From: Acidobacteriota bacterium | GTDB lineage: Bacteria > Acidobacteriota > Terriglobia > Terriglobales > Acidobacteriaceae | DNA: 64,000 bases | NCBI GenBank assembly: GCA_016196065.1 | Contig: JACPYL010000010.1 | Location: 434,001 to 498,000 of the forward strand | Reading direction: 5' to 3' | Shown: piece after piece, positions 1-64,000 of the stretch | How the letters are laid out: every line of letters begins with the position of its first letter | Position numbering within the stretch: position 1 is the stretch's first letter | The notes under the pieces: generated by a model | What the model was told of the DNA's origin: nothing | Seen by the model: the letters and a program-made list of their open reading frames with translations, nothing else | The model's database searches: none | Position numbers and translations under genes: made by a program

Positions 1-919
1 ACTTCGCGAATTGGAGTGGCTTCTTGAAGTCGCCGTTCGCGTGGCAGGAACCGCATGGCACGGTCAGATGTTTCCCAACCAGCGGATACTTCGTCTTGGA
101 GTGATCGAAGCTCTGGTTGAGTCCGGTGGTGACGACCTTCTTCCAGCTTGCCGTCGTGTGGCAGCTCTGGCAACTCTGCTGTCCGAAGCTGCCCTTATGC
201 GGATCGGCATGGCAGTCATTACACTTCGAGAAGGGAAGTCCCATGTAGCGCGGTTGCTTGTCCGGCCCCGGCGTATGGCACTTTTCGCACTTCACCTGCG
301 CGTGCTGTCCGGTTAACGGGTAGCGGGTCTTCGCGTGATCGAACGTTCCCGAAACATTTTTCCAGTCCGTGAAATTGTGACAGGTCGCGCAATTCGGTCC
401 CAGCCGTCCGCTATGAGGGTCTTTGTGGCAAGTGGCACAAGTCTCTGCTAACCCTACGAAACTGCGGTTGAGGTCCTTGATCTTAATCAACGCACGTTCT
501 GCGGGAAGAATATGTTCCGGCGTGTGGCACTTCTTGCATTCCACGCCTGCATGCTTGCCTTCCAGCGTGTACCCGGTCTGCTTATGATCGAAAGTCTTTG
601 TGTCCCACTTGACGAGCGGGAAGTCCAGTCCGTTGTGGTCGGAGTGGCACTTCGTGCACTCCTGGCTTGATCCCGGCCGCATCCCGTACGAGAAGTGCAA
701 CCCCTTGTGCGCGTTGAGCCGGGCCGCAATTTCACCGTGACACTCCAGGCATTTGAAAACGACTTCTCCGCCCAGTTTGTGGCAAGTTGTACAGCGCGTG
801 GCGCCCTCGAGATCCTTATGTGCGCGCGCGAGTGCGCCCGGAGAAATCTGTCCTGCCGCCGCAGTCGATAGAACCGCGATCGCGAAAATCAGGAAATACT
901 TGCGCAAGCGCCAAGCCAT
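1..919 (-). CDS. Multiheme c-type cytochrome (at least 10 hemes), 3' end outside window
   Basis: A reading frame opens at the ATG at 919 and stays open on the minus strand to the left edge (306 codons). The N-terminus (MAWRLRKYFLIFAIAVLSTA...) is a signal peptide, so the protein should be exported. Ten CxxCH heme-binding motifs can be read: CTTCH, CLECH, CTKCH, CKKCH, CATCH twice, CEKCH, CNDCH, CQSCH and CGSCH. Several sit in a repeated module of the form F-D-H-x-K-T-x-Y-x-L-x-G-x-H followed by CxxC(H). This matches the doubled-CXXCH/cytochrome c3-like family of periplasmic electron carriers. Electron donor and acceptor cannot be told from the visible part. It is transcribed away from the amidohydrolase at 1170. 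The C-terminus is missing because the window ends. Confidence 0.9.
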   Translation of the reverse strand, partial: MAWRLRKYFLIFAIAVLSTAAAGQISPGALARAHKDLEGATRCTTCHKLGGEVVFKCLECHGEIAARLNAHKGLHFSYGMRPGSSQECTKCHSDHNGLDFPLVKWDTKTFDHKQTGYTLEGKHAGVECKKCHTPEHILPAERALIKIKDLNRSFVGLAETCATCHKDPHSGRLGPNCATCHNFTDWKNVSGTFDHAKTRYPLTGQHAQVKCEKCHTPGPDKQPRYMGLPFSKCNDCHADPHKGSFGQQSCQSCHTTASWKKVVTTGLNQSFDHSKTKYPLVGKHLTVPCGSCHANGDFKKPLQFAK

Positions 920-1169
920 GGAAAGCAGAGTGTCAGCACGTAGGACGCCGTTCTCGATTCTTGATCGAGTCTCGCCAGCCGGGAAAGTGACTTCATCAAT
1001 GACAGCGTCCAATGAAACTGGTATACAACACCGCAGCGGGATAAGTCAGTGAGTCTGTTGATACAGTAGCCCGTTGACCTTGGTCACTTGCGCCGCGCGC
1101 TCCGAATGTGACGAGCTGTTCGGTTCAGAGATTGCGAAAGCCGCCAACAAAGAACATAGAGGAGAATCC

Positions 1170-2843
1170 GTGCATCCAACCTACGTTCGGTTTGCAAAGG
1201 TCATATTGACGTGTGGCATCGCAGCTTCGACGCTGATTTCGCAAGCCCAGTCCAACAAGAAGGCCACAGAAGCTGCCGACGAGGCCATGCGCAAAGCCCC
1301 GCCGCGAGCCGAAGGGGAGGGGCCGTTCCCGCATCTCATTCTTCGCGCAGCGACACTTATCGACGGAACTGGCGCTCCCGCCGTTGGCCCCGTTGATATC
1401 GTCATTGAAAAGAATCGCATCACAGAGATCGTCAACGTAGGCTTTCCCGGTGTGCCGCTCGCGGACAAAATTCCTGGCTCTACAAAATTGCGTCCCAAGG
1501 CCGGACCCGGCGACAAGGAACTCGATCTTACCGGCATGTACGTGTTGCCCGGCTTCATCAACGCGCACGTGCACATCGGGCCTGAGCACAGCACCGGCGC
1601 GGAATACATCTACAAACTCTGGCTGGGCCACGGGATCACAACTATCCGTGAGGTGTGGGGAGACAACGGTGTGCCCTGGATGCTTGACCAGCGCGACAAG
1701 AGCGCGCGCAATGAAATCACCGCGCCCCGCATCAAGGCCTACATCGCGTTCGGAATGAACCTGAAAAGCGAGACGGGCGACATCGACACAATTGCTACCC
1801 CGGACGCCGCTCGCCGCTGGGTCGACGGTCTTTCTGATGCCGGGGCCGATGGCATCAAGTTTATCGGCGCGCCTCCGGATATTTTTCAGGCTGCTATTGA
1901 TGAAGCGAAGAAACGCCACCTCGGTACCGCAGCTCATCTCTCCCAAACCTTCGTTGCCCAGGCCAATACACTCGACGCGGCCCGCTGGGGACTGAATTCG
2001 ATGGAACACTGGTACGGCCTGCCGGAAGCCTTGTTCGATAACAAGACCGTCCAGGATTTTCCGCTCAACTACAACTACTCCAACGAACAAGACCGCTTCG
2101 GCAATGCCGGACGCCTTTGGCTCCAAGCCGCAGCTCCCGGGAGCGCGAAATGGGATGCCCTCCGCGATGAACTGGTGAAACTCGATTTCACGATTGACCC
2201 GACTCTCACGATCTACGAAGCGGGACGCGACCTGATGCGCGCGCGCCGCGCGGAATGGCACGAAGACTACACGCTGCCTGTTCTCTGGAAACATTTCAAC
2301 CCCAGCCGTACCGACCACGGTTCGTATTGGTATTACTGGACCACGGAAGACGAAGTTGCGTGGAAGCACAACTACCAGCGCTGGATGGAATTTCTCAACG
2401 ATTACAAGAATCACGGCGGCCGTGTGACCACCGGGGAAGATGCCGGCTTTATTTACAGCCTGTACGGTTTCGGATACATCCGCGAACTGGAACTCCTGCG
2501 CGAAGCCGGATTCCATCCCCTCGAAGTTTTTCGCGCCGCCACTCTCAATGGAGCGCACCTGCTCGGAGTCGCCGATCAACTCGGCAGCGTTGAAGTGGGG
2601 AAACTGGCCGACTTGGTCGTGGTGCCAGTGAATCCGCTGGAGAACATCGCGGCACTCTACGGAACCGGCGCCATCAGACTGGACGAGCACAACGAAGTGA
2701 CCCGAGTAGGGAGCGTCCGTTACACCATCAAGGACGGCATTATCTACGACGCTCCGAAGTTGCTGGCCGACGTTCGGCGTATGGTCCGCGAAGCCAAGCA
2801 GAAAGAGAAGTTCACGCTCACGCAGCCGGGGATGTCGAAATAG
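1170..2843 (+). CDS. Secreted metal-dependent amidohydrolase
   Basis: The frame is open from 1074, but the GTG at 1170 has a GAGGAG ribosome site just upstream and gives a clean signal peptide (HPTYVRFAKVILTCGIAAS...), so I start there (557 aa). It has the amidohydrolase/imidazolonepropionase-like TIM-barrel signatures: an N-terminal beta-sandwich strand (ATLIDGTGAPAVGPVDIVIE), the HxH metal pair in INAHVHIG near residue 133, GADGIKF, AAHL, the NSMEH histidine, and the catalytic Asp in TTGEDAGF near residue 420. The C-terminus returns to the beta-sandwich (GSVEVGKLADLVVV). Secreted acidobacterial members are often annotated as Xaa-Pro dipeptidase-like or imidazolonepropionase-like hydrolases. 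The substrate cannot be called. The cytochrome gene diverges from it. Confidence 0.88.
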   Translation: MHPTYVRFAKVILTCGIAASTLISQAQSNKKATEAADEAMRKAPPRAEGEGPFPHLILRAATLIDGTGAPAVGPVDIVIEKNRITEIVNVGFPGVPLADKIPGSTKLRPKAGPGDKELDLTGMYVLPGFINAHVHIGPEHSTGAEYIYKLWLGHGITTIREVWGDNGVPWMLDQRDKSARNEITAPRIKAYIAFGMNLKSETGDIDTIATPDAARRWVDGLSDAGADGIKFIGAPPDIFQAAIDEAKKRHLGTAAHLSQTFVAQANTLDAARWGLNSMEHWYGLPEALFDNKTVQDFPLNYNYSNEQDRFGNAGRLWLQAAAPGSAKWDALRDELVKLDFTIDPTLTIYEAGRDLMRARRAEWHEDYTLPVLWKHFNPSRTDHGSYWYYWTTEDEVAWKHNYQRWMEFLNDYKNHGGRVTTGEDAGFIYSLYGFGYIRELELLREAGFHPLEVFRAATLNGAHLLGVADQLGSVEVGKLADLVVVPVNPLENIAALYGTGAIRLDEHNEVTRVGSVRYTIKDGIIYDAPKLLADVRRMVREAKQKEKFTLTQPGMSK

Positions 2844-2990
2844 TCTTTTTGGCGGAACACCCACGTAATCATGGGATCAGCGGCAGGCTTGACACCTCGC
2901 TGGGCGCGATAGAAACTCTAGGTTCGTTGCTTATGGAACCGCTCCCATATTGTCCGCTGCTCGGCGGCGAAAAATTGTCTGGAGATAACG

Positions 2991-3845
2991 ATGAGCCCGT
3001 CGCCACGGCCCACATTCGATAAACCCACCCACATTCCTTACGAAGCCGCGACCCGTCATGTTTGGGGCGACGACGTTGCCGGCAAGGTGATGGACTGGAT
3101 CTACGTTTCGAGCGGCAAGATCCACCAGTTACTGTTCTCAATGCCGAGTGGCGGACGCTTTCGCCATTCCGACCAGCATCGCACCATCTTTGCCGCGGAC
3201 GAACTCTACTACGTCATCTCGGGAACCTTCGTGATGTCGAATCCCGAGACCGGGGAAGTCCACCGCGTGAATGCCGGCGAGGCAGCATTTTTCCGGCGCG
3301 ATACCTGGCATCACGGTTTCAACTACGGCACCGAGCCGCTGCGGGTTCTGGAGTTTTTCGCTCCTCCGCCTTCGCAAGGTACATCAAGTGCCTATGCGAA
3401 AACCAAGCCAAATCTGGCGGAATGCCGTTACACACAGGACCAGTGGATCGAAAACTGGCCGATGGCTCGCGCGGATGCGGAACGAAACTTCCGCTTCAAG
3501 ATGGTGCGCGACTCCGATTTATTGTGGCGCATGGAAGGCTCAGACAACGGCGGGCGCCAGATGGTCGGAATCCTCGTCAGCACAGACCAACTCACCGTCG
3601 GGAAGCTTTACCTGTTGCCCGGGCGGGAAACTGAAATCGAAGTCCACGGCGGCGATGAGAGCCTGTATCTGCTGGAAGGGAATCTGGGCGTGTGTGTCGA
3701 ATCCCCGGACTCCTCTCCGTGGTTTGAATTGAAGCCCGGCGACGGATTCTTCCTGCCGCAAGGAACGCGTCATCAATACCGCAATATTTCCGACCGGCCA
3801 GCAGTAGTACTCTTCGGCGTCGCTCCAAATTACTTGCCGCGCTGA
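2991..3845 (+). CDS. Bicupin (two cupin_2 domains)
   Basis: 284 aa, no signal peptide. Two cupin beta-barrels are visible. The first, around residues 60-125, has HSDQHRTIFAADELYYVISG and ends in the second cupin motif FFRRDTWHHGFN. The second, around residues 190-280, runs from LYLLPGRETEIEVHGGDESLYLLEG to GDGFFLPQGTRHQYRN. His and Glu residues that could bind a metal occur in both barrels. Such proteins include dioxygenases, sugar isomerases and binding proteins, so no reaction is assigned. It lies 147 bp after the amidohydrolase on the same strand and converges with the hydrolase at 3867. Confidence 0.8.
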   Translation: MSPSPRPTFDKPTHIPYEAATRHVWGDDVAGKVMDWIYVSSGKIHQLLFSMPSGGRFRHSDQHRTIFAADELYYVISGTFVMSNPETGEVHRVNAGEAAFFRRDTWHHGFNYGTEPLRVLEFFAPPPSQGTSSAYAKTKPNLAECRYTQDQWIENWPMARADAERNFRFKMVRDSDLLWRMEGSDNGGRQMVGILVSTDQLTVGKLYLLPGRETEIEVHGGDESLYLLEGNLGVCVESPDSSPWFELKPGDGFFLPQGTRHQYRNISDRPAVVLFGVAPNYLPR

Positions 3846-3866
3846 CCGGCCCGTTGCAAGTCTTGG

Positions 3867-5642
3867 CTAGGGCACAACCGGCAATATCAGCGCAGAAGGA
3901 TGTTGCGCGTCGTGATAGATCGTATTCGTTGCCGTCATAGAGTGCTGGCCGCTCGCCATATCCTCGCCAGTATTCAAGTTGCGATCGAATCGCGGAAAGT
4001 TGCTGCTGGATATTTCCAGTCGCAGCTTGTGCCCCTTCAGAAAAACATTGCTGGTTGACCACAAGTCGATGTTGAACTTGTAGATCTGACCGGGATTGAT
4101 CAATTCCGGCTTTTCCTGCGAGCTGCGATAGCGCGCACGTATGATTCCCTCGGTCAGATTCTGCGCATAGCCGTCGGGGAGAACGTCGATCAGCTTGGCA
4201 GTGAAATCCGTATCGACAGCCGAAGACTGCGCGAACAACTCCACGCTGATCGGTCCCGTTATCTCCGTATCTTGCGTGAATGCGGGAGTGGTGTAAATCA
4301 ATACATCATCGCGACCTTCCACCGGTCGCTGATCGCGCGGACCGGCTGACAGATGTTGTCCGTCGCAACACAGTGGTCCTCCAATCGTGGGCGCTGGATT
4401 CGCCGGGTCGTAAATATAATGATCCGCCCCTTCCGCCTTCGGGAGGGCTTCCGACAGGCTGCCATCCCCGCGCAATGAGTTCGAACCCTTTGCGGCGTGG
4501 AGGTAGTACCTTGTATTTCGCGCTCGGCTCAGCGGCCACTCGTCCTCCTGCCGCCAGCGGTTGGAGCCCATCACAAATATCTTTACCGGCTTCCCGGCAA
4601 ACTCATTTTGTTCGCCTTTAAATAAATAGTTGTACCAACCTAATGTGATTTTTTCGGTGTCATATTCAGCCGCAGCAGGTCCAAAGTCGATTTCCCCAAT
4701 TTTTCGACCGTCGCCGGCATGACCGCCGATGGTGATGAGAAGGTGTTGTCCTTTGCGCGCCTCCTCACTTCCACCCCGCGCCTTGACGCCGAGATAATTA
4801 CGGAGCGAGCCTCCCAGGAAAAGGTCGTACCAGGCAGCAATGGTCAACGAGGGGACTTTGATATCCGCGTAGTGCTCTTCGATCGACAACTGTTTCCAGT
4901 ATTCGTCATAGTTCGGGTGAGCGAGCCAATCCAGATAGTAAGGAGCCAGGGTTGCTGAGGAAGCAGGCACGCTCACAGAGTCGCCAATGTTGAACAGTGG
5001 AAAGCTGGTGAGGGGCAGCTTCCACATCCCCATCAAAGCATTCGTATTCTTTTGGACCGTGCGATTGAAAGTATCCTGCGCAAGCCCAGCAGTCCATGAC
5101 TGGCTGAACCACTGAACGAAAGCGCCACCTTGGTAGACCCATCCGTCGTGATAGTTGCTGGGTGTCACCTCCGGACAAATACCAGCCAGGTGAGGCGGAT
5201 GCGCGATGGCCGCCAACATTTGCGTGGCTCCAACGTAAGAGCCGCCGAACATGCCAACCCGGCCGTCGGAGTAAGGCAATGCTGCTGCCCACTCTACTGT
5301 GTCGTAGCCGTCATTCGACTCATACTTGAAAGTGTAGAAGTCGCCGTCGGAGTTGTAGCGTCCGCGCGTGTCCTGGATGATGACGACATAACCGAACGCC
5401 GCCGCCCGCGCGCCAAAGTCGCCGTCACCGCGCTTGTCATAAGGAGTACGTTGCAGCAGGACAGGGAACTTGCCCTCCGCCTTGGGTCGATAGATATCGG
5501 CGCGCAACAGGACTCCATCGCGCATCTTGGCCGTCACATTGCGCTCGATGGTGACGGGAAGAGAATCTGCGGCCACAAGGACACGGGCAGTTAACAGCAG
5601 CGTGACAATTGTGGCGAGCAAAGTGGCGTTTCTACGATCCAT
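3867..5642 (-). CDS. CocE/NonD family X-Pro dipeptidyl-peptidase-like hydrolase, secreted
   Basis: 591 aa with an N-terminal signal peptide (NATLLATIVTLLLTARVLVAA). An alpha/beta-hydrolase core follows: oxyanion-region QRTPYDKRG, then IQDTRGRYNSDGDFY, then the nucleophile elbow MFGGSYVGATQ (GxSxG-type, Ser near residue 150). The C-terminal half carries the beta-sandwich of the X-Pro dipeptidyl-peptidase C-terminal (PepX_C) family (TPAFTQDTEITGPISVELFAQSSAVDTDF). Family members cleave acyl, ester or Xaa-Pro bonds. The exact substrate is unknown. It lies 53 bp downstream of kdpC in the same direction and may be read through from the kdp operon, though no functional link is evident. Confidence 0.88.
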   Translation of the reverse strand: MDRRNATLLATIVTLLLTARVLVAADSLPVTIERNVTAKMRDGVLLRADIYRPKAEGKFPVLLQRTPYDKRGDGDFGARAAAFGYVVIIQDTRGRYNSDGDFYTFKYESNDGYDTVEWAAALPYSDGRVGMFGGSYVGATQMLAAIAHPPHLAGICPEVTPSNYHDGWVYQGGAFVQWFSQSWTAGLAQDTFNRTVQKNTNALMGMWKLPLTSFPLFNIGDSVSVPASSATLAPYYLDWLAHPNYDEYWKQLSIEEHYADIKVPSLTIAAWYDLFLGGSLRNYLGVKARGGSEEARKGQHLLITIGGHAGDGRKIGEIDFGPAAAEYDTEKITLGWYNYLFKGEQNEFAGKPVKIFVMGSNRWRQEDEWPLSRARNTRYYLHAAKGSNSLRGDGSLSEALPKAEGADHYIYDPANPAPTIGGPLCCDGQHLSAGPRDQRPVEGRDDVLIYTTPAFTQDTEITGPISVELFAQSSAVDTDFTAKLIDVLPDGYAQNLTEGIIRARYRSSQEKPELINPGQIYKFNIDLWSTSNVFLKGHKLRLEISSSNFPRFDRNLNTGEDMASGQHSMTATNTIYHDAQHPSALILPVVP

Positions 5643-5695
5643 TGTTTGGACCCTCCGGTTTTTGCAAAAGACTTAACCAGAGAGTCGACCAAGTT

Positions 5696-6262
5696 TCACC
5701 TGCCCGCGTCAAGCTCCATATTCAATTCGAGGACATTTATTCCCGGTTCTCCCAGCAAACCTAAATCGCGGTTACGAGTGTGGCGGGTAATGAGTTGCCG
5801 CAATGCAGCTTCCGGAAGGCGGCGTTCCCGCGCAACGCGGGGAACCTGAAACTCGGCGGCAGCTGGAGAAATTTCCGGGTCCAGTCCTGATGCCGAGGTG
5901 GTAACCAAGTCCGCTGGAATCGCGGCGTTTGGATTTTCCGCTTGCAGCCGAGCCACGTCGGCACTCACGCGATCCATCAACTTTTGATTGGTCGGACCGA
6001 GATTCGAACCGGCGGAGGCAGTCGCGTCATACCCGTTGTCGCCGGCTGCGGAAGGCCGGGAATGGAAATATCCGGTGCCGGTGAAAGGCTGCCCAATCAA
6101 CCGCGATCCGACCAACACCTGATTCCTGCGGATCAGCTGCCCGTTTGCTTTGTCCGGGAACAGGACTTGCGCGAGGCCCGTGACCGCCAGGGGATAGATC
6201 AATCCCAGCAGCACGGTCGTGACCACAGTCATGAGTACGGAAATGAGCACATTCTTCTTCAT
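5696..6262 (-). CDS. kdpC: Potassium-transporting ATPase subunit C
   Basis: 188 aa. It has one N-terminal transmembrane helix (VLISVLMTVVTTVLLGLIYPLAVTGLAQ) and then the conserved KdpC body: GSRLIGQPFTGTGYFHSRPSAAG, DNGYDATASAGSNLGPTNQ, and the C-terminal block LDPEISPAAAEFQVPRVARERRL. KdpC is the single-span chaperone-like subunit that raises ATP affinity of KdpB in the high-affinity K+ pump KdpFABC. It follows kdpB with a 12-bp gap as the last classical kdp gene. Length fits the family. Confidence 0.97.
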   Translation of the reverse strand: MKKNVLISVLMTVVTTVLLGLIYPLAVTGLAQVLFPDKANGQLIRRNQVLVGSRLIGQPFTGTGYFHSRPSAAGDNGYDATASAGSNLGPTNQKLMDRVSADVARLQAENPNAAIPADLVTTSASGLDPEISPAAAEFQVPRVARERRLPEAALRQLITRHTRNRDLGLLGEPGINVLELNMELDAGR

Positions 6263-6274
6263 ATTGTTTCTCTC

Positions 6275-8314
6275 TTACGCCATGCCGATGCGGGTGATGA
6301 TCATGTCAATCAACTTGATTCCAATAAACGGAACCACGATGCCGCCCACGCCATAGATCAGAAGATTATTTCGCAGGAGTGCAGCTGCGCCGGTCGCACG
6401 ATACTTCACGCCCCGGAGCGCCAATGGAATCAAAGCAATGATGATGAGCGCGTTGAAGATCACGGCGGACAGAATCGCCGACTGCGGTGTCTTGAGCTGC
6501 ATGATGTTCAGGGCGTTCAACACCGGGAAAGTACCGGCGAACATTGCCGGGATAATCGCAAAATATTTCGCGACGTCGTTGGAAATGGAAAAGGTAGTGA
6601 GCGCACCGCGCGTCATCAGCAACTGCTTGCCGATTTCCACGATCTCGATGAGCTTGGTTGGATTCGAATCGAGATCGACCATGTTGCCCGCTTCTTTCGC
6701 CGCTTGCGTGCCCGTGTTCATGGCCACTCCCACGTCGGCCTGCGCGAGTGCGGGAGCATCGTTGGTGCCGTCTCCGGTCATCGCGACGAGTTTGCCTTCT
6801 CCTTGTTCGCGACGAATCAGATCCATCTTGTCTTTCGGAGTTGCTTCCGCCAGGAAGTCATCCACGCCCGCTTCCCGCGCAATCGCCGCGGCTGTCAGGG
6901 GATTGTCACCCGTGATCATGACGGTCTTGATCCCCATGGCGCGCAACTGGTCGAAACGTTCCTTCATGCCACCTTTGACAATGTCTTTTAGATAAATCAC
7001 TCCCAAGGCACGCCGGTTCTCGGTCACAATCAGTGGAGTGCCGCCGGAGCGCGCAATCGTTTCGACTGCTGCTTGCACCTCCTTCGGCATGACCGTACCG
7101 TTCTGCTGCAAGTACCTGGTGATCGCATCCACCGCACCCTTGCGAATCTCCCGGCCATCGAGGTTCACGCCGGACATTCTGGTCTGCGCCGTAAACGGAA
7201 CGAACTGCGCTTCTTGCGCGGCGAGATTCCGTCCCCGCAAGCTGTATTTCTCTTTTGCTAGGATCACGATGGATCGCCCTTCTGGCGTTTCATCCGCGAG
7301 CGACGAAAGCTGCGCAGCATCGGCCATCTGGGCGGCCGTGATGCCTGGCGCGGCGATAAATTCTGCCGCCTGCCGGTTACCAAGCGTGATCGTTCCGGTC
7401 TTATCGAGTAGCAGCGTATTCACGTCTCCCGCCGCTTCTACCGCGCGGCCGGACATCGCGAGCACATTGTGCTGGACCAGGCGGTCCATGCCTGCGATGC
7501 CGATGGCCGACAAAAGTCCGCCAATCGTCGTGGGAATCAAGCACACGAGAAGGGAAACGAGTACGAACACCGTCTGCGGTGCGCCGGAATACATGGCGAA
7601 CGGCTGCAGGGTGATGACCGCGAGCAGAAAGATAATCGTCAGGCCCGCCAGCAGAATGTTCAAGGCGATTTCATTCGGAGTCTTCTGTCGGGAAGCGCCC
7701 TCGACCAGCGCGATCATGCGGTCCAGAAATGTCTCGCCGGGATTCGACGTGATTTTGATCTGGATCCAATCGGAGAGTACGCGAGTGCCTCCGGTCACAG
7801 CGGAACGATCACCTCCGGCTTCGCGAATGACAGGTGCCGATTCTCCCGTGATGGCAGACTCGTCCACAGACGCGACACCTTCAACGATTTCGCCATCGCC
7901 GGGAATGAAATCGCCCGCCGACGCGAGCACCAGATCCCCAGCGCGCAGGTCACAGCTTGGTACTTTTTCACTCTTGCCACCAGGCAGGAGGCGGTTCGCG
8001 ATGGTTTCCGAGCGCGCTTTGCGCAGCGTGTCCGCTTGCGCTTTGCCGCGTCCTTCGGCCATTGCTTCCGCAAAGTTCGCGAACAGCACGGTGAACCACA
8101 GCCAGAGTGTGATTTGCAGATTGAACCCAAACGCTCCCTCATGATGCAGCAGATCCCGGAGCAATAACCCACTCGTGACGACGCTCCCCACTTCCACCAC
8201 AAACATGACGGGATTCGCCATCATCTTGCGCGGGTCAAGTTTCACCAGCGAGTCCCACGCTGCCCGGCGCACGATCTTCACATCCCACAACGACTTACTT
8301 TTCTTTTCGGCCAT
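6275..8314 (-). CDS. kdpB: Potassium-transporting P-type ATPase subunit B
   Basis: 679 aa, the usual length. P-type ATPase hallmarks are all visible: TGES in the actuator domain ([13 protein letters not shown]), the phosphorylation motif [10 protein letters not shown] near residue 300, [10 protein letters not shown], and the hinge motif [19 protein letters not shown]. The N-terminal membrane region starts after [30 protein letters not shown]..., typical of KdpB. It hydrolyses ATP and drives K+ uptake through KdpA. It sits 6 bp from kdpA and 12 bp from kdpC, so it is clearly co-transcribed. Confidence 0.98.
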
Positions 8315-8320
8315 AGTTCC

Positions 8321-10093
8321 TCAGAAAGTCTTTCCCGCCTGCATCAGCAAATGTTCAAGGATGGGTCCCAGGCTCAGCGCAGGGAAGAATGTCAGTGCAC
8401 CCACGATCACAATGACGCCAGCCAAAAGCGCGCTGAAGAGCGGCGTCGTTACCGGGAACGTTCCCAGCGAAGGAGCGATATATCTCTTCTTTGCCAGATT
8501 GCCTGCAATCGCCAGCATGGGGAGAATCATGAAGAAGCGCCCAATCAGCATGGTGAACGCGCCGGCGATGTTGTACCAGGGCGTGTTTCCGTTCAGCCCG
8601 CCAAACGCCGATCCATTGTTACCAGCCATCGAAGTGAAGGCGTATAGAATCTGGCTGAGACCGTGCGGCCCCGGATTACTGATGCTGGTAGTTCCGAACC
8701 CGCGCACCGAGGAGATCGCGGTGAGCGCAAGAATGATGAGTGGGAAGACCAGCGTTACGAGCATTGCCATCTTCACGTCGTAAGCTTCGATCTTCTTTCC
8801 CAGATACTCCGGCGTCCGCCCGACCATAAGGCCGGCAATGAATACGGACAGCACGACGTAGATGAGAATTCCGTAGAGTCCGGCTCCGACGCCGCCGAAG
8901 ACTGTTTCGCTCAGCATGATGTTGACCAACGGCACTATTCCGCCCAGCGGAGTGAAGGAGTCATGCCAGCTATTGATGGCGCCGCAACTTGCGTCAGTTG
9001 TCACCGTCGCGAACAACGCCGAACCAGCAATACCGAAGCGTACTTCCTTCCCTTCCATGTTGCCGCCGGGTTGCGTCAGGCTGGCGCGCTGATCGACTCC
9101 ATGCAACAGGGGATTGCCTCGCGCCTCGGCCCAATATGCGGTCGTCACCCCTGCGATAAAGAGCACCGCCATCGCGGCCCACACCGCCCATCCATGACGT
9201 TGTGATCCGGTCATTCGTCCCAACGTGTAGGTAAGGCCCGCGGGAATCAGGAAGATGGATAGGATCTGCAGAAAATTACTGAGTGGCGTCGGATTCTCGA
9301 ATGGATGCGCGCTATTGGCGTTGAAGAATCCTCCGCCGTTCGTGCCCAGCATCTTGATCGCTTCCTGGGATGCGACCGGGCCCTGCGCAATCACCTGATC
9401 GGTGATCGTGGCAGTCACGGGTTTGCCATCGGCAGCCGCTTTTTGCACTTGCTGTGGCTCAATCAGCTTGGCCGTGTCGTACGGCCGCATGTTCTGTACC
9501 ACTCCCTGTGAGACCAGAACCATCGCGAACAGCAGGCAAAGAGGCAGTAAAACCCACAGCGTGCAACGAGTGATGTCGACCCAGAAATTGCCGATCGTAT
9601 CCTTCTCACGTCGTGCGATCCCGCGGATGAACGCAATCGCGAGCGCGATCCCGACGGCAGCCGAGGTGAAGTTGTGATACGCGAGGCCCGCCATCTGCGT
9701 GAGATAGCTCATGGTGGCTTCGCCGCCGTAGTTCTGCCAGTTGGTATTGGTAGTGAACGAAGCGGCCGTGTTGAAGGCCAAATCCGATCCCACGCCCGCG
9801 AGCTTCTGTGGATTCCATGGCAACAGAGCCTGCGCCCTCTGGATCAGATACAGCGCCAGCATGGATACGCCGCTGAACAGCAGCATGGACACCGCGTATT
9901 CGGTCCACCGCATTTCGTAATTTTCATCCACCAGCGTGATGCGGTAGAGCAATCGCTCCACTGGACGCAACACGGGATCGAGGAACGTCTTCTCCCTCTC
10001 GAACACGCGCGCCATGTACCAGCCCATGGGCTTTGTAGCCGCCAGGATCAATCCCAGGAAAACGAAAATCTGTAACCAGCCATTGACAGTCAT
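8321..10093 (-). CDS. kdpA: Potassium-transporting ATPase subunit A (K+-binding channel-like subunit)
   Basis: 590 aa with about ten transmembrane helices. KdpA signatures are seen: N-terminal [20 protein letters not shown], the selectivity-filter-like segments [19 protein letters not shown] and [24 protein letters not shown], plus the third and fourth filter-like loops around [24 protein letters not shown] and [22 protein letters not shown]. It forms the K+-selective entry path of KdpFABC. It begins 2 bp after the kdpF stop codon. Confidence 0.98.
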
Positions 10094-10095
10094 TG

Positions 10096-10185
10096 CTAGA
10101 ACTTCTCCGGATACAGCAAGGCGTACAGCAGATACGCCATCAGTGAGCCGCTCACCACCAACATCACAATCGTTTCCAGATTCAT
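10096..10185 (-). CDS. kdpF: KdpF, small stabilising subunit of the Kdp pump
   Basis: A 29-residue frame ([29 protein letters not shown]) lies directly before kdpA. It is a single hydrophobic helix ending in the Y-A-L-L-x-P-E-x-F pattern typical of KdpF, a lipid-like stabiliser of the KdpABC complex. The position right before kdpA and the sequence make the call secure despite the tiny size. Confidence 0.93.
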
Positions 10186-10194
10186 TGATTCGCC

Positions 10195-10281
10195 TCAGTG
10201 CATCCGTTCACAGAAACGGACGTATGCAATTCCAATCAGAAAGAAAGCAACCGTCAGCACCACGAAGATCAAGTCCCTCAT
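10195..10281 (-). CDS. 28-residue membrane peptide in the kdp operon
   Basis: The frame reads [20 protein letters not shown] then VRFCERMH. It is one hydrophobic helix with a short basic tail. Its ATG overlaps the stop of the preceding small gene (ATGA at 10278-10281), and it ends 9 bp before kdpF, which points to translational coupling. It is not KdpF, which follows separately. I do not recognise a named family. It could be a further small subunit or regulator of the pump. Confidence 0.7.
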
Positions 10282-10451
10282 TTCGTGTCTCCCATCTCAT
10301 CATTCTCCCGAACCACGAATTCGCTGTGCGGGTGTTCAGTTCTTCCATCGGTCACAAGTGCGCACAGGATGGCGATCATCGTTGCTGTTCCGAATATGCA
10401 GAAGACCACCATCACAATGCCCGCAAAGCTCGAAATCGCAGTCGCAACCAT
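10278..10451 (-). CDS. 57-residue membrane protein in the kdp operon
   Basis: Starts at the ATG at 10451. It has one N-terminal transmembrane segment (SSFAGIVMVVFCIFGTATMIAILCALV) followed by a soluble, acidic tail (TDGRTEHPHSEFVVRENDEM). It lies 13 bp after the outer-membrane barrel gene and overlaps the next small gene by 4 bp (ATGA). Position and coupling suggest it is translated with the kdp genes. Function is unknown. Confidence 0.65.
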   Translation of the reverse strand: MVATAISSFAGIVMVVFCIFGTATMIAILCALVTDGRTEHPHSEFVVRENDEMGDTK

Positions 10452-10464
10452 GCCTCCACCAGAA

Positions 10465-12063
10465 CTAGAACTTCACCATTAGAGCGAGGTTGATCCGGTT
10501 CTCAGTCTTGCGCAGGTCGGGAGTGAATCCTTCCACCACTGAGCCCGGAGGGCCGCTGTTGCCGCCGGCTGGCGTGATCCCGCCTTCTCCCGTGAAGTAG
10601 GGAACATTGGCAGCGCGGTGATCGAACTCCCAGCGGAACGTGATGTACTGGCTCGGCATGTAGTCAAAAGTCGCTGAAGCGTCCCATGCCTTGTAGAGGT
10701 CGCCTGGATTCTGCGTAAAGTAAGGCGTTCCCGACGCGGCCGTCGCTCCGTTGATGGGTGGTAACAGAACGAGGTAGCGTCCGGGGTTGTTAATCTGTCC
10801 GCCGCCCAGCGTCAGGCCGTAACGGTCGTGCTGAAACCAGAAACGGTTGTAGACCATGTAGCCGAGAAAACTCTGCTTCGGGGCGTTCCGGCTTCCCGTG
10901 CAACTGACGCCACCACCGGATTCGCAACCCGCATCTCCCGTGAGTGTGAATGCGGCCTTATCGAGAAACTGTCCAGGCCGATCGTAGTACTTCACCTCGA
11001 TGCTGTTGTCGGTGTGATAGCGCGTGCGGTTGGGATTTCCCAATGTGTCCGCGCCAATTCCATAGTTGTTCGAGATGATCGAGATGGAACCATTCGGCCG
11101 CCAATTGATTTGTCCGCCCAAGCCAGACCGTCCGTTGAAGCGGCCGTAGGACTGCCATCCATTGATGAACCACGGTTCGATCTTGAGTTTTTCGGTGGGG
11201 AAGATTTGCACGCGCAGGCCGTTGAAGAACCAGGGCGTGTTCGAAGAAACATAGGACGGCTGGTAGGCCCAGTTGTCGAAATTGTAGTAACTGAATAGTC
11301 CGATGTAGGACATGAAGATTCCGGCATCCACGTTCACGCCGTGCATGGCGTTGAAGTGATAGCCGCCGTAAGCCTCAGAAAGGTAGCGATACGCGCCGTC
11401 AAGGTTCCACTGTCCACGCGAGGGACTGGCATCGTTGCGCGGGGTCGTTTCAGAATAGAGACCGAACTGCGTCATGAGGCGGGCGCGAACGTTGTCGTAG
11501 TGGAAGTCGCCGCCGACACCAAGTTGGGTGATGTGAATTTCGTTGGAGCGGAACACTTCGCTCGACCCGCCAATCGTGTCGTCCTTGGGATGATTGAAAT
11601 CGTAGACGTATCCAACGTCGGCCCGAACTTCCGCAGTGAAGAATTTCGTGTCGAGTGGCGACTCCTTGGTGCGGGCATTTCCATTCATCCAGGTCCAATC
11701 CGCGAAGGCGAACGGCTCGGCTGGCTTGGAGGGAGATATCGCTGGCGCACTCGCTTGCGGGGAAGACAGGAGCGCTTCGCCGGAGGCTTGAACCTGAGCA
11801 GCGGGCGCCGTCGCTGAGTTCAAGAATCCTGTTGTGGCCTCGGCCGGCAGCCCTGCGGACTTTGCCTGTTCGCCATCCATGCGCGCAATCTTCGCCTGCA
11901 ACTCGCGAACAATGTCGCGGAGTTGCCGAACTTGTTGGGCCAGGTCTCCGCTTTGTTGATCTTGCGCTTCAGTTGCCGGAGTCGGGACATTCGAACTGGT
12001 TTGCGCGGAAGCAATCGTCGCGAGTACCGCTACCAGAATGATTGCGCTCCATGGTCCTTTCAT
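10465..12063 (-). CDS. Outer-membrane beta-barrel (porin-like) protein linked to kdp
   Basis: 532 aa. It has a signal peptide (SAIILVAVLATIASAQ), a heptad-rich stretch (QQVRQLRDIVRELQAKIARMDGE, residues about 42-66) that should be coiled coil, a Pro/Ala-rich linker, and then a long barrel with alternating aromatic strands ending in NLALMVKF. A terminal Phe on the last strand is the usual BAM assembly signal. The gene is the first of the block that continues into kdpF-A-B-C and follows kdpE by 147 bp. A plausible role is an outer-membrane pore used when K+ is scarce, but this is inferred only from position. There is no recognised substrate motif. Confidence 0.78.
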   Translation of the reverse strand: MKGPWSAIILVAVLATIASAQTSSNVPTPATEAQDQQSGDLAQQVRQLRDIVRELQAKIARMDGEQAKSAGLPAEATTGFLNSATAPAAQVQASGEALLSSPQASAPAISPSKPAEPFAFADWTWMNGNARTKESPLDTKFFTAEVRADVGYVYDFNHPKDDTIGGSSEVFRSNEIHITQLGVGGDFHYDNVRARLMTQFGLYSETTPRNDASPSRGQWNLDGAYRYLSEAYGGYHFNAMHGVNVDAGIFMSYIGLFSYYNFDNWAYQPSYVSSNTPWFFNGLRVQIFPTEKLKIEPWFINGWQSYGRFNGRSGLGGQINWRPNGSISIISNNYGIGADTLGNPNRTRYHTDNSIEVKYYDRPGQFLDKAAFTLTGDAGCESGGGVSCTGSRNAPKQSFLGYMVYNRFWFQHDRYGLTLGGGQINNPGRYLVLLPPINGATAASGTPYFTQNPGDLYKAWDASATFDYMPSQYITFRWEFDHRAANVPYFTGEGGITPAGGNSGPPGSVVEGFTPDLRKTENRINLALMVKF

Positions 12064-12210
12064 ACGTGCCTCTTCTGCACCGGGCCTAATCCCCCCGATA
12101 CACTCCGATTGAAACGGTTCAGGCGTAAGGAGGGAGTAAGCGCTTTATAAGGAATTCGTATGGAAGGATGTTGTGCAGCGGCGCAACTTGCAGATGCTAC
12201 GGTAGTTCAA

Positions 12211-12918
12211 CTATTTCTGGACGCCTGCTTCCAGACGGTAGCCGATCCACGGTTCGGTCACGATGTACTGTGGCGAATCTCCGGAGGGCTGCAACTTCTT
12301 CCGCAACTGGGCGACGACGACACGAAGATACTCCACTTGTTCCGTGCTCTCGCCGCCCCACACGGATCCAAGAAGCGTGCGATGGGGCACCACTTTTCCC
12401 GGATGTTCCGCAAGATAAACGAGTACATCAAATTCTTTCGGTGTGAGATGTACCGCCCGACCGCCGACCACAACATTGCGCGCTTCGATATCGATCCGGA
12501 AATCTCCCAATTCGATCACTTTGCTCGCGGAGTCTTCGCTTGGACCGCGCCGGAGGTTTGCACGGACGCGCGCCAACAGTTCTTCCATGCCGAAGGGCTT
12601 CGTAATGTAGTCGTCCGCGCCCGCGTCCAGCGCCTGCACTTTCGTTCGTTCCTGGCCTCGCACTGACAACACCACAATTGGAACTTGCGATTTCAATCGC
12701 AACCGCCGGCACAGCTCCAGCCCATCCATATTCGGCATGGATAAATCGGTGATCACGAGGTCAGGAGTCCAGTCCTTCATGATCTCCAGCGCCATCTCGC
12801 CATCGTTGGCCACGCGGATGTCGTAACCCTGGTTCGAGAGGCTTGTCCGCAATACTCGCGTGATCTGCGGTTCGTCATCCACGACGAGGATGCCGCGATG
12901 ATTGGAAGGCGCCGGCAT
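12211..12918 (-). CDS. kdpE: Response regulator KdpE, OmpR/PhoB type
   Basis: 235 aa from the ATG at 12918. The longer open frame upstream overlaps kdpD coding sequence and is not used. The receiver domain shows the acidic pair in LVVDDEPQ, the phospho-acceptor Asp in LVITDLSMPNMDG, the Ser switch in IVVLSVRG and the Lys in DYITKPFG. The C-terminal winged helix reads HLTPKEFDVLVYLAEHPGKV ... VEYLRVVVAQLRKKL ... YIVTEPWIGYRL, typical of KdpE. Its start overlaps the stop of the KdpD sensor-half gene (TGATG). It should activate the kdp genes transcribed downstream on the same strand. Confidence 0.93.
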   Translation of the reverse strand: MPAPSNHRGILVVDDEPQITRVLRTSLSNQGYDIRVANDGEMALEIMKDWTPDLVITDLSMPNMDGLELCRRLRLKSQVPIVVLSVRGQERTKVQALDAGADDYITKPFGMEELLARVRANLRRGPSEDSASKVIELGDFRIDIEARNVVVGGRAVHLTPKEFDVLVYLAEHPGKVVPHRTLLGSVWGGESTEQVEYLRVVVAQLRKKLQPSGDSPQYIVTEPWIGYRLEAGVQK

Positions 12919-14039
12919 CACTCGGGCTCCTGCGTCACGATGTGAACATCCACAGCTGGCGCATCGCGAAGAAATTTGTGAAGCGCGGAGAGATACATAA
13001 AGCGCCTCCATCCCTGCGTCGCCGAACGTCCGAATACGACCTGCGTAATATGCTTTTCACGGACAAACTCGGCGATCGTCTCTTCCACTTTCTGGGCCTT
13101 AAGCCGGACCACGTTGGCGCCGACATTTTGCGCAAACTGAATGTTCGCACTCAGTGTTTTCTGGTCGGCTTCGCTGTTGTCCTGCCCACGGTCGATATAG
13201 ATGACGTATAAGTCGGCATCGATCGCTTGCGCCATGCGGCTGCCGCGGGCAATCAGATACTGGGCGGCCGGATTAGAACTGATGGCAACAGCAATCCGTT
13301 CCCGGATGCTGACTTTGCTGCTGGCTTCATCTTTCTCTCGATAGGACTCCAGCTTCTGGTCGACCGCATGTGTCACCTGTCGCAGGGCCAGTTCGCGGAG
13401 GGCAATCAGATTTCCTTCCTGGAAAAAATTCGTCAGCGCTCGATCGACACGCTCCTGCGGATACACATCGCCGCGCCGCATCCGATTCTGCAGCGCTTCG
13501 GGAGTCAGGTCGGCCATCACGACTTCATTGACTCTCTGCAGTACCCAATCGGGGACGGTCTCGCGGACCTGCACTCCGGTGAGGCTTCGCACGGTCGGAG
13601 TTACGCTTTCCAGGTGCTGGATGTTCATGGTGGAAAGTACATCGATGCCTGCGTCGAGCAGCTCAAATACGTCCTCATACCGCTTGTGATGCTTGCTACC
13701 TTCGATGTTCGTGTGAGCAAGTTCGTCGACGAGTGCGACCTGGGGCTTCCGTTTCAGGATTGCGTCAACATCCATTTCTTCAAACACCGTGCCCTTGTAG
13801 GGAATCCTCTGACGCGGTACCGCTTCCAGTTGTGCCGCCAAGTCGGCAGTCGACTTCCGCCCGTGTGACTCCACCACGCCTATCACGATATCCTCGCCGC
13901 GGCTGTGCCGCCGGATTGCCTCACTCAACATGCTGAAGGTCTTGCCGACGCCCGGGGCATAGCCGAGAAAAAGCTTGAATGAGCCTCCCTTCCTGGTGGG
14001 AGCGGCTTCCTCCAGCCATTGTTCTGGGGTCTTGGGCAT
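12918..14039 (-). CDS. N-terminal half of KdpD: KdpD sensor domain plus universal-stress-protein domain
   Basis: 373 aa from the ATG at 14039 (an upstream in-frame ATG at 14090 is possible). The KdpD domain covers residues about 20-230: P-loop GYAPGVGKTFSML, GVVESHGRK, and the acidic block ALVDELAHTNIEGSKHHKRYED. A USP-like domain follows (IAVAISSNPAAQYLIARGSRMAQAIDADLYVIYID ... VVFGRSATQGWRRF). It then stops, with no transmembrane, HisKA or HATPase part. In known KdpD proteins this half senses the cytoplasm, and in some firmicutes it binds c-di-AMP. The missing kinase half is encoded divergently at 14109, so this seems a true split protein rather than decay. Confidence 0.9.
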   Translation of the reverse strand: MPKTPEQWLEEAAPTRKGGSFKLFLGYAPGVGKTFSMLSEAIRRHSRGEDIVIGVVESHGRKSTADLAAQLEAVPRQRIPYKGTVFEEMDVDAILKRKPQVALVDELAHTNIEGSKHHKRYEDVFELLDAGIDVLSTMNIQHLESVTPTVRSLTGVQVRETVPDWVLQRVNEVVMADLTPEALQNRMRRGDVYPQERVDRALTNFFQEGNLIALRELALRQVTHAVDQKLESYREKDEASSKVSIRERIAVAISSNPAAQYLIARGSRMAQAIDADLYVIYIDRGQDNSEADQKTLSANIQFAQNVGANVVRLKAQKVEETIAEFVREKHITQVVFGRSATQGWRRFMYLSALHKFLRDAPAVDVHIVTQEPE

Positions 14040-14108
14040 CGCGAGTATTGTCGTCGAGCAACTCCCAATTGTCGATATGCACGAATACACGTCAGCTACA
14101 ATCGATCC

Positions 14109-15539
14109 GTGAAACCAGGGGTCAAGTCGGCGGTTGGCTATGCGGCATCAGCAGGAGCCGTTTGGGCGCTGACGTTCCTGTATTCCGGCGTGATCCATGT
14201 CAACCCCACTACGGTTGCGCTCACGTTTCTCCTGGCGGTACTGATTGTTTCTACTTTCTGGGGGCTGAAGCAGGCGGTGCTCGTCGCCGTTTTAGCCGCC
14301 TTTGCTTTTAACTACTACTTCTTGCCCCCAGTCGGGACACTCACGATTACCGATCCGAAGGACTGGGTTGCGTTGATTGCTTTCCTCTTGACGGCGGTCA
14401 TTGCCAGTGAACTTTCCGAACGCGCCCGTCGTGAAGCTCACAACGCAATCGAACGCCGCCACGAAGTCGAACAACTTTACGGATTCAGCCAGCAGCTTTT
14501 GTCCAATGACAATTTGCCCGAACTCTTGAATGTTATTCCTGGATACGTTGTCGAATTCTTCGGAGTGACGGCGACGGCGATCTCGCTCTCCAATCGTCCT
14601 GATGTCTACCGGTCGGATTCCACGACCAACGAACTCGATCTGCACGATCTCCAGATGACGAGCATGCGCGGGGAGCCGAAGGTGGAGGCGAAACGCGCTT
14701 TCATTCCCCTCCGCATGGGGGCGCGTGTCGTGGGCAGCATGGGAGTGGCCGGGGCCGTCCCCTCCAGACAAACGCTCGACGCGATCAGCAGTCTCATCGC
14801 GATTGCTGTCGAACGCGTTCGAACCATCGAAAAACTGGGACGAGCCGAGGCCGCCCGGGAGAGCGACCAGCTGCGTTCGGTTCTCCTTGATTCCGTCGCC
14901 CATGAATTTCGCACGCCGCTGACTTCCATTAAAGCGTCGGTGACTTCATTGCTTGGCAGTCCTCAGCTACCGGAGGTTGACCGCCGTGAATTGCTGACTG
15001 TGATCGACGAGGAGAGCGATCGCCTGAACCGTCTGGTCGGCGAAGCTTCTGAAATGGCGCAACTGGATGCAGGCAAGATCGAGTTGGATTTGCAACCGCA
15101 CTCGATCCGCGCCGCCATTGACGAAGCACTGGATGAGACCAGGCAAACTCTCGCACAGCACACGGTCAACGTCGAGCTTCCGCCTGACCTCGGCAACATT
15201 CGCTACGATCTGGCCCGAATCCATGAAGTGTTTGTGCAGTTGCTGGAGAATGCGTCCAAATACTCTCCGCCCGGCGACCCGATTCACATCACCGCCGAAA
15301 TAAAAGGAGAATTTCTCATCGCCAGCGTTGCCGACCTTGGCCCGGGCATCGACGACTTCGAACAGGCGCTCATCTTCGACAAGTTCTATCGCGGCCGGAA
15401 TCAGCGCCTCAGGGTGCAGGGAACAGGAATGGGCCTGGCCATCGCGAAGGCGATTGTGGAAGCACACGGTGGAACCATTGGCGTGACCAGCCAGCCGGGA
15501 CATGGTTCCGTATTCTATTTTTCCCTACCGATCAAGTAG
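14109..15539 (+). CDS. Membrane histidine kinase equal to the C-terminal half of KdpD (DUF4118-GAF-HisKA-HATPase)
   Basis: 476 aa from the GTG at 14109. The first 110 residues hold the DUF4118 four-helix membrane domain (VWALTFLYSG, ALTFLLAVLIVSTFWGL, VLVAVLAAFAFNYYFLPP, LIAFLLTAVIASELSE). A GAF-like region follows, then the H-box SVAHEFRTPLTSIKAS (phospho-His near residue 265), the N-box VFVQLLENASKYSPPGD, and G-boxes VADLGPGIDD and GTGMGLAIAKAIVEAHGG. This is the order of KdpD downstream of its USP domain. The start lies 69 bp from the divergent KdpD N-terminal gene. It probably phosphorylates KdpE at 12211. Confidence 0.92.
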   Translation: MKPGVKSAVGYAASAGAVWALTFLYSGVIHVNPTTVALTFLLAVLIVSTFWGLKQAVLVAVLAAFAFNYYFLPPVGTLTITDPKDWVALIAFLLTAVIASELSERARREAHNAIERRHEVEQLYGFSQQLLSNDNLPELLNVIPGYVVEFFGVTATAISLSNRPDVYRSDSTTNELDLHDLQMTSMRGEPKVEAKRAFIPLRMGARVVGSMGVAGAVPSRQTLDAISSLIAIAVERVRTIEKLGRAEAARESDQLRSVLLDSVAHEFRTPLTSIKASVTSLLGSPQLPEVDRRELLTVIDEESDRLNRLVGEASEMAQLDAGKIELDLQPHSIRAAIDEALDETRQTLAQHTVNVELPPDLGNIRYDLARIHEVFVQLLENASKYSPPGDPIHITAEIKGEFLIASVADLGPGIDDFEQALIFDKFYRGRNQRLRVQGTGMGLAIAKAIVEAHGGTIGVTSQPGHGSVFYFSLPIK

Positions 15540-15580
15540 CTCCGGTCGGGCATCTCTCTTTTTGTAGTGACAGTGTGGCA

Positions 15581-18500
15581 TCAAGTTGCAGGATTTGGAG
15601 AGAGTGGTTGTACGCGCTTCCGCTCCTGCGCGCGGCGCTTGCCACTGAAGTGCAGGTGCAACCGATCGAGATACAAGTAGACGACCGGGGTCGTGAAGAG
15701 AGTCAGCGCCTGGCTCATAATCAGTCCGCCCACGATCGTGATGCCGAGCGGACGTCTCAACTCCGAGCCTGTGCCAGTACCGAGAGCGAGCGGCAATCCA
15801 CCTAAAAGTGCGGCCATGGTCGTCATCATGATCGGCCGGAAGCGGTGAATGCAGGCGTCGTAGATCGCTTCAGCCGAAGATTTCCCTTGTTTCTCTGCCT
15901 CCAGCGCGAAGTCAATCATCATGATCGCGTTTTTCTTGACAAGGCCGATGAGCAGAATGATGCCGATCATTCCCATGACATTCAGTTCGCTACCCGAGAT
16001 CAACAAGGCGAGAATCGCGCCTACACCCGCTGAAGGGAGCGTCGACAGAATCGTAAAGGGATGGATGTAGCTCTCGTACAGGACGCCCAGCACGATGTAC
16101 ACGGTGAAAAGCGCGGCGAGGATCAAGAGTGGCTGGCTCGCGAGCGACGACTGGAACGCCGCCGCAGTTCCCTGGAAACTCGCGTTAATCGTTACGGGAA
16201 AATTGATCGCCCGTTGTGCCTGGTTGATGGCATCAGTCGCCTTCCCGAGAGACACGCCCGGAGCCAGGTTGAACGATAACGTCACGGCAGGGTACTGGCC
16301 CTGGTGATTGACCGCCAACGGAGTGTTCGAAGGTCCGAAGTGTGCCAACGACGATAGCGGCACAGCCGTACCGTTTGCCGCGCGCACGTAAATGTTCTGT
16401 AGCGCCTCAATGCTCTTCGAAAATTCCGGCGCGACTTCCATCACGACGTGGTACTGGTTCAACTGTCGATACATGATGGAGACTTGCCGCTGGCCAAATG
16501 CGTCGTAAAGCGCGCTATCGATATCCGACGGATCGACACCCAGGCGCGCCGCGGTATCGCGGTCGATGATGACTGTGGCCTCCAGACCCCGATCCTGCTG
16601 ATCGGTATTGACGTCACGCAATTCAGGAAGAGACCGCAGCTTTTGCAAGAGCAGCGGAGACCAGTGGTTCAGGTCATCCAGAGTCTCCGCCTGCAAGGTG
16701 TACTGGAACTGCGCCTGGCTTTGGCGGCTGCCGATGGTCAGGTCTTGTGCGGACTGCATGAACAAAGTGGCGCCCGGCACGACGGCGAGTTTGCCCCTGA
16801 GTCGTCCAATCACCTGGTCCGCGCCGACTTTGCGTTCGGCGAGCGGCTTCAGGGTGATGAACATTCTTCCCGTATTGGCGGAAGTATTCCCGCCCGCAAA
16901 CCCGACCGCGGTGTCGACGGCCGGATCTTTCATCACCAGGCTGACGAACTGCGTCATCTTGTCCTTCATGGCGGCGAACGAAACATCCTGCGCGGCTTGC
17001 ACGGAGCCGCCGATGCGGCCGGTGTCCTGCTGCGGGAAGAATCCCTTGGGTACGATGATGTAGAGATAGACGCTGAGAACGGCGGTCCCGATCGTGACCA
17101 GCAGCGTGACGAATTGAAAGCGCAGTACAAACTTCAGGCTGCGTTCGTAGCCGCGAAGGACGAAGTTAAAGACGCTTTCACTGAAGCGATAGATTCGGCC
17201 GTGCTTCTCCTTGTCTGCGGAGCGAAGAAATTTCGCGCACATGGTCGGAGTGACAGTGAGCGAAACGAACAAGGAAATTGCGATCGCCACGCTCAGAGTC
17301 ACGGCGAATTCACGGAACAGCCGGCCCACGATTCCTCCCATCAATAAGAGAGGAATAAAAACGGCAATCAGCGATGTGCTCATGGAGAGCACCGTGAAAC
17401 CGATCTCGCGCGCGCCCTGGAAAGCAGCGGCCACCGGGGCCATCCCTGCTTCAATGTGGCGAGTGATGTTTTCCAGTACGACGATTGCGTCGTCTACGAC
17501 GAAGCCGGTTGAGATGGCGAGTGCCATCAGAGAAAGATTGTCGAGACTGTAGCCCAGCAGATACATCGCCCCAAAAGTTCCCACCAGGGACAAAGGAACA
17601 GCGACGCTCGGAATCAGAGTCGCCCGGGCCGTCCGCAGGAACGCGAACACGACCAGGATTACCAGCAGGACTGAAATGATGAGCGTGACCTCGATGTCTC
17701 TTACCGAAGCGCGCACCGTGGTCGTCCGGTCGAGGACGATGTCGACATTAATCGCGGGAGAAATCGATGACCTGAGCAAGGGCAATGCCGCGCGCACGCG
17801 GTCAACCGTGGCGATGATGTTTGCCCCCGGCTGCCGGAAGACGATCACCAACACGGCGGGTTTGCCACTGGAAAGGCCGATATTGCGAATGTCTTCCACG
17901 GAATCCTGCACGCTTGCCACATCGCCCAGCCGTACCGGTGCGCCATTGTTATAGGAAACGATCAGCCGGCGGTATTGGTCGGCGGTAAAAATCTGATCGT
18001 TAGCGCTCAACGACCACGCATTGATGGGGCCGTCGATCGCACCTTTTGGCCGGTTGGCATTCGCGGAACCGAGCGCGGAGCGCACTGTGTCCAGGCCGAT
18101 GCCGAGCTTGTTCAGTAGAGTTGGATTCACTTCGGCGCGAACCGCCGGCTTCGCACCGCCGCCTACGAATACTTGTCCCACACCGTCGATCTGCGCCAGT
18201 TTCTGCGACAGGATCGAATCGGCGGCGTCGTACATGCGCGGAAGAGTAAGTACGTCCGACGTCAGAGCGAGAATTAAGACGGGAGCGTCTGCGGGATTTA
18301 CTTTTCGATAATTAGGGTTCCCGGGCAGGTTCGCGGGAAGTTGGCTGCGAGCCGCGTTGATCGCTGCTTGCACATCGCGTCCGGCGGCGTCGATGTTGCG
18401 ATTGAGATCGAATTGCAACACGATGTTGCTCGATCCGACCTGGCTGGTTGAAGTCATCTGGTTGACGCCGGCAATGCGGCCGAACTGGCGTTCCAGTGGG

Positions 18501-18694
18501 GTCGCTACCGCAGACGCCATCGTCTGCGGACTCGCGCCCGGAAGTCCCGCGCCGACGCTGATCACCGGAAACTCGACTTGAGGCAACGGTGCGACCGGGA
18601 GAAAATTGAACGCCAACGCTCCTGCCATGAGCAGGGCGGCTGCCAACAGCGAAGTCCCGATCGGACGCTTGATGAATGGAGCCGAAATATTCAT
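15581..18694 (-). CDS. RND efflux pump inner-membrane transporter (MdtC-like)
   Basis: 1037 aa with the twelve-helix HAE1 RND layout: an N-terminal helix (GTSLLAAALLMAGALAFNFLPVAPLPQVEFP), a large periplasmic loop with ...ARSQLPANLPGNPNYRKVNPADAPVL, then helix blocks including [23 protein letters not shown] (the conserved DD pair of the proton relay). A second half mirrors it and ends in [22 protein letters not shown] and GGLIMSQALTLFTTPVVYLYLDR. It follows its paralogue by 3 bp and is the last gene of the operon. The family exports drugs, detergents or bile-like compounds. The actual substrate is unknown. Confidence 0.95.
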   Translation of the reverse strand: MNISAPFIKRPIGTSLLAAALLMAGALAFNFLPVAPLPQVEFPVISVGAGLPGASPQTMASAVATPLERQFGRIAGVNQMTSTSQVGSSNIVLQFDLNRNIDAAGRDVQAAINAARSQLPANLPGNPNYRKVNPADAPVLILALTSDVLTLPRMYDAADSILSQKLAQIDGVGQVFVGGGAKPAVRAEVNPTLLNKLGIGLDTVRSALGSANANRPKGAIDGPINAWSLSANDQIFTADQYRRLIVSYNNGAPVRLGDVASVQDSVEDIRNIGLSSGKPAVLVIVFRQPGANIIATVDRVRAALPLLRSSISPAINVDIVLDRTTTVRASVRDIEVTLIISVLLVILVVFAFLRTARATLIPSVAVPLSLVGTFGAMYLLGYSLDNLSLMALAISTGFVVDDAIVVLENITRHIEAGMAPVAAAFQGAREIGFTVLSMSTSLIAVFIPLLLMGGIVGRLFREFAVTLSVAIAISLFVSLTVTPTMCAKFLRSADKEKHGRIYRFSESVFNFVLRGYERSLKFVLRFQFVTLLVTIGTAVLSVYLYIIVPKGFFPQQDTGRIGGSVQAAQDVSFAAMKDKMTQFVSLVMKDPAVDTAVGFAGGNTSANTGRMFITLKPLAERKVGADQVIGRLRGKLAVVPGATLFMQSAQDLTIGSRQSQAQFQYTLQAETLDDLNHWSPLLLQKLRSLPELRDVNTDQQDRGLEATVIIDRDTAARLGVDPSDIDSALYDAFGQRQVSIMYRQLNQYHVVMEVAPEFSKSIEALQNIYVRAANGTAVPLSSLAHFGPSNTPLAVNHQGQYPAVTLSFNLAPGVSLGKATDAINQAQRAINFPVTINASFQGTAAAFQSSLASQPLLILAALFTVYIVLGVLYESYIHPFTILSTLPSAGVGAILALLISGSELNVMGMIGIILLIGLVKKNAIMMIDFALEAEKQGKSSAEAIYDACIHRFRPIMMTTMAALLGGLPLALGTGTGSELRRPLGITIVGGLIMSQALTLFTTPVVYLYLDRLHLHFSGKRRAQERKRVQPLSPNPAT

Positions 18695-18697
18695 GGC

Positions 18698-21600
18698 TCA
18701 GTCCGCGGAGGCCTCAGTCGGCCTTTCAATCGGATTACCGATCTTCAGGCTCGAGAAACGCTGTGCCAATCGGTCGAACCACAGATAGACCACGGGCGTG
18801 GTGTAGAGCGTGAGCAGTTGGCTCACCAGCAATCCGCCAACGATCGTGATTCCCAGCGGATGACGTAACTCTGATCCGGTGCCGCCGCCGAGTGCAAGGG
18901 GCAGGCCTCCCAGCAGCGCAGCCATGGTGGTCATCATGATCGGACGAAAACGCAGCAGGCAAGCCTGAAAAATCGCTTCCTCCGGCGGCTTATGCTCGAC
19001 GCGTTCCGCCTCGAGCGCGAAGTCGATCATCATGATCGCGTTCTTCTTTACGATGCCGATCAGAAGAATGATGCCAATTAGCGCCACGACTCCCAGGTCA
19101 TTGCGAGTGAGGAATAGAGCGAGAATTGCTCCGACTCCTGCTGACGGCAACGTGGAAAGAATCGTAACCGGATGGATGTAGCTCTCATAGAGCACGCCCA
19201 GCACGATGTACACCGTGATGATCGCCGCCAGAATCAGCCACGGTTCAGAGGAGAGAGAGTTACGAAACGCTGCCGCAGTTCCTTGAAAGCTGGTGTGGAT
19301 GCTGGGAGGCAACTGAATCTTCTGCTCGGCCTCTTCGATCGCTTTGGTCGCCTCGCCCAGCGAAATTCCCGGAGCAAGATTGAAGGAAAGCGTGACCACG
19401 GGGAACTGTCCCTGATGGTTGATCGCCAGCGCCGTGTTAGTCGTCTCAAAGTGGCTGAAGGACGCAAGCGGAACCTGCTGCCCTCCGCTCGCATGCACGT
19501 AGATGTTCTTGAGCGAATCGGGGTTTTGCGAAAACTGCGGCCCGACTTCAAGAACCACGTGGTATTGATTCAACTGCGTAAAAATTGTGGAGACCTGCCG
19601 CTGTCCGAAGGCGTCGTAGAGCGCGTCGTCGATGGCCTGCGGCAGGATGCCGAGCCGGGAAGCGGTATCGCGATCAATCACCAGGTCGGCTTTGAGACCG
19701 CCATTCTGCTGGTCGGTGGCGACGTCGCGCATCGCCGGCAACTTGCGCAATTCTTCCACCAGTTTGGTCGCCCAAACCGAGAGCTCCTGTGCGTCGGCGT
19801 CTTCCATCGAGTATTGATACTGCGTGCGGCTCACGCGGTCTTCGACGGTGAGGTCTTGGAGCGGCTGCATATATAAGGTGATGCCGTTCACCTTGGCCAG
19901 TTCTGGTTGCAGTCTGCGGATAACTTCGGAAGCAGTAGTTTTGCGTTGATCGCGCGGTTTCAGGTTGATCTGAATGCGTCCGCTATTTGGAGTGGAGTTG
20001 ATACCGTCGATTCCGATGAACGAAGAAAGGCTGGCCACGTCAGGGTCTTTCATGATGACGGCCGCCAGTTCCTGCTGGCTCTTCCCCAGGGCGGTGAAGG
20101 AGACACTCTGCGGGCCTTCTGAAATACCGAGAATCGCGCCCGTATCCTGTACCGGGAAGAAACCCTTGGGCACAATGACGTACAGAAACAGCGTCAGGAC
20201 CAGCGTGCCCGCCGTCACCAGCAGTGTCGTGGTCTGGTGCCTGAGGACAAACTTCAACGTGCGTCCGTAAAATTCAATGACGCGGTTGTAATAACTTTCC
20301 GTCACTTTATAGAAGCGGCTCTGATGTGCGGGGTCGTGACGCTTGAGCAGCCTGGCGCTCATCATCGGCGTCAACGTCAGCGAGATCACTGCGGAAACAA
20401 GAATCGTAACTGCGAGGGTGACGGCGAACTCGCGAAAGAGTCTTCCCACAATGTCGCCCATGAACAGCAGTGGGATCAGCACTGCGATCAGCGAAACGGT
20501 CAGCGACACGATCGTGAATCCGATCTGCCCCGCGCCTTTCAATGCTGCATCGAGCGGCGACTCGCCCTGTTCCAGGTAGCGATCGATGTTTTCGATCATC
20601 ACGATGGCATCATCAACGACAAAGCCGGTCGAGATCGTGAGCGCCATCAGAGTCAAGTTGTTCAGGCTGTATCCCAGCACATACATGACCCCGAACGTGC
20701 CTACCAGAGACAGCGGCACGGCAACGCTTGGGATCACCGTCGCCGACAAGTTCCGCAGGAATAGAAAGATGACCATCACCACCAGTCCGATGGTGAGCAT
20801 CAATTCGAATTGCACATCCTTCACGGACGCTCGAATCGTTTCCGTCCGATCGGTGAGGATTTGAACTTTCACCGAAGCCGGTAACGACGACTGGAGTTGC
20901 GTCAACAGCGCTTTCACCCGGTCGGCAACGCTGATGATGTTGCTCCCGGGCTGGCGTTGGATGTTTACGATCACCGCGGGAGTCGTGTTCATCCACGCGG
21001 CTTGCTTTACGTTTTCTGCGCTGTCGACGGCTGAGGCGACATCGGAGAGTCGCACCGGCGCGCCATTCTTATAGGCGACAACCAGTCCGCTATATTGGCC
21101 GCTCGAATTGAGTTGGTCGTTGGCTCCAATCGTGAAGGACTGGCGTGGGCCGTCCAGCACGCCCTTGGCCTGGTTGACATTGGCGGCCGCTAGCGATGCT
21201 CGCAGGTCTTCGAGACTCATCCCATAGGACGCGAGCGCCGTTGGATTAGCCTGAATGCGCACGGCCGGCTTCTGACCGCCGCTGATTGAAACCAGTCCCA
21301 CGCCGGGAAGCTGAGAAATTTTCTGTGCCAACGCGGTGTCGGCGAGGTCCTCAACTTTTGACAGCGGCAACGTGTCTGAAGTCAAAGCCAGCGTAATGAT
21401 CGGCGAGTCAGCGGGATTTACCTTGCTGTAGATGGGCGGATTCGGCAGATCCCGTGGCAGGTATGTGGTCGCCGCATTGATGGCGGCCTGTACCTGCTGT
21501 TCTTCGATGTCGATGTTCTCGTTGAGATTGAACTGCAGAGTAATGATGGAACTTCCCAGGGAACTGGTGGAAGTCATCTGGCTCAGTCCCGGAACCTGGC

Positions 21601-21814
21601 CAAACTGCCGTTCAAGCGGCGCAGTAACGGATGATGCCATTACTTCCGGATCAGCGCCCGGATAAAACGTTACAACCTGGATGGTGGGATAGTCGACTTC
21701 GGGAAGCGCCGAAACGGGGAGCTGGAAATAGGCGACCAGCCCGACGAGAAGAAGCCCTACCATCAGCAAGGTGGTCGCGACCGGACGGAGGATGAATATT
21801 CGTGACGGGTTCAT
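18698..21814 (-). CDS. RND efflux pump inner-membrane transporter (MdtB-like)
   Basis: 1038 aa. It has the same fold and motifs as the next gene ([45 protein letters not shown]), clearly an in-tandem paralogue. Two adjacent non-identical RND subunits plus one fusion protein is the MdtABC arrangement, where the pump is a heterotrimer. Its ATG overlaps the stop of the fusion protein gene by 4 bp (ATGA), so the genes are translationally coupled. Confidence 0.95.
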
Positions 21815-23046
21815 GGCGCTCCCGTGGGCGAAGACTGCGCGTTCCTGTTTCCTCCCCCCGTGGCGGCGTGCGGCGAGACCGTGCTGCCGGCCTTGAGTTT
21901 GTCCTGTCCGTCGATCACGACAACGTCGCCGGGCGCCAGTCCACTTGCAATGGACGCCACGTTGTTTTGCGTGAAGGAAACAGTCGTGGGCCGCACTTCG
22001 ACAGTCTTATCCTGTTTGACCACGAAGACGTAGCTGCCCTGCGGACCAGTCTGAATCGCCACCGATGGGATCACCGTCGTGTCTTTATGCGTTTCCAGCA
22101 GCAGTCGAATATTCACGAATTGGTTGGGCCAGAGAGCGTTGTCCTGATTGTCGAAAATCGCTTTCAATTTGCCGGTGCCGGTTGTCTGGTCAATCTGATT
22201 GTCGATGGTGAGCAGGGTGCCGGTCGCGAGCCTGGTCTGATCGTCGCGGCTGTAAGCCTCGACCGGAAGAGCTGCCTGACGCAGATGCTGGGCCACGGTG
22301 GGAAGGTTATCTTCGGGCAGTGTGAAGAGCACAGCAATCGGTCTCAGTTGAGTAATGACCAGCAATGGATTCGCATCGGAGGCATGCACCATGTTGCCGG
22401 CATCCACCAGCCGGAGTCCGATCCGGCCGCTGATCGGGGCCGTGATGTGAGAGTAGGTCAAGTTCAGCTTGGCGTTATCGATCTGTGCCTGATCCGCGCG
22501 AACCGTTCCTTCCAGTTGATTCGCAGCGGCTTTCTGCGTGTCGACCTGCTGCTGCGAGACTGCCCCTGATTGCTCCAGCAAATTCTTGAAGCGTTCGTAG
22601 TTGAGCTGAGCGTCCTTCAACTGCGCCTGATCACGAAATAAATTGGCTTGCGCCTGATCAAGCGCCGCCTGGTAAGGCCTCGGATCGATTACTGCCAGCA
22701 GATCGCCCTGGTTGACGTTCTGGCCTTCTTTGAAATTGATCTGCGAGAGCTGGCCGTCGACGCGGCTTTTCACACTCACGGTGTTCGAGGCCGTTACGCT
22801 GCCCAGCCCCTTGAGGTAGACGGGCACATCGCGACGCTCGGCGGTGGCAACGCCAACCGGCACGACCGCGGGAGCCGAAGCTCGTGCAGTACTCGTCTTG
22901 TTGGCATCGCTGCAGCCGAGTAGGACTGCTGTGACCGCGTAGACTGCGGCAATCGAAAGCGCGTACTTGAAAATTCCGTGCGTCCAAGCCTCGGTGCAGA
23001 ATCGGCTGTGCGGCATCGAAGGACTGTTCCGTATCCGTTTGCCCAC
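21811..23046 (-). CDS. RND periplasmic adaptor (membrane fusion protein, MdtA-like lipoprotein)
   Basis: 411 aa from a GTG at 23046 preceded by GGAGG about 11 bp upstream. The N-terminus carries a lipobox (TAVLLGC), so it should be anchored to the inner membrane as a lipoprotein. The lipoyl halves are [20 protein letters not shown] and [22 protein letters not shown]. They flank an alpha-hairpin of coiled coil ([26 protein letters not shown]). The beta-barrel and membrane-proximal domains follow. It bridges the MdtB/C-like pump to an outer-membrane channel. No TolC-type gene is in the window. Confidence 0.93.
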
Positions 23047-23349
23047 TATCTCTTGTTCCTCCGAGAAACCCAGTTCTCTTTAATTAATCATTTGTACTCC
23101 CATTGGACGCAATAAAGCACACTCCGGTTGCGGATTAAGCCAACGTTTACATGAATTTACATTTGGAAGAGGCGAACTAGCATTTTCCTCGCGGACCAGC
23201 TTCTATTGCGGGGGCTCGCGATCCGCTTCGGGAGGCAGAATTTAGGCCACGCGAGGGCCGCGTGTGATGACGGAGGGGCGGCATTCCTGCCGCCCCTCTA
23301 TTTTTCCTTGCCCGTTTTGCCTACAGGTCATACTTGTCGACGCACGTGT
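23047..23349. other. Intergenic region upstream of the RND operon
   Basis: 303 bp between the adaptor gene start and the 3' end of the next minus-strand gene. It must hold the RND operon promoter, but I see no convincing -35/-10 pair. The only clear element is the strong hairpin at 23273-23298, listed separately. No coding potential is seen. Confidence 0.5.
23273..23305 (+). terminator. GC-rich hairpin followed by a U-tract
   Basis: An 11-bp perfect stem (GAGGGGCGGCA paired with TGCCGCCCCTC) closed by TTCC, then TATTTTT on the plus strand. It has intrinsic-terminator form, but both flanking genes run on the minus strand. It may therefore stop antisense transcription or be a dispersed repeat. 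Confidence 0.55.
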
Positions 23350-24942
23350 TCAACGTGCTCTAACCTTCGCAATATTCGAGTAGAGCGAGTTGCCCGCGGC
23401 ATTCGATGCGCGCACGCGATAGCGATAGACTGCCTTCGACGTTACGGTTGAGTCCGCCCACGAAGTCGCCGTGGCATCAAGCTGGGCGACCGGGACAAAC
23501 TTCGTGCACGCACCTCCTCGACAACGTTCGACACCGATCGAGGTTGCATCCGACGCGGTGTTCGTCCATGTCAGGTCAATGCGAGCCGCAGTGGTGGAGG
23601 TTGCGACCAGGTTCGTGGGTGCTGACGGTGCGCCGGGCAATTGCCAGCAGCTGATGAATGCGTCGTACCCTCCGGTGGAACAGACGCTGCCGTTCGGAAG
23701 GGCCGCGGCCCAGACCGTGGCCAGTTTTGAGAACGCTTCCCAGAGCAGAGTTCCATTCGTGCTGTAGCCGGCCGTCACTCCCGGAATGTATCCGCCCGGA
23801 AGGTTCGGCCCGCCAGGTCCCGTCACGACGGTGGTTCCATTTGCAAGCACCAACACGCTCTGCGGAATCTCGTCTGTGTTGAGCCCGCCGTCACGGACCG
23901 CTTCCCAGCGAACCGCTCCGGTGGTCTCGAAGGCCACGGTGTACCAGTCGAGAAATCCGCGATTCGCCATGCCGGTCGCGACCAGGCTGCCGTCGGGCGC
24001 GATGGCCATCCGCAGGCCGGAGGCAAAGGTGCCGTCAACTGGCATCTTGTCCTTGCGCCATAAGCGCGCTCCGGTCGCTCGGTTATACGCGACGACCCTG
24101 AGGTTGTATTTCATCTTCGGTGTTCCCGGGTCGGTTACACCGGTACCAGTTACATACACGCGCGTGGCGTCCACTACGACATCGTTGGCACCGGTACCCT
24201 CAGGAGCGGCCACTTGCCATCGGCGATTGCCTGTCGTCGTGTCATAGACACTTGTGATCCAGATCGCGCCGCCTGAGACTGAGCCCGAAGCGGCCACATC
24301 GGCTCCATCGGGGCTTAGCGCCAAAGAGGTGGCGAACGCGTAGCCACTGATCGCCACATCCTGTTGCGACCACAGCAAGGCGCCGGTGGGGCTGTACTTC
24401 TGGACGAACATGCCGCTTCCAACGGCGCTCCAAGCTACGTATTCGTTGCCCGCCGAGTCAACCACGAGTCGAGCAATGGAGGGGTAGAACGGCGCGGAGA
24501 GATCGACTCGCCACAGAAATGTTCCGTTCGCAGAATAGCGGACCATCGCGCCGAGAATGGGGCGGCCGTGAGAATCGATATTCTGACCGGTGGCGACAAA
24601 ATCGCCGTTGGGCGCAGCAGCTACCCAGCCGCCGACGAATGTACCCGACGCCGGAGAAACGGTGCTCTGCCAGCGCAGTGTTCCGTCCGCGGTGTAAGAC
24701 GTGACCGCGAGATTACGCCCGCCCGACGGTCCTGAAACGATCGCAACGTTCCCCGCCAAATCGGTAGCGACGCGGCTCGCCTGCCCTGCAGAGTCGTTGC
24801 CCGCTGATAGACCGCCTGCCGTCCACAGTACGGGCGGGTTGGTGACTGCACTCACTGTGATGCTGGCCAATAGGAAAAATGTGAAGAGGAAGATAACTAG
24901 TCCAGAAATTTTCTGGCACTTCGTACAAAAATTGCGCTGCAT
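23350..24942 (-). CDS. Secreted PQQ-like beta-propeller protein with C-terminal fibronectin type III domain
   Basis: 530 aa. N-terminal hydrophobic export signal (ISGLVIFLFTFFLLASITVSA). Residues about 40-430 contain repeated blades of the form YS-x-NGT-x-LW-x, for example MVRYSANGTFLWRVDLS, KYSPTGALLWSQQD, YDTTTGNRRWQVAAPEG and YNRATGARLWRKD, as in PQQ-dehydrogenase-like propellers. No catalytic residues of dehydrogenases are apparent. The C-terminal 90 residues form an Fn3 domain (APSAPTNLVATSTTAARIDLTWTNT ... YRVRASNAAGNS). It follows the PD40 gene by 95 bp and could share its transcript. Role unknown, probably an extracellular or surface protein. Confidence 0.8.
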   Translation of the reverse strand: MQRNFCTKCQKISGLVIFLFTFFLLASITVSAVTNPPVLWTAGGLSAGNDSAGQASRVATDLAGNVAIVSGPSGGRNLAVTSYTADGTLRWQSTVSPASGTFVGGWVAAAPNGDFVATGQNIDSHGRPILGAMVRYSANGTFLWRVDLSAPFYPSIARLVVDSAGNEYVAWSAVGSGMFVQKYSPTGALLWSQQDVAISGYAFATSLALSPDGADVAASGSVSGGAIWITSVYDTTTGNRRWQVAAPEGTGANDVVVDATRVYVTGTGVTDPGTPKMKYNLRVVAYNRATGARLWRKDKMPVDGTFASGLRMAIAPDGSLVATGMANRGFLDWYTVAFETTGAVRWEAVRDGGLNTDEIPQSVLVLANGTTVVTGPGGPNLPGGYIPGVTAGYSTNGTLLWEAFSKLATVWAAALPNGSVCSTGGYDAFISCWQLPGAPSAPTNLVATSTTAARIDLTWTNTASDATSIGVERCRGGACTKFVPVAQLDATATSWADSTVTSKAVYRYRVRASNAAGNSLYSNIAKVRAR

Positions 24943-24997
24943 GTAAATCCCCCGGGGAAAGTAGTCTTGCTTCTTGTTTGCTGCGTTCTGTTGTGCA

Positions 24998-25025
24998 CGG
25001 GGAGCGGTCTTCCGACTGCTCCCCG
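24998..25025 (-). terminator. Hairpin after the PD40 gene
   Basis: CGGGGAGC and GCTCCCCG form an 8-bp stem, extended inside by GTC/GAC around a GGAA loop. It lies in the 95-bp gap between two minus-strand genes, 13 bp past the stop of the PD40 gene. No U-tract follows, so it could be an attenuating or RNA-stabilising hairpin. Confidence 0.5.
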
Positions 25026-25037
25026 AATAGGGTCGGT

Positions 25038-26348
25038 CTATTTGGTGACGGTCTTGGTCAGCAGGCTCTTTGCTGGATCAAATGTGAAGCCCTGTTTCGC
25101 CAGCCCAGTTACCTTGAGCGTGTATGTTCCGTGCGGACCCTTCAGTTGGAAATCCGCCAGGCCGTTGATGTTGGTCGTGCCCTGGGCGGTTTGTGTGCTG
25201 CCGCCCGGTAGCGTCCATTGGATGCTTACCAGCACATCGGGTACCAATGCTTTGAGTTCGTTTTTCACGCGGACCTTGCCGTGAAGTTCAATCCCAGCGT
25301 TGTCCCGTTTGGCGCTGAACAGGATTCCTTTCGAGCGCAGGCAATTGACTTTGCAGGCGCCCACTCCAGCCTGCTTAGCCCAATTCGGATCGGTCGACTT
25401 GCCGTTGAAGGTGAGTTGCTGGATTGCCACTGGCGCTTCGAGACTGGCAAGAGGCGGCAGTTGAGTGGGCGCAGGCATCGTGAAGATATTGGTTTCGCCA
25501 CAGCATCCGCCGTTGCGGGTGCTGGAGAAAATGATGAGCGTGCCATCCGGAGAGAAAGATGGCCACATGTCGTACACAGTTGGATCCGGGTTGAGGTTGG
25601 TTGCGCCAGTTCCGTCACTGTTCATCGCCCAGACTTGCCAATTCGCGCAGCAAGGATTGTTGAACTGCGACATGAACGTAATCATGGCGCTGTCCGGCGA
25701 CCAGTTGGGACTGCGATTCTCTTCGTCCATCACGACGAGTACCGCTTCGCCGCTGCCATCGGGATTTACGGTCACGATCTGCCAGGTAGTGAACGCTCCG
25801 CCCTCACGAACTCCGGCAAAGGCAATTCTCTTTCCGTCCGGTGACCATGCCGGCTCGATTTCGTCGTAGTCGGAGTTGGTGATATTCACGTCCGAAGAGC
25901 CGTCGACCGCCACCACAAAAATATCGAACTGGATCGACATGACGATTCCGGGTACGTAGCGCACTAATGCGAGCCTGGTGCTGTCGGCCGACCATGTGGG
26001 ACCGAACTCGACGCCGGTAAACGTCGAGAACTTAGCCTGCCCGGTGCCGTCGGGATTCATGATCCATACGCCCGGTGTGATGAAGTCGGTAACGACGTAG
26101 GCGATTTTGGAGCCGTCGGGCGCCCATGTGGGTGCGAGTTCGTTGATGCCCGGAGTATTGGTTAGATCGACTTGATTGCTTCCGTCCGCATCCATCACCC
26201 AGATGTCCGTAGTGTTGTCCGGCATGTTGACGACGTAAACGATTTTTCCGTTAGGGCCTGTTGCGGCGAGAGAAGGGCTTGAGACTGCAAATAGCAGCGC
26301 GAGGCAGAGTAGGGTCGCGGCTAGCCATCGTGGAACCTGGGTGTGCAT
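25038..26348 (-). CDS. TolB-like PD40 beta-propeller protein with C-terminal Ig-like domain, secreted
   Basis: 436 aa. Signal peptide (WLAATLLCLALLFAVSSPSLAA). Residues about 30-330 carry PD40 repeats: IWVMDADGSNQVDLTNTPGINELAPTW, then SPDGSKIAYV-like blades repeated about six times (PTWSADSTRLALV, EPAWSPDGKRIAFA, SPNWSPDSAMITFM, WPSFSPDGTLIIFSS). The last 100 residues form a small beta-domain (VLVSIQWTLPGGSTQTAQGTTNINGLADFQLKGPHGTYTLKVTGL) like carboxypeptidase-regulatory or bacterial Ig folds. The gene has an unusually long predicted leader of about 218 nt with strong secondary structure and a promoter-like site shared with the nearby sigma-factor gene (see separate entries). Confidence 0.85.
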   Translation of the reverse strand: MHTQVPRWLAATLLCLALLFAVSSPSLAATGPNGKIVYVVNMPDNTTDIWVMDADGSNQVDLTNTPGINELAPTWAPDGSKIAYVVTDFITPGVWIMNPDGTGQAKFSTFTGVEFGPTWSADSTRLALVRYVPGIVMSIQFDIFVVAVDGSSDVNITNSDYDEIEPAWSPDGKRIAFAGVREGGAFTTWQIVTVNPDGSGEAVLVVMDEENRSPNWSPDSAMITFMSQFNNPCCANWQVWAMNSDGTGATNLNPDPTVYDMWPSFSPDGTLIIFSSTRNGGCCGETNIFTMPAPTQLPPLASLEAPVAIQQLTFNGKSTDPNWAKQAGVGACKVNCLRSKGILFSAKRDNAGIELHGKVRVKNELKALVPDVLVSIQWTLPGGSTQTAQGTTNINGLADFQLKGPHGTYTLKVTGLAKQGFTFDPAKSLLTKTVTK

Positions 26349-26386
26349 GAGAAACCTCTCAAAATGAAGTTTGTATCGTGACTGCT

Positions 26387-26518
26387 AGAGGTGGGTAGGT
26401 CGGTATTCTCGTGGACGAGCGCCTCTCGGTGCAGTGACGGCGATCACAGCTGGCGGTGATCCCAAGGCCGAGGCGATCGCCGAATGCTTCCCCTGGGAAA
26501 GAGCCTCTACCCACCTCT
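26387..26518 (-). promoter_or_regulatory. Candidate structured leader RNA of the PD40 gene
   Basis: In the transcript direction the element opens with AGAGGTGGGTAG (26518 to 26507) and closes with the perfectly complementary CTACCCACCTCT (26398 to 26387), a 12-bp stem around about 108 nt. Inside are further helices: CTTTCC/GGGAAG, GATCAC/GTGATC and CTCGT/ACGAG. The closing stem ends 38 nt before the start codon. The layout (closing stem, several inner hairpins, position in a long 5' leader) resembles a riboswitch or other cis-regulatory RNA. I cannot match it to a known class. Confidence 0.45.
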
Positions 26519-26547
26519 GAGTCCAGGCCCTCCCCAGTGGAGAAGCA

Positions 26548-26567
26548 CAGTAGAGCCAGCTCTACTG
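26548..26567 (-). promoter_or_regulatory. Hairpin at the predicted transcript 5' end
   Basis: CAGTAGAGC and GCTCTACTG pair over 9 bp with two bases between (fewer pairs in practice). It begins about 6-11 bp after the -10-like element at 26573-26578, so it would form at the extreme 5' end of the PD40 messenger. Such 5' hairpins often protect RNA from decay. It might also be a protein-binding palindrome at the promoter. Confidence 0.4.
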
Positions 26568-26572
26568 ATAAG

Positions 26573-26602
26573 TAAGACAACGAGCCAGTCGGTTGGGGAA
26601 CA
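26573..26602 (-). promoter_or_regulatory. Predicted ECF-type promoter, PD40 gene
   Basis: On the minus strand: TGTTCCCC, a 16-bp spacer, then GTCTTA. It matches four other sites in this island (28288-28317, 31448-31477, 31595-31623, 36960-36989). It faces the PD40 gene whose start is about 220 bp away, implying a long leader. Confidence 0.6.
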
Positions 26603-26653
26603 CATTCCGTGGACTAGATCGTTCTCGAGTGGGCCGTTTGACAGGGTGATTTC

Positions 26654-26697
26654 AAAAAAAATGAGCGACGATTCCTTCTCCGAAGGGACCGTCGCTC
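26654..26697 (-). terminator. Intrinsic terminator of the DUF4382 gene
   Basis: On the minus strand the stem GAGCGACG/CGTCGCTC, with an inner CCTTC/GAAGG helix, is followed by ATTTTTTTT. It lies 34 bp after the stop of the DUF4382 gene and isolates it from the PD40 promoter further on. Confidence 0.85.
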
Positions 26698-26730
26698 TTC
26701 CAGGAGTTTCTGTCTGGCTACATCTACCCT

Positions 26731-28152
26731 CTACGGGGTAATACGGCGTGCGATCATGTTGAACTTGCTGCCGGTGAAGAACAGCAAGCCTCGGACACGC
26801 ACGGCGTCACCGTTGGTCAGCGTGTGCGGCAAGTTGTGAAGGTCCGTTCCCGGCTGCCAGTAAATCGTGGCCGTGGTCGAACCGGAGAATGTGGCAAATG
26901 CCGAGTCAGCGGCCACCGTAAGAGTGAACGTTGTGGGAGCCGTCCCCGACAATCCAGACACGGTGCCCGAAAGCGATTGCTGTTGCAGTGTGACTTTTTC
27001 CGCGAGCAGCGAGTCGCCGCTGATCGAATTGTGGCTTTCGATTTCGATGCGCTGTCCGGCGTGGACCGTGGAAGCATCGAAGGGGAAGTTCGGTGGAGAG
27101 GGCAATCCACCAATCCCGCTGGTATCGATATTGCCTTTGCCCACCTTGTAACCTGCGCCGGTGACGTCGGCAGTGAAAGTGGATCCTGTCTTGGTGTCGT
27201 CCATGCCGCTACCAGAACCGTCGTCGGCAGTGAAGGTCAATTGCGTTGCTGGAGCCCCGGTGACTTGTGAAATGAGGCCTTCGACTTCCGCTCCGCCAAT
27301 GTCTTCTACGCCTTCAACTTCCTTGGCATAAAGAGATCCATCAGTTCGGGTCACACCTTCGACCGTCACGACTGTGTTCGCCATGGTGGCAAGGGTTGCG
27401 CCATCGTTGAATTGGGTATTGGCGTCGGTGGCAAACGTGAGAGTGGTTCCCGTGGTGCCGAGCGCCAGAACGAAGGTTGTTCCAGTGACGCTGCTCACGG
27501 TACCCGTGATGTCCTCGAGTTCGCCATTTTCGAACTCCTGCTCGCCCTGCGCGGCCACTGTGGAAGCCGTCAAGTTGAACGAAGAGGCGCTGATGTTGAC
27601 TCCGGTTACGTTGCCTTGTCCATCGAAGGTCAGTGAGTTGGTCACATTCAGGTCGATGTTCACGACCGGCGCGCTTGCACCCACCGTGAACGCAGGACTG
27701 AAATTGACGGTGACGGGCTGATTGAATGCCGGCTGTAATTTGACGATCTGTCCCAGGTTATTGATGAACACCACCTCGGGACTGGCAACCGTCAGAGTCG
27801 CGCTGGCGTAGCTGCCTTGCGGAACCTTCAGCAACGCGAGCGGTTCGTTGGTGCCGGAGAGGTGAGTGAGTTCGAGCCGCTTGGTAGTCGACAACACGGT
27901 CACAGCAGCCCCCGTTGTCGGGGTCAGTTTGATTGGGCCGACGGTTACTTCGAAGACGAGGACGCGATCCGCGGGAGCATCGCCCATCTTGATTTGCGCA
28001 GCCGTTGTGCCGGTTCCACCGCCACCGCCTCCACCACCGCCTGTCGTGCTGCTTGCACCGCCTCCACAGCCGACTGCTATGAGTAAGCCTGCCAACAGCA
28101 ACGAGATGATTGCGCCACCGTACCAGCCATTGCGAGACCTAAGGGACAGCAT
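26731..28152 (-). CDS. Lipoprotein with DUF4382 and DUF5666 domains
   Basis: 473 aa from the ATG at 28152, chosen because GGAGG lies 5 bp upstream. A longer frame from 28206 lacks a ribosome site. The N-terminus is a lipoprotein signal (IISLLLAGLLIAVGC) followed by a Gly-rich linker with nine Gly in a row. The DUF4382 domain covers residues about 50-185 (IKMGDAPADRVLVFEVTVGPIKLTP, LKVPQGSYASATLTV). Two or more DUF5666-like beta-barrel repeats follow (ITGTVSSVTGTTFVLALGTTGTTLTFATDANTQF ... GDAVRVRGLLFFTGSKFNMIARRI). These are surface or periplasmic beta proteins of unknown function. The predicted promoter matches the local ECF motif. Confidence 0.85.
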   Translation of the reverse strand: MLSLRSRNGWYGGAIISLLLAGLLIAVGCGGGASSTTGGGGGGGGGTGTTAAQIKMGDAPADRVLVFEVTVGPIKLTPTTGAAVTVLSTTKRLELTHLSGTNEPLALLKVPQGSYASATLTVASPEVVFINNLGQIVKLQPAFNQPVTVNFSPAFTVGASAPVVNIDLNVTNSLTFDGQGNVTGVNISASSFNLTASTVAAQGEQEFENGELEDITGTVSSVTGTTFVLALGTTGTTLTFATDANTQFNDGATLATMANTVVTVEGVTRTDGSLYAKEVEGVEDIGGAEVEGLISQVTGAPATQLTFTADDGSGSGMDDTKTGSTFTADVTGAGYKVGKGNIDTSGIGGLPSPPNFPFDASTVHAGQRIEIESHNSISGDSLLAEKVTLQQQSLSGTVSGLSGTAPTTFTLTVAADSAFATFSGSTTATIYWQPGTDLHNLPHTLTNGDAVRVRGLLFFTGSKFNMIARRITP

Positions 28153-28165
28153 ATTTCCTCCAAAT

Positions 28166-28182
28166 TCACGGTTTCCCCGTGA
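28166..28182 (-). promoter_or_regulatory. Hairpin just before the ribosome site of the DUF4382 gene
   Basis: TCACGG and CCGTGA pair around a five-base loop, ending 4 bp before the GGAGG ribosome site. It could modulate translation initiation. Small, so the support is modest. Confidence 0.35.
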
Positions 28183-28287
28183 GGACTTTCGGCTCCCGAT
28201 GGCCATGTTCGAAGCGCCATGAGGTGGGTTACGAAGAGGATTCGTTGATCAATCCCCGGCGAGGTACCGAAAGAACCTACTGGTGAG

Positions 28288-28317
28288 TGGGACAACCGTA
28301 GGGAGCGCTGCGGAACA
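28288..28317 (-). promoter_or_regulatory. Predicted ECF-type promoter, DUF4382 gene
   Basis: On the minus strand: TGTTCCGC, a 16-bp spacer, then GTCCCA. The -35-like box is identical to those of the sigma-factor and repeat-protein genes. The -10-like box keeps GTC and the final A. It lies about 136 bp upstream of the start codon in the correct orientation. Confidence 0.55.
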
Positions 28318-28331
28318 GGAATCCGAGGTGG

Positions 28332-30584
28332 CTAGAAGCGAAACAGGTAGCTGACCTTCACGAAAATCTGCCGCCCAGTTGAAAATCCCGGAAAGCCGGT
28401 GCGCCGAAGACCACTGGGGTCCGCTGGATCGAAGGAGAGGTTCTCCCGCCGGTCTGTGTAACCGAGGTAGATCGCAGTGCCGGGATTTACGAGGTACGTC
28501 AGCAGCACATCACCGGTCATTCGCTTCGAACGATCGAGATTCACGAGCGACTGATTCGGCAGGGTGGCGTTGTAGTCGAAAATTGCGCGAAACGATAACA
28601 CCCGCGTGAACTGATAGTTCACCTTGGTACGAAAGAGGTGGTCGTTGAAGACAGAAGCTGATTTTGGAAGCCCAGGTTCGCGCGGAGTGGCCAGCGTTCC
28701 CAAGCGGCTATAGATATACGTTTGATCCACGCGCAAACGTGAGGTGGGATGCAGCGTCACGGAGAGACTTGCATCGTCCGACTTTCCCACGAAGGGAAGT
28801 ACATCCGAGGCAGGAACGAAGTTGATGTTCGTCCCATGACTGTATGAGGCGTCGAAGCCAAGCCACTTGACCGCCTGAGTCGAGAAGATGAAGTAAGTGG
28901 CATTTTCGCGAAAGCCGATGCCCTGAAATCTTTCGAACTCTTCCAGATGGCCGAAGGAAACGAACATTGGTCCTTTGAAGGTGAACGAAAATGGAGTGTC
29001 GACCAGCCATTCCTGCAGTTGGCCGCGATGGTCCCAGATCATGTGGGTATTGAGTGTGGGTCCAAAACTGACGAGTGACCCGTGTTCTGGCCGCCAATGG
29101 TATCCGGCTTCGTTCTTGAGCTGGCGAATGTCGACCCTCGGAATGAAGCCGAGGTCGGCGCGAAAGTTCGGACTGCGGTCCAGATAGTTAGTGAAATAGG
29201 TCAGATGCAGGCCAGTGTGCTGCACTTCGGCAAAGTAATCGGATCCGGAGGAATGGGTGCCATTCAGATCGTGAGCGCGGGACTGGACTGCCTGTCCGGT
29301 AAACACCCAATTTGCGCCCATCTTGATGCGGGTATCGAAGGAAAACACTTCGTTGGAACTGTTGCCAAAATGGCGGCGCGATACGAGCGCCCCCACCGTC
29401 GATTGACGGCCCACCTCGCGTTGCACGCGGACGATTCCCAGGTCCGTTCGATCTCCTGAAAATGACTCTCCGGGCGGAATGACCTTTCCTTGCGCCCGGT
29501 CGTCTGATGCCAACACGCCCAGTGCCCAGGGGCCGACCTTGCCGGTCATGCGCAATCCGAACTGAGGGTCAACGATGCGGCGCGAGAAAAACAAATCTTC
29601 CGGCGTCTGAAAAAATCCTGAGCCTTCCGTAAAGAAGGGCCGTTTCTCGGGAAAGAAAACTTCGTAGCGCTGGTTCACTGTCACTTGCGGTTCGTCCGAT
29701 TCCACCTGGCTGAAATCTGGATTGGCAGTCACGTCCAGCGTGAGCGCGTCGCGCAACACAAATTTGGCGTCGAGTCCGCCGCGCCAGTCGTTTTGAGTTT
29801 TGATGGATGGATTTGTGCCGTCAGGAATGTTGAGAAACCGCTGGCCGGCAAACGAGGCATAGGGAATGAACTGCATGTTGCGTCCCGGTGTTAGATCGCC
29901 CATCGCTTCCAGCGTTGCGAACTGAGGAACATACGCCTCAATTTTTTCGGTAAGGTGCGGCCATGTGGAGAACTCCTTGGTCACTGGGGAATAACGCCCC
30001 AGCGCGATTCCCCAAGTTGCATCCGAGGCAGTATGGAAACGCAGGCTCTTGAATGGGATTGCGATGAGGACGACAAACCCCTCAGGCGTCAGGTGTCCTT
30101 CCGAATGCCAGAGCGTGTCAAAGGAGAAATCGTCGTCCTGTCCCTCGGTGATAATCCCTTCGCGTTGAATTCCGAGCGGATTGGCAAAGAATTCGTACGC
30201 TCGGCGCCCGTCGTGGAAGGTGTCGAGCGTGATACTGACGCGATCGTCGTCGAGGATTTCTTCTCGGCGGCTGACATGAGCACGAAGTACGCGGTGGTCT
30301 TCCTTGCAAACAAATACCGCGTACAGATTCTTTTCGTCGTACGCGAGATAGGCGACAGTTTCGAGCGTGGCTGTTGCGCCGTCGTTAGGCTCACGCTGAG
30401 TGAATTCTGTAATGCGCAATCCCTGGGGCTGGGAGTCTCTGGATAAGTAGTCGCTCAATCTGGGCGGAGTCGCGACTTTCGGGAGCCGAATACGGGTCCC
30501 AGCGCCTGCAGTTTCGGCGGATGCCATGCACCCTATCGCCAGCACAGCCGCTATGCACAACATCGTTTTTGAGAATGAATTCAT
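28332..30584 (-). CDS. DUF5916 outer-membrane protein with N-terminal CBM9-like domain
   Basis: 750 aa from the ATG at 30584. The longer open frame lacks a signal peptide, whereas this start gives one (MNSFSKTMLCIAAVLAIGCMASA). Residues about 30-220 resemble the carbohydrate-binding family 9-like domain (VAYLAYDEKNLYAVFVCKEDHRVLRAHVSRRE, DRVSITLDTFHDGRRAYEFFANPLG). The DUF5916 body follows: NPDFSQVESDEPQVTVNQRYEVFFPEKRPFFTEGSGFF and then a barrel ending in a terminal Phe (VKVSYLFRF). Length and motifs fit the family. The ligand is unknown. A paralogue is at 37604. Confidence 0.87.
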   Translation of the reverse strand: MNSFSKTMLCIAAVLAIGCMASAETAGAGTRIRLPKVATPPRLSDYLSRDSQPQGLRITEFTQREPNDGATATLETVAYLAYDEKNLYAVFVCKEDHRVLRAHVSRREEILDDDRVSITLDTFHDGRRAYEFFANPLGIQREGIITEGQDDDFSFDTLWHSEGHLTPEGFVVLIAIPFKSLRFHTASDATWGIALGRYSPVTKEFSTWPHLTEKIEAYVPQFATLEAMGDLTPGRNMQFIPYASFAGQRFLNIPDGTNPSIKTQNDWRGGLDAKFVLRDALTLDVTANPDFSQVESDEPQVTVNQRYEVFFPEKRPFFTEGSGFFQTPEDLFFSRRIVDPQFGLRMTGKVGPWALGVLASDDRAQGKVIPPGESFSGDRTDLGIVRVQREVGRQSTVGALVSRRHFGNSSNEVFSFDTRIKMGANWVFTGQAVQSRAHDLNGTHSSGSDYFAEVQHTGLHLTYFTNYLDRSPNFRADLGFIPRVDIRQLKNEAGYHWRPEHGSLVSFGPTLNTHMIWDHRGQLQEWLVDTPFSFTFKGPMFVSFGHLEEFERFQGIGFRENATYFIFSTQAVKWLGFDASYSHGTNINFVPASDVLPFVGKSDDASLSVTLHPTSRLRVDQTYIYSRLGTLATPREPGLPKSASVFNDHLFRTKVNYQFTRVLSFRAIFDYNATLPNQSLVNLDRSKRMTGDVLLTYLVNPGTAIYLGYTDRRENLSFDPADPSGLRRTGFPGFSTGRQIFVKVSYLFRF

Positions 30585-30613
30585 GTGCGATCTTGTGAAA
30601 CTTCCATGCTCTA

Positions 30614-30669
30614 GAAAAACTTTGCCCTCGAGTTCCGGATTCGATAGGGGAAGGCTCGGAACCCGAGGG
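30614..30669 (-). terminator. Terminator of the 27-residue-repeat gene
   Basis: CCCTCGGGTTCCG and CGGAACTCGAGGG (minus strand) form two 6-bp helices separated by one mismatch. GTTTTTC follows on the minus strand. It sits between the repeat gene and the DUF5916 gene and should end the former. Confidence 0.65.
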
Positions 30670-30746
30670 CGGATTGTGGGCTGCTGAGAGGTCCGGCGCG
30701 TTTCACTGGTTGATGACACGCGACGGACGCTGGTTACACATTTCGA

Positions 30747-31370
30747 CTAGACGATTTCCTGCGAGAGCTTGTGGCCTTTCTTGTCGTCTTTGCCACGGCC
30801 ACGGCGCTGATCACCGGGCTCTGCTTCGCGAGCGATTTCCTGCGAGAGCTTGTGACCTTTCTTGTCGTCCTTGCCACGACCGCGGCGCTGATCACCGGGC
30901 TCGGCTTCGCGGGCGATTTCCTGCGAGAGCTTGTGGCCCTTCTTGTCGTCTTTGCCACGGCCATGACGCTTGTCGCCGGGCTCTGCTTCACGAGCGATTT
31001 CCTGCGAGAACTTGTGGCCCTTCTTGTCGTCTTTGCCGCGGCCATGACGCTTGTCGCCAGGCTCTGCTTCGCGGGCGATTTCCTGGGAGAACTTGTGACC
31101 CTTCTTGTCGTCCTTGCCACGGCCATGACGCTTGTCGCCGGGCTCGGCTTCGCGAGCGATTTCCTGCGAGAACTTGTGGCCCTTCTTGTCGTCTTTGCCA
31201 CGGCCATGACGCTTGTCGCCGGGTTCGGCTTCGCGAGCGATTTGGGTAAGTCCGGCGCTGGAGCTAGCGATCTCGCGATGCGAGGTCAGTTTGGTGGTGT
31301 TGTTCACGCTGGCGTTCATCCCGGTAGCCAGTGCCAGTGATGCGGCGATTACGAGCAGTTCTTTTTTCAT
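30747..31370 (-). CDS. Secreted protein made of six 27-residue charged repeats
   Basis: 207 aa from the ATG at 31370, which has AAGGAG 8 bp upstream; the frame is open further but without a ribosome site. Residues 1-20 are a signal peptide (MKKELLVIAASLALATGMNA). After residue 42 there are six tandem 27-residue units, each of the form (E/Q)IAREAEPGD-(K/Q)R(H/R)GRGKDD-KKGHK(F/L)SQ, then EIV and the stop. The first units have KRH and HKF, the last two QRR and HKL, so the array diverges from one end. The units are very rich in K, R, D, E and G and lack Cys. I know no function. It could be a surface polyampholyte, a cation or polyanion binder, or a precursor cut between repeats. Its predicted promoter matches the ECF motif. 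Confidence 0.8.
   Translation of the reverse strand: MKKELLVIAASLALATGMNASVNNTTKLTSHREIASSSAGLTQIAREAEPGDKRHGRGKDDKKGHKFSQEIAREAEPGDKRHGRGKDDKKGHKFSQEIAREAEPGDKRHGRGKDDKKGHKFSQEIAREAEPGDKRHGRGKDDKKGHKLSQEIAREAEPGDQRRGRGKDDKKGHKLSQEIAREAEPGDQRRGRGKDDKKGHKLSQEIV
30759..31244. repeat. Six tandem 81-bp repeats inside the secreted repeat protein gene
   Basis: Exact period of 81 bp, equal to 27 codons, with no length change between units. Units differ mainly by a few substitutions, so the array keeps its reading frame. It is coding, not a CRISPR: there are no spacers. Confidence 0.95.
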
Positions 31371-31447
31371 TGTGATTCTCCTTAAGATTTTGTTTTCGTG
31401 AACCGCATCCCGTTTTGCTCTGGTCTGGCGGCTTCCCGTTCGCAAAT

Positions 31448-31477
31448 TAAGACAACGGGACCTCGCGGTGCGGAACA
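31448..31477 (-). promoter_or_regulatory. Predicted ECF-type promoter, repeat-protein gene
   Basis: Minus strand: TGTTCCGC, 16-bp spacer, GTCTTA. It faces the repeat-protein gene and implies a leader of about 70 nt. Confidence 0.6.
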
Positions 31478-31594
31478 AAGAAATTGTGGGTGGACCGACT
31501 GTGCCCGTAACCGGTTGAAAACGCATGGCTTGCGATTCCTTGCGCGGATTTTCAAGTCGCATCTTCTTTTATTGCGGGAAATTTCAAAGAAATC

Positions 31595-31623
31595 TGTTCC
31601 GCCTCCCCGGGCCTGTTGTCTTA
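31595..31623 (+). promoter_or_regulatory. Predicted ECF-type promoter, sigma-factor gene (autoregulatory)
   Basis: Plus strand: TGTTCCGC, 15-bp spacer, GTCTTA. The -35-like box is identical to that of the divergent repeat-protein gene. ECF sigma factors usually drive their own operon, which fits this site lying ahead of sigma and anti-sigma. Confidence 0.6.
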
Positions 31624-31772
31624 GGAGATGTAGGGAATCAGTAGCGAAACGGCTAGCGGGAATTATGGAAATGATCGACGCACTCACAACCGGCTACGGA
31701 GTTCGCGGCAGAGTAGTCGCCCCAAGGGTTCCATCGGCGGGCCGGGCAGAGTCGGGCGCTATAATCGAACGC

Positions 31773-32384
31773 ATGTCTTTGGAGCAACTCCTGGACGAGG
31801 AGTTGGTCACCCTCTATCGGTCCGGAACCCAGGTCGGCGAACGGGAACAGTATATTAACGAGTTATTTCGGCGGAACTACGCGCGAGTAGCCCGTTGGTG
31901 CCTGCGCTTTACTACCGATCGCGAAGCGGCAGCCGACCTCGCACAAGAGGTTTTCGCCAAGGCGTATCAGAACCTCAGTTCATTCCAGGGACAATCCAAG
32001 TTTTCTACCTGGCTTTTTGTGATTGCACGCAACCACTGTTTGAATGCGGTCCGAGCGAATAGCCGGCAGGCGACAGAACTCTCTGCCGACGATGGCGAAG
32101 AAATCCTGCTCGGTATTGCGGACAATTCTCCCAGTGCGCATTCCGTACTGGAACAGACGGCATCAGCGCAAATGGTTCGCAAGCTCCTGACGGAAGCGCT
32201 CGACGAGACGGAAAAGATGGTCTTCACCCTGCATTACGGCGAGGAGGTCTCGCTGGATGCAATCACGCGCCTGCTGCGGTTGGAAAACCAGAGCGGCGCG
32301 AAGGCTTATATCGTCAGTGCCAAGCGTAAACTGGCCCGCTTGGTGCAGCAAATGAAGGCACGTGGTCAATACGGAAGAGTTTGA
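31773..32384 (+). CDS. ECF-type RNA polymerase sigma factor
   Basis: 203 aa from the ATG at 31773, where homology-like sequence begins (MSLEQLLDEELVTLYRSG). ATGs at 31665 and 31671 are in-frame alternatives. Region 2 is seen in INELFRRNYARVARWCLRFTTDREAAADLAQEVFAKAYQNLSSF then FSTWLFVIARNHCLNAVR. Region 4 is seen in LDETEKMVFTLHYGEEVSLDAITRLLRLENQSGAKAYIVSAKRKL. There is no region 1.1 or 3, as expected for ECF factors. The anti-sigma gene follows directly. The promoter-like sites found around it suggest a regulon of envelope and secreted proteins. Confidence 0.92.
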   Translation: MSLEQLLDEELVTLYRSGTQVGEREQYINELFRRNYARVARWCLRFTTDREAAADLAQEVFAKAYQNLSSFQGQSKFSTWLFVIARNHCLNAVRANSRQATELSADDGEEILLGIADNSPSAHSVLEQTASAQMVRKLLTEALDETEKMVFTLHYGEEVSLDAITRLLRLENQSGAKAYIVSAKRKLARLVQQMKARGQYGRV

Positions 32385-33173
32385 ATGAGGCGCGCCATGT
32401 CTGATCGGAACATACTAAAAGAATCGTTCACCGCCACGCCGGATTGCCTGACACCAGAGCAACTGGAAGCCCTGCTGGATGGCAAGAAAACACATCCTCA
32501 TATGGAGAACTGCCCACGATGCCAGGCGGAGCTGACGATGCTGAAGTCTTTCGAATCCGACGCGCCGCTTCCCGACGAAGGCGCGGCCGTGGCCTGGATC
32601 AGCGCGCAACTCGACCGCCGTCTCGACAGCATCAAGCAACCGGTTCGGTCCCGCGCTCGCGCGGCGGTGCAGGGTTTGGAACCACAGAATTGGTTGAGCC
32701 GGATGTTGGGACGAGGAGGATTTCGATGGGCGCTTCCGGTCGGCGCCGTGGCCGCCGTTGCCATCGTGAGCGCACTGCTCCTGCAGCCGTCAAAACCACC
32801 CCAGTTGCAGGCCAATGCCGGAGGCAATCAGGTTATCTATCGTTCTCAGGAAGTGGTAATTGTCGGCCCGGTTGGCGAGTTGCAACAGATGCCGCGAGAG
32901 CTGCAATGGCAGTCGTTCTCCGGGGCTGCGTCGTACAGGATCGAAATCATGGAAGTGGATCAAACGCGGCTCTGGGCGGGCGATACGAAGGGAACATCCA
33001 TCCCTTTGCCGGCCGCGGTACGTGCTAAAATACTTCCAGGAAAGCCGATTCTGTGGCAGGTCACCGCCACCGACGCACAAGGCCGAGTCTTGGGTAGTTC
33101 GCAAACCCAGCGGTTTTCCACTCCCCGCCAAAATTCGTCTGAAAAGTCTCAATCGCCCCAATCGTCCCAATAG
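32385..33173 (+). CDS. Membrane anti-sigma factor with zinc-finger (ZAS-type) N-terminus
   Basis: 262 aa. Its ATG immediately follows the sigma stop codon, with GGAAGAG as ribosome site; a second ATG at 32397 is also possible. The N-terminal cytoplasmic part has the H-x3-C-x2-C zinc motif (HMENCPRCQAELTML) of ZAS anti-sigma domains. One transmembrane segment lies near residues 115-135 (FRWALPVGAVAAVAIVSALLL). The periplasmic part is a beta-rich Fn3-like domain (LQWQSFSGAASYRIEIMEVDQ ... ILWQVTATDAQGRVLGSS). It should hold the ECF factor at the membrane until an envelope signal is received. Confidence 0.88.
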   Translation: MRRAMSDRNILKESFTATPDCLTPEQLEALLDGKKTHPHMENCPRCQAELTMLKSFESDAPLPDEGAAVAWISAQLDRRLDSIKQPVRSRARAAVQGLEPQNWLSRMLGRGGFRWALPVGAVAAVAIVSALLLQPSKPPQLQANAGGNQVIYRSQEVVIVGPVGELQQMPRELQWQSFSGAASYRIEIMEVDQTRLWAGDTKGTSIPLPAAVRAKILPGKPILWQVTATDAQGRVLGSSQTQRFSTPRQNSSEKSQSPQSSQ

Positions 33174-33185
33174 CGGAGGTTCGTC

Positions 33186-34346
33186 ATGATGGCAGCAAAT
33201 CGTTTTCATCCTTTCAAGTTGATGGCCGGCATTTCATGGATCGTGTTACTAATCGCGACATCAGGATCTGTGTTTGCGGTGGATCCGCCATTCTTAGGCG
33301 TTGAGCTGACCATCCCCTCCGAAACCGTTCCGCCCGGTGGCATGCTGCAGTTGAAGGTGCAGATCACGGAGCCTAAGCCGATCTCCAAGGGTGGGCAGAA
33401 GTCCAGATTTCAAGCGAAGTTTCTCAGCCAGCCACAAGGGATTGCACTCTTTAGCCCAGATGGCGATGCCAGCGGTACAGCCGTTCTCTCGAAGGGTGCC
33501 GCGCAGTTTTCGCTTAGCTCCCCGCTTTTGTCGATGGGAATGAACATCGACTATCCGATCATGACCATTGCAATACCGGTGAAGGCGACGGCCAAAATAG
33601 GAGACTCCGCGCCATTGACTCTCGACCCGAGCCTATCGCGATGGGTCGATCCCGCGGGGCAAGACTACCCGGTCGTTCTAACCGATGGCGTCGTGACGGT
33701 TGGGGGAACGCTGTCAATTTCAGACATTATTCCCGGGGGAGGCCTCGTCCCCAAAGGTACGACGATCGCCATTCGTGGCGTCGGGTTTCAACCGGACTCG
33801 ATTGTCCAGGTGAATGAGTCGATTCCAGACACGCAGACCTATATCGGGCCGACGGAAATCGATGTCACGTTGGGGGCCGACATCGATATGACGTCGCGCC
33901 GCATTCGCGTACGAAATCCGTCCTCGAATGAACGGGCCGTTTACTATTCCTACCAGCGGACTTCAGATATGGGGCTGAGCAAACATGTCCTGGTTGCCGC
34001 AACCGTGCCGTTGTTTTCTCAGAGCACCTGGAAAGTTGCCTACTTCAGGCCTGTTTTAAATGGTGCGCAGTTCAGTGGACTATCCGTAGAAAATCCGACT
34101 GCGCAACCTGTGAAGATAAAAATGCAACTGTTTAACAGCGGTGGAACGCTGCTGAAGACACGCAACGTCAAACTGTTGCCCAGCAAGAGGTACACGCGAG
34201 ATCTCGCCGAGGTGTTCATCGGCGTGGTGGCGGGCAACGGTACGAGTGTGAAAGTTACGTCGCCCGTCGCGATTCCGATGCTGGGACTATTGGGAGACGA
34301 CACGCTCGGAACTGTGGACCCGGTTGACCCTTCGCCGACTCTGTAG
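33186..34346 (+). CDS. Secreted protein with IPT/TIG-like domain, in the sigma operon
   Basis: 386 aa with GGAGG about 6 bp before the ATG and 12 bp after the anti-sigma gene, so it is in the same operon. Signal peptide (GISWIVLLIATSGSVFA). Residues about 30-165 form a beta domain (ELTIPSETVPPGGMLQLKVQITEPKPI). Residues about 178-255 look like an IPT/TIG fold (ISDIIPGGGLVPKGTTIAIRGVGFQPDSIVQVNES ... RRIRVRNPSSNERAV). The C-terminal part resembles a further beta-sandwich (AQFSGLSVENPTAQPVKIKMQLFNSGGTLL). Its 3' end overlaps the convergent CHAT gene by 60 bp. No function is known. It may be a periplasmic partner of the anti-sigma factor. Confidence 0.75.
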   Translation: MMAANRFHPFKLMAGISWIVLLIATSGSVFAVDPPFLGVELTIPSETVPPGGMLQLKVQITEPKPISKGGQKSRFQAKFLSQPQGIALFSPDGDASGTAVLSKGAAQFSLSSPLLSMGMNIDYPIMTIAIPVKATAKIGDSAPLTLDPSLSRWVDPAGQDYPVVLTDGVVTVGGTLSISDIIPGGGLVPKGTTIAIRGVGFQPDSIVQVNESIPDTQTYIGPTEIDVTLGADIDMTSRRIRVRNPSSNERAVYYSYQRTSDMGLSKHVLVAATVPLFSQSTWKVAYFRPVLNGAQFSGLSVENPTAQPVKIKMQLFNSGGTLLKTRNVKLLPSKRYTRDLAEVFIGVVAGNGTSVKVTSPVAIPMLGLLGDDTLGTVDPVDPSPTL

Positions 34347-36887
34347 CAGGAACCAAATTCCAGCTCCAAGTACGAGGGTCGCGATCGTCACCATCGACAT
34401 CAGTTCGCCCCATGAAACAAAGCGGGGAAGCGTACCGGTGCCGTCGCCGTTGAGTACGAACGCAGCCCAATGAGCGGGGTTTGCAAGTTGCGTATTGGAG
34501 TTGATAAACGTGAGCTTGGCAGAGCGCAGCGCTTCCACTTTTGACTGCCGTTTCACGAGAGCGTAGTAATAAAACTGCTTCATGAACTCGCTGGTTGGTT
34601 GATCCGCTACCCTCCACAATGTCGTCAGCGATGAACGTGAGCCCGCGACCAGCAGGGCGCGACTGAAAGCCTGCACACCTTCTCCGCGAATCATCTTTCC
34701 ACGTTCCGTGTTACACGCCGAAAGAGTCGCTAAATTGACGTCGTGCAGGTCCAGGTCGTACAACTCGCGCAAGAAAACGTAGTCCGCGCTCCCGGCGGGA
34801 TCAGCCGGGGAAAACAAGATTCGCGAGTTCTCGGGAATATCCGCATCCGCAAAGGCGTGGGTGCTCACATGCAACAGCGGGGCACGGGGCCCTTGGGAGG
34901 CAAGGAATGCCCTCTTGATGTCCGCGCTCCCTAAGTGCATTTCCGACCGGCCTCTGGCCATTCTGGAAATGCTCGCGATCTCTTCTTCGGAGTAAGGCAG
35001 TCTAGCCAGACTCCCTGACTTTTCGAACGTCCGCTGCCCTCGTTCCTGGATCTCAATCGCGGGATTTCCAAATGCGGCGAATTCCGGCATCCAGGGAAAG
35101 TGCAATCCAGCCCGGGTCGCCGGAGCACGGCGGAAGAGAGTAGCCGTCGGCAAGTAGGAAATGTCGTATTTCTCGATGAGGAGAGTATCGGAATGGGGAG
35201 AAGCCGGAGCTAGATCGAAGGGCACCGCAGCAAGCCATCCATCAGGAACGATGACGACGTGCCGCAAGTTCGGAGGCAGGGAAGAAGCGTCAGGAAACAA
35301 AGAGCCGAGAGTACTGACCTGTTGGCGCCAGTCGTCTTTAAGGCTATCCGGGAGTTGGCGCAGAAATTCAAGCAGATGTTCCCGCTCGGCAGTGGAATAC
35401 GTGATCTGTTTTACTCCGTGCGAGTCATGAGTACACCAAAGGAGCGCAACCCGGTTTCCTGAAACCCAGTATTCCAGGAGAACCGTATCCGAATCGAGAT
35501 ACCGCTGAGTTTCACCGAGGCTGAGCGCCCCGGAATGCTTTGAGTCGCGTCCACGGCCGGCGGCGAGTCGATCCTGAAAGGTGCGGGCGCGACTTTTTTC
35601 CAGCACCGTAAACGCACTTCGAATATCGTTACGGCTGAGTAGCAGAGCGATCAAAGCGTCATACGCATCCCGTTTGTCGATGAGAAATTCGGCGCGTAGT
35701 GCCGACAACTGCAGTTGCGAGCGCGACATCTCGATGATCGCAATGGCCATCTCGTAGTCAGCCTGCGCGTCCGCCGCATGACCGGAGAGTTCATTGATTT
35801 TGCCGATCGCATAATGCGCTTTCCATTGCTCTTCCGCGATGCCGAGTCTTTCTGCTTGTGCAAGGGCGGCTTCAAACTCAGGGCGAGCTGACTGGAGATC
35901 AGATTCGCGCAGCAACGTCTCTCCCAGATAAAGGTGAGTCTGCACGACTTCGAGTTCCATGTGAGCTGACTGGGCGCGCGCCAAAGCCTTTTCGAAGAAG
36001 TGACGAGCCTTTTTTAAATCGTTCTGATCGAGGGCGTACACAATACCCATGTTCTTCAGGACGCTGATGTCGCCGTCATCGTCGTGCTGTTGTGTGTAGA
36101 GGTCCAGGGCCGACTGATAGCTGTCTAACGCTTTCCAGGGATCTCCCAGGCGGCGGTAGAGAACTCCAAGGTTCATGAAGAGGTGGGCCTTGTCACTTGC
36201 GGACAAACTGCTCGTTGCCCCGCCAACTTGCTTGTAGATCGTCAGTGCGTCCTGGTAACGCCCCAGCCGTTGATAGAGTGTGGCCTGGTTAATCTTCGTA
36301 ATCTGGCGCCAATAGTCGCTCCAAGTCTCGGCGGGATGGTTTTCCACGATCTGCAGCGCGCGTTCGTAAGCGCGTAGCGCTTCGAGATAATTTCCAGGGA
36401 AGTAATACGCGTTGCCCAGATTGTTCAGCGTTCGTACTTCGGTTTTGAGATCTTTGATGCTGCGGCTGAAAGAGAGGGCGTCGTTAAAGCTGGCCTGCGC
36501 CGCGGAATACTGTCCTAGTTCTCCTTCCGCGATACCACGACTGTTGAGCGCGTACGACTGTCCTTCGGCATCGCCTAACGCGTGGTACGCACCCAAGGCT
36601 CTCTGGGCGAAGTCGACCGCTTCACTGTTCTTCCCCAGCGAAGACGCGACGTTGCTGAGACCATTCAAGACATGGCCGAGTTGCTGAGATGGAGTGTCCG
36701 GGGACAGCGATTTGAGCACAGATTCATATGCCGCTTGCGCTTCCTGGAGAGACCCTTTGTCCTGCAGCGCATCGGCCTGGCGAATCTTTTCGTTAAGTGG
36801 GTCGTTTGGAATGCTTTGCGCAACGGAGAAGGTGCCTGCCGCAAGGTACAGGGCGAAGACCGTGACAGTGGCTCGAGCGGAGAACAT
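34287..36887 (-). CDS. Exported TPR-CHAT protein (caspase-like protease domain)
   Basis: 866 aa. An N-terminal signal peptide (TVTVFALYLAAGTFSVAQ) and a C-terminal transmembrane helix (MVTIATLVLGAGIWFLLQS) with a basic tail predict a periplasmic, membrane-anchored protein. Residues about 35-420 hold around nine TPR repeats (for example YSAAQASFNDALSFSRS, YLEALRAYERALQIVE, PWKALDSYQSALDLYTQ). The CHAT domain covers about 500-830, with the catalytic His in LLHVSTHAF near residue 672 and Cys in LATLSACNTERGKMIRGEGVQAF near 720. Both are present, so it may be active. CHAT proteins include TPR-activated proteases in defence (Craspase/TPR-CHAT) and heterocyst control. The exported form here next to an ECF sigma locus suggests an envelope stress or signalling role instead. 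Confidence 0.9.
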   Translation of the reverse strand: MFSARATVTVFALYLAAGTFSVAQSIPNDPLNEKIRQADALQDKGSLQEAQAAYESVLKSLSPDTPSQQLGHVLNGLSNVASSLGKNSEAVDFAQRALGAYHALGDAEGQSYALNSRGIAEGELGQYSAAQASFNDALSFSRSIKDLKTEVRTLNNLGNAYYFPGNYLEALRAYERALQIVENHPAETWSDYWRQITKINQATLYQRLGRYQDALTIYKQVGGATSSLSASDKAHLFMNLGVLYRRLGDPWKALDSYQSALDLYTQQHDDDGDISVLKNMGIVYALDQNDLKKARHFFEKALARAQSAHMELEVVQTHLYLGETLLRESDLQSARPEFEAALAQAERLGIAEEQWKAHYAIGKINELSGHAADAQADYEMAIAIIEMSRSQLQLSALRAEFLIDKRDAYDALIALLLSRNDIRSAFTVLEKSRARTFQDRLAAGRGRDSKHSGALSLGETQRYLDSDTVLLEYWVSGNRVALLWCTHDSHGVKQITYSTAEREHLLEFLRQLPDSLKDDWRQQVSTLGSLFPDASSLPPNLRHVVIVPDGWLAAVPFDLAPASPHSDTLLIEKYDISYLPTATLFRRAPATRAGLHFPWMPEFAAFGNPAIEIQERGQRTFEKSGSLARLPYSEEEIASISRMARGRSEMHLGSADIKRAFLASQGPRAPLLHVSTHAFADADIPENSRILFSPADPAGSADYVFLRELYDLDLHDVNLATLSACNTERGKMIRGEGVQAFSRALLVAGSRSSLTTLWRVADQPTSEFMKQFYYYALVKRQSKVEALRSAKLTFINSNTQLANPAHWAAFVLNGDGTGTLPRFVSWGELMSMVTIATLVLGAGIWFLLQSRRRVNRVHSSERVVSQ

Positions 36888-36959
36888 CTCTGCGACATTG
36901 TAGCGGGGGTCTCTGATCTGGCGCTAACCGCTCGTGCGAGTGCCGTTGTGAAAGATTTC

Positions 36960-36989
36960 TGTTCTGCCGTGGGTCCCCTGGTGGTCTTA
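36960..36989 (+). promoter_or_regulatory. Predicted ECF-type promoter, small secreted protein
   Basis: Plus strand: TGTTCTGC, 16-bp spacer, GTCTTA. The -10-like box ends 32 bp before the ATG at 37022, leaving room for a short leader with its GGAGG ribosome site. This is the best spaced of the five matching sites. Confidence 0.65.
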
Positions 36990-37021
36990 AGCAGTGATGG
37001 GTATCTCCCAGGAGGATGACA

Positions 37022-37468
37022 ATGAACACGAAAATTCGATTTGCAGGTCTTGCAGCGATGCTAACACTGGCAATCATGGCGTCAGCCAGTCCGATGTGGG
37101 GGCAGCAACTGAATGCCCGCAAAGATAAAACCATTAACGGTGTCCAGGCAGAATTGCGCGGCAATTTCCGCGTAAAAGGCGGTTCAACTCGTCTGAACTC
37201 TGAACTGGACAACATCAATATTCCGGTCGGGACCAAGGTTGCATTCTGCCTCCTTCAAAACGGAGTGAAAACTCTTCTGGGAGTTGGGCAGGTTGCCATG
37301 GTCGCGGGTGTCCCCACCGCAGTCGTTGAACTCAATACCAACGATGGAGACACAGTACCGACGGTTCTCGCCGGGGACGTCCTTCAAGCGCGCCAAAAGA
37401 AAATCGCGCCCTTCAAGACTGCACCCAATTGCGGATCGGCCTTGCTGTTGTCGGCCGCCTTCCAATAA
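37022..37468 (+). CDS. Small secreted protein, predicted ECF-regulon member
   Basis: 148 aa from the ATG at 37022. The ATG at 37016 is too close to the GGAGG to be used. Signal peptide (RFAGLAAMLTLAIMASASPMWG). The mature part is beta-rich with two Cys (KVAFCLLQNGVKTLLG and TAPNCGSALLL) that could form a disulfide, and a core NIPVGTKVAFCLLQNG ... VGQVAMVAGVPTAVVELNTNDGDTVPTV. No known family is recognised. It is transcribed away from the CHAT gene and has a promoter site matching the sigma gene's own. Confidence 0.72.
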   Translation: MNTKIRFAGLAAMLTLAIMASASPMWGQQLNARKDKTINGVQAELRGNFRVKGGSTRLNSELDNINIPVGTKVAFCLLQNGVKTLLGVGQVAMVAGVPTAVVELNTNDGDTVPTVLAGDVLQARQKKIAPFKTAPNCGSALLLSAAFQ

Positions 37469-37478
37469 CGGACATAAC

Positions 37479-37504
37479 CGAGGGAGTAGTAACCTACTCC
37501 CTCG
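37479..37504. terminator. Hairpin between convergent genes
   Basis: An 11-bp perfect stem, CGAGGGAGTAG with CTACTCCCTCG around TAAC, 10 bp after the small secreted gene. No long U-tract on either side. It probably acts as a bidirectional stop between this gene and the DUF5916 gene. Confidence 0.7.
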
Positions 37505-37603
37505 TTCACCATCCATAGCTGCCGCCAGATATCGCCCACCGACTAGCCGTTCCCCGAAGACCAATCCGACACTTTCCGCTGCACCCGCCGTGGGGACGAA
37601 ACC

Positions 37604-39901
37604 CTACCTCCTGAAAGTCCAGCGGAGCTTTACGGCAACCACGTCGCTGAGCGGAATGATACTGATGTCGTGCGGATCCACGATCAAGCGCTGCCAGCCC
37701 CGATTCCAAACAATGAAGAGGTCGTTGCCAGGCCTGATCGTCCAGCGCAGACGGGTATTCGTGCCTATGTTCTGTGACTCGGTGTCGTACTGCACAAAGC
37801 TGCTGAGAACAAGGTTGGGAGTCCACGCATAGGCTCCCTGCAGTTGCCACAAACGCTGGACGAAGTTTCCTTCGGGGAGGCGTCCAAAATCATTTTCCGT
37901 GTCGGCTTCGAGCTGTACTCGGCCTTTTGGGGATGTCCACTTCAGGTAGTTTTCCCACTGTGTGAGGTGGCCGTTATAGAACGATCCAAACCAGGTCGTC
38001 ATTCCAAACTGTAATGGCCGGTGAGCGCTGGTCTGTGCTTCGAGGCGGTACCGGGTGAACTCGTAGGAACCGGGCCGGATTGTCACCCCGTGCGCGATTT
38101 CAAAAGGTACTGACAGAGTCTCACCATGTGGGTTCCAGTTGAATTCAAAACGGTCGCCAGATTCAAAACGCACATTGATAGGCGCCATGAAATATTCCCA
38201 AGACTCCAGGACGCCTCGCGGGTCGGTGTACCGGACGTATTCATTCTCGAAGAACTCCTGGCGAATCCACCGGAATGGACCATCCTTGGAAGGTCGCGGT
38301 TGGTACGCGCAAGAGGCAGATGTCCGCCTCGTGCCGGGACGGGGAAGGAATCCGAGCAACGGTTCCAGCGCTTCTCCGTACTGGTTCACGCTCGTGGCGC
38401 AATCGAATAGGTCGTTGGGATAATCGGCGCTGAAACCCCAGCCCATCCTGCTGCCGCGCCCGACATCACCTTGAGTGGTTGCGGTCCACGCACCAAACTG
38501 CAGATTCTTGTTTCTTAGAAATTTTGAAGTTCGCCAAACTGCGTCGATTCCCGCCAGCGTGTTGTTTCGGTGCCCAGCCGGGTCGCCATGAGTCACGATG
38601 GCTCCTACGCGGAGGTTTTCGTTGAGGTCGTAAGAAATCCGACCAGCGAACAGATTTGTACCCGGGACCACGGCGGAGGGCAGTCCAAGATCTTGCACGA
38701 CTTGGTCGGGCACCGTGGTTTCTCGCGTCTGCACATCGAGAACAGCAAGATTCCATTTTCCAACCCGCCCATTTAGTTTGACGCCGGCATCGATGGGAAT
38801 CTGCGCGCCGTCAAGCAGGCCTACGTTTCGGCTAAAGAATGGGATGAACGTCTCTCCGAGATTCAGACCAAAAGTGTATTGGTTCGCCCCCTCAAGGAAG
38901 AAGGAGCGCTTTTCCGGGAAGAAGAGCGGGAAGCGAGTGAGTTTGATCTGCCGCGTGTCTACTTCCGTCTCGGCAAAGTCGGTGTTGGCGGTGAATACAG
39001 TAACCAGTTGCGGAGTAAGTTTCCAGGTGATCTCGCCGCCGAAGGCCCCCTGCCATGCTCGTCCGGGTCCATCTCCGTAGGATTGTGTGGTTTTTCCTGT
39101 CGCGTACGGTGTGATTTCGATCCCTTTTCCCTGTTGCAGTTCTCCGATGCCCGTCAACATTCCGGCGCGGCTGAGATCGTACAGAAATGAATCAAGGGTT
39201 GGGGATGACCAGCGCAACCAGAGTCGTTCACGGGGCACAAATCGTTCCAGATTTAGTCCCCAATCGTTCAGGCCGGGCGTGAAGCTCAGAGTGCGCGATG
39301 GAATGAAAATCTCCGCCGACCAGCCATCCGGCGTCCTCGCGGTTCGCGCATCCCAAATGCCGTCCCAATCCAATGATGCGCTCTCCGACCTGGAAATCAA
39401 ACCATCGACACGCGCTGCGGCCGCGTTGATTTGGAAGAAGTATCCCGTGCGACGGTCGCCGTAGGTATCCAGCACGATGCTTACCGTGTCGTCACCGGCC
39501 ATGTCACCGTCGCGTCGCATTGTGTGGACGGCGATACGGCGTGGGTCTGGATCTTTACAAATGAAGCCAAAGTAGATCCGGTCGGTAGTCACGACGACTT
39601 GCACCGACGTTTCGTAAGATGTCACTCCCCCCGGCTTCGGCGCTTGTTGCACGAGCTTCATCAGCGGCGCGGCCCGCCAAACCGGTTCGTCCAATAGACC
39701 GTCTAGTGTGATCGAAGGGGATGAAGTGACAGAGACACTTGTTGTGGGCACATCATCCGCACGGGCGCCTGCCGCAGTAGCAATGGTCAACAGTCCATAA
39801 AAGAACAATTGCCATCCGATTCGTTGTCGGCTGAGATAGGTGGGGACTGATTTGACAGACACTGGTTCCGATGTGCCTCGCCTATGGCAGATTTCGGGCA
39901 T
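37604..39901 (-). CDS. DUF5916 outer-membrane protein with CBM9-like domain (second copy)
   Basis: 765 aa. The start is uncertain: ATG at 39901, or GTG at 39862 with AGGCGAGG upstream. A hydrophobic signal follows (WQLFFYGLLTIATAAGARA). The CBM9-like part reads TTDRIYFGFICKDPDPRRIAVHTMRRD and DDTVSIVLDTYGDRRTGYFFQIN. The DUF5916 part carries ANTDFAETEVDTRQIKLTRFPLFFPEKRSFFLEGANQYTFGL, and a beta-barrel follows. It shares the order and motifs of the protein at 28332 but is clearly a diverged paralogue. Ligand unknown. It shows no ECF-type site upstream. Confidence 0.85.
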   Translation of the reverse strand: MPEICHRRGTSEPVSVKSVPTYLSRQRIGWQLFFYGLLTIATAAGARADDVPTTSVSVTSSPSITLDGLLDEPVWRAAPLMKLVQQAPKPGGVTSYETSVQVVVTTDRIYFGFICKDPDPRRIAVHTMRRDGDMAGDDTVSIVLDTYGDRRTGYFFQINAAAARVDGLISRSESASLDWDGIWDARTARTPDGWSAEIFIPSRTLSFTPGLNDWGLNLERFVPRERLWLRWSSPTLDSFLYDLSRAGMLTGIGELQQGKGIEITPYATGKTTQSYGDGPGRAWQGAFGGEITWKLTPQLVTVFTANTDFAETEVDTRQIKLTRFPLFFPEKRSFFLEGANQYTFGLNLGETFIPFFSRNVGLLDGAQIPIDAGVKLNGRVGKWNLAVLDVQTRETTVPDQVVQDLGLPSAVVPGTNLFAGRISYDLNENLRVGAIVTHGDPAGHRNNTLAGIDAVWRTSKFLRNKNLQFGAWTATTQGDVGRGSRMGWGFSADYPNDLFDCATSVNQYGEALEPLLGFLPRPGTRRTSASCAYQPRPSKDGPFRWIRQEFFENEYVRYTDPRGVLESWEYFMAPINVRFESGDRFEFNWNPHGETLSVPFEIAHGVTIRPGSYEFTRYRLEAQTSAHRPLQFGMTTWFGSFYNGHLTQWENYLKWTSPKGRVQLEADTENDFGRLPEGNFVQRLWQLQGAYAWTPNLVLSSFVQYDTESQNIGTNTRLRWTIRPGNDLFIVWNRGWQRLIVDPHDISIIPLSDVVAVKLRWTFRR

Positions 39902-39964
39902 GCCGCGTCGCCGTCACGAGTGCCACTGTCATTGGTTCGGTTATTGTTGAGTTGGTTTCTGAGT

Positions 39965-40900
39965 TCATTTCGCTGAGTTTGTATTGTCGAGCGCGGTTCG
40001 CAATCCTTTCGCGAGTTTTAGGGCATCGTCATTAGCCCAGAAGTGCATATAGAAGAGCCTCGGCACGTCGTCCAGCGCGTGGCTGTGCAGAGCTACGATT
40101 TGAACACCGCTGTCATTTAAGGCCTTCATAACGGCTCCAACCTCTTTGCCCGTCATCGCGAAATCTCCAGCGATCGCAGCACGTCCATTTCCGGTCGGCT
40201 GGAAATTGATGACGGTGCCTGCCCCCATCGACGGTGGTGTATCCATGCCTTCTTCGGTGAGCTTTTCTGCACGTGGCACGCTGAAGTGGAGCACGCCGCC
40301 GCTCACGTTGCCGGGACGACCCATGATCTTTTCCACTGCGACTACGTCGAATCCAAGATCTGCCGCAGTCTCTTTTGTGCCGCCGCCTTGGGGAAGAGGC
40401 GTCTTGGTAAGCCCGACCGCTTCCTTGATTGTCCGGGCCATCTTTACCGGATCACCGTGCCCGCCCATGTGGACATAGATAATCTTTGGCGATTCGCCGA
40501 TCAAATGGTTGTGGATCGCGGTGACTTCGATTCCTCCGTCTAGCAGAGCCTTGATCACAGGAGCGGCTTCGACTTCAGTTAGGACGAGATCGCCCATGAC
40601 CATCGCATCGTTGTCACCAACGTGGTGGAAAGCAGCCCAAGCGCCGAGGGCAAGGCCCGGTTTGATTTCAGCATCTCCAAGAGTGACATGAAGGTCCTTG
40701 CGCGGCATGTTGAAACGGACGACGCCTCCCGGCAGGTTGGCTCCAGGAAATCCGAAGACTACTTCGACCGCCTTCCATTCCTCGGCCGCCTTCGGGTCTC
40801 CCGTGGTCTGGGCCAGAGCGCTTGCGGGGAGGGAGACGACAAGCGTGACTATCGCCGCTAAAGTGCATGTCCGCATGAATGACAGCTTTGCGTGTTTCAT
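39965..40900 (-). CDS. Secreted protein with two DUF1259 domains
   Basis: 311 aa from the ATG at 40900, preceded by GAGAGGAA. Signal peptide (RTCTLAAIVTLVVSLPASALA). Two similar halves: residues about 35-150 (VEVVFGFPGANLPGGVVRFNMPRKDLHVTLGD ... VTAIHNHLIGESPKIIYVHMGGHGDPVKMA) and about 180-305 (VEKIMGRPGNVSGGVLHFSVPRAEK ... QIVALHSHALDDVPRLFYMHFWANDDALKLA). Each half has an H-x-H motif, HNH or HSH, followed by H within about 14 residues, as in the LppY/LpqO-type DUF1259 family. Metal binding is likely but unproven. Function unknown. Confidence 0.85.
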   Translation of the reverse strand: MKHAKLSFMRTCTLAAIVTLVVSLPASALAQTTGDPKAAEEWKAVEVVFGFPGANLPGGVVRFNMPRKDLHVTLGDAEIKPGLALGAWAAFHHVGDNDAMVMGDLVLTEVEAAPVIKALLDGGIEVTAIHNHLIGESPKIIYVHMGGHGDPVKMARTIKEAVGLTKTPLPQGGGTKETAADLGFDVVAVEKIMGRPGNVSGGVLHFSVPRAEKLTEEGMDTPPSMGAGTVINFQPTGNGRAAIAGDFAMTGKEVGAVMKALNDSGVQIVALHSHALDDVPRLFYMHFWANDDALKLAKGLRTALDNTNSAK

Positions 40901-40958
40901 ATCTGTTCCTCTCATTTGCTATTGCGCTTGGTTTGGGTCACCTGCCGTGCACTTCGCG

Positions 40959-42176
40959 CTAGTGTTTGTAGATGGTCGTGTCGTGGTGATAATTTCGCCA
41001 GTCGAACCAATAGTCTTTGAGAGCGGGCACTCGATCGAGACATTTGCCCTGCGAAGGTCCTGACGTCGCACAGCCCTGAAAATTCCATTCGCTGTTTGTG
41101 GCTGTATCGAGCAGGGTCCAGTCTTTGGTTTCGCTTTTCAGAAAGAATTCGGTTTCCTTGCCATCCACGCGGCCGACGAATACGCGAAACGATTTCTTAT
41201 CTTTGCCAACCACGAGCAGAAGCGGAGTTCCGTGCAGGTGGTCGACGATTGGAGCCTGTTTCACAACGCTGTCCCAGGGATACGCGCGGGCGGCGCCGCC
41301 GATCTCGATGCCGACGACAACGTCCCGCGATTTCAATTCAGTTCCCGGAAAGCTGATCACGACCGGCAGTTTGGCTACTTCGGGTTCCCAGTTGGCGTCG
41401 TATTCTTTGGTGAATTTCGCGACCGGCGCCAGCACTTTGCCATCGGAGACTTCGGATTTCCACTGGCCAAAAGTCAGTTCGTCGCTCGCGACAAGTTCAA
41501 GCGCAGAGCCCTTGAGCGGACCATAGATGGCTTTGCCGGTGATCTGCTGCCACCAGGTGCCGGTCTCCTTGTCGCGCATGAGGAAGTTCTGGTTGTTGAT
41601 CCCGGCAAGGTAAAAATGCAGGACCCTTCCATTCGCCGTTCGTGTCCACACCAGACCGGTGTGACAGAGCGTTCAATACGTAGCCACGATCGGGACGCCG
41701 CCGACGGCGTCATTCACGATGTGGTGGTAGGCCATTTCGCTGATGGGATAAGCGCGCGCGTCGCCACTGAAGGCAACCGTCATGATCATTTCGCCGGCAT
41801 CGAGTTTGCTCTTCGCCGCGCTTTCAAAACGGACGTCGTCGACGGGGTGGAACATCCATTCGAAGTAGTTGATCCGCGCCATGACAGCGGAGAAAGACAC
41901 AAGCACCATTGCAACGACGAGCAGAGTCCTGCGCCAGATGCCGACGCTGCGCCAAAGCGTGAGCGCAAGCGCGAGGCACAGAAGGCCAGTGAAGATGGTT
42001 GCGATCGGAGCCCGCTGACGAGTCGCCATCGCCCACCACAGCGCCCGCGGCGCCTGATAGGCAAAAGGACGAATGACGAAGGCGGGAAAAAAGAACAACG
42101 CGATCGTTATGAGCGCCGAAACGGAGAACAGCATCCAAAGCCAAGGGGAACTTCGACGCGGTGGTTTCGCCAGCAT
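40959..42176 (-). CDS. DUF3179 membrane protein, candidate selenoprotein (in-frame UGA read as Sec)
   Basis: One frame runs from the ATG at 42176 (or 42233) to the stop at 40959, interrupted only by TGA at 41675-41673. Residues 1-120 have three transmembrane helices (WLWMLFSVSALITIALFFFPAFVI, IATIFTGLLCLALALTLW, TLLVVAMVLVSFSAVMA). The rest is a DUF3179 domain: GDARAYPISEMAYHHIVNDAVGGVPIVATY, then TGA, then TLCHTGLVWTR ... FYLAGINNQNFLMRDKETGTWWQQI. Ordinary members have a C-x-x-C exactly here. The TGA replaces the first Cys, giving U-T-L-C. A SECIS-like hairpin with a GGUCU loop follows. With Sec at residue 168 the protein has 405 residues. The alternative is a nonsense mutation or base error at a Cys codon. 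Confidence 0.72.
41644..41675 (-). promoter_or_regulatory. Candidate bacterial SECIS element
   Basis: Reading the minus strand from the UGA (41675), bases 11-32 fold as GUC-ACACC-(GGUCU)-GGUGU-G-GAC: a 5-bp upper stem, one bulged G and a 3-bp lower stem. The loop GGUCU has the same bases as the apical loop of the E. coli fdhF SECIS that SelB binds. It lies 18 nt after the first base of the UGA, against about 21 in fdhF. The stem codes for conserved residues as well, so selection cannot be separated by eye. Confidence 0.65.
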
Positions 42177-42300
42177 GGGTAACGGGCCTCTAGTAACGTA
42201 AGTCCTTAATTCCGCTGTTTTGATGCCGAACATCGATTTTACAGAACTTGGCGGAACGTGGCTTCGTTACATAGTCGCTTTGATCTCACCCAGCCGCTGC

Positions 42301-43635
42301 CTAGCTCCCAGGTGCCCGATCGAGAATGGTCTCGGTGGCAGGGTCCCAATACTGTTTCTTGCCCGACCAGTAAGCCTCCGCAGCCATCATGGCAGCCACC
42401 GAGTGCGCGAAGCCGTCCTGCACGGTGCAAACGGGTTGTTGCCGCGTGCGCATGCACTCGAGCCAATTGGTCATGTGTCCCAGCGACAGATCATCGATGC
42501 CCATGGGCGGGAGCTTGGTGTCCCCAGGGAGGAGAATGTATTTCGCGGCTCTAGCCTCGTCGATGTCGAGGTTGTCCTCATGATTTCCTTTCTCTTCGAC
42601 CAATTGGTATCGCGGACTGCCTTCGCCTCCAATGTTCATTAGTGTCGATTTTTTCCCCATGAAGCGGGTGAAGCTTGGAGAATCGTTGCCGAAGCTGGTT
42701 GAGTAGCTCACCAGAAAGCCCTTGGGATATTCCAGCAAGGCTTGAAACGTATCGGGATTCTCCCGGCCATCGCGCCACGCAAAAATGCCGCCGTTAGCGA
42801 CCACGGAGCGGGGAAAGCTGTCCTTCATGAACCAGTGCACGAGGTCGGTTGCGTGGCTCATCCATTGATCGGGAATGCCGCTGGAGAATTCCTTGTACAG
42901 GCGGAATTCGCAATAGACTTTGGGATCAAAGGGGCGATAGGGTTTGGTGAGCAGCCATTTTCGCCAATCTGTATCCTGTTCTCGCACTAGCTTCGACTCC
43001 TCGCGCCCACGCCACCGCGGGCCGTGGTAATTCCAGACAATTTCCACCTTGCTCACATCTCCGAGCACGCCGGTCCGAACCAAATCGTGGGCTGCTTGCG
43101 GATACGGTTCGCTGCGATGCTGCGTCCCCACTTGTACAATCCTTTTCGATTTGATGGTCGCATCGCGGGCCGCCTTTGCTTCTGCCAGCACGTTGCCCAT
43201 CGGCTTTTCCACGTAGGCGTCCTTGCCGGCCTCTACCACCATTTTCAAGATGGGCGAGTGGGAGTGCTCGGGTGTGGAAATAATCACGGCGTCGACGTCT
43301 TTCAAAGCCAGCACGTCGTCTAAATACTGATACGCGCGTGGAGCACGGCCGTAATACTTTGTATTCGCCGCGACCGCCTTCTCGCGGTTCAGTCGCCACA
43401 GATCACACACCGTAGTGATTTCCACATTTTGGCTGGTCTTCAGTTGAGAAGCGATTAAGCCCAATTCCCCGCCACGGTTCCCGATGCCGATGTGGCACAA
43501 GGAAATCCGATCGTTGGCACCCAGAATCCTGTCGTATGAAAGAGCTGTGCTCGCGAACGCCGCACCTCCGGCAACCAGCGCTGCCGACTTGGTCAAGAAT
43601 TTTCTCCGATCGATGCTTTGTTCCGAGTCGCTCAT
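42301..43635 (-). CDS. Gfo/Idh/MocA family oxidoreductase with Tat signal
   Basis: 444 aa from the ATG at 43635 with AAGGAG 8 bp upstream. The N-terminus has a Tat-type signal (SIDRRKFLTKSAALVAGGAAFA), so it is exported folded. The Rossmann part is ISLCHIGIGNRGGELGLIASQL. The catalytic region EKP follows in AYVEKPMGNVLAEAKAARDA, and the C-terminal domain has SGIPDQWMSHATDLVHWFMKD, with the conserved DxxxH. Exported members usually act on sugars or glycosides with a tightly bound NAD(P). Its neighbours upstream are a GH42-like hydrolase and a deacetylase-like protein, so a polysaccharide-processing role is likely. Confidence 0.9.
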   Translation of the reverse strand: MSDSEQSIDRRKFLTKSAALVAGGAAFASTALSYDRILGANDRISLCHIGIGNRGGELGLIASQLKTSQNVEITTVCDLWRLNREKAVAANTKYYGRAPRAYQYLDDVLALKDVDAVIISTPEHSHSPILKMVVEAGKDAYVEKPMGNVLAEAKAARDATIKSKRIVQVGTQHRSEPYPQAAHDLVRTGVLGDVSKVEIVWNYHGPRWRGREESKLVREQDTDWRKWLLTKPYRPFDPKVYCEFRLYKEFSSGIPDQWMSHATDLVHWFMKDSFPRSVVANGGIFAWRDGRENPDTFQALLEYPKGFLVSYSTSFGNDSPSFTRFMGKKSTLMNIGGEGSPRYQLVEEKGNHEDNLDIDEARAAKYILLPGDTKLPPMGIDDLSLGHMTNWLECMRTRQQPVCTVQDGFAHSVAAMMAAEAYWSGKKQYWDPATETILDRAPGS

Positions 43636-43829
43636 GCCTGTTCTCCTTGGCCAACCAAGTTTCCAATTGCCTCTATGGCGCCGCAATCATGCCAGAACCA
43701 CCGGCCCATGGGGGCCGAGGCGTCCGCGTCAGACGAGATTGCCCTTCGGCCAGATGATTGACCTTTGTATCGCTAGCGCGGTTCAGATTAAATCATTGGC
43801 AACGCACTCTCTTCGTTGCCGGGAGTGCC

Positions 43830-45998
43830 TCACTCGAGTTCGATCTTCGCGAGCCCATAAATGCTTACCTCGCTGAGGTCGAGAGTCAACATCTGACGCC
43901 CCGCCGTGTTCACGGCTGTGTATTTCATTGGGTTCATCTCGTTGAGCGTTCCATTCCATGTCACGCTTCGAGCGGTCTTTCCGCGAGGTATCGCCACCTG
44001 CACCTTCAAGTGCTGCGCAGGCGTGATCGATCCGTCCACCGTCACGTCGTAATTGACGACGTGGAGCAGCATCCATCGATTGTTTTTTTCCATCATCGTG
44101 GTAATTTCGACGAACGGAGCTGCGGGTGTAAGGCGCGTCACACGTGTGCCGAGACTCTCCCGCACTTTGCCGGCAACTTGCTCGAGAAGGTGGCGCAACT
44201 CGGGATCGATGCGGTTCCGCGTATAGCCTTCTGGGATGTCAGCAAAGACGTCGGCCATCGTCGGACCAAATGTCGTGTAGTCCCCATGCGACTTCATAGA
44301 GATGAGGAACCGGGATGCCGGCATCTTCACGGGGACGAATACCATCTGCCCCTTGCCGAGCTTGCGTGTGACCTCGGCGTCAGGATACTGTCCGCCGCCC
44401 AGTGCTTGCGCCAGCGGAATCTGATGTTGAGAAAGGCCGTACTGGTCTTTGCTGCCGCTGGCACCTAAAACGAGCAGGGTGCCTCCAGTCTTGGCATATC
44501 GCACGAGCGCGCGCTGGTTCTCCGCGCTCATCAGCGGAAGGTAGGGAACGACCACCATATCGAATTGGTTGATCTTCGGACTCGATAAATCGTCTTCGGT
44601 CAGCATGACGTGCGCGATCCCGTTGTCCGCCAGCACGCGCGATGCACTAAACGCAAAACTCAACTCATCCGCGAGATACTGTCGCAATGAGGCGACCACT
44701 GCGACGTTCGCATGCATTCTCACGTTGCGCAGGCTCTCCTCGTTCGCCTTCAGAAAGCGATACATCTGAGTGGCACCCGCGGGTGTCAATCTTTTTTCCC
44801 GGAAGATAGCGTGATTCGCTACGGCTTCCGCGATGTTGATCTGGGCCATGGCATTCAAGCAACTCTCGGTAGGGTGGGGGAAAATCGGCGGCGTAATTTC
44901 GGTCGCATACACGATCTCCGGTTTGCCATGCGTGGCTGCGGCCAGGAACTTGAACGCCGGACTATTCGTGATTTTTGTGCCCTGGTCGTCTTTACGCGGA
45001 GCGGCATCGAGGAATTCCTGGACTTCGGAGTAAATGAAGTCGTCATATCCGTCGCGGCCAAGCATCTCCATGTTGCCGGCCGCGTCATAGCTGATCGGGC
45101 CGTAGCCGAACCCGCCAAACACATTTCCTGAAATCATGAAATTGGGGTTGTACTTCCGGGCAACTTCGCGCAGGCGATGATGGAATTCCGCTACCGAATA
45201 GCCACGGAAGGTATTCCATTCCGACCAGAATGGTTCTCCGCGCTTCTTCGGCAGCGCGATGTTGTCGTAGTCATCTGCACCATACTTAGCATGTGCCACT
45301 TTCGCTGGAAGGTTCTTCTTCAGATAGGCAGCGAAGTTCCGTTTGCAGTACCCGCAATAGCACGTTCCACCGGCGATCTGCGTCCAGTCGATGTAGGAGC
45401 CGTCGATCCCAGTTTCCGCCTGCGCTCGTATCCGGCCCTCCATCAGCCGGGTAAAGTGCGGATTGTTGGGGCAACCCCAGGTTTCGAACTCGTTCGTTGT
45501 CTCCTGGCCGTAGGGGGCATAGCGATAGTGAGGAAAACTGCCGTCGGGTCGAACGGTGATCCACGTCGTCGGGTCGTCTACTGGTTTGGGCCCGAGGTAG
45601 TCCTCGTAGTCCTTCCAGCCTTCGCGCCAGAATTGCAGCATTCGGAGCTGTTCTTTCTGGGGAGTGTCCTGGTTGGACGCCGAACGCCCATGCAGTGAAC
45701 TCGTAAGGTATCGAAGAACGATGTAGCCTTTGTCGTGCAAGGCGCGATTGTTTGCCTTGGCCTGTTCCATCCCGTGATTGAATTCTTCGCGACTCACGTC
45801 TTCGAAGCTGGGCGCGCCGCTTCCAAACGTGATGGTCATGTTGTTCGTCTTCAGGAATTCCAGGTCCGCTTTCTGTCCCAGCCGCCAATGTCCCCAGTCT
45901 GTGTCCGGTGTCCATGTTCCAGGTTTATCTTGCGCGAACGTGACCATCAATGCCGCAACGATAAGAAGTGCGTATCTGACTATGAGTTTGGATCGCAT
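43830..45998 (-). CDS. GH42-like glycoside hydrolase with trimerisation-type domain, secreted
   Basis: 722 aa from the ATG at 45998 with AGGAGG upstream. Signal peptide (LIVRYALLIVAALMVTFA). The N-terminal TIM-barrel region includes YIVLRYLTSSLHGRSA, DGSYIDWTQIAGGTCYCGYCKRNFAAYLKKNL (a C-x-C-x2-C cluster that may bind zinc, as in several GH42-like enzymes) and FWSEWNTFRGYSVAEFHHRLREVA. The later part resembles the beta-galactosidase trimerisation (amidotransferase-like) domain: VVVPYLPLMSAENQRALVRYAKTGGTLLVLG. A final beta domain follows. The sugar substrate is unknown, and assignment to a specific CAZy family is not safe. Confidence 0.72.
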   Translation of the reverse strand: MRSKLIVRYALLIVAALMVTFAQDKPGTWTPDTDWGHWRLGQKADLEFLKTNNMTITFGSGAPSFEDVSREEFNHGMEQAKANNRALHDKGYIVLRYLTSSLHGRSASNQDTPQKEQLRMLQFWREGWKDYEDYLGPKPVDDPTTWITVRPDGSFPHYRYAPYGQETTNEFETWGCPNNPHFTRLMEGRIRAQAETGIDGSYIDWTQIAGGTCYCGYCKRNFAAYLKKNLPAKVAHAKYGADDYDNIALPKKRGEPFWSEWNTFRGYSVAEFHHRLREVARKYNPNFMISGNVFGGFGYGPISYDAAGNMEMLGRDGYDDFIYSEVQEFLDAAPRKDDQGTKITNSPAFKFLAAATHGKPEIVYATEITPPIFPHPTESCLNAMAQINIAEAVANHAIFREKRLTPAGATQMYRFLKANEESLRNVRMHANVAVVASLRQYLADELSFAFSASRVLADNGIAHVMLTEDDLSSPKINQFDMVVVPYLPLMSAENQRALVRYAKTGGTLLVLGASGSKDQYGLSQHQIPLAQALGGGQYPDAEVTRKLGKGQMVFVPVKMPASRFLISMKSHGDYTTFGPTMADVFADIPEGYTRNRIDPELRHLLEQVAGKVRESLGTRVTRLTPAAPFVEITTMMEKNNRWMLLHVVNYDVTVDGSITPAQHLKVQVAIPRGKTARSVTWNGTLNEMNPMKYTAVNTAGRQMLTLDLSEVSIYGLAKIELE

Positions 45999-46040
45999 AC
46001 TGCCTCCTGTGTTTCCGACAGCTCTGCATTGCAAGATTGC

Positions 46041-48401
46041 TCAATGATTGGTTTCCAGAAAATAGAGAATTAGCTCCGATTCTTTTGTGAAAGGTGGAAG
46101 TTTCAACTCAAAGGTTCTGCCGATATTTGCAAATTTCAGATCCTGGCCGCCGAGTGTCGCCCGACGCAACTTGTGGTCAGATTGCAGGCTAACCTGCGGC
46201 GATTCCTGCTTTGTGGCTGCGAGTCGCAGGGCCAAGCTACCCGGCTTTTCATTTACTGCGAGGATTGGCAGGTTTGCGCGGGTCAGACGAAATCCGGAGG
46301 CCGATACCTTTGCCAATTCAATATGACGGTCCGAACGCGCGAACCCTTTGATGTGACCGTTGCTATCGTCCCACTCCTGCCAGTCAGCATTCAGTACGAC
46401 TGCCGGCTCCGCAACTGCAACGGCGAATCGCGCTTTGGATTTCGCTCTAACGTCGAAGGTCAGCCCCGCAGTCGTTCGCGTTGCCGCAGTCATTAGCTTC
46501 GAGATGTAGGTCAGGTGAGGCGTAGTGTTTGGTTGAGCGTCCAGCTTGATCGTGATGGAGTGTTTCTTCCCCGGCGCGAGATTCGGCAAAATCAGCAAGC
46601 GGTCATCAAAGGCAGGATGCACGTGTCCATCGATCAGGACCGAGTGGATAAATTTTCGCGTGTTCTCAACCCGGATACCCATGCCGCCTAGAAATTCCGC
46701 AGTATCATTCCGGCGCAGGTTCGAGAGGTCGAGTGTCATCTCGATCGCGTCGTCCGATGCCTTCCACGAATAGTTCCATTGCGCCATCGCGCGTAGTTTC
46801 TGCGCGAGTTCCTGCGGTTCCGGACAATAGATCGGAAGCGTGCCAAACTTCGTTTTCATTGCCTCATAGAACGGAAAGTTATTCTCATTCGTGATCCGCT
46901 TGTCCTTGCCTTCGTTGACGGGCGAGGAGGAGATCGAGTAGTCGTGCCACATCTCGTTGAAGATCACACCACGCCCAACATTGCGAAACATGTGGTCGAA
47001 GACGCCTTCTTCGTTGGCGGTAATCTGCGCTGTCGTATAGCTCCACGTCGGGTCATAGAACCACTGGTAGTCGGGGTGAGGGGAATTTTCGAGCAGGACG
47101 AAGTCCTTGTTCGCGCCGGAAAACCAGGTCATGTTGCCAAAACCGAGCGGTACGCTCTGCTCCAGGCCATGGGTCATGTAGAACGAGAAGCGCGCAGCGA
47201 CTTCACCGTAGTCCTCCATCGGGATGGTGTCGCCCGGATTGATCATGGACTGGATTTTGCGAATCGGAAAACCCTGCGCCCGCATGTTCTGCTCGATTTC
47301 CTCGACTGACCCGTCGAGTTCCTCGCGCCAACGCTCGGGAGTCATCTTGCGATCGATTTCGTGGAACTTACTATGGGTTCCAATCTCGCCTCCGAGGTTT
47401 TCAAGACCCTTGCCGAGCGGCGCCAGTTTGTCCCAGCCGGCTTTCTTCACGAAGCTGGAAACCCAGGTGTAGAGCGGCACGACTCCGGTATCCTGCGCCA
47501 CGCCGGTAAGAAAGTTGAGCGTCTTGAGTTGGTACTTAAGGTCGCCGCTGTTGTCTCCATCGAAACGGACAACCGCGGTAAGGTTGGCGTTGGAGACCTG
47601 CGGAGCAGGAAACGGAACATCCACATCGCCATAGGTAGCCCATTGCATCGCTCGGATCAGCGCGTTCCAGAGTTCGTTTGCATAGGCGACTTGCGGCGGG
47701 TCGTTGCGAAAAAACGTTCCTGCGCCTGCGGACGTTCCAAAGTCGCTCACGAGAACAATGCGGCTTTTCTCGCGTTCCAGGCAAGAAAGATAAGGGAAAC
47801 TGTGCTGGCCGTCGGTCGAGGCGAGTAGTACTTCTCCCCCGGACTTCGGTTGCAGCACGTTCGTGGAGGACGCGAGCACCGGGGTCAGGAACTGTGACAC
47901 CTCGAATCCTCGCGTTACATAGTGGTCATTCGAAGTCACTCGAATCCGGTACTCGGTTCCGCCCAACAGTCCTTTGTATTCCAGTCCGAGCAGATCATCG
48001 ACATCGTGGTGATCGCGTTCTTTGTCGTTCGCATCTTTGGTGGCGAGCGGGCCGTCGAGGATCACGCTGTGGTTGCCCGCAAGATAAGCGCGCAAGCGAA
48101 GGACGATCTGCGAGTAGGTCGCGTCATCCGCCTGCGTGGCCTGAGCAAACACAAGGGTGGAGTACTTCGACAGTTCCAGGTCGCCAGGCATTTCCTCTAC
48201 AAAGAGTGTGTCGTACGGAATCCCTGCCAGCGTCGCGATGCCGACCCAGCCGTGTCCGGCCAGTTGACTCGTTTCCCAGTCGTGGTGGTAGCTGGCCTTG
48301 CTCAGGAAGATGGCCAATCGAGGCCGTGTGAACGACGCAGTCGAAGCAAACGCCATCCCGCACAGAAGTAGTAGGACTGCACCAAACCGTAACTTCTTCA
48401 T
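46041..48401 (-). CDS. Secreted protein with amidotransferase-like and polysaccharide deacetylase-like domains
   Basis: 786 aa. Signal peptide (LRFGAVLLLLCGMAFAS). Residues about 27-250 look like a ThuA/glutamine-amidotransferase fold (LAIFLSKASYHHDWETSQLAGHGW ... YSTLVFAQATQADDATYSQIVLRLRAYLAGNHSVILDG). Residues about 280-540 resemble the NodB-type deacetylase barrel (LTAVVRFDGDNSGDLKYQLKTLNFL with its DGD, GGEIGTHSKFHEID with H-x-K-x-H). The final 200 residues are beta-rich. It starts the leftward group with the GH42-like and Gfo/Idh/MocA genes (42 and about 195 bp gaps). The predicted job is trimming or deacetylating a glycan. The catalytic metal site is only inferred. Confidence 0.65.
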   Translation of the reverse strand: MKKLRFGAVLLLLCGMAFASTASFTRPRLAIFLSKASYHHDWETSQLAGHGWVGIATLAGIPYDTLFVEEMPGDLELSKYSTLVFAQATQADDATYSQIVLRLRAYLAGNHSVILDGPLATKDANDKERDHHDVDDLLGLEYKGLLGGTEYRIRVTSNDHYVTRGFEVSQFLTPVLASSTNVLQPKSGGEVLLASTDGQHSFPYLSCLEREKSRIVLVSDFGTSAGAGTFFRNDPPQVAYANELWNALIRAMQWATYGDVDVPFPAPQVSNANLTAVVRFDGDNSGDLKYQLKTLNFLTGVAQDTGVVPLYTWVSSFVKKAGWDKLAPLGKGLENLGGEIGTHSKFHEIDRKMTPERWREELDGSVEEIEQNMRAQGFPIRKIQSMINPGDTIPMEDYGEVAARFSFYMTHGLEQSVPLGFGNMTWFSGANKDFVLLENSPHPDYQWFYDPTWSYTTAQITANEEGVFDHMFRNVGRGVIFNEMWHDYSISSSPVNEGKDKRITNENNFPFYEAMKTKFGTLPIYCPEPQELAQKLRAMAQWNYSWKASDDAIEMTLDLSNLRRNDTAEFLGGMGIRVENTRKFIHSVLIDGHVHPAFDDRLLILPNLAPGKKHSITIKLDAQPNTTPHLTYISKLMTAATRTTAGLTFDVRAKSKARFAVAVAEPAVVLNADWQEWDDSNGHIKGFARSDRHIELAKVSASGFRLTRANLPILAVNEKPGSLALRLAATKQESPQVSLQSDHKLRRATLGGQDLKFANIGRTFELKLPPFTKESELILYFLETNH

Positions 48402-48592
48402 CGCTAACGCCTCCGTTAAGGAGTTCCCGTAGCGCGAAACCGCCCGCCATGGTCGCCCATCTGACGAAATTCATCCGATGACACGACCACAATAACAGAA
48501 AAACGAAAGATAACGAAACAAGATGTCAACAACTCGAAATAGGTGCCCGGCAGCACCAATCAGGAAAATGCGGCTTGGGAGCCGTCAGTATG

Positions 48593-48855
48593 GTGCATCG
48601 GAAGACATCGAAAAGCTCGAACGCAAAAACAATGCTTCGACTAGCTGATTTGGAGCAGTCGAGGAATGCGGTTCTTCACTCACTCGATGCAGCGAGTTCG
48701 CAAGAATCATACTCTCGGTGGCTTGTGGCCCACTTTTCCGTCCCAATCACAATTCAGCGTGCCCTTGCAGTTCGAGACGTGGGCAACCACGGGGATGGCA
48801 GCGAAGGACGTTGCTTCTGGTCTTCAGATTCTAGAAGGGAAATCTCAGAAAAGAA
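48593..48855 (+). pseudogene. Degraded tyrosine recombinase (integrase) fragment
   Basis: In one frame: SNAKTMLRLADLEQSRNAVLHSLDAASSQESYSRW, which resembles the N-terminal core-binding segment of acidobacterial phage-type integrases (LxDLEQxKxAVLNSLxxxxSQxxY). The match is lost after about 45 residues. A second frame then has TGMAAKDVASGLQILEG, which resembles the later segment of the same family (GLLSxDLAAGIRRVKG). Two pieces in different frames, with the catalytic domain absent, imply a decayed gene. It ends beside tRNA-Asn, a usual integration site. Family match is from memory of the motif, not a search. Confidence 0.55.
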
Positions 48856-48930
<75 letters not shown>

Positions 48931-49107
48931 ACGTGGCTTTGCGGATACAGCTTCATATAAATATATCATTCCATGGGGACGCTTCGTAAGGGATTGCCAG
49001 GGATCGATCTCGAAAATCCCCCTGAGTCTTGCGCCCGGCAAAAGACCGCCCGGTAAAAGATCGGCTAGGATTGGAACACGCGCCGGCCTGCCTGCGTACC
49101 TTGCACT

Positions 49108-50298
49108 ATGAGCCTGGATGCTCCACGACCGCAGTTGCCCGCCCTGACGTCGATCCGTTTTCTCGCCGCAGTTTGGGTGGCGCTGTTCCATGCGCAAGCG
49201 ATGCGGGTATTCTTCGGTCCGGAGTGGTTTCAGGTCTTCGCTTCCATCGGCGACATGGGAGTGCATTTCTTCTTCGTACTTTCTGGCTTCATCATGGTGT
49301 ACACGTACTCGGGGCGTCTCGATAGCCGTCGAGACTTCTGGCAGGCCCGCTTCGCGCGCGTCTATCCCGCGTTGATCTTTTCTCTGTTACTGATGGCGCC
49401 CGGCTTCTTCTATGTCTCGCTGAAAATGGACGTTGCCAAAGTCGTCCCGGAATGGGTTTGGCCGGCGCAGCACCTCAAACTTTCTGTTCTGCTGGCGTTG
49501 AGCATGCTGCAGACCTGGATCCCGCGCAATTCCATGGCCTGGCATATGCCTACCTGGAGCCTGTCGAACGAGGCCTTTTTCTATTTTCTGTTCCCATTCT
49601 TGTTGCCCATCTTTGGCCGGTTCTCGCGGAAGCAGTTGCTGGCGATTATTCCAGTATGCTTCGTCCTCGGAATCGCTGCCTCCGGACTCTACAACTGGTA
49701 TCAGCCGGACGGACCGGGAGCGCGCAATTCCCATGAAATCGTTCCCTGGCTTTATTTCATCAAGTTCCATCCGCTTTCGAGAGTTTCGGAATTCCTGTTG
49801 GGCATGGCGTGCGGAGTACTTTTCGTGCAGAGCCAGCGCAAGCGATCTTTGGCGTGGCCTTTGATCGCAATTGGAGTTGCCCTGACCGCGGTTGCCGGTA
49901 CGCTCTTGCATCGCAACGTTTCACTCGTGCTGCACCCGGCGGTGATCGCACCAGCATTTGCGGCCATCATCTATGGAGTGGCGTTGCGTCCCATGGGGCT
50001 GGGAGCATTGGAAAACAAATTCTTCGTGTTGCTGGGAGAAGCCAGCTACAGCTTTTACTTGTTGCACTCTGCGGTGATCAGCGCCTTTGGAATGTATTTC
50101 CATGACGCCGCCGGCGGACTGCGCCGCCAGAACGCGCTGGGTCTGTTCTTGATGCTAGCCACGACCGCACTGGTGTCGATTGGCGTGTATGCGGGAATTG
50201 AGCGTCCGATGCGGCGTGTGCTTCGTCCGAAGAAGAAAGAGCGGACTGCAACTGCGGCGGCTGCGCCCGCTGTAGCCGAGGCCAGCGCCTCGCGCTAG
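49108..50298 (+). CDS. Acyltransferase 3 family membrane protein
   Basis: 396 aa with about ten transmembrane helices. Typical acyltransferase-3 N-terminus: LPALTSIRFLAAVWVALFHA (R and catalytic-type H) then GVHFFFVLSGFIMVYTYSGRL and the R-x10-R region RRDFWQARFARVYPALIF. Later GEASYSFYLLHSAVISAFGMYF. These O-acetylate or O-acylate sugars of polysaccharides, lipopolysaccharide or antibiotics at the inner membrane. The C-terminal tail is Lys and Ala rich. There is no clear partner gene nearby. Confidence 0.9.
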   Translation: MSLDAPRPQLPALTSIRFLAAVWVALFHAQAMRVFFGPEWFQVFASIGDMGVHFFFVLSGFIMVYTYSGRLDSRRDFWQARFARVYPALIFSLLLMAPGFFYVSLKMDVAKVVPEWVWPAQHLKLSVLLALSMLQTWIPRNSMAWHMPTWSLSNEAFFYFLFPFLLPIFGRFSRKQLLAIIPVCFVLGIAASGLYNWYQPDGPGARNSHEIVPWLYFIKFHPLSRVSEFLLGMACGVLFVQSQRKRSLAWPLIAIGVALTAVAGTLLHRNVSLVLHPAVIAPAFAAIIYGVALRPMGLGALENKFFVLLGEASYSFYLLHSAVISAFGMYFHDAAGGLRRQNALGLFLMLATTALVSIGVYAGIERPMRRVLRPKKKERTATAAAAPAVAEASASR

Positions 50299-50393
50299 TC
50301 GCAGACCATCTTCCCGCGCTCAGTTCTGCTAACCTTGGACTCTGCTCTTACTCTAAATAAAAGACATCATCACAGTTGTCCCATGAGGTGCTT

Positions 50394-52535
50394 ATGACGG
50401 GAGGCTTACGCTTGCTTGCCTTTTTTATCTTCCTGCTGACAGGTGCAGTCGTCATGGTCTGGGCGGCGGATTCTTCCGCTCCCTCTGGTCCGCCGAAAAC
50501 GAAAGAGGCGCCGGTTGAAGACACAGTCCAGGGCCACAAGATCGTGGACCGTTACCGCTTCCTCGAAGATGGCAATAGTCCCGACACCAAGCAGTATGTC
50601 GAGCAGCAGCTGGCCTACACGCGCAGCGTCCTCGATCCGCTGCCCGGACGCGACCGCATCAATGCGCGCCTCTCGCAGTTGCTGACCATTGGCACCATCG
50701 GACCTCCGCAGATTGGGGGCAAATATTATTTCTATACCCGCCGCGAAGGCACGCAGAATCAGCCCGTGCTCTATGTGCGTGAAGGACTAGGCGGCACCGA
50801 TCGTGTCCTCATCGATGTAAACAAGATGTCCACCGACGGCACCGTCGCGCTCGACTGGTGGTTCCCGGCCGACGATGGCAAGTACATCGCCTATGGGACT
50901 TCGCCGAATGGCTCGGAAGAAAGCACTCTCCATCTGATCGACAGCGCGACCGGAAAATTGCTGCCCGATGTGATCGAGCGCACGCGCTTCGCCAGCCTCG
51001 CGTGGAAGAAAGATAATTCCGGTTTCTACTACACGCGACATCCGAAAAAAGGTGAGGTGCCGGACGGCGAAGAGGTTTACCACGTCAAGGTCTTCTATCA
51101 TGCGCTGGGTACAGATCCGGATAAGGATCCGCTGCTGTTTGGCGAGGGCCGCAACCCGCAGGACATCCCGTCTGTTAATCTCTCGGAAGATGGCCGCTGG
51201 CTGCTGATCACGGTCTTCCAGGGTTGGACCAAGAGTGAAATGTATCTGCAGGATCTTTCATCGAAGAACCCTCCAGTCGAGCTTACGACCGGCAAGGAAT
51301 TTCTCTACAGCGCAGATTTTCTGAAAGGGAAGCTCTACATCACGACGAACGAAGATGCTCCGCGTTTTCGTGTGTTTGCTGCCGACGCCACGAATCCAAA
51401 ACGCGAAAACTGGAAAGAACTGATCCCGCAATCAGACGCCGTTCTGCAGAGCGCCAGCGTTACCGGCGGGAAGCTCTTCGCGCAGTATGAGCACAATGCC
51501 AGCTCCGAATTAAAAATCTTCGACGTCGATGGCAAGAAACTCCGCGACATTCCATTGCCGACCATAGGCACCGTGAATGCCGTTGCCGGCAAGTGGGACG
51601 TTTCAGAGCTGTTCTTCGGATTCCAGTCCTACACCGTTCCACCGTCGGTGTATCGCTATGACTTGAATAGCGGCGCGACTTCTCTCTGGACCAAGGTCGA
51701 CGCGCCTTCGATCGATCCTTCCGGATTTGAAGTGCAGCAGGTCTGGTACAACTCGAAAGACGGTACACGCATACCGATGTTCGTCGTGAGCAAGAAGGGA
51801 ATTGAAAAGAATGGGAAGAATCCCGTTCTCCTCACTGGCTACGGCGGCTTCAATGTTTCTGAAACCCCCAGCTTCAGCCGCTCCATGTATCTATGGATGG
51901 AGCACGGCGGCATCTACGCGGTCGCGAATCTGCGCGGAGGCTCGGAATTCGGCGAAGACTGGCATCGCGCCGGCATGCTCGAGAAAAAGCAGAATGTGTT
52001 CGACGACTTCATCTCCGCCGCCGAATATCTGATCTCGCAGAAATACACGGACAAGGATCATCTCTCGATTCTCGGTGGCTCGAACGGCGGCCTGCTCATG
52101 GGCGCCATGATCACGCAGCGCCCCGATCTTTTCCGCGCCGTGATTTGCGCAGTGCCGCTACTCGACATGTTGCGGTATCAGAATTTCCAGATCGCAAAAC
52201 TCTGGATCCCTGAATACGGCTCGGCCGAAGATCCCAAGCAGTTCGACTTCATCTACGCGTATTCGCCCTATCACCACGTGAAGACAGGACAGGAGTATCC
52301 GGCCATCCTCTTTATGACTGCCGATACCGATACCCGTGTCGATCCCATGCACGCCAAGAAGATGGCGGCTCTGATGCAGGCCGAAGCAAAGAACGGCGCA
52401 AGTAAAGAGAAGCCCATCCTCCTTCGCATCGAAACCAAAGCCGGTCACGGACAGGGCAAGCCCGTCGCCAAGCAGATCGAGGAAAACACGGATATGTATT
52501 CGTTCCTGTTCTGGCAGCTGGGAGTGAAGCCATAG
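50394..52535 (+). CDS. Prolyl oligopeptidase family serine peptidase, exported
   Basis: 713 aa from the ATG at 50394, chosen for the GAGG 5 bp before it rather than the TTG at 50376. Signal peptide (LRLLAFFIFLLTGAVVMVWAA). N-terminal seven-bladed propeller (residues about 60-420), preceded by VEDTVQGHKIVDRYRFLEDGNSPDTKQYVEQQ, the typical POP opening. The catalytic domain has the nucleophile in SILGGSNGGLLMGAMITQRP, Asp in TADTDTRVDPMHAKKM and His in KAGHGQGKP. It cleaves short peptides after proline. Length is normal for the family. Confidence 0.95.
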   Translation: MTGGLRLLAFFIFLLTGAVVMVWAADSSAPSGPPKTKEAPVEDTVQGHKIVDRYRFLEDGNSPDTKQYVEQQLAYTRSVLDPLPGRDRINARLSQLLTIGTIGPPQIGGKYYFYTRREGTQNQPVLYVREGLGGTDRVLIDVNKMSTDGTVALDWWFPADDGKYIAYGTSPNGSEESTLHLIDSATGKLLPDVIERTRFASLAWKKDNSGFYYTRHPKKGEVPDGEEVYHVKVFYHALGTDPDKDPLLFGEGRNPQDIPSVNLSEDGRWLLITVFQGWTKSEMYLQDLSSKNPPVELTTGKEFLYSADFLKGKLYITTNEDAPRFRVFAADATNPKRENWKELIPQSDAVLQSASVTGGKLFAQYEHNASSELKIFDVDGKKLRDIPLPTIGTVNAVAGKWDVSELFFGFQSYTVPPSVYRYDLNSGATSLWTKVDAPSIDPSGFEVQQVWYNSKDGTRIPMFVVSKKGIEKNGKNPVLLTGYGGFNVSETPSFSRSMYLWMEHGGIYAVANLRGGSEFGEDWHRAGMLEKKQNVFDDFISAAEYLISQKYTDKDHLSILGGSNGGLLMGAMITQRPDLFRAVICAVPLLDMLRYQNFQIAKLWIPEYGSAEDPKQFDFIYAYSPYHHVKTGQEYPAILFMTADTDTRVDPMHAKKMAALMQAEAKNGASKEKPILLRIETKAGHGQGKPVAKQIEENTDMYSFLFWQLGVKP

Positions 52536-52646
52536 GGCGGCCGTTTCGCCACTGATCGGGAGGGGACAGCTTACGCAGTTGTCGCGACATCGGCATGTGT
52601 CCTCCGGCACTGTGCTTGGCCCCGCGTCTGTGGTTAAATTAAGACG

Positions 52647-53063
52647 ATGCCCGACCTTAAGATTCGCGTCCTGGTAGCCAAGCCCGGCCTGGACGGTCAC
52701 GACCGCGGCGCCAAAGTGATTGCTCGCGCCTTACGCGACGCTGGCATGGAAGTCATCTACACCGGATTGCGGCAGACGCCCGAGATGGTCGTCAACGCTT
52801 CGATCCAGGAAGATGTGCAAGTCATCGGCCTCTCGATCCTGTCGGGAGCGCACAACGCCATTGTTCCCCGCGTAATGGACCTGCTCAAGGAACACAAGAT
52901 GAATGACGTGCTCGTGCTGGTCGGCGGGATCATTCCCGATCAGGACATCGCACATCTGAAAGAAATTGGCGTTGCAGGAATTTTCCAGCCCGGCACGCCG
53001 ATGGACGACATCGTCAAATTCATCCGCGAACACGTGAAGCCGCAAACCGTAACCGCGGGATAG
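52647..53063 (+). CDS. B12-binding small subunit of an acyl-CoA mutase (methylmalonyl/isobutyryl-type)
   Basis: 138 aa. It has the base-off cobalamin motif [19 protein letters not shown] (DxHxxG with the His ligand), [10 protein letters not shown] and [25 protein letters not shown]. Length and N-terminus ([15 protein letters not shown]) match the detached C-terminal B12-binding subunit of methylmalonyl-CoA or isobutyryl-CoA mutase. The large subunit is not in the window. It fits a propionyl- or branched-acyl-CoA route near the leucine cluster at 58-63 kb. Confidence 0.93.
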
Positions 53064-53106
53064 TGCCGGAACGGGCGCCGCTCTCGTTACAGCCGCGCAA
53101 GTGTCG

Positions 53107-53163
53107 CACTTGGTTTCCTCCGTGTCCTCCGTGCCCCCTGTGGTAAAGATTTCCTGTACAGGG
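53107..53163. repeat. Degenerate copy of the CTCCGTG dispersed repeat
   Basis: Imperfect CCTCCGTG-rich sequence ending in GTGGTAAAG. It resembles the sequence at 60541-60567. It ends just before the start of the short crotonase gene. Confidence 0.5.
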
Positions 53164-53164
53164 A

Positions 53165-53755
53165 ATGACCTCTCCCTTCTTCCAACTCGATTCGCGCGAG
53201 GGCGTCAACGTCCTCTGGCTAGTGTCAGACGACGGTACGAACCGCCTGACGCGGGCTTGCGTACTCGCGATGACCGCGGTCATGAATGATCTACGAGATC
53301 AGCCGAAGCCGCTGATCATTACCGGCAACCCACGTTTCTTCTCCGTCGGCGCCGACCTCCGCGAAATCGCCGTCCTCAGCGGGCCTCAGGCCTACGAATT
53401 TTCTCTTATGGGACAGACCCTGATGAACGCAATTGAAAATCACCCTACGCCGGTTATTGCCGCGATCGAAGGCCATTGCATGGGTGGAGGACTCGACGTC
53501 GCGTTAGCTTGTCATCGTCGTATTGCCGCCCCGGACGCGGTCTTTGGACATCGTGGAGCCGCTCTCGGACTCGTCACTGGTTGGGGAGGGACGCAACGTC
53601 TGCCACGTCTCATCGGCAAAGGGCGGGCATTAGAACTATTTGTTGCGGCGGAAAAAGTCTCTGCCGACAGAGCGCTCCGCATGGGATTGATCGATCAGAT
53701 CGCAGAAAATCCGGTCGCAGAAGCGTTGCGATGCTGTCGGGGAGAAATGACCTAG
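53165..53755 (+). CDS. Enoyl-CoA hydratase/isomerase (crotonase), short
   Basis: 196 aa, against about 255 for typical members. The first oxyanion-hole region is PLIITGNPRFFSVGADLREIAVL and the second AAIEGHCMGGGLDVALACHRRIAA. The acidic catalytic region is in GLVTGWGGTQRLPRLIGKGRALELF. The protein ends at AEALRCCRGEMT, where the usual C-terminal trimerisation helices should follow. The stop overlaps the convergent GH144-like gene by 4 bp. It may be a truncated gene or a naturally short variant. The start directly follows a dispersed repeat (53107-53163). Confidence 0.8.
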   Translation: MTSPFFQLDSREGVNVLWLVSDDGTNRLTRACVLAMTAVMNDLRDQPKPLIITGNPRFFSVGADLREIAVLSGPQAYEFSLMGQTLMNAIENHPTPVIAAIEGHCMGGGLDVALACHRRIAAPDAVFGHRGAALGLVTGWGGTQRLPRLIGKGRALELFVAAEKVSADRALRMGLIDQIAENPVAEALRCCRGEMT

Positions 53756-55074
53756 GCGAGTTGCACTAACCCCAGCGCTTTCTGAATTTCCGGATTGGTC
53801 ATGAACGTATTCCAAACGAACTGGCTGCGCTGATTCTCCGCCATCAGCATGGTGATGCCCACATCGATGCCGATCACGTCCGGGTCATACCAGTTACTCA
53901 ACGGATTGAACGCGTCTACGTAACCGTACCGCTGCCAGGTCCGCGGAAAAGCGGTCCGAATATTTCGTAGCACAGCCAAGCAATCGCTCGGGGCAAACGG
54001 CAACGATCCTCCCGCCGCGCACGGCACAATCGTGCCGTCGATCGCTCCCATCTGCGGAGGGCCGCCCCAAGCCGTGTATCCATTTACCGAATCGGAAGCG
54101 GTGATGCCCCACTGGTTGGATTTGTAATCCGAGAATTGCCCTTGCAACGACAGGCAGAAGGCCTTGTGCGCTTGCGTCGCCGTGACCGAGTTGTTGAAGT
54201 AGTTCGCGTACTTGTCCTGCTTGTTCCGGAAATCAATCCAGGCATGCGAATACTGATGAATAAAGAGTGGCGCAAATAAGTTCGTGATGTAAGTCAGTCC
54301 CTGGTAATTGAAGATCGGCCTCGCAATCGCATCCCATGAAGATGCCGGCACCGCGTTGTTTGTCGCGCCGATACCCAGCATGTACAGCATCATCAACTCA
54401 CTGTAAGTGTCCCAGCGAGCGGTGATAAATCCGCTTTCTGGAGTCCAGCCCATCGAAAAAGTTGTGCCGCCGTTCAGCATCCACGTCCAATTCACCCGAT
54501 CGTAAATCTGAGTTGCGAGACTCTGAATCTGCGCGTCCTGAAAATATTGGCGGCACGTAAGCACGCCGCACAGCAGGATCGCCGTGTCGATCGACGACAC
54601 CTCGCTGTTGAACGCACGCGCGCCCGTATTCATGTCAATGAAGTGGTAGAAAAATCCGTTCTGGTGAAACAGTTGATTGAGCAGGTAGTCGAGCGTCGTC
54701 GTCACCCGATCCTTGATTTGGGTAGCGTCCCCATAGCCGCGCTTGTGTCCGATGCAGAGAGCCGTTAGTCCAAATCCCGTGGCCGCGATGCTCGAAACGG
54801 TGCGACTATCATTGCCCGCCGCGAGTGCCCGGTCTTTCACTTGTCCCGTGGTCGAGCTTGCCTGTTCCCAAAAGAACTTGAAGATCGCGCTTTCAATCTG
54901 GTCGAGGAATTCATCGTCCGAAGGAGGCGGGGGCGGAGGGGGTGGCGGGGCGATCGACGAGGAACCGCCTCCGCATGAAGTAAGGCTGTAGGCCAAGCCC
55001 AGCGCGGAACCTGAGAGAGCCAGCCGCGCCGAATTTCGCAGCCATTCTCGTCGTGTGAATGAAAAGGGTTTCAA
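53752..55074 (-). CDS. Glucoamylase-like lipoprotein (GH144 type)
   Basis: 440 aa. The N-terminus combines a Tat-like motif (TRREWLRNSARLALSGSALGLAYSLTSC) and a lipobox, then a run of nine prolines as a spacer. The body is all-alpha: FFWEQASSTTGQVKDRALAAGN, AATGFGLTALCIGHKRGY, then FFYHFIDMNTGARAFNSEVSSIDTAILLCG and IDVGITMLMAENQRSQFVWNTFM. It matches the GH144/DUF2329-type (alpha/alpha)6 fold known for endo-beta-1,2-glucanases. Substrate specificity is not certain. Presumed on the outer or inner membrane surface. Confidence 0.85.
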   Translation of the reverse strand: MKPFSFTRREWLRNSARLALSGSALGLAYSLTSCGGGSSSIAPPPPPPPPPSDDEFLDQIESAIFKFFWEQASSTTGQVKDRALAAGNDSRTVSSIAATGFGLTALCIGHKRGYGDATQIKDRVTTTLDYLLNQLFHQNGFFYHFIDMNTGARAFNSEVSSIDTAILLCGVLTCRQYFQDAQIQSLATQIYDRVNWTWMLNGGTTFSMGWTPESGFITARWDTYSELMMLYMLGIGATNNAVPASSWDAIARPIFNYQGLTYITNLFAPLFIHQYSHAWIDFRNKQDKYANYFNNSVTATQAHKAFCLSLQGQFSDYKSNQWGITASDSVNGYTAWGGPPQMGAIDGTIVPCAAGGSLPFAPSDCLAVLRNIRTAFPRTWQRYGYVDAFNPLSNWYDPDVIGIDVGITMLMAENQRSQFVWNTFMTNPEIQKALGLVQLA

Positions 55075-55221
55075 GGCTTCTCGTAGTGGCCGCCTGGGTC
55101 GGCTGCACTGAAATATGTTTGCCAGTCATCCTATCATTGGCCTTCACGCTTCCCGATCGGTGATTCAAGTCACAGACAAATGTTCAGCGTTCCGTTTTCA
55201 ATCACCTCGTGAGGTGAGCGG

Positions 55222-55884
55222 ATGCACGAAGACGCCTTGCAGGCCATGCGTCAAAGCATCATCGACGGCGCACCTGAAACCGCGCTGTCTCTGGCCCAGA
55301 ATGCCCTGCGCGAGGGCATCGCGCCTCTCGACGCCATCAACCAGGGCTTTGTCCCGGGCATGCATCACGTGGGCGAGCAGTTCGGACTGCACGCCATGTT
55401 CCTTCCCGACATGATGGCCTCAGCCGAAGCCATGCGAGCTGCGATGCAAGTGCTGGAACCTGAACTAAAGAGGTTGGGTGCCGAGCGTCCGAATGCGGGC
55501 ACGGTAATCCTCGGGACAGCCAAGGGAGACATCCACGAAATTGGGAAGACTCTCGTCGGCACTCTGCTCACGGCTCACGGTTTCAAAGTGCACGACCTCG
55601 GTGGTGACGTTCCCAGCGAGGTGTTCGCCGCCAAGGCTCGAGAATTGCAAGCCGACATTGTCGGAGTCTCCGCCCTACTCACGACCACCATGCGCGGCCA
55701 GAAAACCGTCATCGAAGCCATCGAACGCGAAGGCTTGCGCCAGCGCGTCAAAGTCATTGTCGGAGGCGCGCCGGTAACCCGTCGCTGGGCAGAAGAAATC
55801 GGCGCGGATGGTTACGGCAAGGACGCAGCGGGCGCGGTTGCTTTGGTTCAGAGCCTGATGCAGACGAATATACGCGCGGAGTAA
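55222..55884 (+). CDS. Methyltransferase cognate corrinoid protein
   Basis: 220 aa. The N-terminal helical cap spans residues about 1-90 (QSIIDGAPETALSLAQNALREGI). The B12-binding Rossmann domain follows, with VILGTAKGDIHEIGKTLVGTLL (DxHxxG, His ligand), GGDVPSEVFAAKARELQADIVGVSALLTTTM and GGAPVTRRWAEEIGADGYGKDAAGAV. This is the MtaC/MttC/MtbC class that carries the methyl group from a methyltransferase to a downstream acceptor. It is 2 bp ahead of its MttB-family partner. Confidence 0.94.
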   Translation: MHEDALQAMRQSIIDGAPETALSLAQNALREGIAPLDAINQGFVPGMHHVGEQFGLHAMFLPDMMASAEAMRAAMQVLEPELKRLGAERPNAGTVILGTAKGDIHEIGKTLVGTLLTAHGFKVHDLGGDVPSEVFAAKARELQADIVGVSALLTTTMRGQKTVIEAIEREGLRQRVKVIVGGAPVTRRWAEEIGADGYGKDAAGAVALVQSLMQTNIRAE

Positions 55885-55886
55885 TT

Positions 55887-57359
55887 GTGAGACCCAGGTT
55901 TGAACTTCTTGATCGCCCGTTGCTTGATCGCATCCTTGAAGAAGCGTTCGCGCTTCTCATGAATCCCGGTGTGAAAGTTTCCAGCCCCGAAGCGACGGAA
56001 CTGTTGGCCTCCGCTGGTGCCCGAGTCGAGGACGGCGTTGCTCACATCCCGGAGCCACTCGCTCGTCGTGCCCTGCAGTCCGCTCCCCGTGAATTCTTTC
56101 TCTACGATCGCGCCGGCCAGTCGGCCGTGCACTACGGTGCCGACGAGGTTCATTTCGATCCCGGCTCTTCCTGCCTCAACGTGCTTGATCCAGACACTCT
56201 GCAGCCGCGCCTGGCGCAGTCCGCCGATCTGGTGCGGCTCATTCAAGTAGCCGAGACTTTGCCGCAGTACGCAGCGCAATCTACGGCCGTCGTCTGCAAC
56301 GACATTCCTTCGGAGATTGGCGACTTCTACCGCTTGCTGTTGGTGTTGTGGCATTCCAACAAGCCAATCGTCACGGGCGCATTCAGCGCGGACACTCTGC
56401 AGGCCATGATCGACCTGCTGGCCGCTGATAGTGGCAGTCTCGATGCGCTGAAGAGCAAGCCCAGAGCTGTGTTCGACGTGTGTCCTTCTCCTCCGTTGCA
56501 CTGGACCGAGTTCGCCGCGTACAACCTCGTTGCGTTGGCGCGCGCCGGCATTCCCGCCGAACTGATCTCGATGCCACTCGCAGGCGCTACGGGACCAGTT
56601 ACGCTCGCAGGCTCGGTCGTGCAACACGCCGCCGAAAGTATCAGCGGTATCACGATTCATCAACTCGCAGCGCCTGGTGCTCCGATTGTGTGGGGAGGGG
56701 CTCCAGCCATCTTCGATATGAGTACGGGCGGCGCTCCCATGGGAGCCATCGAAACCGCCATGCTGAACATTGCCTGCACGCAAGTCGGCAAATATCTGGG
56801 CCTACCCACGCATGCCTACCTGGTGGCGACCGACTCTAAACTGGTCGACGCGCAAGCCGGCATGGAGAGCAGCATCTCTGCCGCACTCGGTGCAATGGCG
56901 GGCATCAACATGATTTCCGGCGCTGGCATGTTGGATTCGCTGGCCTGCCACAGCGTGGAGAAGTTAGTCGTCGATGCCGAAGCAATCGCGTCCGCGCAAA
57001 GACTGGTCGCTGGAATTGAACCGCGCACCGAGAGCCTGGCGGTCAACATGTTTGCCCAGGTCGGATTCCACGGCGACTTCCTCAAGTTGAAAGAGACTCG
57101 AGCGCTGTTCCGAAGCGAACAGCATTTTCCTTCTGCGGTCATCGATCGCAGCGCCCGCGAAGAACCCGAGAACGCACCGCCACGCAACGCATTCGATCGC
57201 GCCCGCGATCGTGTCGACCAGTTGAGTGCGTCCTACTCGCAACCAACCCTCTCACCGCGCGTGAAGCAGGATCTTCTTACCATCGCCTCGCGAGAAGCCA
57301 AACGCGCGGGACTTCAGTATCTGCCGGGCATTGAACAACCACTGCGGTCAACCATGTAG
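55887..57359 (+). CDS. Trimethylamine methyltransferase (MttB) superfamily protein, non-pyrrolysine type
   Basis: 490 aa from a GTG at 55887, 2 bp after the corrinoid-protein stop. MttB-like barrel with FELLDRPLLDRILEEAFALLMNPGVKV, VHFDPGSSCLNVLDPDTLQPR, PVTLAGSVVQHAAESISGITIHQLAAPGAPIVWGGAPAIFDM, LGAMAGINMISGAGMLDS. The frame has no internal amber codon, so it is not a true pyrrolysine MttB. Related proteins without pyrrolysine demethylate glycine betaine or other quaternary amines. No corrinoid activator gene (RamA type) is in the window. The methyl donor is unknown. Confidence 0.88.
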   Translation: MRPRFELLDRPLLDRILEEAFALLMNPGVKVSSPEATELLASAGARVEDGVAHIPEPLARRALQSAPREFFLYDRAGQSAVHYGADEVHFDPGSSCLNVLDPDTLQPRLAQSADLVRLIQVAETLPQYAAQSTAVVCNDIPSEIGDFYRLLLVLWHSNKPIVTGAFSADTLQAMIDLLAADSGSLDALKSKPRAVFDVCPSPPLHWTEFAAYNLVALARAGIPAELISMPLAGATGPVTLAGSVVQHAAESISGITIHQLAAPGAPIVWGGAPAIFDMSTGGAPMGAIETAMLNIACTQVGKYLGLPTHAYLVATDSKLVDAQAGMESSISAALGAMAGINMISGAGMLDSLACHSVEKLVVDAEAIASAQRLVAGIEPRTESLAVNMFAQVGFHGDFLKLKETRALFRSEQHFPSAVIDRSAREEPENAPPRNAFDRARDRVDQLSASYSQPTLSPRVKQDLLTIASREAKRAGLQYLPGIEQPLRSTM

Positions 57360-57386
57360 GAATAGATTTACCCGAAACCAGTTACC

Positions 57387-58505
57387 TCAGAAGACCAGCG
57401 ACCAGTTGAGAAACGCCGTAAACCACACTAAGTTCAGAAATCCGAAAGCGGCAAGATAGAAACCAAACTGTTTCCCATTCCACCGTCGCGCCGCGTAGCT
57501 ACCGAGCATCACAAACGCCGGATAAACCGGCAGCAGGTACCGCGCCGCACCGAGCAGCGGACGTCCCGTGTAGAGCAGCATTTGAAGGATGACGGCGCAG
57601 GCAAACAGTTTGTCTTCCAGACGCACCTCACGCCGCAAGCTGAGAGCCAGCATCAGCACGACCAACCCCAGTTTGATCGCCAACAGTCCATCGTGTTCGA
57701 TCACAATGATTCGTAGAGCTTCGCGGACACTCGCCCATGGTGGCGCGAGGGTTGCGCCCTGGTAGATTCGATATGCCTCGACCACCGAAAGTCTTCCAGT
57801 CCACCGCAGCCATCCCCAATAGCTGAGCAATCCAATGGGCGTGAGCAGCACGATCATCGACGAAACACGCCGGCTGCGTAACGCCAGCAACGCCAGAGGA
57901 ATCGCCACGAGCACTCCCGAAGGACGGCACACTCCCGCCAGAACCCCGCACAGTGTCGCGGGCCACCATCGTTCATCGCGAGCAAAGATCACCGCCCACA
58001 GGATCAGCGCGAGTAGCAACGATTCTGCATAGCCCGCAAATAACACGAAGCTGGTCGGCCACACGCAGACCAGCAAAATCATGCGGACTCTTGCTTCGCC
58101 GGCCAATTCTGCCCGTCCCAGCCGCAGCAGACCCAGGAAGAAAAAAAAGGCGGCCACAGTTGAGACGAGAAGAGCCGCCACAGTCACCGGCAATGCCAAT
58201 CTCGCGGATCGAATTGCTGCCGGATAAAGAGGATAGAAAACCACTCCCTGCGGAAGATCGTAACCGTGCTGACTAATCCGCAGATACCACAGCGTGTCGA
58301 AGCGCTCCCAGACTCCCACGAGCGCATAGTGCCAGTCGCCCGGCGTCGCCAGATTCTCGGTGAGTGCGTTGCTATGAATCAGCGTCGGATCAGGATGGAG
58401 AATGAAAGAAAGCACACCCGCGAGCACTGAATAGAAAATCCGCAACGCGAATGCGAGAGTCAGGGCGATCTTCCAGTCGGGCCACTCTTCCATCCTGCGC
58501 AACAT
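57387..58505 (-). CDS. Membrane glycosyltransferase, PIG-V/mannosyltransferase-like
   Basis: 372 aa from the ATG at 58505. The longer open frame would overlap the divergent carboxylase gene, so I use the internal start. About ten hydrophobic helices are seen. The first loop has HYALVGVWERFDTLWYLRISQHGYD, an acidic D-x-x-W pattern typical of GT-C enzymes, followed by FYPLYPAAIRSARLAL and SFVLFAGYAESLLLALILW as in PIG-V-like mannosyltransferases. It likely uses a lipid-linked sugar on the outer face of the inner membrane. Acceptor unknown. Confidence 0.8.
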   Translation of the reverse strand: MLRRMEEWPDWKIALTLAFALRIFYSVLAGVLSFILHPDPTLIHSNALTENLATPGDWHYALVGVWERFDTLWYLRISQHGYDLPQGVVFYPLYPAAIRSARLALPVTVAALLVSTVAAFFFFLGLLRLGRAELAGEARVRMILLVCVWPTSFVLFAGYAESLLLALILWAVIFARDERWWPATLCGVLAGVCRPSGVLVAIPLALLALRSRRVSSMIVLLTPIGLLSYWGWLRWTGRLSVVEAYRIYQGATLAPPWASVREALRIIVIEHDGLLAIKLGLVVLMLALSLRREVRLEDKLFACAVILQMLLYTGRPLLGAARYLLPVYPAFVMLGSYAARRWNGKQFGFYLAAFGFLNLVWFTAFLNWSLVF

Positions 58506-58628
58506 TTCAGGATTGTAGCGCCCAGCCCGGTCACACTCGGAAACAAACGCACTGCCCGTCACTCGCCGGTAGACCGGGCGCAGAAGCCTCAGTCCCGCTG
58601 GTATAGTAGTTTGTTCGCGAGCGCACTC

Positions 58629-60329
58629 ATGGCTGACAAGACCGACTCCACCGCGATGACTGTGAACAACGTCCTCCCTACCAAGGTGGACCCCAGTTCG
58701 CTGCGCTTCGAATCCAACATGCGCGCTCTTGCCGACCTGGTTGCTCAAGTCCGCAATGAAGAAGAGATCATTCGCGAAGGCGGCGGTCCAAAGGCAATTG
58801 AAAACCAGCACTCCAAAGGGCGCCTTACCGCCCGCGAACGCATCAACCTGCTGGTTGATCCCGGTTCATTTTTTGAACTCGGAAGTTTTGCTGCCCACGG
58901 CATGTATGAGGAGTGGGGATCCGCTCCTGCCGCTGGCGTGATCACCGGATTGGCCCGAGTTCATACGCGTCTCGTCATGTTGATCGTGAACGACGCCACC
59001 GTAAAGGCCGGGGCCTTTTTCCCGATGACCGCGAAAAAGGTTATTCGCGCGCAGAACATTGCGATCGAAAACCGTATTCCGACCATCTACCTAGTGGATT
59101 CCGCTGGCGTGTTTCTTCCTCTGCAGGAAGATGTTTTCCCCGACACCGACGACTTCGGCCGCGTCTTCCGCAACAATGCGGTCATGTCCGCGATGGGGAT
59201 TCCGCAAATTGCCGCCATTATGGGGATGTGCGTCGCTGGCGGCGGCTACCTTCCCGTGATGTGCGACAACGTACTCATGACCGATGGCAGTGGACTATTT
59301 TTAGCCGGCCCCGCGTTAGTGCAAGCCGCTATCGGACAGAAAGTTTCCGCTGAAGAACTGGGCGGAGCCGCGATGCACGCTGCCATCAGCGGCACGGTGG
59401 ACTTCCGCGAGCCGAACGATCAGTCCTGCCTGGCGCGCATCCGCTCGTTGGTAGAGAAATGGGGCTATCGCCGCCGCTCGCTCTGGGATCGCAAACAGCC
59501 GATCGATCCTGCCATGACAGCCGAAGAGATCTACGGCATCTACGACTCCTCGCCGGCGCGGCCTTACGACATGAAAGAAGTCCTGGCACGGATCGTCGAC
59601 GAAAGCCGATTCGACGAATACAAAGCCGAATATGGCAAGACAATTATCTGTGGGTATGCGCGCATTGGTGGATTCGCCGTCGGCATCGTTGCCAATCAGA
59701 AACTGCACGCCCAACAGACTGACCATGAAGGCCACAAACGCGTTGAGTTCGGCGGTGTCATCTACACCGAGTCTGCCGAAAAAGCCGCGCGCTTCATCAT
59801 GGACTGCAACCAGAACCTCGTTCCTCTCGTTTTTCTTCATGATGTCAACGGCTTCATGGTAGGCCGCGACGCGGAATGGAGCGGCATCATCAAAGCTGGA
59901 GCCAAGCTGGTGAATGCTGTGTCGAACTCCGTTGTCCCGAAGATCACCGTGATTGTCGGTGGCTCCTTTGGAGCAGGACACTATGCCATGTGCGGCAAAG
60001 CGTATGACCCGCGTTTCGTATTCGCGTGGCCGACTGCAAGGTACGCGGTCATGAGTGGAGAGTCCGCCGCCGGCACGCTGGTAGAAATCAAAGTCAAGCA
60101 ACTCGAACGCAGTGGCAAGAAGTTGACCGACGAAGAAAAGAAAGAACTCTTCGATTCCGTGAAGAAGACTTACGACGAACAGACCGATCCGCGGTATGGC
60201 GCTGCCCGCCTGTGGATAGACAAGATCATCGATCCAATGGAGACGCGGCAGGCGATCACCCAAGCTCTCGAAGCCGCAGCGCTGAATCCGGAAGTGCCGG
60301 AGTTCAGGGTGGGAGTGCTGCAGACATGA
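58629..60329 (+). CDS. Acyl-CoA carboxylase beta subunit (methylcrotonyl/propionyl-CoA carboxylase type)
   Basis: 566 aa from the ATG at 58629; a TTG at 58611 is less likely. Carboxyltransferase signatures: ENQHSKGRLTARERINLLVDPGSFFELG, YLVDSAGVFLPLQEDVFPD, AAIMGMCVAGGGYLPVMCDNVLMTDGSGLFLAGP, and the C-terminal GGSFGAGHYAMCGKAYDPRFVFAWPTARYAVM. The FLPLQ-type motif and overall length are closest to the methylcrotonyl-CoA carboxylase beta subunit, which fits the HMG-CoA lyase and hydratase downstream in leucine breakdown. Propionyl-CoA specificity cannot be excluded. The biotin subunit is not in the window. Confidence 0.9.
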   Translation: MADKTDSTAMTVNNVLPTKVDPSSLRFESNMRALADLVAQVRNEEEIIREGGGPKAIENQHSKGRLTARERINLLVDPGSFFELGSFAAHGMYEEWGSAPAAGVITGLARVHTRLVMLIVNDATVKAGAFFPMTAKKVIRAQNIAIENRIPTIYLVDSAGVFLPLQEDVFPDTDDFGRVFRNNAVMSAMGIPQIAAIMGMCVAGGGYLPVMCDNVLMTDGSGLFLAGPALVQAAIGQKVSAEELGGAAMHAAISGTVDFREPNDQSCLARIRSLVEKWGYRRRSLWDRKQPIDPAMTAEEIYGIYDSSPARPYDMKEVLARIVDESRFDEYKAEYGKTIICGYARIGGFAVGIVANQKLHAQQTDHEGHKRVEFGGVIYTESAEKAARFIMDCNQNLVPLVFLHDVNGFMVGRDAEWSGIIKAGAKLVNAVSNSVVPKITVIVGGSFGAGHYAMCGKAYDPRFVFAWPTARYAVMSGESAAGTLVEIKVKQLERSGKKLTDEEKKELFDSVKKTYDEQTDPRYGAARLWIDKIIDPMETRQAITQALEAAALNPEVPEFRVGVLQT

Positions 60330-60330
60330 T

Positions 60331-60567
60331 TCACCACGGAGACACGGAGCAAACTTCTTCAAGAAGCTCTCACGGAGAAGATATTTGGAGCCGCGATTGA
60401 AGTTTATCGCGCACACGAGGCGCAACTTCTGAAATATCTGAAGCGGACCAACAAGGAATCGGTCTGATCATCAACTTCAATGTTGCAGTGTTAGTAAAAG
60501 GCGGCATCGTGAGAGAGGTTTTATGAAGCATTCGGTTTTCTCCGTGCCTCCGTGTCTCCGTGGTGAA
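60331..60567. mobile_element. Shrunken repeat-bounded cassette (GxxExxY remnant)
   Basis: A perfect 20-bp inverted repeat bounds the element: TTCACCACGGAGACACGGAG at 60331-60350 and its exact complement at 60548-60567. Between them lie only broken parts of a GxxExxY gene (separate entry). The 237-bp size is like a miniature non-autonomous derivative. The right repeat ends 1 bp before the start codon of HMG-CoA lyase. Confidence 0.6.
60370..60526 (+). pseudogene. Degraded GxxExxY protein gene
   Basis: One frame reads LTEKIFGAAIEVYRA, the start of the GxxExxY family with its G-A-A-I-E-V-Y core, joined directly to HEAQLLKYLKRTNKESV, which belongs near the C-terminus. After a frameshift comes GLIINFNVAVLVKGGIVREVL and TGA, again family-like. 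About 60 central residues are deleted and the frame is broken. It is flanked by the 20-bp inverted repeats. Family assignment is by remembered motif. Confidence 0.65.
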
Positions 60568-60568
60568 A

Positions 60569-61444
60569 ATGTCTGAAGGTATCAAACTCATCGAATGTCC
60601 CCGCGATGCCTGGCAAGGCCTCAAAGGCCAGATTCCGACCGATCTGAAAGCTAACTATCTGCAGGCGCTGATCAGCGCCGGATTCAAGCACATCGATGCC
60701 GTCTCGTTCGTCTCTCCCAATGCTGTCCCGCAGATGGCCGATTCCGAAGATGTTCTGAAGCAACTCGATCCCCCCGATGACGTAGAGATCATCGGTATCG
60801 TCGTCAACGAGAAGGGTGCGCAGCGGGCGATCAAGACGGAAGCCGTTCGCACACTCGGTTTTCCGTATTCCATTTCCCCGACATTCCTCGAAAACAATCA
60901 GCGCCAGACTCTTGAAGATGCGATTGAGGAGCTAGAAAAGATCGAGAAGCTAGCGAGCGACGCCGGCCTCGAAACCGTCGTCTACATCTCGATGGCATTC
61001 GGCAATCCCTACGGCGACCTCTGGACGATTGAGGAAGTGGTCGAAGCTGTCGCCCTGCTCGAAGCGCAGGATATCCACATGATCTCGCTCGCCGACACGG
61101 TGGGCATGGCCTCTCCAGAGAAGATCAAAGAAGTTGTTGCCGCCGTGATGGCGAAATATGACTATCTCGAAATCGGCGTTCACCTGCACAGTCGTCGCGA
61201 TGAGGCCGCCGCGAAAGTGCTCGCCGCCTATGATGCCGGATGCCGCCGCTTCGATTCTGCGATTGGAGGCCTGGGCGGATGCCCGTTCGCACAGGATGAC
61301 CTGGTCGGAAATTTACCGACCGAAAAAGTGATCGAAGCACTGAAGTCGCGCGGCACGCAGTTGCCTGTGTTGAAGTCGCTGGATGGGCTCGTAAGAGCAT
61401 CGACGGAGATTGGTGCGCGCTATAAGGCGGCTTTAGAGCAATAA
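60569..61444 (+). CDS. Hydroxymethylglutaryl-CoA lyase
   Basis: 291 aa from the ATG at 60569. HMG-CoA lyase features: IKLIECPRDAWQGLKGQIPTDLKANYLQALISAGFKHIDAVSFVSP (substrate and metal region), EIGVHLHSRRDEAAAKVLAAYDAG (H-x-H metal ligands), and FDSAIGGLGGCPFAQDDLVGNLPTE with the catalytic Cys in GGLGGCPFA. It splits HMG-CoA to acetoacetate and acetyl-CoA, the last step of leucine breakdown. It starts 1 bp after the inverted repeat of the remnant element, so the repeat may supply part of its translation start region. Confidence 0.95.
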   Translation: MSEGIKLIECPRDAWQGLKGQIPTDLKANYLQALISAGFKHIDAVSFVSPNAVPQMADSEDVLKQLDPPDDVEIIGIVVNEKGAQRAIKTEAVRTLGFPYSISPTFLENNQRQTLEDAIEELEKIEKLASDAGLETVVYISMAFGNPYGDLWTIEEVVEAVALLEAQDIHMISLADTVGMASPEKIKEVVAAVMAKYDYLEIGVHLHSRRDEAAAKVLAAYDAGCRRFDSAIGGLGGCPFAQDDLVGNLPTEKVIEALKSRGTQLPVLKSLDGLVRASTEIGARYKAALEQ

Positions 61445-61485
61445 AGCCCGCGTTAGAGCCATAAAGCCTGCAGGCAATTTGGAGA

Positions 61486-61590
61486 CTGTCATCCTGAGCG
61501 AAGCGAAGGACCTGCTGTCCTCGGGGCACGAAGGGAAAGCAAATCCTTCGCTCGTCCTCGGCTTCGCCTCCGGACGGCTCAGGATGACAG
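61486..61590. repeat. Palindromic dispersed repeat (about 105 bp)
   Basis: Ends are perfectly inverted: CTGTCATCCTGAGC at 61486-61499 and GCTCAGGATGACAG at 61577-61590. The left 30 bp recur inverted at 61962-61991 with a single mismatch (29/30). This is the CATCCTGAGCGAAGCGAAGG-type repeat, seen widely in environmental bacterial genomes in my recollection. Confidence 0.8.
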
Positions 61591-61991
61591 TGCGCAATTG
61601 CGCCTCCCAAAACCGAACAAAACGGTTGTGATGAACGGCACCGCAATCGACCGTCAAAGCCGCCATCCTGCAGCGTGCCCAATTTCTACGTCTACATCAT
61701 GGCGAGCAAATCCCGTGTCCTTTATGTGGGCGTCACGAGTGATATTAGAAACAGAGTCTGGGAACACAAGCACGGCGAACTTCCTGGCTTCACCAGCAAA
61801 TATCAAGTCCATCGTCTTGTATACTTCGAACGGTTCCAGTATGTGACGCACGCCATCGCGCGCGAAAAAGCAATCAAAGGGTGGCTGCGAAAGAAGGAGA
61901 TTGCGCTCATCGAAGCGGAAAACCGTAGATGGGAAGACCTGAGCGACTCATGGTACAAGGAGCAGGTCCTTCGCTTCGCTCAGGATGGCAG
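61486..61991. mobile_element. GIY-YIG gene bracketed by 30-bp inverted repeats
   Basis: The GIY-YIG frame (from 61675) lies between two inverted 30-bp repeats (61486-61515 and 61962-61991; 29 of 30 match). The right copy is read through in frame as part of the protein tail (VLRFAQDGS). The whole unit is 506 bp. It could be a repeat-associated mobile unit, by analogy with REP sequences and RAYT transposases. I see no target-site duplication. Confidence 0.5.
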
Positions 61992-62022
61992 TTCTCATAG
62001 TAACAACGGCCCTGGTTACAAA
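61675..62022 (+). CDS. GIY-YIG nuclease domain (UPF0213/YhbQ-like), fused in frame to the next gene
   Basis: From the GTG at 61675: VYIMASKSRVLYVGVTSDIRNRVWEHKHGELPGFTSKY carries the family's Y-V-Y and Y-V-G forms of GIY-YIG and the catalytic-type R in RNRVWEHK. Then VYFERFQYVTHAIAREKAIKGWLRKKEIALIE and NRRWEDLSDSWYKE. Free-standing members of this family end about here (95 residues). Instead the frame continues through the repeat (VLRFAQDGSSHSNNGPGYK) without any stop into the enoyl-CoA hydratase at 62023, so a 376-residue fusion could be made. Confidence 0.78.
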
Positions 62023-62805
62023 ATGAACTACAGCACCCTTCAACTCGCATTCGAGCACGGCATCGCGACCGTCACTCTCAACCGTCCCGAGAAGCGCAAC
62101 GCGATCAGCTACGAGTTGATCGACGACCTCGGGCGTGCGCTGGATGAGGTGAAGATTTCATCTGCTCAAGTGCTGATTCTCACCGGAGCAGGGAAGGCCT
62201 TCTGCTCGGGCATGGACCTCGACAATCTGAAAGCGCTCACCGGTCGCACGCCGGAGCAAGGTCTCGCCGATACCAGGAAAATGGCGGCGTTGTTCCGCGG
62301 CCTCTACGATTTTCCCAAGCCGACCATTGCCGCAGTCAACGGGGCCGCCGTGGCGGGAGGCACCGGACTCGCGACGCTCTGTGACTTTACTTTGGCAGTG
62401 CCGGAAGCCAAGTTCGGGTACACCGAGGTAAGAATTGGCTTCGTGCCCGCAATCGTTTCAACCTTCCTGCTCCGCCAGGTGGGAGAAAAAATTGCCCGCG
62501 ACTTACTGCTGACCGGCCGGCTCTTCGACGCTGAGGAGGCCCTGCGGATTGGCCTGATCAACGAAATCGTTTCACCAGAAAAATTGCACGCTCGCGCCCG
62601 TGAACTCGCAGCCCAGTTGATGGAGAATTCCCCCGCATCTCTCGCTTATACCAAGCGGCTGTTGAGCGATCACGCGCGCGAAGAACTGGATGCGCAGATT
62701 GAGTCCGCTGTCCGCGAGAACGCCGCCATCCGCGACACCCCCGATTTCCGCGAAGGGGTGACGTCATTTCTCGAAAAGCGCAAACCGAAGTGGACGGGGC
62801 AATGA
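62023..62805 (+). CDS. Enoyl-CoA hydratase, probably methylglutaconyl-CoA hydratase-type
   Basis: 260 aa from the ATG at 62023, where crotonase homology starts (MNYSTLQLAFEHGIATVTLNRPEKRNAIS). Oxyanion-hole segments VLILTGAGKAFCSGMDLDNLK and AAVNGAAVAGGTGLATLCDFTLAVPEAKFGYTEVRIGFVPAIVSTFLLRQVG, the latter holding the catalytic Glu position, then ARDLLLTGRLFDAEEALRIGLINEIV. Full length and full C-terminus. Between the carboxylase, HMG-CoA lyase and thioesterase genes its likely job is 3-methylglutaconyl-CoA hydration in leucine breakdown. There is no ribosome site before the ATG, and the upstream GIY-YIG frame runs straight in. Confidence 0.88.
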   Translation: MNYSTLQLAFEHGIATVTLNRPEKRNAISYELIDDLGRALDEVKISSAQVLILTGAGKAFCSGMDLDNLKALTGRTPEQGLADTRKMAALFRGLYDFPKPTIAAVNGAAVAGGTGLATLCDFTLAVPEAKFGYTEVRIGFVPAIVSTFLLRQVGEKIARDLLLTGRLFDAEEALRIGLINEIVSPEKLHARARELAAQLMENSPASLAYTKRLLSDHAREELDAQIESAVRENAAIRDTPDFREGVTSFLEKRKPKWTGQ

Positions 62806-63227
62806 ATCACGCGGTCAACGAAACCCGCATCCGTGTCCGCTACGCCGAGACCGATCAGATGGGGATCGTCTATCACTCCAACCATTTCATCTGGTTCGAA
62901 GTCGGGCGCGTTGAACTGCTGCGCCAACTTGGCTTCACCTACAAAGAAATGGAAAAGGAAGACGACTGCCACATCGCCGTCGTTGACGCGCGCTGCCGCT
63001 ACAAGGCTCCCGTGCTTTATGATGACGAGGTTCTGGTACGTACCTATCTGAAGAACGTTCGTGAAAAGCTTATCCACTTCGGATACGAACTGGTGCGCGC
63101 CGGAACCGGAGAATTACTCGCGGAAGGCGAGACCACGCACATCGTCGCCGACAGCCAGTTGAAGCCTAGATCTCTGCCGGAAAAATACATGAAAGCGTTC
63201 CGCGCAGCCGTCACAAAAGTCGAATAG
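62802..63227 (+). CDS. Acyl-CoA thioesterase, YbgC/FadM (4HBT) family
   Basis: 141 aa from the ATG at 62802, overlapping the hydratase stop by 4 bp (ATGA). Hot-dog fold signatures: RIRVRYAETDQMGIVYHSNHFIWFEVGRVELLRQLGF, with the catalytic Asp in ETDQMG, the Y-H-x-N-x-x-x-W-F pattern and CHIAVVDARCRYKAPVLYDDEVLV. It hydrolyses small acyl-CoA esters. It is co-translated with the hydratase. Confidence 0.93.
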   Translation: MNHAVNETRIRVRYAETDQMGIVYHSNHFIWFEVGRVELLRQLGFTYKEMEKEDDCHIAVVDARCRYKAPVLYDDEVLVRTYLKNVREKLIHFGYELVRAGTGELLAEGETTHIVADSQLKPRSLPEKYMKAFRAAVTKVE

Positions 63228-63278
63228 CGAACGACGAAGGACGAACGACCAACGACCAACGACCAACGACGAAACCGA
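63226..63278. repeat. Short tandem repeat of ACGACCA-type units
   Basis: CGAACGACGAAGGACGAACG is followed by three CAACGAC units, of about 7 bp each. It fills the space between the thioesterase stop and hutH. It codes for nothing evident. Confidence 0.75.
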
Positions 63279-63286
63279 GAACTCTT

Positions 63287-64000
63287 TTGAAAGCCCTTCA
63301 CATTAACGGAAACGATCTGACCTTAGAGGCTGTGCGCGAAGTTGCTGACCTCAACGCCCGCCGCCCCGTCCTACTCGACCCCGATGCTCGCGAAGCGGTC
63401 GACCGTGCTCGTGCCGTCGTCGACAAACTCGTTGCCAACGACAAAGTTTCGTACGCCATCACGACCGGCGTCGGCAAGCTGAGTGACGTCCGCATTGTCG
63501 GCGACCAGATCCGCGAACTCCAGGTGAATCTGGTGCGATCGCACGCAGTCGGCGTTGGCGAACCGCTGGCAGTTTCCGAAACCCGCGCCATGATGCTGCT
63601 CCGAGCCAACTCGCTCTCCAAAGGACACTCCGGAGTGCGCGCGATCACTATCGACACGATTTGCGAAATGCTGAACCGCGGAGTCACCCCGTTCGTTCCA
63701 TCGCAGGGAAGCGTAGGCGCAAGCGGCGACCTAGCTCCGCTCGCGCACCTGGCGCTGGCATTGATCGGTGAAGGCGAGTGTTTTGACGACAAAGGTGCGC
63801 GCATCCCTAGCGCCGAAGCTTTGAAACGTGCGCAGATCAAGCCGCTTGTGCTCGAGGCCAAAGAGGCCGTGTCGTTGATCAACGGTACCCAGGCCATGCT
63901 CGCGGTCGGGACGCTATCCCTGCTTGCCGCCGAGATCCTCGCCGACACCGCCGACGTGATTGGCGCGATGGCCTGCGATGCACTCAAGGGCACCGACGTC
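63287..64000 (+). CDS. hutH: Histidine ammonia-lyase, 3' end outside window
   Basis: 238 codons open from a TTG at 63287 to the right edge. It reads LKALHINGNDLTLEAVREVA (Met at the start codon), YAITTGVGKLSDVRI, then NLVRSHAVGVGEPL and TRAMMLLRANSLSKGHSGVR, and the MIO prosthetic-group motif in PFVPSQGSVGASGDLAPLAHLALALIGEGE (A-S-G cyclises to MIO). HutH deaminates histidine to urocanate. It follows the ACGACCA repeat directly after the thioesterase gene. The C-terminal half lies outside the window. Confidence 0.95.
   Translation, partial: MKALHINGNDLTLEAVREVADLNARRPVLLDPDAREAVDRARAVVDKLVANDKVSYAITTGVGKLSDVRIVGDQIRELQVNLVRSHAVGVGEPLAVSETRAMMLLRANSLSKGHSGVRAITIDTICEMLNRGVTPFVPSQGSVGASGDLAPLAHLALALIGEGECFDDKGARIPSAEALKRAQIKPLVLEAKEAVSLINGTQAMLAVGTLSLLAAEILADTADVIGAMACDALKGTDV

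Follow-up and report, generated by a model that had tools for sequence, protein, structure and literature searches.

A DUF3179 protein of Acidobacteriota with a predicted membrane anchor, a predicted selenocysteine and a clade of Cys-containing orthologues

Does the single in-frame TGA in a DUF3179 gene of an acidobacterial genome encode selenocysteine (Sec), or does it interrupt a gene that is being lost? The gene lies in a window of 64,000 nucleotides (the whole stretch of DNA analysed here, to which all positions refer), where a first-pass annotation had proposed a candidate selenoprotein of the DUF3179 family. This proposal is supported by the Sec machinery of the genome, the split between TGA and TGC codons among orthologues, the constraint on a downstream hairpin and the co-occurrence of TGA forms with Sec machinery across the phylum, and the TGA is very likely decoded as Sec through that predicted hairpin (Table 1). 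DUF3179 is not new as a selenoprotein family, because it is listed with the motif UxxC/T in reviews of 2022 (PMC9312934, which cites Zhang and Gladyshev 2007 for the listing) and 2026 (PMC13188914), as far as their available sections go, and because several full-length, presumably Cys-containing, members are named "DUF3179 domain-containing (seleno)protein" by NCBI. In the part available, PMC9230427 also carries DUF3179 in a table line. The protein studied here belongs to the same Pfam family and likewise has Sec first in U-x-x-C; whereas the rows available in the two reviews give an example accession and a motif without fold or role, the present analysis adds a clade from Acidobacteriota with a predicted membrane anchor, conservation of the SECIS element, the Sec/Cys split and a fold prediction.

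Table 1. Positions of the DUF3179 gene, its predicted elements and the adjoining gene in the window
Feature	Position	Strand	Remarks
DUF3179 reading frame	40959..42176	-	ATG 42176-42174, stop TAG 40961-40959
In-frame TGA, predicted Sec codon, residue 168	41673..41675	-	First position of U-T-L-C-H
Predicted SECIS hairpin	41646..41664	-	7-bp stem, 41664-41658 with 41652-41646; loop GGUCU 41657-41653
N-terminal membrane part, residues 11-99	41880..42146	-	AlphaFold2, three long helices
First predicted Rieske-like domain, residues 137-236	41469..41768	-	Carries U168, C171, H172 and the conserved H151 and H152
Second predicted Rieske-like domain, residues 292-390	41007..41303	-	Repeats the first domain but has no Sec motif
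Next gene, two DUF1259 domains (PF07485)	39965..40915	-	Begins 43 nt past the DUF3179 stop

With the TGA read as U, the open frame comprises 405 residues (an alternative in-frame ATG lies at 42233), and U168 is found in the context VATY-U-TLCHTG. The first-pass claim that the frame is intact on both sides of one TGA agrees with profile searches, in which the whole joined frame matched PF11376 with 210.2 bits over residues 112-400 (gathering cut-off 27) and the two parts matched independently with 48.5 bits upstream and 125.9 bits downstream of the TGA (cut-off 27); the upstream part alone already covers profile positions 7-64. No NCBIfam model matched the protein at E 1. Rough dN/dS values against six relatives were 0.08-0.24 upstream and downstream of the TGA alike, so both parts appear to be under purifying selection, and the decay that the first-pass annotation had named as a possible objection was not seen. 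A genome scan found the gene in single copy with one TGA, and inspection by eye of the other in-frame TGAs of the window yielded no second candidate. A 316-codon antisense ORF (41232-42182, plus strand) extends over most of the gene and may mislead gene callers.

All components of Sec synthesis and insertion that the annotation had proposed to look for are encoded in the source genome above curated cut-offs, namely SelA (549 bits, cut-off 268), SelB (380 bits, cut-off 242), SelD (364 bits, cut-off 125) and tRNA-Sec (67 bits, Rfam cut-off 47), the last of which was also called by ARAGORN as tRNA-SeC with anticodon tca. A second Rfam match to tRNA-Sec, barely over the cut-off at 47.3 bits, was called tRNA-Ser by ARAGORN. 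Among other acidobacteria, PMC12013277 lists Occallatibacter riparius with three known selenoprotein genes.

A search of a very large protein collection with the DUF3179 frame detected 4431 relatives; among the 120 matches listed, query coverage was at most 57% and the entries begin after the TGA, so that a widespread soil selenoprotein may easily be overlooked. Genome contigs were scanned at the DNA level, where the best 80 of 123 relatives, whose titles name acidobacterial groups, were used; a further 30 loci, taken from 396 genomes of the phylum, brought the total to 110, from which L117 and L139 were excluded for an N at the critical codon (in these two draft genomes, runs of N lie across the UGA and the hairpin). 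The critical codon was TGA in 95 and TGC in 13 of the 108 readable loci, hence always one of the two, which bears out the first-pass placement of the TGA at the first Cys of a C-x-x-C motif and answers its question of whether homologues carry TGA or Cys at this site. Removal of identical proteins left 99 distinct orthologues (88 TGA and 11 TGC), and His151, His152, Cys171 and His172 were invariant in 47 aligned sequences. Twenty more distant loci were chosen because they contain a TGA; it occupies the same site in 19 of them and is close to the frame end in L168. Ten of these 19 distant TGA forms retain U-x-x-C; in the other nine, the second Cys is replaced by A, D or V. The latter (L153, L154, L156-L158, L160, L163, L164 and L167) read U-P-L-A, U-P-I-D or U-P-L-V and depart from the published UxxC/T in the absence of the second Cys; Cys171 is thus not essential across the DUF3179 family.

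The annotation had also described a hairpin just downstream of the UGA, 18 nt away, with a GGUCU apical loop that it likened to the loop of the E. coli fdhF SECIS, and had considered an in-frame TGA at that Cys together with such a hairpin unlikely by chance. The hairpin is present with a 7-bp stem, the RNA being laid out as UGA, 8 nt, (U/C)CACACC, the loop GGUCU and GGUGUGG, and the 21-mer of the source sequence folds at -9.2 kcal/mol. The gap between UGA and loop measures 15 nt from the last UGA base, and a count of 18 includes the UGA itself. According to the available text of PMC13188914, the bacterial SECIS (bSECIS) model comprises a 5-nt loop with G first, a 7-bp stem, an energy at or below -7.5 kcal/mol and 16-37 nt between UGA and loop. 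Applied by hand, this model agrees with the hairpin in loop, stem and energy; the spacing is borderline, since its wording can be taken to mean the 15 intervening nt or the distance of 16 to the first base of the loop. This sequence taken by itself gives no support for a hairpin beyond chance: 81 folded nucleotides gave z = +0.58, and 141 of 200 shuffles reached the same stability. Support comes from the comparison of orthologues. Rfam left the hairpin region unmatched.

Because the hairpin RNA also encodes the conserved peptide CHTGLVW, conservation of the peptide and of the RNA must be separated. In the 88 TGA forms, the H, T, G, L and V codons are almost fixed (CAC in 87, ACC in 83, GGT in 83, CTG in 83 and GTG in 86), and codons +4 to +8 constitute the most constrained synonymous stretch of the gene: when the 365 scored windows of five codons are ranked by how far the share of identical codon pairs exceeds what pooled codon use would predict, each of the first eight overlaps these codons. 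The 11 Cys forms encode the same CHTGLVW with varying hairpin codons, and their top windows lie elsewhere. A full 7-bp stem is found in 80 of the 88 TGA forms, as against a mean of 17.1 and a maximum of 27 in 500 synonymous redraws from each gene's own codon usage, and in one of the 11 Cys forms, where 1.7 would be expected; these redraw and codon controls keep no phylogeny, and relatedness is controlled for by the Cys clade and by the rest of the gene. Likewise, the GGTCT loop occurs in 83/88 TGA forms versus 1/11 Cys forms, and a 21-mer at or below -7.5 kcal/mol in 82/88 versus 2/11. Nine TGA forms deviate, five of which (L028, L031, L038, L128 and L150) form one clade with altered loop letters that still has G at the second loop position, with U-A in place of C-G in the stem of L038; the remaining four have lost one or two pairs. 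Formal covariation over the 11 distinct hairpins was weak because most hairpins are identical (three pairs changed on both sides, and 100 of 500 shuffles reached the score).

Co-occurrence with Sec machinery was examined in the 396 genomes, 103 of which have a DUF3179 match at E 1e-20 and 32 of which were taken as orthologue-bearing (best E at or below 1.2e-84, the next being 3.3e-57). All 22 TGA genomes (including G001 and G031) have the TGA at the Sec site. SelA, detected at E 1e-60 in 252 of the 396 genomes, is present in 22/22 TGA genomes versus 0/10 Cys genomes (Fisher 1.6e-8, the genomes not being independent), and SelB shows the same distribution. tRNA-Sec was found in 21/22 versus 0/10, the lone TGA genome without a detected one (G215) being 88% complete. 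Completeness is 99-100% in the Cys genomes, but these are so closely related that they cannot count as ten independent cases. In the 71 remaining genomes, SelA accompanies a TGA-containing match in 22 of 25 cases and a match without TGA in 40 of 46. The three distant TGA genomes without a SelA match (G317, G080 and G046) all have tRNA-Sec; G046 also has SelB, G080 has a SelA piece at a contig edge, and in G317 neither SelA nor SelB was found.

These data bear on two ways in which the TGA might be something other than a Sec codon. One is that it represents a nonsense mutation, a pseudogene or a sequencing error, leaving downstream a relic or a separate short protein from GTG 41651. Gene callers seem to favour such a short product, as the listed matches that start after the TGA indicate, but this is extremely improbable, given that 88 distinct orthologues share the TGA at this codon, that dN/dS is low on both of its sides, that the upstream part matches the profile by itself and that, within the clade, the TGA is confined to genomes with SelA and SelB. 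The other is readthrough without selenium, by a near-cognate or suppressor tRNA or with the stop as a regulatory switch yielding two products. Readthrough of UGA is known in bacteria; it would not, however, account for Cys being the alternative in 13 of 13 non-TGA loci, for a TGA/Cys split that follows the presence of SelA and SelB, or for a hairpin with a loop starting with G whose position is fixed among TGA forms and which is not kept in Cys forms, and UGA terminates ordinary ORFs of the window (e.g., 46041-48401). We regard selenium-free readthrough as very improbable, and decoding as Sec is by far the preferred reading.

What happened in the Cys-containing lineage? Edaphobacter and its allies are without Sec machinery, have Cys at the site and no longer keep the hairpin (the genome studied here is placed in the same family as G163, whose DUF3179 protein has the same sequence as the one from Edaphobacter lichenicola, and so presumably comes from an acidobacterium). 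When a quick tree was computed from 84 orthologues plus 19 distant TGA forms, the Sec site being masked, the 11 Cys rows formed one clade (SH-aLRT 100) nested in a node of 58 rows (support 97), 47 of which are Sec. One change would explain all Cys forms, and reversion from Sec to Cys is the simplest history suggested by this topology; the direction follows from rooting on the distant forms, an outgroup that was chosen for its TGA and has two rows on very long branches, and 33 of 100 inner branches have support below 80, all supports being SH-aLRT values without bootstrap. Several positions differ between Sec and Cys forms: Q196 (87/88 Sec forms) is G and F198 (88/88) is A in 11/11 Cys forms, G206 (86/88) is S in 10/11, and W/Y/F208 is I and position 212 (mostly I or V) is S in 11/11. 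These substitutions may reflect a rebuilt pocket, which with one clade is indistinguishable from common descent. Sec-to-Cys changes are described as rare in prokaryotes in the available text of PMC13188914, where FdhA and SelD are named, and the abstract of PMC1794560 states much the same. In those reversions, too, a Cys clade is nested among Sec forms; they concern other families, however, and the DUF3179 case is coupled to the absence of SelA, SelB and tRNA-Sec in 10/10 genomes.

The protein is predicted to consist of three membrane helices (residues 11-34, 43-75 and 80-99 in the AlphaFold2 model; mean pLDDT 93.8) followed by two duplicated Rieske-like beta domains, with Sec in the first. 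By the positive-inside rule, the DUF3179 part is predicted to lie outside, probably on the periplasmic side. The closest fold would be that of Rieske-fold proteins, including small subunits of nitrite reductase (3c0d, 4aiv and 2jo6), a likeness that is itself predicted. A sequence search against solved structures gave no match up to E 10, Foldseek gave none below 0.001 against the PDB with either the whole model or a domain model, and the comparison of profiles with six Rieske domains encoded in the same genome was weak. Unlike the Rieske-fold proteins, the DUF3179 protein has a predicted domain duplication, carries a Sec motif in the first copy, matches DUF3179 as its only Pfam family and is without cluster ligands: the ligand pattern C-x-H...C-x-x-H, searched with 5-45 residues between the two halves and with U counted as C, is found in 0/99 orthologues. 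A position of Sec at a Rieske cluster ligand was considered and dropped; relative to what we take to be the Rieske ligand positions, Sec falls roughly 12-15 residues before the first ligand, an estimate interpolated from VIA-align ranges and a weak profile alignment of the second half.

How such a protein might work can be outlined from the known bacterial pathway and the model. SelB would carry Sec-tRNA-Sec to the GGUCU loop, and the ribosome would insert Sec168 rather than stop; the product would be anchored by the three helices with its two beta domains probably in the periplasm. Sec168 could then react with a substrate and, in this clade, Cys171 might resolve the intermediate by forming a selenenylsulfide; assistance in the redox reaction may come from the conserved His residues. 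We consider such a redox role of a membrane-anchored selenol protein somewhat probable. It is also possible, if rather unlikely, that the Sec binds a metal or a cofactor instead of taking part in thiol-type redox catalysis. The invariant His and Cys171 residues, the resemblance of the domains to a metal-carrying fold and the C-T-L-C-H of Cys forms, which matches the c-type haem motif CxxCH, are compatible with such binding; against it stand the absence of the Rieske ligand pattern in all 99 orthologues and the replacement of the second Cys by A, D or V in nine distant TGA forms, by which the motif is not kept, and we know of no haem thioether at a Sec.

The DUF1259 gene that follows (Table 1) is a possible operon partner. 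Over 98 loci (from 101 given, some genomes having been given twice), no family was common to most neighbourhoods and the PF07485 gene was not recurrent; the commonest neighbour family occurred in 19 of the 98 when the gene itself and the antisense frame were set aside. Elsewhere, the window contains an odd fusion ORF (61675-62805, plus strand) of an N-terminal GIY-YIG nuclease (44.5 bits) and an enoyl-CoA hydratase (222.5 bits), a B12-binding domain protein and an MttB-type trimethylamine methyltransferase (52647-53063 and 55887-57359, plus strand), a membrane-fusion protein adjoining two adjacent AcrB-type RND transporters (15581-23046, minus strand) and a TPR-CHAT protein (34287-36887, minus strand; CHAT 184 bits).

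The fold of DUF3179, its acidobacterial clade and its Sec-to-Cys case were not found in the full-text literature covered, which includes few subscription journals and preprints, and the available sections of PMC9312934 and PMC13188914 do not mention Rieske. The architecture given here, with three membrane helices ahead of two duplicated Rieske-like domains that have no Rieske Fe-S ligands, is new as a prediction. We see an even chance that DUF3179 is a selenoenzyme on a duplicated, cluster-less Rieske fold, an iron-sulfur scaffold put to use for selenium chemistry at a new site and anchored to the membrane in Acidobacteriota, and that the enzyme of the Edaphobacter branch went from Sec to Cys once the machinery had been lost, its SECIS element erased and its pocket rebuilt (Q196G, F198A, W208I and I212S). 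The majority of known selenoproteins have a thioredoxin-like fold, according to the available text of PMC9312934; if the fold assignment holds, Sec would be used here outside that fold. The Sec and Cys forms, with the hairpin kept or erased, would offer a naturally occurring comparison from which to learn what advantage selenium brings and how an enzyme adapts to its loss.
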